34,076 nt of DNA, taken from positions 1 to 34,076 of the forward strand of contig CAKUBI010000023.1 in NCBI GenBank assembly GCA_934636865.1. Direction: 5' to 3'. Positions within the stretch are counted from its first letter, which is position 1. The number at the start of each line of letters is the position of its first letter. Positions 1 to 34,076 of this stretch are shown piece by piece. Both the position numbers and the translations under genes were made by a program. The notes beneath the pieces were generated by a model that was not told the DNA's origin, searched no databases, and was given only the letters and a program-made list of their open reading frames with translations. The DNA comes from an uncultured Oscillospiraceae bacterium. GTDB lineage: Bacteria; Bacillota; Clostridia; Oscillospirales; Oscillospiraceae.

Positions 1-233
1 AAGGGGATGCCGAGCGCCTTGGCAAGGTTGATCGCGCCGGAGCCGGTGGCGCGCAATTCGAGCGCGCACTCGCCGAGCGCGGCGTGCGCCTGCTGCAGAA
101 GATCGGACAGCGCGCGCTGCGTGTGGGACAGATGGCGCTGATACTGCCCGAAGAGCATTTTTTCGTTTTCATCGAGGATGACGAGCTTGACGGTGGTGGA
201 GCCTACGTCGATCCCGGCCTGATACGTTTTCAT
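1..233 (-). CDS. Acyl-CoA dehydratase activase (BadF/BadG/HgdC type), N-terminal part
   Basis: Partial gene: it starts at ATG 233-231 on the minus strand and runs off the left edge. The first residues give the phosphate-1 loop of the ASKHA ATPase fold (GIDVGSTTVK at about residues 7-16), which is the hallmark of the activators of 2-hydroxyacyl-CoA dehydratases. In that family the activase uses ATP and a [4Fe-4S] cluster to push an electron into the dehydratase. A GAGAGG ribosome site lies just upstream of the start. Only about 77 residues are visible. I therefore cannot tell a stand-alone activase of about 260 residues from the long Clostridia form fused to dehydratase-like domains. The cluster cysteines are outside the window. 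Confidence 0.8.
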   Translation of the reverse strand, partial: MKTYQAGIDVGSTTVKLVILDENEKMLFGQYQRHLSHTQRALSDLLQQAHAALGECALELRATGSGAINLAKALGIP

Positions 234-386
234 GGGAACCTCTCTTTTCATAGTCGTTGCGCTCAGGCGGCAAAGAGCCCCGCCTGATTTAGAAATATCA
301 TTATAATTATAGGTCGGAAAAAGGCAAGAGGTAAAGTTCAGTCTCTGTTAAGAATGTGAACAGTTGTTTACAATTTTTTGCGGCTC

Positions 387-415
387 TTGACATACATAGA
401 GTTTCTATGTATAAT
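387..415 (+). promoter_or_regulatory. Consensus sigma-A promoter of the PadR operon
   Basis: TTGACA at 387-392 and TATAAT at 410-415 are separated by 17 bp, a full match to the vegetative promoter consensus. A palindrome fills the spacer. Confidence 0.85.
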
Positions 416-435
416 GCAAGCATAGACATTCTATG
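392..435. promoter_or_regulatory. Two palindromic operators at the padR promoter
   Basis: Site 1 is a perfect 9-3-9 inverted repeat, ATACATAGA (392-400), GTT, TCTATGTAT (404-412), lying between the -35 and -10 boxes. Site 2 is CATAGA (421-426), CAT, TCTATG (430-435), at or just after the expected transcription start. The centres are 26 bp apart. The shared CATAGA-N3-TCTATG core next to a PadR gene strongly suggests autorepression (inference). Confidence 0.7.
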
Positions 436-453
436 TATCATAGGAGGCGTAAA

Positions 454-774
454 ATGAAGAAAAAGAGCATTGACCACGCGCAGCTCCTGCTGCTCAAGCT
501 TCTCTCGGCCGAGGACATGTACGGCTACCAGATCATTCTGGAGCTGGCGCGCCGGTCGAGCAACGTCTTTGAGCTCAAGGAGGGCACGCTCTATCCCGTG
601 CTGCACGGCATGGAGCGCGACGGCTATGTCGAAGCCTACGAAACGACCGCGCCCACCGGCCGCGTGCGCAGGTATTACCACCTCACGCGCGCCGGGCGCG
701 CGGCGCTCACGGAAGAGGAGAAAGCCTGGCAGGAGTACAGCGGCGCAGTGAACGCCGTGCTGCACTTTGCGTAA
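454..774 (+). CDS. PadR-family transcriptional regulator
   Basis: A 106-residue protein of the PadR fold: a winged helix followed by a C-terminal dimerisation helix. Diagnostic stretches are ILELARRSSNVFELKEGTLYPVLH (recognition helix and wing region) and GRVRRYYHLTRAGRAAL (wing). I chose ATG 454 because AGGAGG at 442-447 sits 6 nt upstream; an earlier ATG at 433 is possible in frame but has no such site and lies inside the second palindrome. It is followed after 13 bp by a HAAS-type membrane protein, a common PadR partner. PadR proteins usually repress their own operon and an efflux or envelope-stress function. The ABC transporter starting at 2391 is a plausible further target but has none of these palindromes at its start. 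Confidence 0.92.
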   Translation: MKKKSIDHAQLLLLKLLSAEDMYGYQIILELARRSSNVFELKEGTLYPVLHGMERDGYVEAYETTAPTGRVRRYYHLTRAGRAALTEEEKAWQEYSGAVNAVLHFA

Positions 775-787
775 AAAGGGTGAGGCT

Positions 788-1543
788 ATGGACAGAAACG
801 AATACTGCGAGCGCGTGCTTGCGGAAGTCGGACGCCTGACGAACGATGAGACGGACGATTTGAGAAATGAGCTTGCCGGTCACATCGAGGACCACGCCGA
901 AGCGCTGGTCGAGCACGGCTATACGGAGGAGGACGCCGCTGCGCGCGCCGTGGAGCTGATGGGCGACCCGGAGGAAACGGGCAAGGCCCTGCGCGATCAG
1001 TACGGCGGCTGGTGGCTCGTCATCGTGCGGCGCATCGCCGTTTTTATCACGCTTGTCGTCTGCGTGCAGAGCTTTTTCATGCTGCCGATCTTCAGCAATG
1101 TGTATGAGAGCGTCCGCGAGCGCCTGCGCCCGACGGTGAGCAGCGTTTCGTGGGACGAGCTCGACGGTGCGGCGGACCTGTGCGAGCGCATTCCCATCGG
1201 GGACGATATCGTGCAGCTGAACCGTATCGAATACGGCGTGCGCGAGGGAAAGCGGCAGGCGGTGCTCTGGGTGAGCGCCTACGACCGTCTCCCCGGCAGA
1301 AAGGTCTACGAGCGCCTGATCGAGACGATGTCGCTGCAAAGCGAACGCTGCGAGACAATGTACGGGGAAGACGGCAGCTGGTATTCCAGCTGCCGGAGCA
1401 GCGGCGGCAGCCTGTATGTGCACTACGGGCAGCATACAGTCCCGCTTGAAGAGGGCGATACTTACGTGACGTTTGTCTACGACCGCTTCGGCGAGCGCGT
1501 CGAGACGAGGATCGAGCTTCCGGAAGGGGGGACGCAGCCGTGA
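788..1543 (+). CDS. HAAS (DUF1700-like) domain membrane protein
   Basis: A 251-residue protein. Residues 1 to about 70 are a helical HAAS/DUF1700-like domain (acidic, with YTEEDAAARAVELMGDPEETGKAL). A predicted membrane helix follows at about 78-103 (VIVRRIAVFITLVVCVQSFF), then an extracytoplasmic region of about 145 residues that I do not recognise. HAAS proteins are typically encoded next to PadR regulators and are thought to link membrane state to PadR control, though the mechanism is not settled. ATG 788 is preceded by GGGTGAGG. The stop overlaps the next gene's GTG by 4 nt (GTGA), so translation is probably coupled. Confidence 0.75.
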   Translation: MDRNEYCERVLAEVGRLTNDETDDLRNELAGHIEDHAEALVEHGYTEEDAAARAVELMGDPEETGKALRDQYGGWWLVIVRRIAVFITLVVCVQSFFMLPIFSNVYESVRERLRPTVSSVSWDELDGAADLCERIPIGDDIVQLNRIEYGVREGKRQAVLWVSAYDRLPGRKVYERLIETMSLQSERCETMYGEDGSWYSSCRSSGGSLYVHYGQHTVPLEEGDTYVTFVYDRFGERVETRIELPEGGTQP

Positions 1544-2208
1544 AAAAGCAGAAGATCGAAAAGCGGCCGACAAGGGCGCGCCGCGCGGTCAGGAGCGTCG
1601 TCATCATGCTCTGCGCGCTGCTCATCAGCAATATGCTCGGCGGCGGACACCTGACGCGCATGATGGCCCTGCGCGACGGCGAGCAGCGCTACGGCGTGTA
1701 TGAAAAAACGCACGAGCTTGCGTCGCTTCCTGTCGGGAACATCAATAAGACCCTGCGCGTTACCCTGCTGGCCGGTGAGAACGTGACCTACTGCGGCGCG
1801 AGCAATTTCTATACGCTGCTGGGCTGGCAGGAGGCCTTCGGCTCGGCGCTCGACTGCGCGGACGGCGAGAGCGTCCACGCGGGCTGGTGGGATATGGCGC
1901 GCAATGACGCAAGAGATATTTTCTACTGGGGCCGCATCGATGACACAGCGATCATCAGCGCCGTGATCGAGAGGTGCCGTGAGGTTTCGCGGGATGAAAA
2001 CGGGGGCTATACCCTTGAAAAGTACGAGACGATCCCCGTTGAACTGATCGAAGACGGCGGATACCGGTATTTCCTCGCCGGTGGGGCGATACCGGAGAGA
2101 GACTGTGACGACGCGCAGGATAAGATATACCTTATCGGCTATAACGCCTCGGGTGCGGAAGAGCTGCGCTATGAGATCAAACAGCAGGCAAGCACCTTGT
2201 TTGGCTAA
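1540..2208 (+). CDS. Uncharacterised protein with one N-terminal membrane helix
   Basis: A 222-residue product that I do not recognise. A basic N-terminus (KKQKIEKRPTRARR) precedes one hydrophobic segment at about residues 18-35 (SVVIMLCALLISNMLGG). The remaining roughly 185 residues should lie outside the membrane and are mixed alpha/beta and acidic. The GTG start overlaps the previous stop and has GGAAGGGGG upstream. As third gene of the PadR operon it may work with the HAAS protein. A strong terminator follows directly, so the operon ends here. Confidence 0.65.
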   Translation: MKKQKIEKRPTRARRAVRSVVIMLCALLISNMLGGGHLTRMMALRDGEQRYGVYEKTHELASLPVGNINKTLRVTLLAGENVTYCGASNFYTLLGWQEAFGSALDCADGESVHAGWWDMARNDARDIFYWGRIDDTAIISAVIERCREVSRDENGGYTLEKYETIPVELIEDGGYRYFLAGGAIPERDCDDAQDKIYLIGYNASGAEELRYEIKQQASTLFG

Positions 2209-2220
2209 AAGAAGACCGGA

Positions 2221-2253
2221 GAGCGCTGCGGCAGTGCCGCAGCGCTCTTTCTA
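2221..2253 (+). terminator. Rho-independent terminator of the PadR operon
   Basis: Perfect 13-bp inverted repeat GAGCGCTGCGGCA (2221-2233) and TGCCGCAGCGCTC (2235-2247), followed by TTTCTAT. Confidence 0.85.
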
Positions 2254-2317
2254 TATCCATATAAGATCGCAAATAGTAAACGACCGTGAACTTTTGGTGA
2301 ATTCTTTCCGCGGGCCG

Positions 2318-2347
2318 TTGACGGTAAAAGGTCAAAAATGGTATCCT
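2318..2347 (+). promoter_or_regulatory. Weak candidate promoter of the fused ABC transporter
   Basis: TTGACG at 2318-2323 and TATCCT at 2342-2347 with an 18-bp spacer, about 45 bp before the start codon. The -35 box is good and the -10 box is poor. Confidence 0.35.
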
Positions 2348-2390
2348 ACTCTGGAATTCTTATTTTCATCTTTCAGAAAGAAGGCAGGAT

Positions 2391-5378
2391 ATGCTCAAGC
2401 TGCAAAACATCGTCAAGGACTATCAGGCGGGCGATACCACCGTCCACGCGCTGCGCGGCGTGAATCTCCAGTTCCGCGAGAGCGAGTTTGTCGCCATCCT
2501 CGGACACTCGGGCTGCGGCAAGACGACGATGCTCAACATCATCGGCGGTCTCGACCAGTACACGAGCGGAGATCTCATCATCAACGGCAAATCGACGAAG
2601 GACTTTACCGACTCCGACTGGGACAGCTACCGCAACCATTCCATCGGCTTCGTCTTTCAGAGCTATAACCTCATCCCGCACCAGACGGTTCTGAGCAACG
2701 TGGAGCTGGCGCTGACCCTTTCGGGCGTGAGCAAGGCAGAGCGCCGCGAGCGCGCCGTCAGGGCGCTCGAGAGCGTGGGCCTTGGCGACCAGCTCGACAA
2801 AAGGCCCAACCAGATGTCCGGCGGTCAGATGCAGCGCGTCGCCATCGCGCGAGCGCTCGTCAACGATCCGGACATCCTGCTCGCCGACGAGCCGACCGGC
2901 GCGCTCGACAGCGAAACGAGCGTGCAGGTGATGGAGATATTGAAAAACATCTCCAGAGACCGCCTCATCATCATGGTCACGCACAACCCCGAGCTTGCCG
3001 AGACATACGCGAGCCGCATCGTGCGCCTGAAGGACGGCGAGATTGTGGACGACAGCGCGCCGTATGAGGAGGCCGTGGAGGAAAAGAGCGCCGCGGGCAG
3101 GAGCAGAAGGACCTCGATGAGCTTCGGCACGGCGCTGTCGCTGTCGCTCAACAACCTGATGACGAAAAAGGGCCGCACATTTCTGACGGCCTTCGCCGGC
3201 AGCATCGGCATCATCGGCATTGCGCTCATCCTCTCGCTGAGCAACGGCATCCAGACCTATATCGACCGCGTGCAGGAGGATACGCTCTCGAGCTATCCGC
3301 TGACGATCGAAAGTGAGAGCATGGACATGTCCAGCATGGTGACGACGATGATGGGTGTCCACTCGCCCGACGAGGACGGCGAGGGCGGCCACGACCTCGA
3401 CGCCGTCTACTCCAACAATATCATGTACGACATGATGAGCTCGTTCGCCTCGGCGGAGACGCAGACGAACAATTTGAAGGACTTCAAGACCTATCTTGAG
3501 GGCGACAACGAGCTTTCCCAGCACATCAGCTCCATTTCCTACGACTACGACCTCGGCATGGCCATCTACGCCAAGGATACCGACGGCAAGGTCTTTAAGT
3601 CCGACGTGACCGAGCTTTTGCAGACCTGCATGAGCGAGCTCTACGGCGGCGACTACAGCAGCTATTTTGAGCGCTTCGGCTCGGCCTACTCGGCCATGGA
3701 GACCTGGGAGCAGATGCTCCCGCCGCAGGATAGCGAGAGCGGCGAGCTTGTGGGCGACCTTCTTCACGAGCAGTACGACCTCATCTACGGCGCCTGGCCG
3801 CAGAGCTACGACGAGGTCATGCTTATCGTCAACAAGGACAATGAGATCTCCGACCTTGTGATTTATTCGCTCGGTCTGAGCGCGCAGGACGAGGTCGTGG
3901 AGTCGATGCAGCGCGTGATGGACGGCGAGGAGTTCGACACGAAGGACATCCAGAGCTGGAGCTACGAGGACCTGTGCAGCATGAGCTTCAAGATCATTCT
4001 GCCCGCCGAGCGCTACCAGTACGATTCCGCGAGCGGCACCTATACCGACGTGAGCACGACCGACACGGGCCTTGACTTCCTCTATAATTCCGACGACGTC
4101 GGCACGCGCGTGAAGATCGTCGGCATCCTGCGCCCGAACGAGAACGCGGTTTCCTCCATGCTCTCCGGCGCGGTCGGCTACACCTCCGCGCTGACCGATT
4201 ATCTTGTCGAAAAGGCGGGCAGCACCGACATCCTGCAAAAGCAGAAGGCCGACCCCAAGACCGACGTGATCCTGAACCTGCCGTTTCTGACCGACGATTA
4301 CGCCGTGAGCGACGAGCAGAAGGAAGCGGACGTGACGGCGTACCTTGAAACACTTTCCGTCACCGAGCGCGCCGCGGCCTACACGGCCATGATGAGCGTG
4401 CCGGGCGAGGACTATCTCTCCGCCATCGTCGAGCAGCAGCTGGGCTCGCTCGACCGCGCGGCGATCGAGCAGATGGTCATTTCGGCCTACGCGCAGCAGA
4501 TGGGCGTGGACGAGGGGACGGTCAGGTCGTATATCGCGCAGATGGATGACGACACGCTCTTCGGCTATGTCGAGCAGTCCATCCGCGAGCGGGTGACGGA
4601 GCAGTACGCCGCGGGCGTGCAGGCGCGCCTTGCCAATATGACGAGCGACCAGCTCGCCATGGCGCTTGACCTTGCGCTTGAAAAGTCCCCCGCCGTCACG
4701 CCGCTCACGACGGAGCAGTACAACTGGCTTTACGACAGCTATATGCCAGCGACGGTCTCTGAGAGCACGTATGAGGATAACCTCAAGCTTCTCGGCGACG
4801 TGGACCTCGCAAGCCCAAAGACCATTAATATCTACGCCTCTACCTTTGCCGACAAGGACGCCATCGCCGACGCGATCGAGGAATACAACAGCAGCGTTTC
4901 CGAGGACGACCAGATCGACTACACCGACTATGTCGCGCTTCTGATGAGCTCCGTTACGACGATCATCAACGCCATCAGCTACGTGCTCATCGCGTTCGTC
5001 GCCATCTCGCTCGTCGTGTCGAGCATCATGATCGGCATCATCACCTATATCTCCGTTTTGGAGCGCACGAAGGAGATCGGCATCCTGCGCGCCATCGGCG
5101 CGAGCAAGCGCGATATTTCGCGCGTTTTCAACGCGGAGACGCTCATCGAGGGCTTCTGCTCGGGCGCGATCGGCATCGGCATCACGCTGCTGCTCATCAT
5201 CCCGATCAACCTTGTTGTGCACAGCTTAACGGGCATCGAGACGCTCAACGCCATCCTGCCGCCCGTCGGCGGCGCGGCGCTCGTTGCCATCAGTATGGCG
5301 CTCACGTTTATCGCCGGTCTTATCCCCTCCGGCATCGCCGCGCGCAAGGATCCCGTCGAGGCCCTGCGCAGCGAATAA
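2391..5378 (+). CDS. Fused ABC transporter ATPase-permease (MacB/LolCDE-like)
   Basis: A 995-residue fusion of an ATPase and a mechanotransmission-type permease. The ATPase covers about residues 1-230: Walker A GHSGCGKT at 38-45, signature MSGGQ near 141, Walker B ILLADEPTGALD near 163. A linker leads to a first membrane helix at about 264-285 (SIGIIGIALILSLSNG). Next comes a very long extracytoplasmic region (about 285-855), then three C-terminal membrane helices typical of FtsX/MacB permeases, with the loop ERTKEIGILRAIGASKRDI. Such proteins export peptides or lipids, or sense cell-wall antibiotics, without moving substrate through the membrane core. The extracytoplasmic domain is much larger than in Gram-negative MacB. 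ATG 2391 follows AAGGCAGG. The gene stands alone; its substrate cannot be inferred. Confidence 0.88.
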   Translation: MLKLQNIVKDYQAGDTTVHALRGVNLQFRESEFVAILGHSGCGKTTMLNIIGGLDQYTSGDLIINGKSTKDFTDSDWDSYRNHSIGFVFQSYNLIPHQTVLSNVELALTLSGVSKAERRERAVRALESVGLGDQLDKRPNQMSGGQMQRVAIARALVNDPDILLADEPTGALDSETSVQVMEILKNISRDRLIIMVTHNPELAETYASRIVRLKDGEIVDDSAPYEEAVEEKSAAGRSRRTSMSFGTALSLSLNNLMTKKGRTFLTAFAGSIGIIGIALILSLSNGIQTYIDRVQEDTLSSYPLTIESESMDMSSMVTTMMGVHSPDEDGEGGHDLDAVYSNNIMYDMMSSFASAETQTNNLKDFKTYLEGDNELSQHISSISYDYDLGMAIYAKDTDGKVFKSDVTELLQTCMSELYGGDYSSYFERFGSAYSAMETWEQMLPPQDSESGELVGDLLHEQYDLIYGAWPQSYDEVMLIVNKDNEISDLVIYSLGLSAQDEVVESMQRVMDGEEFDTKDIQSWSYEDLCSMSFKIILPAERYQYDSASGTYTDVSTTDTGLDFLYNSDDVGTRVKIVGILRPNENAVSSMLSGAVGYTSALTDYLVEKAGSTDILQKQKADPKTDVILNLPFLTDDYAVSDEQKEADVTAYLETLSVTERAAAYTAMMSVPGEDYLSAIVEQQLGSLDRAAIEQMVISAYAQQMGVDEGTVRSYIAQMDDDTLFGYVEQSIRERVTEQYAAGVQARLANMTSDQLAMALDLALEKSPAVTPLTTEQYNWLYDSYMPATVSESTYEDNLKLLGDVDLASPKTINIYASTFADKDAIADAIEEYNSSVSEDDQIDYTDYVALLMSSVTTIINAISYVLIAFVAISLVVSSIMIGIITYISVLERTKEIGILRAIGASKRDISRVFNAETLIEGFCSGAIGIGITLLLIIPINLVVHSLTGIETLNAILPPVGGAALVAISMALTFIAGLIPSGIAARKDPVEALRSE

Positions 5379-5400
5379 AACCGCATCACAGCACGCCTGA

Positions 5401-5437
5401 CCGGGCGGCGGACACGGCTCCGCCGCCCGGCATTTTG
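5401..5437 (+). terminator. Terminator of the ABC transporter gene
   Basis: Perfect 12-bp stem CCGGGCGGCGGA (5401-5412) and TCCGCCGCCCGG (5419-5430) with a 6-nt loop, followed by CATTTTG. Confidence 0.8.
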
Positions 5438-5495
5438 CACATTGTCTTGTCAGATGAATGCAGCAGCAGTTAACAGAATTAGACAAGTTATTCTA

Positions 5496-5527
5496 TTGAC
5501 AAATAAAATGCCCTGTGGCATTATATT
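5496..5527 (+). promoter_or_regulatory. Promoter of the adhesin gene with a palindrome in its spacer
   Basis: TTGACA at 5496-5501 is a consensus -35 box. The best spaced -10 box is CATTAT (5519-5524, 17-bp spacer), with TATATT at 5522-5527 as an alternative. A perfect inverted repeat AATGCC-CTGT-GGCATT (5507-5522) fills the spacer and could be an operator. The start codon, with GGAGAGG at 5591-5597, lies about 75 bp further on. Confidence 0.55.
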
Positions 5528-5602
5528 GATACCGATTCTGCCCCAGGGGACAGCCGCGCCCAGCCGGGAGAACGGAAACTGATGATGTAAGGAGAGGATA
5601 GC

Positions 5603-8600
5603 ATGAAAAGAAGACTTATGGCAGTTTTGATGGCGCTCGTCATGACGCTCAGCTTGCTGCCTGTAAGCGCGTTCGCGGCAGATGATCCGGGAATTTCGTT
5701 TACAAAGTCTGCCGTGGCCAACGATGATGGCACCTATACCATCACGATGGAAGCCTATGCGACCGGAAAAACGACCACGACCACGACAAAGCAGGCCCTG
5801 GACATTGCCCTCGTGCTGGATGTTTCCGGCTCGATGGATGATAATTTCGGGCGTGGACCGCAGCGGCAGAAGAAGCTGGATGCGCTGAAAACCGCGGTCA
5901 ACAGCTTCATCGACGGAGTTGCGGAGGGCTCGCCCGAGAGCAACATTTCCATCGTGAAGTTTGCCGGTAACATGACGAATAAGGTCGGCAACGATACGTA
6001 TCGGGAGAAGGGATATATCTACAATTACACCCAGATCGTAAAGCAGCTGACAGCCGTCAAGACCGGCAAAGACGAACTAAAGACGGCTGTCAGCAGCCTG
6101 AGAGCGGCTGGCGCTACGGCGGCGGACTACGGCATGGAAAAGGCGGAGACCGCGCTGGCGACCGCGCAGAACCCGAAGGTCATTGTCATGTTCACGGACG
6201 GTGAGCCGAATCACGACAATGGCTTTGATTATGAGGTCGCCACGAGTGTCATCAATAAGGCGCAGACGATGAAGGCGGCGGGCACCACGATCTATACGGT
6301 CGGTGTGTTTGAAAGAACTGACGACACGACCAACCGCTATATGAGCTCGACCTCCTCTAACTATCCGAAGGCTACTGCGGAAATTATTCACCATTTTGTG
6401 TTTCCGGATGAATGGCGGGTAAACAACGGCGGTACGGACAAGGGCAGCTATTACAAGACTGCTTCCAGCGCCAGCGACCTGAACAATATCTTCAAGGAGA
6501 TCAGCCAGGAGATCTCTTCGGCTGCGAACGCAAACCTGAACGATAAGACCACCGTGGTCGATACGATCTCCGACTATTTCACGCTGGATACGGACAACGC
6601 GGCGTCCGTCAAGGTCTACACCGCGGATAAGACTGCGGACGGCTGGGCCGAGGCTGTGGAAGCGCCGGAATCCGTAAAGGTCAGCATTGACGGCAAGACG
6701 GTCAGCGTGACCGGCTACGACTATGCGGCCAATTACGTGCACGACGGTCAGGGCCAGAAGCTGATCATCAAGATCACGGTCGTGCCCAGCGGCACCGGCT
6801 GTGAGACGAAGGATATCCCGACCAATGCCGACAGCAGCACGGACAATGCGGCGAAGGTGATGCTGAACGGCGAAGAGGTCACGTCTGCGCCGAGCGCCTC
6901 GATCGAGGGCCACGCGGTAGCGTATGATCTTGCCGGCGGCGAAAAGCAGAGCGACTTCCCGACGCTGTATTACCCCGAGTATGCGCAGGTCAGCGTGACG
7001 GACAAGGTCCCGACGAAGCAGGGCTACGATTTCACCGGCTGGAACTGCGGCGATGCTTCCGCCAGCGGCGAGTTCGTCATGCTCGACGAGGATATTACGC
7101 TGGTTGCCCAGTGGGTGAAGCAGACGATCGATGACAAAATCATCGTTGAGGTCACGGGCAATCATGCTACGCTCCCGTACAACGGCGAAGAGCAGAGCGT
7201 GAGCGGCTACACGATCGCGATCACGCAGAACAGCGCGGAGCATCCGTATGACCTTGCGTATGTCACCGGCCCCGCGCAGGAGACGTCCATTGCAAAGGGC
7301 ACCGACAAGGGTACCTATGAGATGGGCCTCAAGAAAGAGGATTTTCAGAATACCAACGCTGATTACACCAACGTTGAATTCATTGTGACGGACGGTTTCC
7401 TGACCATCACCCCGAAGGACGTCACCTTCACCGGTAAGAGCGATTCGAGAGAGTGGACCGGCGAAGAGCAGGAGATCACCGGCATCACGCCGGACGGCCT
7501 GCTGACCGGCGATACCTATGAGGGCCTGAGCTACAGCGCCAAGGGCACGGACGCCGGCAAATACGACGGCGTGTTCAGCGGTGATGTGGTCATCAAGAAC
7601 GCGGACGGCGTGGATGTGACGGACAACTACAACGTGATCAAGACCCCCGGCGTTCTCACTATCACGGACAAGACCGAAACGGTCGCCGTGATGTTCAGGA
7701 TCGTGAACGGCACGTGGAAGGACGGCTCAAGGGCCGACAAGACCGCGACGGTCACGCTGACCAACGGCAAGGGCACGCTCGATGAAAAGGACGTCCCCAC
7801 CGGCATGCAGCCTGACAAGGGCTACACGAACGGCACGTGGGATGTGACGCCCAACACAGCGGAGGACGCGATCAAGGGCGGCGAGGTCTACACGTACTCT
7901 TATGAGAAGATCATCCCCGCGAGCTTTAACCCCAACGGCTACATCGTCAAGCAGATGACCGGCGATGAAATGCCGGCCGAAGAGACCTTCACCGTCAACG
8001 TCGCTCCTCTGAGCGGCGGCGCAGGCGTGAACGGCACGGCGACGCTTCGCACCGGCAGCACGAATTTCGTGTTCCCCGAGGGAAGCAGCTTCGCGATCTC
8101 CGAGGAGACCATCTTCATGGTGTCTGAGGACGCGGGCAGCGCGGCGCGCGTGACCTACGATGACAACGTCTATCAGCTCAAGGTCACGGTGAAGCTGAAC
8201 GCCGCCGGTACGGCGATGGAGATCGACAAGGTCTACTGTTCCGCCGACGGCGAGACCTGGCACGAGATCGACAGCGCTGACGGCGACAAGCTCGTCATCA
8301 CCAACAGCTACGTCGATCCGGACCCCGCGAGCTTTAACCCCAACGGCTACATCGTCAAGCAGATGACCGGCGATGAAATGCCGGCCGAAGAGACCTTCAC
8401 CGTCAACGTCGCTCCTCTGAGCGGCGGCGCAGGCGTGAACGGCACGGCGACGCTTCGCACCGGCAGCACGAATTTCGTGTTCCCCGAGGGAAGCAGCTTC
8501 GCGATCTCCGAGGAGACCATCTTCATGGTGTCTGAGGACGCGGGCAGCGCGGCGCGCGTGACCTACGATGACAACGTCTATCAGCTCAAGGTCACGGTGA

Positions 8601-10270
8601 AGCTGAACGCCGCCGGTACGGCGATGGAGATCGACAAGGTCTACTGTTCCGCCGACGGCGAGACCTGGCACGAGATCGACAGCGCTGACGGCGACAAGCT
8701 CGTCATCACCAACAGCTACGTCGATCCGGACCCCGCGAGCTTTAACCCCAACGGCTACATCGTCAAGCAGATGACCGGTGACGAAATGCCGACCGAAGAG
8801 ACCTTCACCGTCAACGTCGCTCCTGCGGCGGGCGGCGCAGGCGTGAACGGTACGGCGACGCTTCGCACAGGAAGCACGAACTTCGTGTTCCCCGAGAACA
8901 GCAGCTTCGCGATCTCCGAGGAGACCATCTTCATGGTGTCTGAGGACGCGGGCAGCGCGGCGCGCGTGACCTATGATGACAACGTCTATCAGCTCAAGGT
9001 CACGGTGAAGCTGAACGCCGCCGGTACGGCGATGGAGGTTGACAAGGTCTGCTGTTCCGCCGACGGCGAGACCTGGCACGAGATCGACAACGCTGACGGC
9101 GACAAGCTCGTCATCACCAACAGCTACGAGGCGGAGATCATCCCCGATGCCATCACCATCGATCTCAGCCAGTATATCCAGAAGGAGCTCAAGCTTACCG
9201 GCGACAACCGCTTCACCGGCGCGACCTACACCGCGAGCGTGACGCCGATCATCGACGGCGAGCTGGGCGAGGCAAAGACCATTTCCGTCAGCTATGCGGC
9301 CAATGAGTCCGGCCTCAAGACCTTCAACGGCACGCTGACCTTCACCGAGAGCGGCACCTACCGCTACGAGGTCAGGGAGAACATCCCCGCCAACGCGACG
9401 GGCTATGATACGAGCGTTTATGAGCTGCTCATCATTGTCACGGCCAAGGACGGCAAGCTTGTCGCCACGGTCGGCCAGAAGCTTGCGGGCGATCAGTCCG
9501 GCGAGCTCACGAACGAGCCGATCGTGTTCCACAACACGTACAACACGGGCAACGCGACCATTATCATCCCGCCCGATGAGCGTCCCACGCTGAACACCGA
9601 TGACCACTACGCTTACGTCATGGGTTATCCCGACGGTACGGTCCGCCCCATGGGCAACATCACCCGTGCCGAGGTCGCGACCATCTTCTTCCGCCTGCTG
9701 ACCGACGACAGCCGCGGCCAGTTCTGGGCCACGACGAACGCCTACAGCGACGTCAAGAGCGGCGACTGGTTCAACAACGCCGTCTCCACCCTCAGCAACG
9801 CGGGCATCATTAGCGGCTATCCCGACGGCACGTTCCGTCCGAACGCCCCCATCACCCGTGCCGAGATGGCCAAGGTCGTCGCCCTGTTCGCCAAGCTCGA
9901 CAAGAGCGAGGACCTCTTCAATGATATCGCCGGTCACTGGGCCGAGGCGTATATCAGACTGGCCGCGGGCAACGGCTGGATCGCGGGCTATCCCGACGGC
10001 AGCTTCAAGCCGCAGCAGAACATCACGCGCGCCGAGACCATGACCATGATCAACCGCGTGCTGGATCGTGTTCCCTCCGTGGAGAGCCACCTGCTTCCCT
10101 ACAATGTGATGCTGACCTTCCCTGACTGCCAGAGCGGCCAGTGGTACTACATCGCGGTCCAGGAGGCGACCAACAGCCACACCTATGAGCGTGCTGTGAC
10201 CGAAAAGCACGGCGACGAGCAGTGGATCGCACTGCGTGAGAACCGCGACTGGACGGAGTTTGAGCACTAA
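5603..10270 (+). CDS. SLH-anchored adhesin with VWA domain and pilin-like repeats
   Basis: A 1555-residue secreted surface protein. A signal peptide (about 1-25, VSAFA before ADD) leads to a von Willebrand A domain with MIDAS residues DVSGS at 73-77 and the TDG loop near residue 199. An InlB-type B-repeat follows (about 438-504, ending LVAQW), then two MBG-like beta modules (about 511-690). Three 136-residue modules (773-908, 909-1044, 1045-1175) come next. A Spy0128/FctA-like module (about 1184-1315) has YRYEVRE and FHNTY, suggesting a Lys-Asn isopeptide bond between K of IQKEL and N of FHNTY (inference). Three SLH domains (about 1333-1490) should bind cell-wall pyruvylated polymer. No LPXTG sorting signal is present, and about 65 residues of unknown role follow the SLH block. 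Probable role: binding host or other surfaces in the gut. ATG 5603 has GGAGAGG upstream. Confidence 0.9.
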   Translation: MKRRLMAVLMALVMTLSLLPVSAFAADDPGISFTKSAVANDDGTYTITMEAYATGKTTTTTTKQALDIALVLDVSGSMDDNFGRGPQRQKKLDALKTAVNSFIDGVAEGSPESNISIVKFAGNMTNKVGNDTYREKGYIYNYTQIVKQLTAVKTGKDELKTAVSSLRAAGATAADYGMEKAETALATAQNPKVIVMFTDGEPNHDNGFDYEVATSVINKAQTMKAAGTTIYTVGVFERTDDTTNRYMSSTSSNYPKATAEIIHHFVFPDEWRVNNGGTDKGSYYKTASSASDLNNIFKEISQEISSAANANLNDKTTVVDTISDYFTLDTDNAASVKVYTADKTADGWAEAVEAPESVKVSIDGKTVSVTGYDYAANYVHDGQGQKLIIKITVVPSGTGCETKDIPTNADSSTDNAAKVMLNGEEVTSAPSASIEGHAVAYDLAGGEKQSDFPTLYYPEYAQVSVTDKVPTKQGYDFTGWNCGDASASGEFVMLDEDITLVAQWVKQTIDDKIIVEVTGNHATLPYNGEEQSVSGYTIAITQNSAEHPYDLAYVTGPAQETSIAKGTDKGTYEMGLKKEDFQNTNADYTNVEFIVTDGFLTITPKDVTFTGKSDSREWTGEEQEITGITPDGLLTGDTYEGLSYSAKGTDAGKYDGVFSGDVVIKNADGVDVTDNYNVIKTPGVLTITDKTETVAVMFRIVNGTWKDGSRADKTATVTLTNGKGTLDEKDVPTGMQPDKGYTNGTWDVTPNTAEDAIKGGEVYTYSYEKIIPASFNPNGYIVKQMTGDEMPAEETFTVNVAPLSGGAGVNGTATLRTGSTNFVFPEGSSFAISEETIFMVSEDAGSAARVTYDDNVYQLKVTVKLNAAGTAMEIDKVYCSADGETWHEIDSADGDKLVITNSYVDPDPASFNPNGYIVKQMTGDEMPAEETFTVNVAPLSGGAGVNGTATLRTGSTNFVFPEGSSFAISEETIFMVSEDAGSAARVTYDDNVYQLKVTVKLNAAGTAMEIDKVYCSADGETWHEIDSADGDKLVITNSYVDPDPASFNPNGYIVKQMTGDEMPTEETFTVNVAPAAGGAGVNGTATLRTGSTNFVFPENSSFAISEETIFMVSEDAGSAARVTYDDNVYQLKVTVKLNAAGTAMEVDKVCCSADGETWHEIDNADGDKLVITNSYEAEIIPDAITIDLSQYIQKELKLTGDNRFTGATYTASVTPIIDGELGEAKTISVSYAANESGLKTFNGTLTFTESGTYRYEVRENIPANATGYDTSVYELLIIVTAKDGKLVATVGQKLAGDQSGELTNEPIVFHNTYNTGNATIIIPPDERPTLNTDDHYAYVMGYPDGTVRPMGNITRAEVATIFFRLLTDDSRGQFWATTNAYSDVKSGDWFNNAVSTLSNAGIISGYPDGTFRPNAPITRAEMAKVVALFAKLDKSEDLFNDIAGHWAEAYIRLAAGNGWIAGYPDGSFKPQQNITRAETMTMINRVLDRVPSVESHLLPYNVMLTFPDCQSGQWYYIAVQEATNSHTYERAVTEKHGDEQWIALRENRDWTEFEH
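7919..8326 (+). repeat. Adhesin module repeat, copy 1 (408 bp)
   Basis: Encodes ASFNPNGYIVKQMTG through ITNSYVDPDP, residues 773-908. It is identical base for base to copy 2. Confidence 0.97.
8327..8734 (+). repeat. Adhesin module repeat, copy 2 (408 bp)
   Basis: Perfect tandem copy of 7919-8326; no base difference was found on reading both through. This points to very recent duplication or gene conversion. Confidence 0.97.
8735..9127 (+). repeat. Adhesin module repeat, copy 3 (diverged)
   Basis: Same module with scattered changes, for example PLSGG to PAAGG, EGSS to ENSS, EIDKVY to EVDKVC and DSADG to DNADG. Several synonymous changes are also present, so it is older than the split between copies 1 and 2. 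Confidence 0.95.
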
Positions 10271-10285
10271 GCTGCAAGCACAATG

Positions 10286-10319
10286 AAAAAAGGAGACCCC
10301 TGCGGGGGCCTCCTTTTTT
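10286..10319 (+). terminator. Terminator of the adhesin gene
   Basis: AAAAAAGGAG...CCCC, loop TGC, GGGG...CTCCTTTTTT, with a small internal bulge and a 6-T tail. Confidence 0.85.
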
Positions 10320-10322
10320 GCG

Positions 10323-10378
10323 TTTTACGGCGATTTTACAAAAGAAATCTTTTCGATTTTACGCTGGCTGTTTATTCT
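10323..10378 (+). promoter_or_regulatory. PhoP-box-like direct repeats upstream of pstS
   Basis: TTTTAC occurs at 10323-10328, 10334-10339 and 10357-10362, that is with spacings of 11 and 23 bp (one and about two helical turns). The Bacillus PhoP box is a TT(A/T)ACA-type hexamer repeated every 11 bp. TATTCT at 10373-10378 is a possible -10 box, which would put the repeats at about -27, -50 and -61, the range used by PhoP-activated promoters. A response regulator and kinase of the Pho type are encoded further down the same operon. Confidence 0.55.
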
Positions 10379-10431
10379 CTTAACCGTAGGCAGAAAACAT
10401 CTGTAAGAAAAACGAAAGGAAGTTTTTTAAA

Positions 10432-11292
10432 ATGAAAAAGCTCATTTCTCTTGCGCTGACGGCTGCAATGGCCCTCAGCATCCTGACCGCCTGCGGCAGC
10501 AAGAACGACACCGCCGACAATACGAACAATGACGCAAACAGCGGCACGGAGACCACCATCTCCGGCACCGTCTCCACCGACGGCTCCACCTCGATGGAAA
10601 AGGTCATCAACTCCCTCGGCGAGTCCTTCATGGCGCAGAACAAGGACGTGAAGTTCACCTATAACCCCACCGGTTCTGGCAGCGGCATCCAGGCCGTTTC
10701 CGAGGGCCGCTGCGATATCGGCCTTTCGAGCCGCGCGCTCAAGGACGATGAAAAGGCCTCCGGCCTTGTGGAGACCACGCTCGCGCTCGACGGCATCGCC
10801 ATCGTCGTGAACCCGGAAAACCCGGTCTCCGACCTGGACGTTGACACCATCGCCAAGATCTACACCGGCGAGATCACCAACTGGAAAGACGTCGGCGGCG
10901 ACGACGCCGAGATCGTGCTCATCGGCCGCGAGGCCGGCTCCGGCACGCGCGACGGCTTTGAGTCCATCACCGATACGAAGGACGCGTGCGCGTACCGTCA
11001 GGAGCTCACCTCCACGGGCGACGTCATCAACACCGTTTCCACGAACCCCAACGCCATCGGCTACGCTTCCCTCTCCGCAGCCGGCGACAGCGTGAAGGCG
11101 CTGACGGTCGGCGGTGTGGAAGCCACGGAGGACACCGTCAGAGACGGCAGCTATGTGGTCCAGCGTCCCTTCGTGCTCGTGACGAAGGAAGGCACCGAGC
11201 TTTCCGCTGCGGCACAGGCCTTCTTCGACTACGCGCTCTCCGCTGACGCAGCGGACATCATCGCCGCCGCCGGTGCGGTCGCGATCCACTAA
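10432..11292 (+). CDS. pstS: Phosphate ABC transporter substrate-binding lipoprotein PstS
   Basis: A 286-residue lipoprotein. The signal peptide ends in lipobox LTAC with lipidated Cys21, followed by an Asn/Asp/Thr-rich linker to about residue 45. The mature part is a periplasmic-binding-protein fold with PstS signatures: STDGSTSMEKVI (phosphate loop), SSRALKDDE, and EAGSGTRDGF near residue 170, whose Ser, Gly, Thr and Arg contact phosphate in the family. It hands phosphate to PstC/PstA in the membrane. AGGA at 10417-10420 precedes ATG 10432. It heads an eight-gene operon and probably responds to phosphate starvation through the repeats upstream. A hairpin after its stop may let pstS be made in excess over the rest. 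Confidence 0.95.
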   Translation: MKKLISLALTAAMALSILTACGSKNDTADNTNNDANSGTETTISGTVSTDGSTSMEKVINSLGESFMAQNKDVKFTYNPTGSGSGIQAVSEGRCDIGLSSRALKDDEKASGLVETTLALDGIAIVVNPENPVSDLDVDTIAKIYTGEITNWKDVGGDDAEIVLIGREAGSGTRDGFESITDTKDACAYRQELTSTGDVINTVSTNPNAIGYASLSAAGDSVKALTVGGVEATEDTVRDGSYVVQRPFVLVTKEGTELSAAAQAFFDYALSADAADIIAAAGAVAIH

Positions 11293-11308
11293 CAAACATG
11301 ATCCCGGA

Positions 11309-11332
11309 GGGGGACGGCGGAAGCCGTCTCCC
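11309..11332 (+). promoter_or_regulatory. Intercistronic hairpin between pstS and pstC
   Basis: A 10-bp stem (11309-11318 with 11323-11332, one G-U pair) closed by a GGAA loop, a GNRA tetraloop. No T-run follows, so RNA stabilisation or processing, or weak attenuation, is more likely than full termination. Confidence 0.6.
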
Positions 11333-11353
11333 TTGGGCGTCGGAGGAAAAACT

Positions 11354-12229
11354 ATGGCGCAGAAGAAAAAATGGTTTGAGATCGCCGTGCACGGTGTTTT
11401 TCTCATTTTGGGCCTGATCACGGTCGGATGCGTGCTGCTCATCACGGTGTATCTCGTGATCTCCGGCATCCCGGCCATCCGGCAGATCGGGCTGATCCCG
11501 TTCCTGACAGGCAAGGTCTGGGCCTCCACGGCGGCGGAGCCGCAGTATGGCATCCTGCCGTTCATCCTCACAAGCGTGTATGGCACGGCGGGCGCGATCG
11601 TCCTCGGCGTGCCGGTCGGCTTTTTGACGGCGGTGTACCTTGCCAAGGCCGCGCCGAAAAAGGTCCGCACGGTGCTGGAATCCGCCGTCAGTCTGCTTGC
11701 GGGCATCCCGTCGGTCGTCTACGGCCTTGTGGGCATGCTGGTGCTCGTGCCCGCCATCCGCAAGACCTTCCGTCTGCCGGACGGTGCGAGCCTGCTCGCG
11801 GCCATCATCGTGCTGGCAGTGATGATCCTGCCGTCGATCATCAAGGTGAGCGTCACGGCGCTCGAGGCCGTGCCGAGAGAGTATGAGGATGCCTCGCTCG
11901 CGCTGGGCGCAACGCCGGTGGAAACGTATTTCCGCGTCTCCGTCCCGGCGGCAAAAAGCGGCATCGCCGCGGCGGTGGTGCTCGGCGTGGGCCGCGCCAT
12001 CGGCGAAGCGATGGCGGTGATGATGGTCTCGGGCAATGTGCCGAACATGCCGGGCTCGATCTTTGAGAGCGTCCGCTTCCTCACAACGGCGGTCGCGAGC
12101 GAGATGTCGTATTCGTCCGGCCTGCAGCGCCAGGCGCTGTTTTCCATCGCGCTGGTGCTGTATCTTTTCATCCTGCTCATCAACGCCGCGCTCAACTTCT
12201 TCTTAAAGCGCGATAAGGAGGGATCGTGA
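11354..12229 (+). CDS. pstC: Phosphate ABC transporter permease PstC
   Basis: A 291-residue membrane protein with about six predicted helices, the first at about residues 15-38. It has the binding-protein-dependent permease loop (GVGRAIGEAMAVMMVSGN near residue 220) through which the permease contacts the PstB ATPase. GIPSVVYGLVGM is a strong PstC/PstA family signature. ATG 11354 follows GGAGG at 11342-11346; the reading frame stays open further upstream, but that stretch lies over the intercistronic hairpin and has no ribosome site. Its stop overlaps the pstA start (TGATG). Confidence 0.95.
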   Translation: MAQKKKWFEIAVHGVFLILGLITVGCVLLITVYLVISGIPAIRQIGLIPFLTGKVWASTAAEPQYGILPFILTSVYGTAGAIVLGVPVGFLTAVYLAKAAPKKVRTVLESAVSLLAGIPSVVYGLVGMLVLVPAIRKTFRLPDGASLLAAIIVLAVMILPSIIKVSVTALEAVPREYEDASLALGATPVETYFRVSVPAAKSGIAAAVVLGVGRAIGEAMAVMMVSGNVPNMPGSIFESVRFLTTAVASEMSYSSGLQRQALFSIALVLYLFILLINAALNFFLKRDKEGS

Positions 12230-13080
12230 TGCTTAAAAAGCGCGCCTCGGCCAGCCGCCGGGCCTATATCACGCTGATGCGCACGCTGATGCTTGCCGCT
12301 GCGGTATTGACTTGTGCCCTTGTACTCGGTATGATGGGGTATATATTAGGCAATGGTCTGCCAAACATCACCTGGGAAATGCTCTCCACCGCGCCGAGCT
12401 ATCTTGCAAACCGCATCGGCATCCTGCCGGATGTCCTGAGCACGCTCTACATCGTGTTTGCAACGCTTCTGATCGTGCTGCCGCTCGGCGTGGGCGCGGC
12501 GATCTACCTCAATGAGTATGCCGCGAACAAAAAGCTCGTCTCCGTCATCGAGTACGCGTCGGAAACGCTCTCGGGCATCCCGTCGATCATCTACGGCCTT
12601 GTCGGCATGCTGATCTTCTGCAAAAACGGCACGTCGCTGCTGGCGGGCGCGCTGACGCTCACGATCATGAACCTGCCGACCGTCATGCGCACGGCGCAGG
12701 AGAGCCTTAAGACTGTTCCGCAGAGCTACCGCGAGGGCGCGTTCGCCCTGGGCGCGGGCAAGTGGCGCACCATCCGCACGGTGGTGCTGCCGAGCTGCGT
12801 GGACGGCGTGATCACGGGTTGCATCCTGTCGATCGGACGCATCCTCGGCGAATCGGCGGCGCTTTTGTTCACCGCGGGTTCGGCCCACATGCTCTACGGC
12901 TTTTTCGAGGGGATGCAGAACGCGGGCGCGACGCTGACGGTGGCGCTCTACTTCTACGCCAAGGAGTCGAGCGACACGGGGGTGGTGTTTGCCATCGCGG
13001 CGATCCTGATGCTGCTGACGATGCTCATCAACCTTGCGGCGGACCTTGCCGGTCGATATTTCAGGAGGAAACAGGAATGA
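12229..13080 (+). CDS. pstA: Phosphate ABC transporter permease PstA
   Basis: A 283-residue permease partner of PstC, with six predicted helices and the loop SIGRILGESAALLFTAG near residue 205. GIPSIIYGLVGM mirrors the PstC motif. The start could be GTG 12226 or ATG 12229. I chose ATG because AAGGAGGG at about 12215-12222 is then 6 nt away, and it overlaps the pstC stop as TGATG. Its stop overlaps the following kinase gene as ATGA with AGGAGG at 13063-13068, so the two are translationally coupled. Confidence 0.95.
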   Translation: MLKKRASASRRAYITLMRTLMLAAAVLTCALVLGMMGYILGNGLPNITWEMLSTAPSYLANRIGILPDVLSTLYIVFATLLIVLPLGVGAAIYLNEYAANKKLVSVIEYASETLSGIPSIIYGLVGMLIFCKNGTSLLAGALTLTIMNLPTVMRTAQESLKTVPQSYREGAFALGAGKWRTIRTVVLPSCVDGVITGCILSIGRILGESAALLFTAGSAHMLYGFFEGMQNAGATLTVALYFYAKESSDTGVVFAIAAILMLLTMLINLAADLAGRYFRRKQE

Positions 13081-13901
13081 TCCGATCGGTGAACGGAAGC
13101 GGCATGAAGCGCATGGCGCTTTTAAACGACCTCTCGTGCTTCGGCAAATGCTCGCTGAGCGTGGCGATGCCCATTATCTCCGCCTACGGCGTGGAGACGG
13201 TGCCGCTGCCGACGGCGCTCCTCTCGACCCACACGGCGGAGGGCTTCGGCGATTACGTTCTGCGCGATCTCACGGACGAGATGGAGAAATTTGCCGCGCA
13301 CTGGAAAACGCTCGGCGTCCGCTTTGACGGCGTATGCACAGGCTTTTTCGGCTCAGCCTCGCAGCTTTCGTTCGCAAGGAAATTTCTGCATGATTTTGCA
13401 CGGCCCGATACGCTCGTGGTCGTGGACCCCGTGCTCGGCGACAACGGCGCGCTGTACGGCTGCTTCACCGATGAATTCGTGACGGCCATGCGCGCGCTCT
13501 GCGCGGACGCACAGCTCATCACGCCCAACCACACGGAGGCGGCGCTGCTCGCCGGCTGTGCGATGGATGCGGGCGAGGAGGAGCTTTTATCAAAGCTCAC
13601 GGTGCCGAACGTCATCATCACGAGCGTGCGGCGCGGCGATCAGATCGGCTACGCCGCGCGGCTGAACGGGGAATATATGGAGCTTTTCCGGCCCTGCCTT
13701 CCGCAGACGCTGCATGGCACGGGGGACGTGTTCGTCTCCGCGCTCTGCGGCGAGCTGATGAGCGGGCGGGCCATGCCGGACGCGCTTTCGCGCGCGGCGG
13801 ATTTTTGTGACCGATGCGTGCGGAAAACCGCCGCGCGCGGCGAGGACCACTGGTACGGCCTCGCATTTGAAGACGTATTGAAAGAGGAAAGAAACCTATG
13901 A
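13077..13901 (+). CDS. Pyridoxal/pyridoxamine kinase-like protein (PdxK/PdxY type)
   Basis: A 274-residue ribokinase-superfamily kinase that would phosphorylate a B6 vitamer with ATP. Family features are [18 protein letters not shown] near the start, the central [26 protein letters not shown], and the catalytic GTGD motif with Asp217 as general base. It is coupled by ATGA overlaps both to pstA before it and to pstB after it, so it is an integral member of the phosphate operon rather than a passenger with its own promoter. This placement is unusual: pstA is normally followed directly by pstB. Substrate is inferred from family likeness; another small alcohol or hydroxymethyl-pyrimidine substrate cannot be excluded. 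Confidence 0.82.
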
Positions 13902-14653
13902 ACAGCATTCTTTCTGTTAAGGATCTCTGCCTGTGGTACGGGAGCCATCAGGCGCTCAAGGACATCAACATCGACATCCCGGAAAAGAGCATCACCGCGC
14001 TCATCGGACCGAGCGGCTGCGGCAAATCGACCTTTTTAAAGACGCTTGACCGCATGAACGACCTGATCCCGGACGTGAAGATCACGGGAAGCGTGAAGTA
14101 CAAGGGCGAGGACATCTTTGACCCCGCCGTGGACGTGAGCGAGCTGCGGCGTCAGGTGGGTATGGTCTTTCAGAAGCCCAACCCCTTCCCGATGAGCATT
14201 TACGACAATATCGCCTACGGTCCGCGCACGCACGGCATGAAGAACAAGGCCAAGCTCGACGAGATCGTGGAAAAGTCGCTGCGCGGCGCGGCCATCTGGG
14301 ACGAGGTCAAGGACCGGCTCAAGAAAAACGCGCTCGGCCTCTCCGGCGGACAGCAGCAGAGACTGTGCATCGCCCGCGCGCTGGCCGTCGAGCCGGAGGT
14401 GCTGCTGATGGACGAGCCGACGAGCGCACTCGACCCCATCTCCACCTCAAAGATCGAGGAGCTTGCGATGGAACTCAAGGAAAAGTACACCATCGTCATC
14501 GTCACGCACAATATGCAGCAGGCGGTGCGCATTTCCGACCGCACGGCGTTTTTCCTGCTCGGCGAGCTCGTCGAGTGCGGCGAGACGGAAAAGCTCTTCT
14601 CCCAGCCGCAGGACAAGCGGACGGAGGATTACATCACGGGGAGGTTCGGTTAA
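13898..14653 (+). CDS. pstB: Phosphate ABC transporter ATPase PstB
   Basis: A 251-residue ATPase of normal length for PstB. Walker [10 protein letters not shown] at 37-45, the PstB-typical [18 protein letters not shown] after it, Q-loop [18 protein letters not shown], signature LSGGQQQR, Walker [14 protein letters not shown], and H-loop IVTHN. It powers phosphate import through PstC/PstA and, with PhoU, takes part in signalling to the Pho kinase. The start overlaps the kinase stop as ATGA. The phoU start follows one base after the stop. Confidence 0.96.
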
Positions 14654-14654
14654 T

Positions 14655-15299
14655 ATGAGAAGCCGGTTTGACGAGCAGCTTGCGCTGCTGAACAAGGAGC
14701 TCATCGAGATGGGCGCGCTGTGCGAGGAGGTCATCGCCCTTGCCTCGCAGTCGCTCACAGAGGGCGACGCGGCGCTGGCCGCGCGCGTTTCCCCGCTGGA
14801 TGCGGAGATCGACCGCAAGGAGCGCGAGATCGAGTCGCTGTGCTTAAAGCTTTTGTTGCAGCAGCAGCCGGTGGCGCGGGACCTTCGCCAGATCTCGGCG
14901 GCGCTTAAAATGATCACGGACATGGAGCGCATCGGCGATCAGGCCGAGGATATCGCCGAGATCGTCCGCTTCCTCGGCGGGCGCGGTGCGGAAAACGGCG
15001 GACTGCTGCGCGGCATGGCGCGCTCGACGATCAAGATGGTGACCGAGAGCGTGGACGCCTACGTCAAGGGCGATACGGCGCTCGCCTCGCAGGTCATCGC
15101 CGAGGACGACGTCGTGGACGACTACTTCGCGCGCGTGAAAAAGGCGCTCATTGCGCGCATTGCGCAGGACCCCGCGGACGGGGAATTCGCGCTCGATCTT
15201 CTCATGATCGCAAAGTATTTCGAGCGCATCGGCGACCATGCGACGAATATCGCCGAATGGGTCATTTTCTCTGTGACCGGCGAGCATAAGGAGGGATGA
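14655..15299 (+). CDS. phoU: Phosphate signalling protein PhoU
   Basis: A 214-residue all-helical protein made of two PhoU repeats, each with the metal-binding type stretch E/DxxRIGDxAxxIA: MERIGDQAEDIAE near residue 93 and FERIGDHATNIAE near residue 191. PhoU binds PstB and the Pho kinase and keeps the regulon off when phosphate is plentiful. GGGGAGG at the end of pstB serves as ribosome site. It lies directly before the two-component genes, the classical order in Firmicutes and Clostridia. Confidence 0.95.
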   Translation: MRSRFDEQLALLNKELIEMGALCEEVIALASQSLTEGDAALAARVSPLDAEIDRKEREIESLCLKLLLQQQPVARDLRQISAALKMITDMERIGDQAEDIAEIVRFLGGRGAENGGLLRGMARSTIKMVTESVDAYVKGDTALASQVIAEDDVVDDYFARVKKALIARIAQDPADGEFALDLLMIAKYFERIGDHATNIAEWVIFSVTGEHKEG

Positions 15300-15302
15300 A
15301 GC

Positions 15303-15974
15303 ATGATCTGGTGCGTGGAAGACGACGCCAGCATCCGTGATATCGAGGTATATGCCCTGCGCTCCACGGGCTTTGAGGCCGAGGGCTTCGAGGACGGCAC
15401 GAGCTTCTGGGAGGCGCTGCGCCGCGAAAAGCCGGACCTCGTCGTGCTTGACGTGATGCTGCCGGGCATCGACGGCTTAGAGCTCCTTCGCCGCATGCGC
15501 GCGGACCGGGAGCTTTCCGGTATCCCCATCGTTATGGCGACGGCCAAGGGCGCGGAGTACGACCGTATCCGGGGACTGGACCTCGGCGCGGACTACTATC
15601 TCGTCAAGCCCTTCGGCGTGATGGAGCTTGTCTCCTGCGTGAAGGCGGTGCTGCGCCGCTGCGCGCCCAAGTCCGCCGAGCAGCTCAGAGCCGGCGGCCT
15701 TGTGCTCGACGAAACGGAGCACATCGTCACGGTGGACGGCGAGCGCGCGGCGCTCACCTACAAGGAGTATGAGCTGCTGCGGCTCTTTTTGTCGCATCCG
15801 GGTGTGGCATTTTCGCGCGATCAGCTGATGGCGGACGTCTGGGGCACGGATTACTGCGGCGAAACACGCACCGTGGACATGCACATCCGCACGCTGCGGC
15901 AGAAGCTCGGCCCCTACGGCGAGCGCATTGAAACGGTGCGCGGCGTGGGCTACCGCATGGAGGGCAAGGCATGA
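15303..15974 (+). CDS. OmpR/PhoB-family response regulator of the phosphate operon
   Basis: A 223-residue regulator. The receiver domain (about 1-118) has the acidic cluster E6-D7-D8, phospho-acceptor Asp50 in VVLDVMLPG, Thr80 and Lys102. A winged-helix DNA-binding domain (about 130-222) contains YKEYELLRLFLSHPG, the recognition helix TVDMHIRTLRQKLG, and GVGYRME at the wing. It is the likely PhoP/PhoB that binds the TTTTAC repeats before pstS (inference from position). AAGGAGGG lies 6 nt before ATG 15303. Its stop overlaps the kinase start as ATGA. Confidence 0.93.
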   Translation: MIWCVEDDASIRDIEVYALRSTGFEAEGFEDGTSFWEALRREKPDLVVLDVMLPGIDGLELLRRMRADRELSGIPIVMATAKGAEYDRIRGLDLGADYYLVKPFGVMELVSCVKAVLRRCAPKSAEQLRAGGLVLDETEHIVTVDGERAALTYKEYELLRLFLSHPGVAFSRDQLMADVWGTDYCGETRTVDMHIRTLRQKLGPYGERIETVRGVGYRMEGKA

Positions 15975-17629
15975 CAAAAAAGATATTTCACTCCATCCTG
16001 GTGGTCGCGGGCGCGGTGCTGCTCGCGAGCATTGTGGTCATCATGGGGTGCCTGTACGAATACTTCGGCAGTATTGAAGAAAAGCAGCTGCGCGACGAGC
16101 TGACGCTTGCCGCCGCCGCGGTGGAGCGGGACGGGGAGGACTACCTCTCCGGCGTTTCCTCCGACCACTGCCGCCTGACGTGGATCGCGCACGACGGCAC
16201 GGTGCTCTACGATACCGTGACCGATGCGGAGAGCCTTGAAAACCACGCCGACCGCGAGGAGGTGCGCGAGGCGTTTACGGCCGGCGAGGGCGAGAGTACG
16301 CGCTATTCTAAAACGCTCCTGCAAAAGACGATGTACTGCGCGCGCAGGCTCCCGGACGGGAGCGTGCTGCGCATTTCCGTCAGCCGCGCGACGGCGGGCG
16401 TGCTGCTCGTCGGCATGGTGCAGCCGATTCTGGTCGTCGTCATCGTGGCGTTCGTCCTGTCGGCCATGCTGGCAAAGAGCCTGTCGCGGCGCATCGTGCG
16501 CCCGCTCAACGAGCTGGACCTCGAGCATCCGCTCGACAACAACGCGTATGAAGAGCTTTCCCCGCTGCTGGGGCGCATCAACCACCAGCACCAGCAGATC
16601 AACGATCAGCTCTTTGAGCTGACGCGGCAGAAAACGGAGTTCGCCCAGATCACCGACAGCATGCGCGAGGGCCTTGTCCTGCTCGACGAAAAGGAGCGCG
16701 TGCTGAGCATCAACCCCGCGGCGCAGGAGCTTTTCTCCGCGGACGAGCGCTGCATCGGCAGGGATTTCCTGACCATCGACCGCAGCCACGACATCCGCCT
16801 TGCCATCTCTGACGCGATGGCGCAGGGCCACGGCGAGGCCCGCGCCGAGCGCGGCGGCCGCGTGTGGCAGTTTGATGTGAGCCGCATTCTTTCCGGCGGC
16901 GCGGCAGTCGGCGCGGTGCTGCTGGCGTTCGACATCACCGACCGCGAAACGGCAGAGCAGAACCGCCGCGAGTTCACGGCGAACGTCTCCCATGAGCTCA
17001 AAACGCCGCTGCAGGGCATCATCGGCAGCGCGGAGCTGCTGGAAAACGGCATGGTGAAGCAGGAGGATGTGCCCCGCTTCGTCGGCCACATCCGCAAGGA
17101 GGCGCAGCGCCTTGTCTCGCTGATCGGCGACATCATCCGCCTTTCCCAGCTTGACGAGGGCGACGAGATGCCGCGCGAAACGGCCGATCTGCTGACGCTC
17201 TCGCAGGAGGCGGCAGAGGACCTCAAATCCGCGGCGGAGCAGAAGGATATCCGCGTCACGGTCGGGGGTGAGAGCACCTGCGTCGGCGGTGTGCGGCGGC
17301 TTTTGTATGAGGTCATCTACAACCTCTGCGACAACGCCATCAAGTACAACGTGGACGGCGGCAGCGTCACCGTGCACGTCGGGACGGAGGACGGCAAGGC
17401 CGTCGTCTCCGTGGCCGATACGGGTATCGGCATCGCGCCCGAGCACCAGAGCCGCATCTTCGAGCGCTTCTACCGCGTGGACAAGAGCCACTCGAAGGCG
17501 AGCGGCGGCACGGGCCTCGGCCTTTCCATCGTCAAGCATGCCGTGCAGTACCACCACGGTACGGTCGAGCTCAAGAGCGAGGAGGGCAGGGGCACGACGA
17601 TCCGCGTCCTGCTGCCGAAGGAATCATAA
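15971..17629 (+). CDS. PhoR-like sensor histidine kinase
   Basis: A 552-residue membrane kinase. Membrane helices at about 7-28 and 141-165 bracket an extracytoplasmic sensor of about 110 residues. A HAMP-like linker (about 166-215), a PAS domain (about 220-320), the HisKA dimerisation helix with phospho-acceptor His341 (VSHELKTPLQGI) and a HATPase domain follow, with N-box YNLCDNAIKYN, G1 DTGIGI and G2 GGTGLGLSIV. The domain order matches Firmicute PhoR. With its partner regulator it should control pst expression. It ends the operon and a hairpin terminator follows. Confidence 0.93.
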   Translation: MTKKIFHSILVVAGAVLLASIVVIMGCLYEYFGSIEEKQLRDELTLAAAAVERDGEDYLSGVSSDHCRLTWIAHDGTVLYDTVTDAESLENHADREEVREAFTAGEGESTRYSKTLLQKTMYCARRLPDGSVLRISVSRATAGVLLVGMVQPILVVVIVAFVLSAMLAKSLSRRIVRPLNELDLEHPLDNNAYEELSPLLGRINHQHQQINDQLFELTRQKTEFAQITDSMREGLVLLDEKERVLSINPAAQELFSADERCIGRDFLTIDRSHDIRLAISDAMAQGHGEARAERGGRVWQFDVSRILSGGAAVGAVLLAFDITDRETAEQNRREFTANVSHELKTPLQGIIGSAELLENGMVKQEDVPRFVGHIRKEAQRLVSLIGDIIRLSQLDEGDEMPRETADLLTLSQEAAEDLKSAAEQKDIRVTVGGESTCVGGVRRLLYEVIYNLCDNAIKYNVDGGSVTVHVGTEDGKAVVSVADTGIGIAPEHQSRIFERFYRVDKSHSKASGGTGLGLSIVKHAVQYHHGTVELKSEEGRGTTIRVLLPKES

Positions 17630-17636
17630 GAAGCAA

Positions 17637-17690
17637 GGGGAGCCGCAGGCCAAAGGCCTGCGGCTCTCCTGTCATTTGCTTATTTTTAAT
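17637..17690. terminator. Hairpin terminator between the pho operon and rubrerythrin
   Basis: 11-bp perfect stem AGCCGCAGGCC (17641-17651) and GGCCTGCGGCT (17655-17665) with an AAA loop, extended by a few imperfect pairs. A T-rich tract (TATTTTTAAT) ends at 17690 on the plus strand. It lies between convergent genes and may serve both. Confidence 0.7.
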
Positions 17691-18228
17691 AATTTTCCGC
17701 GTGGACCTCGAAGTAGCTCTGGGGGTGATTGCAGGTGGGGCAGACGTCGGGGGCCTTGGTGCCGACGACGATGTGGCCGCAGTTGCGGCACTCCCAGACC
17801 TTGACCTCGCTCTTTTCAAAGACCCTGGCGGTCTCAACGTTGCGCAGCAGCGCGCGGTAGCGCTCCTCGTGATGGCGTTCGATCTCGCCGACGAGACGGA
17901 ATTTCTGCGCCAGCTCGGGGAAGCCCTCTTCCTCCGCGGTTTTGGCGAAAGAATCATACATGTCCGTCCACTCGTAATTTTCACCCTCGGCGGCGGAGAG
18001 CAGGTTGTCGGCGGTGGAGCCGATGCCCTGGAGCTCCTTGAACCACATCTTAGCGTGCTCCTTTTCGTTGTCCGCGGTTTTCTGGAAGAGCGCGGCGATC
18101 TGCTCGTAGCCCTCCTTCTTGGCGGTGGAGGCGAAGAAGGTGTACTTGCTGCGCGCCTCTGACTCGCCGGAGAAGGCGGTGCGCAGGTTCTGCTCAGTTC
18201 TGGTGCCGGAATACTTGTTGGTTTTCAT
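17686..18228 (-). CDS. rbr: Rubrerythrin
   Basis: A 180-residue peroxide-reducing non-haem iron protein of anaerobes. The N-terminal four-helix diiron domain supplies ligands in [22 protein letters not shown] and [10 protein letters not shown]. The C-terminal rubredoxin-like domain has two Cys pairs, CRNC and CPTC, for a mononuclear iron site. It reduces hydrogen peroxide to water using electrons from NADH via rubredoxin-type carriers. I chose the internal ATG at 18228, preceded by AAGGAG; the frame is open further upstream but the extension has no family likeness. It follows perR on the same strand with a 31-bp gap and no terminator, so the two are probably one peroxide-responsive operon. 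Confidence 0.95.
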
Positions 18229-18259
18229 GGTGAAATTCTCCTTTTCATTCTTCTGATTT

Positions 18260-18631
18260 TTAATGTTGTTCCTGCACGCTGCGGCAGGCGGGGCAGAGAT
18301 AGCGAATGCGAAGGTCGTAGGACTGGATGCGTGTGCCGAGCGCGGCTTCAATGTCCTGCGTCAGGTCGCGGAACCTGAAGTCTGCGAGCGCGCCGCAGCG
18401 GGCGCAGACCAGATGGTCGTGGCGCGTGGTGTTGTCGTAGCGGTCGGGCGAGCCAGGCTGCGGCAGGCGGATGAGCTTGCCGTCGGACACGAGCGTGTTG
18501 AGATTGTTATACACAGTAGCTTGCGCAATTTTCGGGTTTGTCTGCTTCATCTGCAAAAAAATCTGCTCGGCGGTCGGGTGCTCGGTGGAGCACAGGACGA
18601 GGTCGAGGATCTGCCGGGCATAGTTGGTCAT
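18260..18631 (-). CDS. perR: PerR-type peroxide-responsive Fur-family repressor
   Basis: A 123-residue Fur-family protein. The winged helix spans about 1-70 with recognition helix [13 protein letters not shown]. The metal-sensing core has [13 protein letters not shown], which supplies the Asp/His ligands oxidised in PerR, and two structural zinc CxxC pairs, CARC and CPAC. It is about 20 residues shorter at the N-terminus than Bacillus PerR, yet the start at ATG 18631 has a strong AAGGAGG. Its position before rubrerythrin and behind a PerR-box-like palindrome supports PerR over Fur or Zur. Confidence 0.9.
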
Positions 18632-18650
18632 ATGTTCCTCCTTGAATAAG

Positions 18651-18669
18651 AATTAGAATAATTCTAATT
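18651..18669. promoter_or_regulatory. PerR-box palindrome
   Basis: Perfect 9-1-9 inverted repeat AATTAGAAT-A-ATTCTAATT. Its core TTAGAATAATTCTAA differs from the Bacillus PerR box TTATAATNATTATAA by one symmetrical position in each arm. It overlaps the -10 box and start of the perR promoter, where bound PerR would block transcription. Confidence 0.75.
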
Positions 18670-18694
18670 ATAATGACGAAAAGCGGTTTGTCAA
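18667..18694 (-). promoter_or_regulatory. Consensus promoter of perR-rbr
   Basis: On the minus strand TTGACA (18694-18689) and TATAAT (18672-18667) are separated by 16 bp. Confidence 0.85.
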
Positions 18695-18768
18695 ACGAAA
18701 AATCAAAAACAGTTTGCGTCATGTGCGTCCGCGCGCCCGCATACCCTTTATGGAAAAGGGGGAATGAG

Positions 18769-19596
18769 ATGGACCGGACGATCACATTTTTGGGCGGCGA
18801 CGCGCGCATGCGCCTGCTCGCGCAGATGATGGCGGCGGAGGGAGCGGACGTGCGCTCGTGGGCGCTGCCCGGCGCGCCGGGGGAGAGTGCGCTGTGCGAT
18901 GCGCTGAAAGCGGAGATCATCGTGCTGCCGCTGCCGATGGAAAAAGAAGGAAGGCTCAGCGGAACGGACATGGCGGCGGACGATCTTCTGCGCGCGCTGC
19001 GGCCGCGGCACCGCATTTTCGCGGGCAGCGTGAGCCGGGAGACGATGGAAAAGGCCCGCGCGCTGGGCCTTCACGTGACGGACTATTTTACCTGCGAGGA
19101 GCTCAGCGTGCGCAACGCCATCCCTACGGCGGAGGGCGCGATCGAGCTTGCCATGAAGCACACGAGCGTCACGCTGCACGGCACGCCCTGCCTTGTGCTG
19201 GGCTTTGGCCGCATCGGAAAGCTCCTTGCGCACGACCTTGCCGCCCTGGGGGCAAGAGTGACGGTCAGCGCGCGGAAGCTCTCGGACCTTGCGTGGATCG
19301 ACGCCTTCGGCTATGCGGCGCTGCACACGAACAGGCTCGCGGGCACGCTGGGAGAATTCCGCGTGGTGTTCAACACCGTGCCGCACCCGGTGCTGGACGA
19401 GGCGCTGCTTTCTGAGCTGCCGCGGGATGTGCTGCTCATCGAGCTTGCAAGCACGAGCGGGTTTGACCTTGCGGCGGTCGAGCGGCAGCGGCTGCATTAC
19501 ATCCGGGCCGGGGGCCTGCCGGGACGCGCCGCGCCGGAGACGGCGGCGCGCGCCATCAAAAAAACCGTATGCCGGTTGATCAAGGAGGACGCATGA
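18769..19596 (+). CDS. spoVFA: Dipicolinate synthase subunit A
   Basis: A 275-residue Rossmann-fold dehydrogenase subunit that, with subunit B, converts the cyclic precursor dihydroxytetrahydrodipicolinate to dipicolinic acid in the mother cell during sporulation. The N-terminal part resembles the DpaA substrate domain. The cofactor site is LVLGFGRIGKLLA near residues 141-153. I chose ATG 18769 because AAGGGGG precedes it by 6-7 nt; the open frame back to 18673 runs into the perR promoter. Its stop overlaps spoVFB as ATGA with AAGGAGG at 19582-19588. Dipicolinate accumulation is specific to endospores, so this gene is the best evidence for a spore former. Confidence 0.92.
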   Translation: MDRTITFLGGDARMRLLAQMMAAEGADVRSWALPGAPGESALCDALKAEIIVLPLPMEKEGRLSGTDMAADDLLRALRPRHRIFAGSVSRETMEKARALGLHVTDYFTCEELSVRNAIPTAEGAIELAMKHTSVTLHGTPCLVLGFGRIGKLLAHDLAALGARVTVSARKLSDLAWIDAFGYAALHTNRLAGTLGEFRVVFNTVPHPVLDEALLSELPRDVLLIELASTSGFDLAAVERQRLHYIRAGGLPGRAAPETAARAIKKTVCRLIKEDA

Positions 19597-20153
19597 AGAT
19601 CGGATTTGCCTTTTGCGGCTCGTTCTGCAATCACCCCGAGCTGCTGAAAATTTACGAGGATATCGCGCGTGAGCACGAGCTCGTGCCGATCCTGTCGGAA
19701 AACGCGGCGCGGTATTCCACGCGCTTCGGCACAGCGGAGGACTTCGTCACCCGTGTAGAGGCCATCGCGGGGCGCAGGGCTGTGCGCGATATCGTGGAGG
19801 CCGAGCCCCTCGGCCCGCAGGGGGCGATGGAGGTGCTCGTGATCGCGCCCTGCACGGGAAATACGCTCGCAAAGCTCGCCCACGGCATCACCGACGGGCC
19901 GGTGACGATGGCGGCGAAGGGCCACCTTCGCAATGGGAAGCCCGTTGTGCTTGCACTCGCGACGAACGACGGCCTTTCCGCGAGCGCGCCGAACATCGCC
20001 GCGCTTCTGAACCGCAAACACTACTACTTTGTCCCCTTCGGGCAGGACAACGCCGAAGCGAAGCCCACGTCGCTGATCGCGGACTTCCGAAAGATCATCC
20101 CGGCGGCGGAGGCGGCGATAGAGGGCCGGCAGCTCCAGCCCATCCTGCTGTAG
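19593..20153 (+). CDS. spoVFB: Dipicolinate synthase subunit B (flavoprotein fold)
   Basis: A 186-residue flavodoxin-like HFCD-family protein, partner of subunit A. Family stretches are GFAFCGSFCNH at the N-terminus, APCTGNTLAKLAHGITD near residue 88, and KPVVLALATNDGLS. It ends with the typical LQPILL. Translation is coupled to spoVFA. The last base of its TAG stop is the G of the GA dinucleotide at the left junction of the mobile element, so the insertion left the protein intact but removed whatever natural terminator or downstream gene followed. Confidence 0.93.
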   Translation: MKIGFAFCGSFCNHPELLKIYEDIAREHELVPILSENAARYSTRFGTAEDFVTRVEAIAGRRAVRDIVEAEPLGPQGAMEVLVIAPCTGNTLAKLAHGITDGPVTMAAKGHLRNGKPVVLALATNDGLSASAPNIAALLNRKHYYFVPFGQDNAEAKPTSLIADFRKIIPAAEAAIEGRQLQPILL

Positions 20154-20157
20154 AAGC

Positions 20158-20197
20158 AAAAAAGGCGGCAATTTGCCGTGTGCTGATAAGACAGTAA
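20158..20197 (+). repeat. Left terminal inverted repeat of the element
   Basis: AAAAAAGGCGGCAA (20158-20171) and TGCTGATAAGACAGTAA (20181-20197), both found inverted at the right end. Confidence 0.85.
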
Positions 20198-20243
20198 TTT
20201 GAGAAAACTACAAAATCGGCATCTGCCAAGCAGGATTGGACAA

Positions 20244-20288
20244 CAAAACAGACGGCTCTCAGCTTCGGCTGGGTGCCGCCTGTTTTTG
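20244..20288 (+). terminator. Strong hairpin terminator just inside the left end
   Basis: A long stem with TTCG loop: AAAACAG, CGGC and CTCAGC arms pair with GCTGGG, GCCG and CTGTTTT, with single mismatches between blocks, ending in five Ts. It would stop read-through from spoVFAB into the element, and possibly from the other side too. Confidence 0.8.
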
Positions 20289-20536
20289 TACATCTAAGGG
20301 TTGAAAATTGCTTATTTTCTGCCATATAAAGCAAGGGCAATGAAAAGGGTGAAATAGTTATTGCCTTTGTGCGATCTCTTTGTGAAACAGCGAATCGCTA
20401 CATATCGAATACAGTTCGCTGTGGTGCGTACATATTTGCGACTGTGTAAAATACCTCACGAAACTGTAAACCCAATGGGTGGGAACTTTGATGCAGAGTA
20501 TATCCGATATCAGGAAAATCAGCTCGTGAGTTCAAC

Positions 20537-20683
20537 ATGTATAGCGGTTGCGTGGAACTGACGCTCGACAACGGCAGCGTGATTGCTTTTGACTGTAACG
20601 TCGTAGAACACGAAATCGCCGACAATATGTATCAGCAGTTTGAACTGGATTGGCTGATCGATAATGCATCGTTTGAAAATTGA
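20537..20683 (+). pseudogene. Probable remnant of a small element-borne ORF (DUF6061-like)
   Basis: A 48-codon frame from ATG 20537 to TGA 20683 encodes a start MYSGCVELTLDNGS and a later ADNMYQQFELDWLID. This resembles the small DUF6061-type proteins common in Clostridia integrative elements, but here it is short at the C-terminus and lacks a ribosome site and a clear N-terminus. The same frame is open only back to 20492. I see no other coding signal between the left end and 20690. Family naming is from memory and uncertain. Confidence 0.4.
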
Positions 20684-20749
20684 GTGATATATGCTGCCAG
20701 TAGATGCTTTTCTATAGGCGGTATTTTAATATTATTTGCGCCGGAAAGG

Positions 20750-20778
20750 TTGACATCATCAATCAAATAATATACAAT
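20750..20778 (+). promoter_or_regulatory. Promoter of the small XRE gene and methyltransferase
   Basis: TTGACA (20750-20755) and TACAAT (20773-20778) with a 17-bp spacer, about 30 bp before the start codon. Confidence 0.8.
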
Positions 20779-20809
20779 ATCAATCGAAACATCTGGAAAG
20801 GGGTATATT

Positions 20810-21022
20810 ATGACTACATCAGAGCAAATTCGTGTTTTATGTGTAAGAACCGGTGTGAGCCTGTCAGAGCTTGCACGTAGGATTAATCAAACACCGCAAA
20901 ACTTTAATGCTAAACTCAAACGAAATACAATAACCCAGGACGAACTTAATCAGATTGCAAAGGCTTTGAATGTTACATATGAACAATACTTTGTTTTGGG
21001 TAACGGCGAACTCATCAAGTAA
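20810..21022 (+). CDS. Small XRE-family helix-turn-helix protein
   Basis: A 70-residue protein that is almost only a helix-turn-helix: LCVRTGVSLSELARRINQTPQNFNAKLKRN (helices 1-3), then ITQDELNQIAKALNVTYEQYFVLG. It fits Cro/CI-type regulators and the small controller proteins linked to restriction-modification loci. AAAGGGG precedes ATG 20810. It sits 14 bp before the methyltransferase gene behind a strong promoter, so it probably controls that gene and itself (inference). Confidence 0.82.
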   Translation: MTTSEQIRVLCVRTGVSLSELARRINQTPQNFNAKLKRNTITQDELNQIAKALNVTYEQYFVLGNGELIK

Positions 21023-21036
21023 GAAAGGGCTTTACT

Positions 21037-22311
21037 ATGACTGAACATAAAATCATATTTGGCGATAGTCGCTCGCTCAACCAAATCAAAGATAAATCTG
21101 TGCAGCTAATTATAACATCGCCTCCATACTGGCAGTTAAAAGATTATGGCACGGAAGATCAGATTGGTTTTAACGACAGCTACGAAGAGTACATAAACAA
21201 TTTGAATTTGGTGTGGAAAGAATGCAATCGTGTCCTTTCTGACGGATGCAGATTGTGCATCAATATTGGGGATCAGTTTGCTCGTTCTGTTTATTACGGC
21301 AGATATAAAGTTATTCCGATCAGAACAGAGATAATTCGTTTTTGTGAATCCCTTGGTATGGATTATATGGGAGCTATTATTTGGCAGAAAACCACCACGA
21401 TGAATACTTCTGGCGGCGGTGCCATTATGGGCAGTTTTCCTTATCCTCGCAATGGTATTCTTAAAATGGATTATGAGTTTATCCTACTTTTCAAAAAATT
21501 AGGTAATGCCCCTAAACCAACTCAACAGCAGAAAGAACAGTCTGCAATGACCAAAGAAGAATGGAGTCAGTATTTTTCTTCCCATTGGAATTTCAATGGC
21601 GTCAAACAGCTGGGGCATATTGCTATGTTCCCAGAAGAGCTTCCTAAACGACTGATTAAAATGTTTTCTTTTTCAGGAGAAACGGTATTGGATCCGTTTG
21701 CAGGTAGTGGTACAACATCGCTTGCTGCAAAGAACCTTGGAAGAAATTCTATTGGTTATGAAATCAACAGAGATTTTGAGCCAATCATTCGTGAGAAATT
21801 GGGAGTAGACCAAATCACAGTAGGCGATGATGCAAAGGTGATTTTTGCAGAAGACGATATCGGAAACATTTCTTCTTTTGAGCAACTTCCGTACCTTTTC
21901 AACGATCCACATAGAATGGATAAAAAGATTGATGTAAAGAAACTTCAATTCGGTTCGAGGATTGATCAGTCTGAATCGAAACGAAAGGAATTGTTCAGCG
22001 TGAAGAAAGTCATTTCACCTAACAAAATTGAGCTAAGCAACGGACTTACAGTTCGACTGCTGGGAATCAAACCCAACCCATTATACCAAAGAGAAGCTAT
22101 CAGTTTCTTACAAGAGAAATTTCATAAGCGAAATGTTTTTTTGAAGTATGATACTGTAAAATATGATTCAGAAAACAATCTGATGTGCTATGTGTATCTT
22201 GATAATAAAACCTTTGTCAACAACCACTTAGTAAGAACAGGATTCGTAGATGTTGATACATCGTTTGATTATACCTGTCAAAAGAAATTCCTAAATTCAT
22301 TTCCTAATTGA
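21037..22311 (+). CDS. Beta-class DNA methyltransferase (N4-cytosine type) with C-terminal nuclease-fold domain
   Basis: A 424-residue methyltransferase. Catalytic motif IV TSPPYW is at residues 27-32 and AdoMet motif I DPFAGSGTTSLAA begins near 219, that is order IV before I (beta class). SPPYW favours N4-cytosine as target. Residues about 323-422 look like a staphylococcal-nuclease (TNase) fold: IELSNGLTVRLLGI, a helix REAISFLQEKFHKRN, VFLKYD, then CYVYLDNKTFVNNHLVRTGFVDV. The Glu after TP and the second catalytic Arg of active TNases are not where expected, so this domain is probably a non-catalytic DNA or protein binding unit. It would protect host DNA against the convergent MjaI-like endonuclease. 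ATG 21037 is preceded by AAGAAAGGG. Confidence 0.85.
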   Translation: MTEHKIIFGDSRSLNQIKDKSVQLIITSPPYWQLKDYGTEDQIGFNDSYEEYINNLNLVWKECNRVLSDGCRLCINIGDQFARSVYYGRYKVIPIRTEIIRFCESLGMDYMGAIIWQKTTTMNTSGGGAIMGSFPYPRNGILKMDYEFILLFKKLGNAPKPTQQQKEQSAMTKEEWSQYFSSHWNFNGVKQLGHIAMFPEELPKRLIKMFSFSGETVLDPFAGSGTTSLAAKNLGRNSIGYEINRDFEPIIREKLGVDQITVGDDAKVIFAEDDIGNISSFEQLPYLFNDPHRMDKKIDVKKLQFGSRIDQSESKRKELFSVKKVISPNKIELSNGLTVRLLGIKPNPLYQREAISFLQEKFHKRNVFLKYDTVKYDSENNLMCYVYLDNKTFVNNHLVRTGFVDVDTSFDYTCQKKFLNSFPN

Positions 22312-22315
22312 AAAT

Positions 22316-22339
22316 GGGCGGATGGTTTCACCTCCGCCC
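22316..22339. terminator. Hairpin between convergent methyltransferase and endonuclease genes
   Basis: GGGCGGA (22316-22322) pairs with TCCGCCC (22333-22339), with extra GG-CC pairs inside. No long T-run follows on either side, so it is a weak shared terminator at best. Confidence 0.5.
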
Positions 22340-22345
22340 TAAGTT

Positions 22346-22936
22346 TCAGTCTTCAATTTCAATGGTTAAGCCAGTCTTTGTTTTGGTGTAATAGATCATT
22401 TTCACAGCGATCGTTTCGGACAACCGTCCCATTGTTTTATATGTATCTGGTTTCACAGAATACGGAACATTGCCAACATATCCGTCAATGCCAACAGACT
22501 CTTCCTCGGGAGTGGCAAGACGATAAGTTGTTCCTCTGCGCTCAGCAAGAGAAGCTAAGATTGCTTTCTGAACATACATACCGTTGAAGGTCTTAGAAAT
22601 AACGAGATCTTCTACCCAGTGTTTAACCATTTCACGATCAATAAGCGGAATAGCATCACGGAGATTCTGCACCTGCGCATAAATCTTATCAGTTGCTTTG
22701 TCAAAAGCATCGGGATATCTTTCTACATACCAATCGCGCCAGTTCTCAATAGTGATTTCTTCACCGGAATCCATAAACTCCGGAAACAACTCAGACATCT
22801 GACCGACAACAACAGGACGAGTGCCCTGTGCATTTTGATTTGCCCAGTTGATTAACTGAGAAGTGTATTTTGGAAAGCTGAAAGTATCGCTTTCGTTGTA
22901 GCTTTCTATGTTTTCGTTTTTTAGTGTGTACTTCAT
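22346..22936 (-). CDS. MjaI-like type II restriction endonuclease
   Basis: A 196-residue protein that I assign to the MjaI restriction endonuclease family by remembered signatures: FPKYTSQLINWANQNAQGTRPVVVGQMSEL at 21-50, VEDLVISKTFNGMYVQKAIL at 108-127, and ATPEEESVGIDGYVGNVPYSVKPDTYK at 141-167. The last stretch offers a PD-(D/E)xK-like site: Glu145/Glu146, Asp151 and Lys162, with Ser160 where the second acid often lies. MjaI cuts CTAG and its methylase is an N4-cytosine enzyme, which fits the methyltransferase next door; specificity here is inferred only. ATG 22936 is 5 nt after AGGTGG and overlaps the upstream stop as ATGA, so its translation depends on the preceding gene. Confidence 0.68.
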   Translation of the reverse strand: MKYTLKNENIESYNESDTFSFPKYTSQLINWANQNAQGTRPVVVGQMSELFPEFMDSGEEITIENWRDWYVERYPDAFDKATDKIYAQVQNLRDAIPLIDREMVKHWVEDLVISKTFNGMYVQKAILASLAERRGTTYRLATPEEESVGIDGYVGNVPYSVKPDTYKTMGRLSETIAVKMIYYTKTKTGLTIEIED

Positions 22937-23236
22937 TTGTTCCACCTCGCATAATTATCGTTAGCCATTTTTTGCGTTTTTCTCATGCCGCTGATTCGTT
23001 TTTCATAATTAGCGTTATAGTCATCCATTTCTTCGTCTGTTTGAGCAATAAAATAACCCTTGTTACAAGAAATCAATGGCAATCCATACTCTTCCGCAGT
23101 ATCCCATATAGCTTGTCTACTGACCGACTGCGTATCCTCCATAGGAAACCCCATAGCTTCACTTATACGTTTAGCTGCGATAGCATTTTTTTCTACCACG
23201 GTGTTCCATCAAAATATCCTTAATCTTTTCGCTCAT
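22933..23236 (-). pseudogene. Winged-helix-like regulator with apparent frameshift at an A7 run
   Basis: Read from ATG 23236 (GGAGG 6 nt upstream), the frame gives MSEKIKDILMEHRGRK and then stops at 23171 after 21 codons. Removing one base of the seven-A run (plus-strand T7 at 23186-23192) joins it to a frame that continues NAIAAKRISEAMGF...GLPLIS...GYFIAQTDEE...RISGM to TGA 22933, giving about 100 residues. The joined protein looks like a complete small winged-helix domain of the kind found beside restriction genes. Without the slip, only an internal GTG (23199) with no ribosome site could make the C-terminal part. It may be a real mutation, a sequencing error in a homopolymer, or programmed slippage. 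It overlaps the XRE gene before it and the endonuclease after it. Confidence 0.65.
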
Positions 23237-23447
23237 CGTGAACCTCCAAAAACAATTTATATGTTTCAATTTCAAGTGCATCAGCTATGCGCTGAATATT
23301 TTCAAGCGAAATACTCCTGCGATAGCACTCGATTGCACTGATATATGTTCTATGAAGCCCGCACTTCTCGGAAAAGGCTTCTTGTGATATACCTAACGCC
23401 TGTCGATAGCGCTTCACATTTGTTCCAAAAACTCTTACAATATCCAT
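23220..23447 (-). CDS. XRE-family controller protein of the endonuclease operon
   Basis: A 75-residue helix-turn-helix protein: VFGTNVKRYRQALGISQEAFSEKCGLHRTYISAIECYRRSISLENIQRIADALEIETYKLFLEV. Size and sequence match the C-protein controllers of type II restriction-modification systems, which delay endonuclease synthesis until DNA is methylated. I chose ATG 23447 because GGGGG lies 8-9 nt upstream; longer in-frame starts would run through the promoter. Its stop lies inside the next gene, 17 bp past that gene's start, beginning a chain of overlapping genes that ends in the endonuclease. Confidence 0.8.
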   Translation of the reverse strand: MDIVRVFGTNVKRYRQALGISQEAFSEKCGLHRTYISAIECYRRSISLENIQRIADALEIETYKLFLEVHDERKD

Positions 23448-23449
23448 AC

Positions 23450-23492
23450 TTGCAATCCCCCTTATTATAGGATATAATATTGAATACAATAA
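23450..23492. promoter_or_regulatory. Interlocked divergent promoters between controller and Gabija-like operon
   Basis: Rightward: TTGCAA (23450-23455) and TATAAT (23473-23478), 17-bp spacer. Leftward: TATAAT read on the minus strand at 23469-23464, with a poor -35 (TTGTAT, 23490-23485). The two -10 boxes form a perfect inverted repeat ATTATA-GGA-TATAAT (23464-23478). A second repeat TATTG-AATA-CAATA lies at 23479-23492. Polymerase could hardly use both promoters at once. The repeats are candidate binding sites for the XRE controller. Confidence 0.6.
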
Positions 23493-23532
23493 ATCTACAG
23501 ACAATAAGTAGCTTTTTTGAGGCGGTGATTGA

Positions 23533-25113
23533 GTGAATTATATTAAATCTTTGCATATTGAAGGTTTTAAGAAGTTTCAAACCTTGGATGTAGAATTTAA
23601 TGAACACATGAATATTCTTGTTGGCGAGAACGAGGCAGGGAAAAGCACTATACTGGACGCTATCAAAACGGTATTAAACCAGCAATATCGTCTTGCTGAC
23701 AAATCTGTGTTGAGAGATTTATTCAATGCCCAAATGGTTGAAGCATTTGAAGCCAATCCAAGCGTTAAAACCCTACCTCGTATCTTGATAGAAGTAGAAC
23801 TCGTGCTTGACCCTAAAACTAAAAACGCTGATTACTTCTATGGAGAAGTATACGGAACATTAAAAAAGCAAGCCGAAAAATTCGGTATCCGATTTGAGTG
23901 TAAGTACGATGAATTATTGGGAGCAGGTATGGAGCAATCCATATCTGAGAAGAAAATTCCGTACGAATATTACGCACTTACATGGATGACATTTGCAAAC
24001 AATCCATATCAGACAATTCGGAGACCGCTTCAGTTCATCGCCATAGATATAACGAACAATGCCTCAGCTCCATCTTTCAATTCTTACAATAGAACGTTAT
24101 TTACAAGTAGATATGATGAGGCAACAAGAGCCAAGGCAAAAAATGATTTTCGCACGAAGTTAGTTGAAGCATTCGACGCTGCAGAACTTCCTGAATTGGG
24201 TGATAATCGCAAGTTCGGCGTTGATACGAAAAAAGTTGTATTTGAAACCATACTTTCCGTTTACGAGGGAACGATTGCTCTTGAAAATCGTGGTAGTGGC
24301 ATGGAAAGCCTAATCAAGACGGAAATCGCCTTAGAGAAAGCTAACGGATTAGATGTTATTTTGATGGAAGAACCAGAAAATCACCTGAGTTTCACTACAC
24401 TTCGCAAAATGCTCCATGAGATTTCTATAAAGCAAAAAGATTCACAGATTATTGTTGCTACACACAACAATATGATCGCCAGCCATCTAAATCTTAACAA
24501 TGTTCTTTGGATAACAGAAAGCGAAGTTAAATCTCTTTCTGGAGTAGATAAAGCCGTGGCAGAGTTCTTTGTCAAGGCTGATGATAATGCTTTTCTTCAG
24601 TTGTTACTTTCAAACAAGGTTTTTCTTGTGGAGGGCGCTACCGAATTTTTACTGCTGCCGCATTTTTACAAACAGATTACTGGTAAAACAATCGAAGAAG
24701 ATGGTATATCGGTGATCTCTTGTAATGGTATTTCTTATAAAAACTATCTTGAGATCGCCAAAAAGGCAAACAAGAAAATATCTGTAATTACGGACAATGA
24801 TGGTAAACAGGGCAGAATAGACGAAGCAATAACATTTAATGAAACCACTACATTGCAGCACATCTTTTTGGGCGCGACAACGGATGATTGGACATGGGAA
24901 GCGTGTCTGTATAATTTGAATAAAGCGGCACTTGATGGGATGATAGAAGTTCAGGCAGGAGCTGATTATTTATTCCATAAAAAAGATTACGGTCAAGTTC
25001 TTGGGAAAATGTTAAACAACAAAGTGGAGACAGCATATAAGATGCTTATCTCTGGGGTGGAATTTGAAGTGCCCCAGTACATAAAGGATGCATTTGAATG
25101 GCTAAGAAAGTAA
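23533..25113 (+). CDS. OLD-family ATPase/TOPRIM nuclease, GajA-like
   Basis: A 526-residue protein. The ABC/SMC-type ATPase occupies about residues 1-345: Walker A GENEAGKST (31-39), signature-like ENRGSGMES near 255, Walker B DVILMEEPENHL from 274, H-loop VATHN near 309. A TOPRIM domain follows, with catalytic Glu367 in FLVEGATE and the metal pair Asp421/Asp423 in ITDNDGK. This layout defines OLD nucleases. A UvrD-like helicase gene immediately downstream marks class 2 OLD, which includes GajA of the Gabija anti-phage system, where the protein is a DNA-nicking nuclease controlled by nucleotide levels. It is somewhat shorter than Bacillus GajA (about 578). GTG 23533 has GAGGCGG 7 nt upstream. 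It overlaps the helicase gene by 16 nt. Confidence 0.85.
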   Translation: MNYIKSLHIEGFKKFQTLDVEFNEHMNILVGENEAGKSTILDAIKTVLNQQYRLADKSVLRDLFNAQMVEAFEANPSVKTLPRILIEVELVLDPKTKNADYFYGEVYGTLKKQAEKFGIRFECKYDELLGAGMEQSISEKKIPYEYYALTWMTFANNPYQTIRRPLQFIAIDITNNASAPSFNSYNRTLFTSRYDEATRAKAKNDFRTKLVEAFDAAELPELGDNRKFGVDTKKVVFETILSVYEGTIALENRGSGMESLIKTEIALEKANGLDVILMEEPENHLSFTTLRKMLHEISIKQKDSQIIVATHNNMIASHLNLNNVLWITESEVKSLSGVDKAVAEFFVKADDNAFLQLLLSNKVFLVEGATEFLLLPHFYKQITGKTIEEDGISVISCNGISYKNYLEIAKKANKKISVITDNDGKQGRIDEAITFNETTTLQHIFLGATTDDWTWEACLYNLNKAALDGMIEVQAGADYLFHKKDYGQVLGKMLNNKVETAYKMLISGVEFEVPQYIKDAFEWLRK

Positions 25114-26231
25114 TTCTTGCCGTTGCTGGTGCGGGAAAGACCTATCATATCTGCCATAAGATAGACCCGACTAAGAAAAACTTAATACTTGCATATACTC
25201 ATGAAAACATTCACAACATTCAAAAAGAATTATGTGATGCACATGGATGCGTGCCGGAATTGACAACAATAATGACCTTCGATGCGTTCGTGTACCACAA
25301 TTTAATTCTTCCGTATGAACCAAGTATCGCTAATCATTTTTCTATGCCTCGTTTTATAAGTAGAGGTATTTGTTTAACCGATCCTCCGCCGCAGAGAATA
25401 AAGGATGCCAACGGCGAGATGGTATCTAATCCCCTATATATGAAAAAGGATAAACTTGCTCATTACGTGACGAAGAAACGCCAATACTATTGTGTCACTT
25501 TGTCAGAGCTCGCGCTTCAAGTAAAAGAAGGACGAGATTCTCTCATCAAGCGAGCGGCAGCCCGATTGAATATGTTCTACGATTCAGTTTTGATTGATGA
25601 GTTTCAAGATTTCAGAGGATTTGACTATGAACTAATTATGAAACTTGCAAAGCATTTAAATGACATTCTGCTTGTTGGTGATTATTATCAGCACTCTGTT
25701 TCTGCCCGAAACAACACAGGCAAGCCATTTAAAACCTCAAAAGGCGATGTATCATACGCCGAATTTGCAGAAGGTGTATTGAAGTCTGGGTTTGAGGTAG
25801 ATACGACCACTTTGTCAAAGTCCAGACGATGTTCTGTGGATGTATGCAATTATGTAAGCAATAAACTGGAGATTGATATTACGTCTACCGGTGATCATAT
25901 AGGACAAGTAATATGGGCTGATGATATTGCTGACGAGGTGTTGAGCAATGATCTAATTACCAAACTGGTTTATAGTGAAGCTACAAGGTATTCATTTCCA
26001 GCTTTAAATTGGTCATACGCCAAGGGGGATACCGTGGATTGCGCTTGCGTAATTCTAACGAAAGATTTCGAGAAACTCGCTGAAGATAAATTTTCGACCA
26101 AGAAAATATCCATTTCTACACTGAACAAATTGTACGTTGCTATGACACGTAGCCGTGGCGATTTGTACCTAATAAAAGCATCGACATTTAAAAAATTGCA
26201 AGATGCGTATATCAAAAGTAGATATACTTAG
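25098..26231 (+). CDS. Compact UvrD-like SF1 helicase, GajB-like
   Basis: A 377-residue superfamily-1 helicase-like protein. Motif I AVAGAGKT (GAGKT 11-15), motif II LIDEFQD (165-171), motif III LLVGDYYQHSVSA, motif IV-like LSKSRRC and motif VI LYVAMTRSRGDLYLI are all present, but it is much shorter than UvrD (about 700) and GajB (about 490). The accessory 1B/2B insertions must therefore be cut down. In Gabija, GajB assists GajA in phage DNA recognition and destruction. The ATG lies within the end of the GajA-like gene, so the two are translated together. No terminator is obvious directly after it, and the structured hairpin region begins within 40 bp. Confidence 0.82.
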   Translation: MAKKVILAVAGAGKTYHICHKIDPTKKNLILAYTHENIHNIQKELCDAHGCVPELTTIMTFDAFVYHNLILPYEPSIANHFSMPRFISRGICLTDPPPQRIKDANGEMVSNPLYMKKDKLAHYVTKKRQYYCVTLSELALQVKEGRDSLIKRAAARLNMFYDSVLIDEFQDFRGFDYELIMKLAKHLNDILLVGDYYQHSVSARNNTGKPFKTSKGDVSYAEFAEGVLKSGFEVDTTTLSKSRRCSVDVCNYVSNKLEIDITSTGDHIGQVIWADDIADEVLSNDLITKLVYSEATRYSFPALNWSYAKGDTVDCACVILTKDFEKLAEDKFSTKKISISTLNKLYVAMTRSRGDLYLIKASTFKKLQDAYIKSRYT

Positions 26232-26266
26232 TGGGTGATACGTAGAGCTTTTGAAAAGCAAAGTCA

Positions 26267-26688
26267 GCTCCGCAGGAGCGCAGCCGATTTCTCTGAAATC
26301 GTTCAGGGGTTTGGGGCATTTCCCCAACAAGATTGCACGGGTGTATAAACACGAGCATTGCTTGCCAAGTGCGTTTCGCAGTTGGCAGGTAATGAGAAGT
26401 GGGTACCGCCGTGCATTGCTTGCCAGAATGGCAAGCTCCGGTGTGGGTACTCACCGGATTTGCTTGCTATTCTGCAAGGAAATCCCGGTCGTACCACGCC
26501 GGTTTTCGCAAGTGTATCTACACTTGCTGTGCTTGCTATTCTCCGTTTCCTATGTTAGCAAGCGCCATTTCCCAAATGGAAATCGGCGGCAATCGCCGCC
26601 TTGTCTGCCAAAAAGCGAAACGGACGGACGGAAGTCAATGGCGGCGCAGCCGTTCATCTTGACCATTGACGGCGTTCGTCCGTTTTGC
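26267..26688. other. Dense array of about thirteen consecutive hairpins (non-coding)
   Basis: No convincing gene lies between 26232 and 26742. Reading along the strand, inverted repeats follow one another almost without gaps: 26267-26279, 26285-26301, 26311-26327, 26361-26389, 26418-26436 (8-bp perfect, loop GAA), 26437-26458 (7-bp perfect), 26463-26478, 26485-26502, 26508-26527 (9-bp), 26531-26563 (8-bp), 26564-26587, 26585-26600 and 26615-26688 (12-bp outer plus 8-bp inner stem). GCATTGCTTGCCA occurs twice (near 26355 and 26414), and CTTGC is used in many stems. This could be a structured RNA, a transfer or replication origin of the element, or a recombination signal. Confidence 0.75.
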
Positions 26689-26742
26689 TATTCCAACTGG
26701 ATTTTTGCATGAAATGAACCGAAGCGAAGGAGGCTTGACGAA

Positions 26743-27138
26743 GTGAATCCGAAAGAAAAAGACAATGAGATCATCGAACTGACCGACGAGGAACTGGACG
26801 AGATTTTTACCGATGATGATTTTGATAACAGCGAGGAGGACGGTGAAATCCACTCGTTTCATTTCACCAACCCCGACCCATATACCAAAGTCAAGCCACG
26901 CCCCGACGATGCCCCAAAGAGAGAGTTTTCTTTCGATGAAAAGGGCAACATTGTTGTGAAAAATCCGTCCGCCTTTTGGCTGCCCGACGTCAAAATTGTG
27001 GAGGAACACGGCGGCACGGAATACACCGTAACCGGCAGCTATGAGGGAACGGAAACCCTCGACAGGAAGCTCAGACGCATCATGGAACAGAACGCCGCCG
27101 ATGATAAAAACGGTATCACGGAGGACGCCGATGAGTAA
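26743..27138 (+). CDS. Small acidic element-borne protein of unknown function
   Basis: A 131-residue protein that I do not recognise functionally. The first 45 residues are very acidic (ELTDEELDEIFTDDDFDN), followed by a compact region with FHFTNPDPYTKVKPRPDD, REFSFDEKGNIVVKNPSAFWLPDVKIVEEHGGTEYTVTGSYEG. GTG 26743 is preceded by AAGGAGG at 26727-26733. It lies directly before the recombinase and its end overlaps a possible recombinase start at 27131. Linkage suggests a role in excision or transfer of the element, but nothing in the sequence proves it. GC content matches the recombinase, not the AT-rich cargo. Confidence 0.7.
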   Translation: MNPKEKDNEIIELTDEELDEIFTDDDFDNSEEDGEIHSFHFTNPDPYTKVKPRPDDAPKREFSFDEKGNIVVKNPSAFWLPDVKIVEEHGGTEYTVTGSYEGTETLDRKLRRIMEQNAADDKNGITEDADE

Positions 27139-27211
27139 CGGCGTTTCTCTTGATATAAACCCAAAATCCAATCCTGTTCAGACAGTTGCCCCGACAAAGG
27201 AGGATAATAAT

Positions 27212-28867
27212 ATGGCAAGGGCAACCGACAAAATCACAGCATTATATTGCAGACTGTCCGTAGAGGACACCAAGGAAAAAGGCGGCAAGGATGACCCATC
27301 GAACTCCATCCAGCATCAGCAGATCATGTTAATGGAGTATGCAAAATCTCAGCACTTTCCGAACCCGACGTTCTTTATTGATGACGGGTACAGCGGCGTG
27401 GATTTTTCCAACCGCCCCGGCTTTCAGAAGATGCTTGCGGAAATTGAAGCCGGTCATGTGGAAGTGGTGATTACGAAAGATCTTTCAAGACTCGGTCGTA
27501 ATTCCTCGCTGACAGGGCTTTATATCAACTACACGTTTCCTCAGTACGGCGTGCGGTATATTGCCATCAACGACCACTTCGACACCATTGACCCCAACAG
27601 CACCGACAGCGACATGGCAGGTATCAAGAACTGGTTCAATGAGTGGTATTCCAAGGATACCAGCCGCAAAATCCGTGCCGTCAACAAGGCAAAGGGGGAG
27701 CGTGGAGAGCGCTTGACCACCAACGTTCCCTACGGCTACAAGCGTGACCCTGACGATCCTAAGAAATGGGTGATTGACGAGGAAGCTGCACAGGTCGTGA
27801 AGCGGATCTTTGCGCTCTGCATGGAGGGAAAAGGGCCGAGTCAAATTGCCGCCCTGCTGGAAAAGGAGAAGGTGCTGAACCCCACCGCCTACAAACAGCG
27901 GGAGGGCAGAAAAACACCGCATCAGACCCCGGAGAACGAGTATCGCTGGCACGAAAGCACCGTTGCTTACATCCTCGAATACATGGAGTACACAGGCTGC
28001 ACGGTCAATTTCAAGACCTACACCAACTCCATCTGGGATAAGAAGCAGCGGGAAAATCCAATGGAGAATCGCAAGATTTTCTATAACACCCACCCGGCAA
28101 TTATCTCTCTGGAAGTCTTTGATAAGGTGCAGGAGATCAGGCAGCAGCGGCACCGCAGAACAGCGACGGGGAAGAGCAATATGTTCTCCGGTCTGGTGTT
28201 CTGCAACGACTGCAAGCAGAAGCTCTACTACTCCACCACCAGCTATTTTGAAAAGCGGCAGGACTTCTTCATCTGCTCCACCCATCGTGTCAATAAGGAC
28301 AAGTGCAGCGGACATTATATCCGTGCCGTTGTGCTGGAACAGATCGTCTGGAAGCACATTCAGGAGGTCGTATCGGTAGTCACTCGCTATGAGGCGTATT
28401 TCCGTTCTGAAATGGAGCAAAAGCTCCGTATACAGAGCGAGGAATCGCTGCGGCTATATCAAAAGCGGCTGGCACAGGCTGAGAAGCGTATCGGAGAGCT
28501 TGACCGTCTTTTCATCCGCATTTATGAGGACAATGTAGCCGGACGGCTGGACGATGAGCGCTTTGCCATGATGAGCAAGAACTACACCGAGGAACAGAAA
28601 GACCTCAAAGCCGAGGTCAAGGGTCTGCAACAGCAAATCCATGAACAGGAACAACAGGCAGAGAATATAGAGCAGTTTGTTCAGCGGGTAAAGAGGAACA
28701 GCACCCTCACGGAACTGACCCCCTATGCCCTCAGAGAGCTTGTCAAGGCGGTCTATGTAGATGCACCTGACAAGTCCAGCGGCAAGCGCAGGCAGAAGGT
28801 ACATATCGAGTACGACCTTGTGGGCTATATTCCTGTGGATGAGCTGCTAAAAGCGGAACAGGCATGA
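27212..28867 (+). CDS. Large serine recombinase (TnpX-like)
   Basis: A 551-residue site-specific recombinase. The N-terminal resolvase-type domain has catalytic Ser16 in ALYCRLSVED, and VVITKDLSRLGRNS downstream. A recombinase domain follows (VPYGYKRDPDDPKKWVIDEEAAQVVKRIFAL), then a zinc-ribbon-like segment with Cys pairs near residue 331 (FCNDCKQ...FICSTH...DKCSGHYI) and a coiled coil at about 405-495. It should excise the element as a circle and insert it at GA sites. I chose ATG 27212 with AAGGAGG at 27197-27203. ATG 27131, also behind GGAGG and overlapping the previous gene's stop, would add 27 residues and is a real alternative. No accessory excisionase is recognisable. Confidence 0.93.
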   Translation: MARATDKITALYCRLSVEDTKEKGGKDDPSNSIQHQQIMLMEYAKSQHFPNPTFFIDDGYSGVDFSNRPGFQKMLAEIEAGHVEVVITKDLSRLGRNSSLTGLYINYTFPQYGVRYIAINDHFDTIDPNSTDSDMAGIKNWFNEWYSKDTSRKIRAVNKAKGERGERLTTNVPYGYKRDPDDPKKWVIDEEAAQVVKRIFALCMEGKGPSQIAALLEKEKVLNPTAYKQREGRKTPHQTPENEYRWHESTVAYILEYMEYTGCTVNFKTYTNSIWDKKQRENPMENRKIFYNTHPAIISLEVFDKVQEIRQQRHRRTATGKSNMFSGLVFCNDCKQKLYYSTTSYFEKRQDFFICSTHRVNKDKCSGHYIRAVVLEQIVWKHIQEVVSVVTRYEAYFRSEMEQKLRIQSEESLRLYQKRLAQAEKRIGELDRLFIRIYEDNVAGRLDDERFAMMSKNYTEEQKDLKAEVKGLQQQIHEQEQQAENIEQFVQRVKRNSTLTELTPYALRELVKAVYVDAPDKSSGKRRQKVHIEYDLVGYIPVDELLKAEQA

Positions 28868-28886
28868 CCGAGATCATGCCTGTTCC
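28855..28886 (+). terminator. Hairpin spanning the recombinase stop codon
   Basis: Perfect 13-bp stem GGAACAGGCATGA (28855-28867) and TCATGCCTGTTCC (28874-28886), loop CCGAGA, followed by AAGAATTTTGATTTTA. The TGA stop is the end of the left arm. Confidence 0.7.
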
Positions 28887-28899
28887 AAGAATTTTGATT

Positions 28900-28938
28900 T
28901 TACTGTCTTACCAGCAGGGGGCTTTTGCCGCCTTTTTT
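28900..28938 (-). repeat. Right terminal inverted repeat of the element
   Basis: Read on the minus strand: AAAAAAGGCGGCAA (28938-28925), 8 bp, TGCTGGTAAGACAGTAA (28916-28900). The left end carries the same blocks with a 9-bp gap and one mismatch. Confidence 0.85.
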
Positions 28939-28990
28939 ACGATGTAACATTAAACTTGCGCGCGTAGCGGGCAACGCTCGCTCCGCTTGC

Positions 28991-29019
28991 TTGAAAAAAC
29001 GCGCCCGCTCCGCTATACT
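28991..29019 (+). promoter_or_regulatory. Promoter of the DUF2812-like gene
   Basis: TTGAAA (28991-28996) and TATACT (29014-29019), 17-bp spacer, about 30 bp before the start codon and outside the element. Confidence 0.75.
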
Positions 29020-29048
29020 TTAAGAAAAGAGACGGGGAGGGAACGCGC

Positions 29049-30227
29049 ATGAACGACTGGCCGCGCGAGGAAAAACGAAAAAAGAAATACTACCGTGGCA
29101 GCGAGTACGACCTGCGCGGCGTGGAGCGGTGGCTCGCCGGGCTTGCGTCCGACGGGCTGGAGCTTGTGGAGTGGAACGAGTTTCGCGACAGCATGCCGCG
29201 CGAGTGCCGCTTCTATCTCGAGCCCGCCGCGCGGGACGACGGCCCGACGGTCGAGCTGAGCGAAAAGCGCGCGGCGCTGGGTTGGGAATACGTCTGCACG
29301 ACGAAAAACGGTATGTTTTACGTCTGGCGCGGCGGCGCGCTCGCGCACATGCCCATGCCGCGGCAGCAGACGGACTCCTACTGCTATCGCAGGGTGAAAA
29401 AAGCGCTGCGCGAGAGCTGGATCATCCCCGCAATCTATGCGGCGGGTGTCGTCATCGCGGCGGTGATCGTCGCGGGGAGCGCGCCGCTGCTCGTGCGCAC
29501 GCTGATCACGCTGCGCCCTGCCGCGGGCATTCAGGCGCTTTCGCTGCTGCTGTCCGCCGTCCTCGGCTCGCTTGCCAGCACCCGGCAGAACCGGGACCTG
29601 CGCGCGCTCCGGCGCGCGATGGAGGAGGGCGAGCACGTGCGCACCCTGCCGCGCAACCGCTGGGTGTGGATCGAGAAGGGGATCTCCCTGATCTGCCTTC
29701 TGCTGGTGTTCGCGCTGCATATCACGGATCGCGACCTGCCGGAGACGAAGGAGTATGCCGACGATCCGCTGCCCTATCTCAGTGCCGCGCAGGTCGGCGG
29801 CGGGGAGAAGGAGTGGTGCGAGGTGTGCCGGCAGCGGACGGTGCTCGGCGGTACGGTCAGCATCGTCGGCGAGCCGCCGTTCGGCGGGATGATCGGCTCG
29901 TGGTGGACCTACGGCACGGAGCTGGATTTCTACGCCCCGCGCATCACGGACCTTGCCGCTCCGCTGGCGGCGGAGCTTCGCCATTACTTCATGGACGGCA
30001 GCGAGGAGACGCTGACGCTTGACGGCTTCGACGAGGCGTACTACGCGGGCTTTCCCATCCCGAAGCACATGGTCCCATCGTATGTGAAGGGCGAGGCGGC
30101 GTACCGGCAGTTCGTCATCCTGCGGCGCGGCGGCAGAGTGCTCTTTTACCGGGCCGAGACGGCAGAGGACCTGCGCAGCCATTTGAGCGAGCTTGCGGAA
30201 ACTTTCGCGCAGTACGAAAATGCGTAA
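29049..30227 (+). CDS. DUF2812-like membrane protein
   Basis: A 392-residue protein. Residues about 13-100 resemble DUF2812: YDLRGVERWLAGLASDGLELVEW, then CRFYLEP and GWEYVCTTKNGMFYVWRG. Predicted membrane helices follow at about 124-145, 160-178 and 212-230. About 160 residues after the last helix resemble a second copy of a DUF2812-type or related beta-rich unit (FYRAETAEDLRSHL near the end). Such proteins are often found with PadR regulators, but here it stands alone. Function is unknown. ATG 29049 has GGGGAGG upstream. A bidirectional terminator follows. Confidence 0.7.
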   Translation: MNDWPREEKRKKKYYRGSEYDLRGVERWLAGLASDGLELVEWNEFRDSMPRECRFYLEPAARDDGPTVELSEKRAALGWEYVCTTKNGMFYVWRGGALAHMPMPRQQTDSYCYRRVKKALRESWIIPAIYAAGVVIAAVIVAGSAPLLVRTLITLRPAAGIQALSLLLSAVLGSLASTRQNRDLRALRRAMEEGEHVRTLPRNRWVWIEKGISLICLLLVFALHITDRDLPETKEYADDPLPYLSAAQVGGGEKEWCEVCRQRTVLGGTVSIVGEPPFGGMIGSWWTYGTELDFYAPRITDLAAPLAAELRHYFMDGSEETLTLDGFDEAYYAGFPIPKHMVPSYVKGEAAYRQFVILRRGGRVLFYRAETAEDLRSHLSELAETFAQYENA

Positions 30228-30231
30228 AAAA

Positions 30232-30270
30232 GGGGAGCGTTCCCATCGGGAACGCTCCCCTTCTCTTTTT
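30232..30270. terminator. Bidirectional terminator
   Basis: Perfect 13-bp stem GGGGAGCGTTCCC (30232-30244) and GGGAACGCTCCCC (30248-30260) with loop ATC. TTCTCTTTTT follows on the plus strand and a T6 run follows on the minus strand, so it serves both convergent genes. Confidence 0.9.
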
Positions 30271-30273
30271 GCA

Positions 30274-30984
30274 TTACTGCTCGAATTTCTTGAGCTCCTC
30301 AAGCTGGCCCTCGAGCGTCGTGAACGCGCCGGGCAGCTGGAAAACGGCTTCATCCGCGCGCCGGAGCTCGCTCGAAACGCTCGCGCAGGTCGCGCCGAGC
30401 GTTGTGAGCACCTGCGCGCACTGCGCGCTGCAAGTTTCGATCAGCTCTTGCAGCTTTGCGCGCGTGGCGGCGTCGAGCGCGTCGGCCCGCTCGCGGGCGG
30501 AAAGCTCGATCCCGGCGATATGCTCCTTGACGCGGCTGTATTCCTCGGCCTGGGCGCGCAGTGCGGTGATCTCCTTTTCAAGGCGCTGGCGCTCGCGCTC
30601 GGCCTCGGAAAGGCGGGCGGCGTGCTGGGACTCAAGCTCGGAGAGATTCTGCTCGTCCGCGGCCTTCTGCGCCTTGAGCTTCTGCGCGCTCTCCTCCAGC
30701 TGGGCGCGCAGCTCGGTGATGGTCTCCTGTGCGGCGGTCAGGCCCTTTTTGAGCGCGGCCTGCGCGTCGGTCGCGGTGGTGCAGCTCTCGGCCAGCTGGG
30801 CGCGCTCGCGCTCGGCGGCGGCCAGCTTATTGCGAAGCTCTGCGTTCTCGCGGCAGAGCCCGTCGCTCTCCTGCTCGAGCTGCTCGATCTGCTGCTTGGT
30901 CTCGAGCGAGGTCTTTTCGATATAACGGATGACGTCGTCGCGGTTGAAGCCGCCGAAGACAGAACTCTTGAAGGTATTTTCCAT
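30274..30984 (-). CDS. DivIVA-like coiled-coil protein
   Basis: A 236-residue protein. The N-terminus KSSVFGGFNRDDVIRYIEKT resembles the membrane-binding head of DivIVA/GpsB-type proteins, which opens with a short hydrophobic motif and FxxxDVxxYI. About 150 residues of heptad-rich coiled coil follow (about 25-175, rich in Glu, Gln, Arg, Ala), then a helical tail with AQVLTTLGATCASVSSELRRADEAVFQL. DivIVA proteins mark curved membrane at poles and septa. I chose ATG 30984 behind GGTGGGAG; the open frame further upstream lacks a ribosome site. The precise cellular role is not predictable. Confidence 0.72.
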   Translation of the reverse strand: MENTFKSSVFGGFNRDDVIRYIEKTSLETKQQIEQLEQESDGLCRENAELRNKLAAAERERAQLAESCTTATDAQAALKKGLTAAQETITELRAQLEESAQKLKAQKAADEQNLSELESQHAARLSEAERERQRLEKEITALRAQAEEYSRVKEHIAGIELSARERADALDAATRAKLQELIETCSAQCAQVLTTLGATCASVSSELRRADEAVFQLPGAFTTLEGQLEELKKFEQ

Positions 30985-31086
30985 ATTGCTCCCACCTTTA
31001 TCTTGATCAATATTATGGTAACACAAAAGCGGGACGATGACAAGGAAAAAAGCGCGGCGCTGCGAAACGCCGCGCTTTCGCGCTTT

Positions 31087-31932
31087 TTATCGGGTGGTGA
31101 AGGAAAAGCTCTTACCCTTTTTTTTAAAAGAGAAGCTGTTTCCCTGCTCCTCGCTGCCGGCGCTGGCGCAGCGCACGCGATCGGCGCTCACGCTGCCGCT
31201 GACGTCGCCGCAGGTGACGCTGTCGCTCGCGCGCACATTGCCGCCGACGCTGCCGCAGCGCACGCTGTCGCTCGCGCTGACATCGCCGCCGACGTCGCCG
31301 CACTCCACACCGTCGCCCGCGCGGACATTGCCCTCAATCCTGCCCGAGCAGGTCACGCTGTCGCCCGCCTGCACGCTGCCGCCGACGCTGCCGCAGGTGA
31401 CGCCGTCGCCCGCAGTGACGCCGCCGCCCACATCGCCGCAGTGCACGCTGTCGCCCGCCTTGACGCCGCCTTCGATCGTCGTGTCGGTGCAGACGATGGC
31501 AAAGTCGCTGTAAACGTCCTTCGCCGTGCCGGAAAAGTGCAGCTCGACGGTCCTGCGCACCTCGTCGTATTTATCGTGGCGGAAAAGGCTGTCCGCCTTC
31601 GGCTGGAGCAGCCGGTGGCCCTGAAAGAGCACCGCGTGGATGGAATCGTCATCCGCCCACGGCAGCTCCGCCGCCACGGGCAGGACCTGATCGTTCGCTT
31701 CCTGCGCGCTCGTCTCTGGCTGTGCGCTCTCGCGGCCGAAGAGCTCGTCGAGCGTCATACCCAGCGTGTCGCACAGCAGCGGCAAAAGCGCGATATCGGG
31801 GCAGCAGGCGTCACTCTCCCACTTGGAGACGGCCTGGTTGCTCACGCCGAGCATGTTGGCCAGCGCTTCCTGTGTCAGCCCTTTTTCCCTGCGGCGGGCC
31901 GAAATCCGCGTTCCCATTGTCAGTTCTTCCAA
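31087..31932 (-). CDS. XRE regulator with C-terminal beta-solenoid-like repeats
   Basis: A 281-residue protein. Residues about 5-65 are an XRE helix-turn-helix (TRISARRREKGLTQEALANMLGVSNQAVSKWESD, then LCDTLGMTLDELFG). After a linker, residues about 120-165 form a short segment DDSIHAVLFQGHRLLQ...VELHFSGTAKDVYSDFAIVC. Residues about 170-265 are six to seven near-exact 16-17-residue repeats of the type V-x-A-G-D-S-V-x-C-G-D-V-G-G, like bactofilin or other polymer-forming beta-helices. The tail is FSFKKKGKSFSFTTR. I chose the TTG start at 31932 because AGGAGG is 8 nt upstream; ATG 31917 is the next option. Many Cys residues line one column of the repeat. It may sense or polymerise on something while binding DNA (inference). 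Confidence 0.8.
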   Translation of the reverse strand: MEELTMGTRISARRREKGLTQEALANMLGVSNQAVSKWESDACCPDIALLPLLCDTLGMTLDELFGRESAQPETSAQEANDQVLPVAAELPWADDDSIHAVLFQGHRLLQPKADSLFRHDKYDEVRRTVELHFSGTAKDVYSDFAIVCTDTTIEGGVKAGDSVHCGDVGGGVTAGDGVTCGSVGGSVQAGDSVTCSGRIEGNVRAGDGVECGDVGGDVSASDSVRCGSVGGNVRASDSVTCGDVSGSVSADRVRCASAGSEEQGNSFSFKKKGKSFSFTTR

Positions 31933-31976
31933 TTGTCTATCCTCCTGCACTGCGTTATAATAATAAAGTGGTTGGT

Positions 31977-32114
31977 TCAGCGGCATGCGCCGAGCATCGG
32001 GAATGCACTGTTCAGGCGCTCCGGGCCGAGCGCGCGGAGCAAAGCGTCCTGCGCGGTCTCTCTGTTGTCCAGGCGGCGCGTCTCGCGCCGCGAAGCGGTC
32101 ATCCAATCCGTCAT
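31977..32114 (-). CDS. Possible 45-residue small protein
   Basis: A frame from ATG 32114 to TGA 31977 encodes a basic peptide starting MTDWMTASRRETRRLDNRE and ending LGACR. AAGGA lies about 8 nt upstream, and it is the first frame after a good promoter (32204-32176), 44 bp before the XRE-solenoid gene. No homology is recognised. In GC-rich DNA such a short frame can arise by chance. The rest of the 360-bp stretch between 31933 and 32291 holds only that promoter and nothing else I can name. Confidence 0.35.
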   Translation of the reverse strand: MTDWMTASRRETRRLDNRETAQDALLRALGPERLNSAFPMLGACR

Positions 32115-32175
32115 GATAAAGATCCTTCCTTGCCCCGTGCTGCAGCCGCGGCTTTCGAATCACCGGTATGGGCTC

Positions 32176-32204
32176 AGTATAGGGGGCGGGAGGAAATTTG
32201 ACAA
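32176..32204 (-). promoter_or_regulatory. Promoter upstream of the XRE-solenoid gene
   Basis: On the minus strand TTGTCA (32204-32199) and TATACT (32181-32176), 17-bp spacer. Confidence 0.7.
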
Positions 32205-32291
32205 TGGCGCGGTGGTTGAATCGACTTGTTTTCTTTCCAACCTGCGGTTGAATTACACACTGCAAAGACAAATGACCGCAAACAGAGAGCA

Positions 32292-33185
32292 TTACCGTCG
32301 GATGCTGACCTCTTCGATGCCGCTGGTGTAGTCGATCACGTGCTGGAGAAAGAGCTGCGTGATCGTGGAGGGGAGGAAGCCCTTTTTCACCGCGATGCCG
32401 ATCTCGCGCGACTGCTGCACGTTGAGCGGCAGGCTCACGACGTGGTAGCGCTCGGGCTGGAGCAGCAGGCTGTGCACGATGCCGACGCCCAGCCCCGCCT
32501 CGACCATGGAAAGGAGCGCAAAGTCGCTCGTCGTGTCGTAGGTGATCTCGGGGTGGATGTTGTAGTGGTCGAGCAGACGGTTGAACTCGTAGTCCTCAAT
32601 CTCCATCAGGCGCACGAAGTTCTCATGCGGCAGCTGCTCGAGCAGGAAAACGGGCGCGTCCGCCATCGGGTGCCCCTCGGGCACGATGGCGACCATCGTG
32701 TCGTGCAGGATGGGCGTGGTCTCGAAGTCGTTGGAGGCGGGCGTCGCGAGAAAGCCGCAGTCGATCGCGCCGCGGCGCAGCCACTCGGAGATCTCGTAAT
32801 ACTCGCCCGTGAGCAGCTGGATCTGAATGTTGGGGTAGCGCTGGTGGAAGTCCTTTAGGATCTCCGGCAGGAGGCTGATGGCAAGGCTCGTAAAGCAGCC
32901 CAGGCGCAGCGTGCCGGACTGCACGCCGTGCAGCTCGGAAACGGCGAAGTTGAGGTCCTCGTAGTCCTTAACGATCTCGCGGATCGTGGGCAGGAGGATC
33001 ATGCCGTCGGACGAGATCTCGATGCCGGAGTGGTTGCGCGTGAGCAGCTTGACCTGCCAGTCCTGCTCGAGGTCGGAGATCATCTTGCTCACGGCGGACT
33101 GCGTGTAGCCCAGCTCGTTCGCCGCCCGCGTGATGCTGCCGGTCTCCACCGTGCGCAGGTATGCGATGTATTTTCGGATGCTCAT
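32292..33185 (-). CDS. LysR-family transcriptional regulator
   Basis: A 297-residue LysR regulator of usual length. The N-terminal winged helix has YLRTVETGSITRAANELGYTQSAVSKMISDLEQDWQVKLLTR (about 8-49). The co-inducer domain (about 90-295) shows GTLRLGCFTSLAISLLPEILKDFHQRYPNIQIQL and AGLGVGIVHSLLL. ATG 33185 is preceded by GAGG. It is divergent from argC across a 178-bp gap containing two candidate LysR boxes, so it may control argC or arginine metabolism as well as itself. The effector cannot be read from sequence. Confidence 0.93.
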   Translation of the reverse strand: MSIRKYIAYLRTVETGSITRAANELGYTQSAVSKMISDLEQDWQVKLLTRNHSGIEISSDGMILLPTIREIVKDYEDLNFAVSELHGVQSGTLRLGCFTSLAISLLPEILKDFHQRYPNIQIQLLTGEYYEISEWLRRGAIDCGFLATPASNDFETTPILHDTMVAIVPEGHPMADAPVFLLEQLPHENFVRLMEIEDYEFNRLLDHYNIHPEITYDTTSDFALLSMVEAGLGVGIVHSLLLQPERYHVVSLPLNVQQSREIGIAVKKGFLPSTITQLFLQHVIDYTSGIEEVSIRR

Positions 33186-33213
33186 AATGAAAAACCTCGA
33201 TAATATCTGACGG

Positions 33214-33262
33214 ATTCCATTTTGGAATGCTGAGATAAAAATATATTCGCTTTTCAAAAGCG
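33214..33262. promoter_or_regulatory. Two palindromes in the lysR-argC gap
   Basis: ATTCCA-TTT-TGGAAT (33214-33228) contains the T-N11-A pattern of LysR boxes. CGCTTTT-C-AAAAGCG (33248-33262) is a perfect 7-1-7 repeat overlapping the -35 region of argC. Centres are 34 bp apart, roughly three helical turns. Confidence 0.55.
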
Positions 33263-33279
33263 TATAAAGATTATACAAT
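33251..33279 (+). promoter_or_regulatory. Candidate argC promoter
   Basis: TTTTCA (33251-33256) and TACAAT (33274-33279), 17-bp spacer. The weak -35 box would suit a promoter needing an activator. Confidence 0.5.
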
Positions 33280-33363
33280 ATGGCCAAAGAAAATTCAATG
33301 CCTCTACACGGAATTTTCGAAGTCGTACAAAAACATACATGGAACAACAAGGAGGAAACAGTC

Positions 33364-34076
33364 ATGGTCCATTATTCCTGCATTGGCGCTACCGGTTACG
33401 TGTGCGGCGAAGTGCTCCGCATGATGGTCAATCATCCCGAGGGAGAGCTCGTCAACGTTCTTGATACATACGGCGTCGGCGACGCGATCTCGACGCATCA
33501 CCCCGCGCTGCGCGGCTTCTACGATCAGGTCATCATGGACCTTACCGAGGAGACCGTCCGCGAGACCGCGAAAAAGAGCGACGTCATCATGATCCAGGTC
33601 CCGTCCGGCGACGTGGCCAAGTGGGCGGAGATCGTCCTTGCCGAGGACTGCGCCATCATCGATATCGGCGCGGACATCCGCTTCCGCGATGTGGACGTGT
33701 GGGAAAAGTGGTACGGCCAGAAGCACCCCAACGCCGAGATGACCCACAACGCCGTTTACTGCATCCCCGAGGTCATGCGCGAGCTTGCCAAGGGCAAGAA
33801 GCTCATCGCGAACCCCGGCTGCTATCCCACCGCCTCCACCCTCGGCCTGCAGCCCATGCTCAAGGCCGGTCACATCATTGAAAACACCATCGTTATCGAC
33901 GCCAAGAGCGGCTTCACCGGCGCTGGCCGCCGTCCCGCCCTCAATAAGCTTCTGACCGAGGCGGAGAACAACTTCTGCGCTTACGCCCTCGGCGGCGGCC
34001 ACCGCCACACGCCCGAGATCGAGCAGAACATCGCCTACATCACCGGCAAGGACCTCATGAAGCCCGAGACCTGGCA
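33364..34076 (+). CDS. argC: N-acetyl-gamma-glutamyl-phosphate reductase, N-terminal part
   Basis: Runs off the right edge; 237 codons are visible and no stop. ArgC reduces N-acetylglutamyl phosphate with NADPH, the third step of arginine synthesis. Visible features are the NADP loop GATGYVCGEVLRMM near residue 8, the catalytic Cys in NPGCYPTA near residue 154, SGFTGAGRRP, and the catalytic His region HRHTPEIEQ near residue 214. AAGGAGG at 33349-33355 precedes ATG 33364. The gene probably begins an arginine biosynthesis operon that continues past the window. Confidence 0.93.
   Translation, partial: MVHYSCIGATGYVCGEVLRMMVNHPEGELVNVLDTYGVGDAISTHHPALRGFYDQVIMDLTEETVRETAKKSDVIMIQVPSGDVAKWAEIVLAEDCAIIDIGADIRFRDVDVWEKWYGQKHPNAEMTHNAVYCIPEVMRELAKGKKLIANPGCYPTASTLGLQPMLKAGHIIENTIVIDAKSGFTGAGRRPALNKLLTEAENNFCAYALGGGHRHTPEIEQNIAYITGKDLMKPETW

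Follow-up and report, generated by a model that had tools for sequence, protein, structure and literature searches.

An element encoding a DUF4368 large serine recombinase and its apparent integration in the loop of the spoVFB intrinsic terminator

Background

Group IIC introns prefer intrinsic terminators as insertion sites, and their mobility depends on a ribozyme and reverse transcriptase and not on a DNA recombinase. Among DNA elements, IS1272/TnSha1 is of the DDE type, the recombinase of Tn916 is of the tyrosine type, and the core dinucleotide of TnpX is GA. The excerpted literature describes IS1272/TnSha1, of the IS1182 family, as targeting hairpins with little conservation of primary sequence, with five of seven sequenced sites confirmed as transcription terminators (PMC4923244). 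In the excerpted account of Tn916, a terminator near one end shields the integrated element from read-in by host promoters (PMC11658703). The mobilizable elements Tn4451 and Tn4453, moved by TnpX, are described in such excerpts with a 2-bp core and low integration specificity (PMC5704250, PMC3158075); the word “terminator” occurs in neither paper. The multi-targeting (DUF4368) large serine recombinases are credited, in the excerpted text of Durrant et al. 2022 (PMC10083194), with relaxed specificity or A/T-rich motifs, the target motif of Cp36 being an A-rich stretch, an AA core and a T-rich stretch. Neither “terminator” nor “palindrom” occurs in the main text of that paper, and a search of open-licence papers turned up no account of terminator targeting by a serine recombinase.

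The element described here shares several of these traits. As with the recombinases in the excerpted text of Durrant et al. 2022 (PMC10083194), where one example combines a TT core with ends enriched in T/A, its recombinase carries DUF4368 and its family occupies many unrelated insertion sites; unlike the description there, the proposed target is the loop of an intrinsic terminator. With Tn4451/Tn4453, as excerpted, it has in common a TnpX-related serine recombinase, a 2-bp core and low specificity of integration; however, the core is TT and not GA, and no relaxase was recognised among the scanned ORFs of the element. Insertion at intrinsic terminators is shared with group IIC introns. IS1272/TnSha1 is an insertion sequence that, in the excerpted source, deletes part of the stem-loop (PMC4923244), whereas here a serine recombinase with a 2-bp core leaves both arms in place. 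The Tn916 terminator, again as excerpted, blocks expression of element genes (PMC11658703); that of the present element would also replace a destroyed one, and recombinase type and target differ.

Boundaries of the element

The window is the whole stretch of DNA analysed, 34,076 nucleotides from an uncultured Oscillospiraceae bacterium. The reading put forward here, at a probability of about 0.92, is that it holds an 8752-bp element which owes its mobility to a DUF4368 large serine recombinase and is integrated in the loop of the spoVFB intrinsic terminator. The alignments show an element bounded by TT that splits a terminator; the matching site is found empty in a sister species, and many related elements share the type of target. 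GC content by 1-kb bins is 0.38–0.52 from 20001 to 29000 and 0.57–0.67 elsewhere in the window. The features at the junctions are as follows.

19569..20153, + strand: spoVFB, encoding subunit B of dipicolinate synthase (TIGR02852 and NF006161, both above cut-off); host gene with the targeted terminator
20158..20171, + strand: left arm of the split spoVFB intrinsic terminator, taken previously for the outer end repeat; pairs with 28925–28938 and is a contiguous hairpin in genome G222 (locus L117)
20172..20173, + strand: left copy of the core dinucleotide TT, common to both ends, with constant spacing from the inner motif
20174..28925, + strand: the element, 8752 bp with one TT copy counted in; the flanks joined around the core align ungapped to the G222 empty site
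20181..20197, + strand: left inner end repeat, an attachment arm and probable recombinase binding site, conserved in the close family
28900..28916, − strand: right inner end repeat, an inverted copy of the left one, conserved in the close family
28924..28925, + strand: right copy of the core dinucleotide TT, common to both ends
28926..28938, + strand: right arm of the spoVFB terminator with its T-tract, contiguous in the G222 empty site

The preliminary description had recognised a mobile element with inverted inner ends just after spoVFB, and the repeats it listed are present: an outer repeat, AAAAAAGGCGGCAA, at 20158–20171 and inverted at 28925–28938 (14/14), and an inner repeat, TGCTG(A/G)TAAGACAGTAA, at 20181–20197 and inverted at 28900–28916 (94%). 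The GA dinucleotides at 20153–20154 and 28941–28942 are also there, the left one straddling the end of the spoVFB TAG, and the element does encode a serine recombinase, a large one of the TnpX/TndX (DUF4368) kind. The boundaries, target and empty site drawn from these observations do not hold. They rested on a Tn4451-like model, with GA as the target and the 14-bp outer repeats as terminal inverted repeats, giving an element of 8790 bp (20153..28942) in place of the actual 8752 bp. This model can appeal to the outer repeats being perfect and inverted with GA outside both, and to the closest solved match of the recombinase, which is the N-domain of TnpX (2mhc, E 5.6e-28).

The search of related genomes for an empty site, which the same description had proposed, found the joined site, but with the crossover at TT and not at GA. 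It lies in G222, a sister species whose spoVFB is 91% identical, and reads stop-AACGAAAAAAGGCAGGAATTTCCTGCCTTTTTTGCGATGTAACA, an intact terminator; once the flanks in the window are joined at TT, the two align without a gap. This natural empty site contradicts the predicted one, TGCTGTAGATGTAACATT. The outer arms, which stand together as a hairpin in G222, are those of the host spoVFB terminator, and the sequence out to GA is likewise of host origin. Measured from the crossover, the GA pairs are about 18 bp and 16 bp further out, within a stretch that is contiguous in G222. Its terminator arms differ from those of the window at two paired positions, with both sides changed each time. Beyond the 2-bp core, no host DNA was apparently lost or gained on insertion. 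The host was placed through spoVFB, since nothing among 391 sampled Clostridia genomes matched the product of the right-flank gene (29049–30227) at E <= 1e-20. An Rfam scan returned nothing at gathering scores. In some of the 17 spoVFB orthologues of the genus group (e.g., L119, L126 and L131), a hairpin just after the stop codon is not seen by eye.

Close relatives

Ten relatives with both ends visible encode recombinases 86–99% identical to that of the window. The paired-core and folding tests used these 11 two-ended elements, with eight right-end-only loci entering the half-site and profile counts alone, and the core register was picked from the end alignment before the paired-core test. 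The core is identical at both ends in 11/11 elements (TT in ten, TA in L003), and its spacing from the inner block is fixed. The flanks rejoin at the core into a terminator hairpin in the window and in 10/10 close relatives, L003 being the weakest, and the joined flanks fold at −11.4 kcal/mol or better in all 11. The elements lie in different flanks, so that close recombinases stand beside many unrelated genes, the mark of multi-targeting. At 8 of 10 sites an ORF of at least 100 codons ends within 60 bp and reads into the hairpin; of 2000 random positions, 351 have such an ORF. The ORF counted at L002, at just 100 codons, is possibly spurious. In L015 and L016 the recombinase gene is only partial.

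The inner block was present in 18 of 21 loci encoding a recombinase relative in a search allowing up to three mismatches, and was not found at that tolerance in L018, L019 and L021. From element to element the neighbouring outer block varies, and it finds its best match within one element; thus the outer repeat, better than chance as it is, is owned by the host. Similar purine-rich outer arms occur in some element pairs (L001/L003, L001/L014). An inner block conserved between elements beside a variable outer one, a core of TT or TA common to both ends and the reunited arms of G222 all go against the terminal-repeat model with its GA target, which is almost certainly wrong. A Tn4451-type element with a GA target does not fit, as the core is TT and the GA lies in host DNA, and as no relaxase of its own was recognised in the ten ORFs scanned (see Genes of the element). 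Since the arms of a host terminator mimic terminal inverted repeats, such boundaries are easily misplaced, and the error is likely a common one in annotation.

Natural empty sites are known for three insertions: that of the window, L012 and L004. The empty sites of L012 are hairpins in G557 and G800 (−12.5 and −20.4 kcal/mol), and those of L004 are hairpins in G813 and G815 (−22.1 and −17.7 kcal/mol). The G814 junction of L004 is interrupted and its hairpin shape is not clear. G799 and G801 match the right flank of L012 only and neither was counted; to the left, G799 has another gene with its own hairpin. When the joined flanks of L002 were compared with 18 genomes, the only match outside its own genome was one of 28 bases over the hairpin itself, in a single genome.

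Genes of the element

The genes and signals inside the element are listed below.

20245..20290, + strand: a strong intrinsic terminator belonging to the element itself, close inside its left end (20235–20300 folds at −28.5 kcal/mol, z −4.96)
20810..21022, + strand: small Cro/C1-type HTH protein (PF13443)
21037..22311, + strand: type II N6/N4 DNA methyltransferase with a C-terminal SNase-like domain (PF01555, PF00565; PADLOC MTase_II E 1e-167)
22346..22945, − strand: MjaI-type restriction endonuclease (PF09568 E 3.5e-66; PADLOC REase_II)
22933..23199, − strand: 88-aa ORF, no PADLOC match
23220..23504, − strand: HTH protein resembling restriction-modification control proteins (PADLOC Control_protein E 1.7e-19)
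23533..25113, + strand: Gabija GajA-like protein, AAA ATPase with OLD-type TOPRIM (PADLOC GajA E 1e-88; PF20469)
25098..26231, + strand: Gabija GajB-like UvrD helicase (PADLOC GajB E 1.7e-42)
26743..27138, + strand: acidic ORF of 131 aa, upstream of the recombinase and unmatched in Pfam, NCBIfam and PADLOC
27212..28867, + strand: large serine recombinase with Resolvase, Recombinase, Zn ribbon and DUF4368 domains (PF00239, PF07508, PF13408, PF14287)
28855..28886, + strand: hairpin at the recombinase stop codon, a 13-bp perfect inverted repeat with 6 nt between, possibly the terminator of this gene

All four recombinase domains score above Pfam cut-offs within the ORF open from 27041 (27041–28867), and the start was placed from an AGGAGG at 27198–27203. 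The cargo is a predicted pair of anti-phage defence systems, a MjaI-type restriction system and Gabija. The former is predicted from the endonuclease (PF09568) beside the methyltransferase (PF01555), which constitute a type II restriction-modification system of the MjaI type, and the latter from adjacent, overlapping GajA and GajB genes (PADLOC). No relaxase domain was found in eight element ORFs searched against Pfam, and none was recognised in two more compared with PADLOC only.

Probable terminator replacement

Insertion would break the host hairpin, and the element would supply its own terminator some 60–75 bp inside its left end. A strong terminator stands just inside the left end in 11/11 elements, while 38 of 300 random windows reach the weakest of these energies. 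The left terminator of the element probably replaces the broken host terminator, so that the upstream gene probably still ends cleanly. Excision would restore the host terminator, with the site AAAAAAGGCGGCAATTTGCCGCCTTTTTT. The restriction and Gabija genes may thereby spread into harmless intergenic spots, a route for such systems between species that could also explain how these elements may spread among Firmicutes without gene breakage.

Recognition of the target

The target looks like terminator geometry, with AAA 12–14 bp either side of the loop core. Across the half-sites, A is found at −14, −13 and −12 in 26/30, 29/30 and 29/30, and the inner 11 bases agree at a mean of 9.8 within an element as opposed to 6.7 in mismatched pairs. 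The recombinase probably reads the target as a dimer, one half-site per subunit, each half-site comprising the A-tract 12–14 bp from the core and a purine-rich inner part. A terminator would then present two near-identical half-sites, as its dyad is flanked by A and T tracts, so that terminators genome-wide could serve as attachment sites. From this follows a specific rule, open to testing, on the landing places of a group of multi-targeting serine recombinases, namely intrinsic terminator loops. In recombinase engineering, such a rule may outdo an A/T-rich motif in predicting integration sites.

It is possible, if rather unlikely, that the recombinase merely prefers A-rich/T-rich sites and that the hairpins are incidental, as pairs of A-tracts and T-tracts are often terminators; the boundaries would be unchanged. 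The AAA at −14 to −12 is indeed the strongest half-site signal, the TT core with T- and A-enriched ends in the excerpted text of Durrant et al. 2022 (PMC10083194) is of this kind, and all three background sites at or above the median attB score of the two-half-site profile are hairpins. However, among pairs of A5 and T5 tracts in the fetched DNA of hosts and elements, only 26 of 176 fold at −8 kcal/mol or below, compared with 7/7 used sites with two tracts. Stability at least that of the weakest used site is reached by 184 of 664 profile-matched sites and by 11/11 used ones. The within-element agreement of the inner bases also speaks against a mere compositional preference, as do L009 and L015, which score poorly on the profile yet have strong stems.

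These last two loci, which fold at −29.6 and −15.8 kcal/mol and fit the linear profile badly, would suit recognition of the hairpin itself by the recombinase or a host factor acting with it, through an extruded cruciform or a polymerase paused at the terminator. Across the used sites nothing but the stem is constant, and in L079 the stem lacks clear A/T tracts. The A residues, however, lie at a fixed distance from the core, as expected if serine integrases read half-sites in double-stranded DNA, and direct hairpin recognition appears quite improbable.

Wider recombinase relatives

Matching cores, with split arms that rejoin into a hairpin beside a recognisable inner end motif, also occur in many elements with recombinases 39–71% identical. 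Split arms of 16 bp stand in a named Pusillibacter record. The anchored arm test covered 28 of 53 right-anchored loci, the other 25 having no left-anchor candidate, from 93 loci prepared. A score of at least 10 was reached by 21/28 elements and by 30/756 mismatched control pairs, and a score of at least 14 by 13/28 and 4/756. A blind, unanchored search was weaker, with 17/76 own pairs scoring at least 14 versus 12/912 mismatched ones. The seven elements below 10 were L002, L003, L016, L148, L062, L070 and L151; as anchored, L062, L070 and L151 lend no support to the terminator-loop model. Imperfect hairpins are still apparent in L002, L003, L016 and L148.

Among more distant loci, 12/40 were accepted as split dyads; the best dyads of L146, L147 and L152 were not counted, having no inner end motif alongside. 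The recombinase tree is a quick one of 82 rows; 33 are unlabelled and uncounted, the others take their labels from the dyad and arm searches, and the yes-labels for L146 and L152 later failed. With recombinases 35–41% identical, most loci (L158–L160, L162, L163, L166–L180) gave no dyad; this is no proof of another target, because left ends beyond 17 kb would escape. The plasmid records L183 and L184 had no convincing dyad, and a scan of IMG/VR with the recombinase found no relative.

Taken across loci, these sequences suggest transcription terminators as the landing sites of a recombinase family. A bolder form, judged unlikely, is that for a whole clade of large serine recombinases the intrinsic terminator is a universal attachment site, read as a hairpin or dyad (perhaps as a cruciform or coupled to polymerase) and not as sequence, with elements swapping in their own terminator (“terminator swapping”). 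If true, operon ends in many bacteria would be safe landing sites, and what is called “relaxed” specificity in the multi-targeting recombinases of genome engineering would amount to terminator geometry. L160 and L169 adjoin tRNA genes.

Boundaries and natural empty sites

The 8.8-kb element of the preliminary description is real, but its boundaries lie inside those first proposed, about 17–21 bp inward on each side. The target is the loop of a terminator and not the GA dinucleotide. The identification of the preceding gene as spoVFB was borne out, and the quoted strings and coordinates of both inverted blocks and of GA agree with the window sequence. The features are as follows:

19569–20153, + strand, spoVFB
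20158–20171 and 28925–28938, outer block (14-bp inverted repeats)
20172–20173 and 28924–28925, crossover dinucleotide (core), TT
20174–28925, element (8752 bp)
20181–20197 and 28900–28916, inner block (inverted end repeats of the element)

Matches to spoVFB occur in 17 of 18 genomes of the genus group of Oscillibacter valericigenes An907 (G001, the genome of locus L002) at 69–91% identity, which places the host of the window in or near this group. In the genome whose spoVFB is 91% identical (G222), AACGAAAAAAGGCAGGAATTTCCTGCCTTTTTTGCGATGTAACAATAAACTTGCGCGCG lies directly 3′ of the stop codon and aligns throughout, without gaps, with the flanks of the window once these are joined at TT (...AAAAAAGGCGGCAATTTGCCGCCTTTTTTACGATGTAACATTAAACTTGCGCGCG). 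As a contiguous hairpin is aligned here to the joined flanks, the outer block, the GA and the sequence between them are host DNA. The search of related genomes for a joined empty site was fruitful, with the junction at TT; the predicted form, TGCTGTAGATGTAACATT, is contradicted by the G222 site. Both blocks had been taken as element ends and GA as the target. The inner block stands, being conserved on the element side, whereas the outer block is host DNA, as is GA, and the dinucleotide shared by both ends is TT. Two paired positions differ between the arms (the halves of the terminator stem) of G222 and the window, each on both sides, as would be expected of a hairpin under selection. A stem of at least 13 bp forms in both the G222 site and the joined window site, with folding energies of −18.9 and −18.3 kcal/mol. 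GC per kb is 0.38–0.52 in the interior versus 0.57–0.67 elsewhere in the window, which supports a foreign origin of the element.

A hairpin just after spoVFB is found in some other genus members (e.g., L097, of G001, and L127); none was seen by eye at L119, L126 and L131. Two further elements have empty counterparts. Once joined, the flanks of L012 find matches spanning the junction in G557 and G800, which have hairpins there (−12.5 and −20.4 kcal/mol); G799 and G801 matched the right flank only and were left out of the count. The L004 flanks, likewise joined, have a junction-spanning match in G813 (hairpin −22.1). In G815 the match covers the L004 left flank, and a hairpin of −17.7 follows the same stop codon immediately; the G814 counterpart is interrupted. 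For L002, no empty counterpart was found among 18 genomes, one of which matched only the hairpin itself, over 28 bases.

Relatives and the crossover dinucleotide

Relatives of the recombinase were sought in one genome per GTDB species, giving 21 loci with best-segment identities of 96–99% (10 loci), 79–93% (9) and 27–38% (2). The inner block is present at 18 of these with at most three mismatches. An alignment anchored on it shows a conserved element side and an outer block that differs between elements. The outer block is nonetheless complementary between both ends of one element, the left end being bordered on its outer side by an A-run and the right end by a T-run. The left and right arms are AAAACAAAAATGCAGA and TCTGCATTTTTGTTTT in L006, AACAAAACAGAGTGCC and GGCACTCTGTTTTGTT in L009, and ATAAAAAAAGACTGC and GCAGTCTTTTTTTAT in L004; these outer blocks are intrinsic terminators, split in the loop.

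The core register was chosen from the alignment of element ends before dinucleotides were compared. In each of the 11 two-ended elements, the same dinucleotide stands at both ends, at a constant spacing from the inner block: TT in 10 and TA in L003, whose ends share CTA. The bases flanking TT differ between the ends of L015, which limits the shared part there to TT alone.

Controls on the split-terminator reading

With the inner motifs as sole anchors, candidates on both sides were obtained at 28 of 53 loci. An element's own flanks score at least 10 as inverted repeats in 21/28 cases versus 30/756 mismatched pairs, and at least 14 in 13/28 versus 4/756; two of those four pair L069 with L077, whose arms have the same sequence. 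All 11 close sites, when joined, fold at −11.4 kcal/mol or better, with the core in or touching the loop at each (judged by eye). Seven of the 11 have both A and T tracts and all seven fold at −8 or better, compared with 26 of 176 A5-N10..26-T5 background sites in 1.36 Mb of fetched host and element DNA. At 8/10 sites, an ORF of at least 100 codons terminates no more than 60 bp away and is oriented into the hairpin, versus 351/2000 random positions. Counting against the terminator reading, L062, L070 and L151 showed no arms as anchored, and L079 has a stem without A/T tracts.

Around 6840–6890 of L070, the left flank carries an arm of one hairpin and, ~30 bp further out, the sequence that pairs with the right flank; the arrangement resembles a nested or chimeric insertion. 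The L009 left end occurs twice, at 3946 and 6303 (2357 bp apart); the copies are identical over 136 bases upstream and 37 bases downstream of the point where the inner motif starts, and may reflect a duplication, nested insertion or assembly artefact.

Breadth of terminator targeting

Recombinases 60–71% identical likewise lie in split terminators, with arms of up to 19 bp. Among 40 loci with recombinases 35–71% identical, at least 12 were accepted as split terminators, the inner end motif adjoining the left arm (L142, L144, L145, L148, L149, L150, L154, L156, L157, L161, L164 and L165). For L146, L147 and L152, the best dyads had no such adjoining motif and were excluded. Pusillibacter faecalis pMM59_01 has 16-bp arms. 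In a quick tree built from 82 recombinases, two changes account for the split-terminator label. A single clade with 58 rows (support 89, not starred) contains 27 labelled "yes" (25 without L146 and L152), 31 unlabelled and no "no", a label meaning that no dyad was found, with left ends possibly beyond reach. The valuable result is a general rule: these recombinases land in terminators.

Durrant et al. 2022 (PMC10083194) defined a multi-targeting recombinase clade rich in DUF4368, with one example having a TT core and T/A-enriched ends. The core is the same as that of the window element, but their specificity is termed relaxed, the word "terminator" being absent from the main text, whereas the target in the window is a terminator loop. 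IS1272 is described as targeting hairpins, mostly terminators (PMC4923244); unlike the present serine-recombinase element, it is an insertion sequence and deletes part of the stem-loop. A literature search found no report of a serine recombinase targeting terminators.

Reading of the site

Of 30 half-sites, 26 have A at −14 from the core, 29 at −13 and 29 at −12; G is favoured less strongly at −8 and −5. This pattern would be expected if a serine recombinase dimer reads its half-sites in the ordinary symmetric way. Inner arms match at 9.8 of 11 within an element versus 6.7 between elements. Background sites reaching the median attB score of a two-half-site profile were hairpins in 3/3 cases; at the lowest attB score 184/664 were, so most were not. 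The used sites of L009 and L015 score weakly on the profile, yet are strong hairpins. The data lean toward a role for the dyad and fit hairpin reading and double half-site reading alike.

The left-end terminator of the element

A strong hairpin with a T-run is found in 11/11 two-ended elements, the folded stretch beginning 52–65 nt from the left inner motif. Two dissimilar sequences occur in two subgroups, at −19.6 to −29.6 kcal/mol; 38 of 300 random windows of equal size reach −19.6 or better. In the window, it is oriented in the spoVFB direction. This terminator may replace the destroyed host terminator and may also act as an insulator, by analogy with Tn916, for which a terminator insulator is described (PMC11658703).

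Element contents and cargo of relatives

From left to right, the element encodes:

HTH protein
type II methyltransferase
on the opposite strand, MjaI-type endonuclease, 88-aa ORF and control-protein-like HTH
GajA and GajB (Gabija system)
acidic 131-aa ORF
large serine recombinase with DUF4368

The TnpX-type assignment of the recombinase holds, its best solved relative by sequence being the TnpX N-terminal domain (PDB 2mhc, E 5.6e-28). With the same recombinase module, L001 carries McrBC genes; L004 has ORFs equal to these by size only. L002 carries an EcoRI-type methylase and an HNH restriction protein, and L006 the PADLOC candidate PDC-S01. L014 shares the MjaI system and Gabija-type pair; in this element (2390–11797), which has an 86% identical recombinase and lies in a different terminator, they stand in the window's order. 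Non-defence cargo includes NUDIX (L003), TrkH (L009), ABC permease (L012) and SPFH (L015). No relaxase was recognised among the element ORFs scanned.

The acidic ORF (26743–27138), directly upstream of the recombinase and without a family match, is a candidate directionality factor; ORFs of 105–131 aa, matched by size only, lie near the same place in several relatives. A CAGGATTGG-type segment at 20210–20240, near the left end, recurs in inverted form at 27165–27195, immediately ahead of where the recombinase starts. Distant relatives have similar segments, and the segment is possibly a regulatory or recombinase binding site. At L183 (Bacillus badius plasmid pPM400, 13129–18593), a related recombinase adjoins genes annotated as P4-type primase, phage major capsid protein and TnpW, possibly a satellite-like element, and the region adjoins a type III restriction system.
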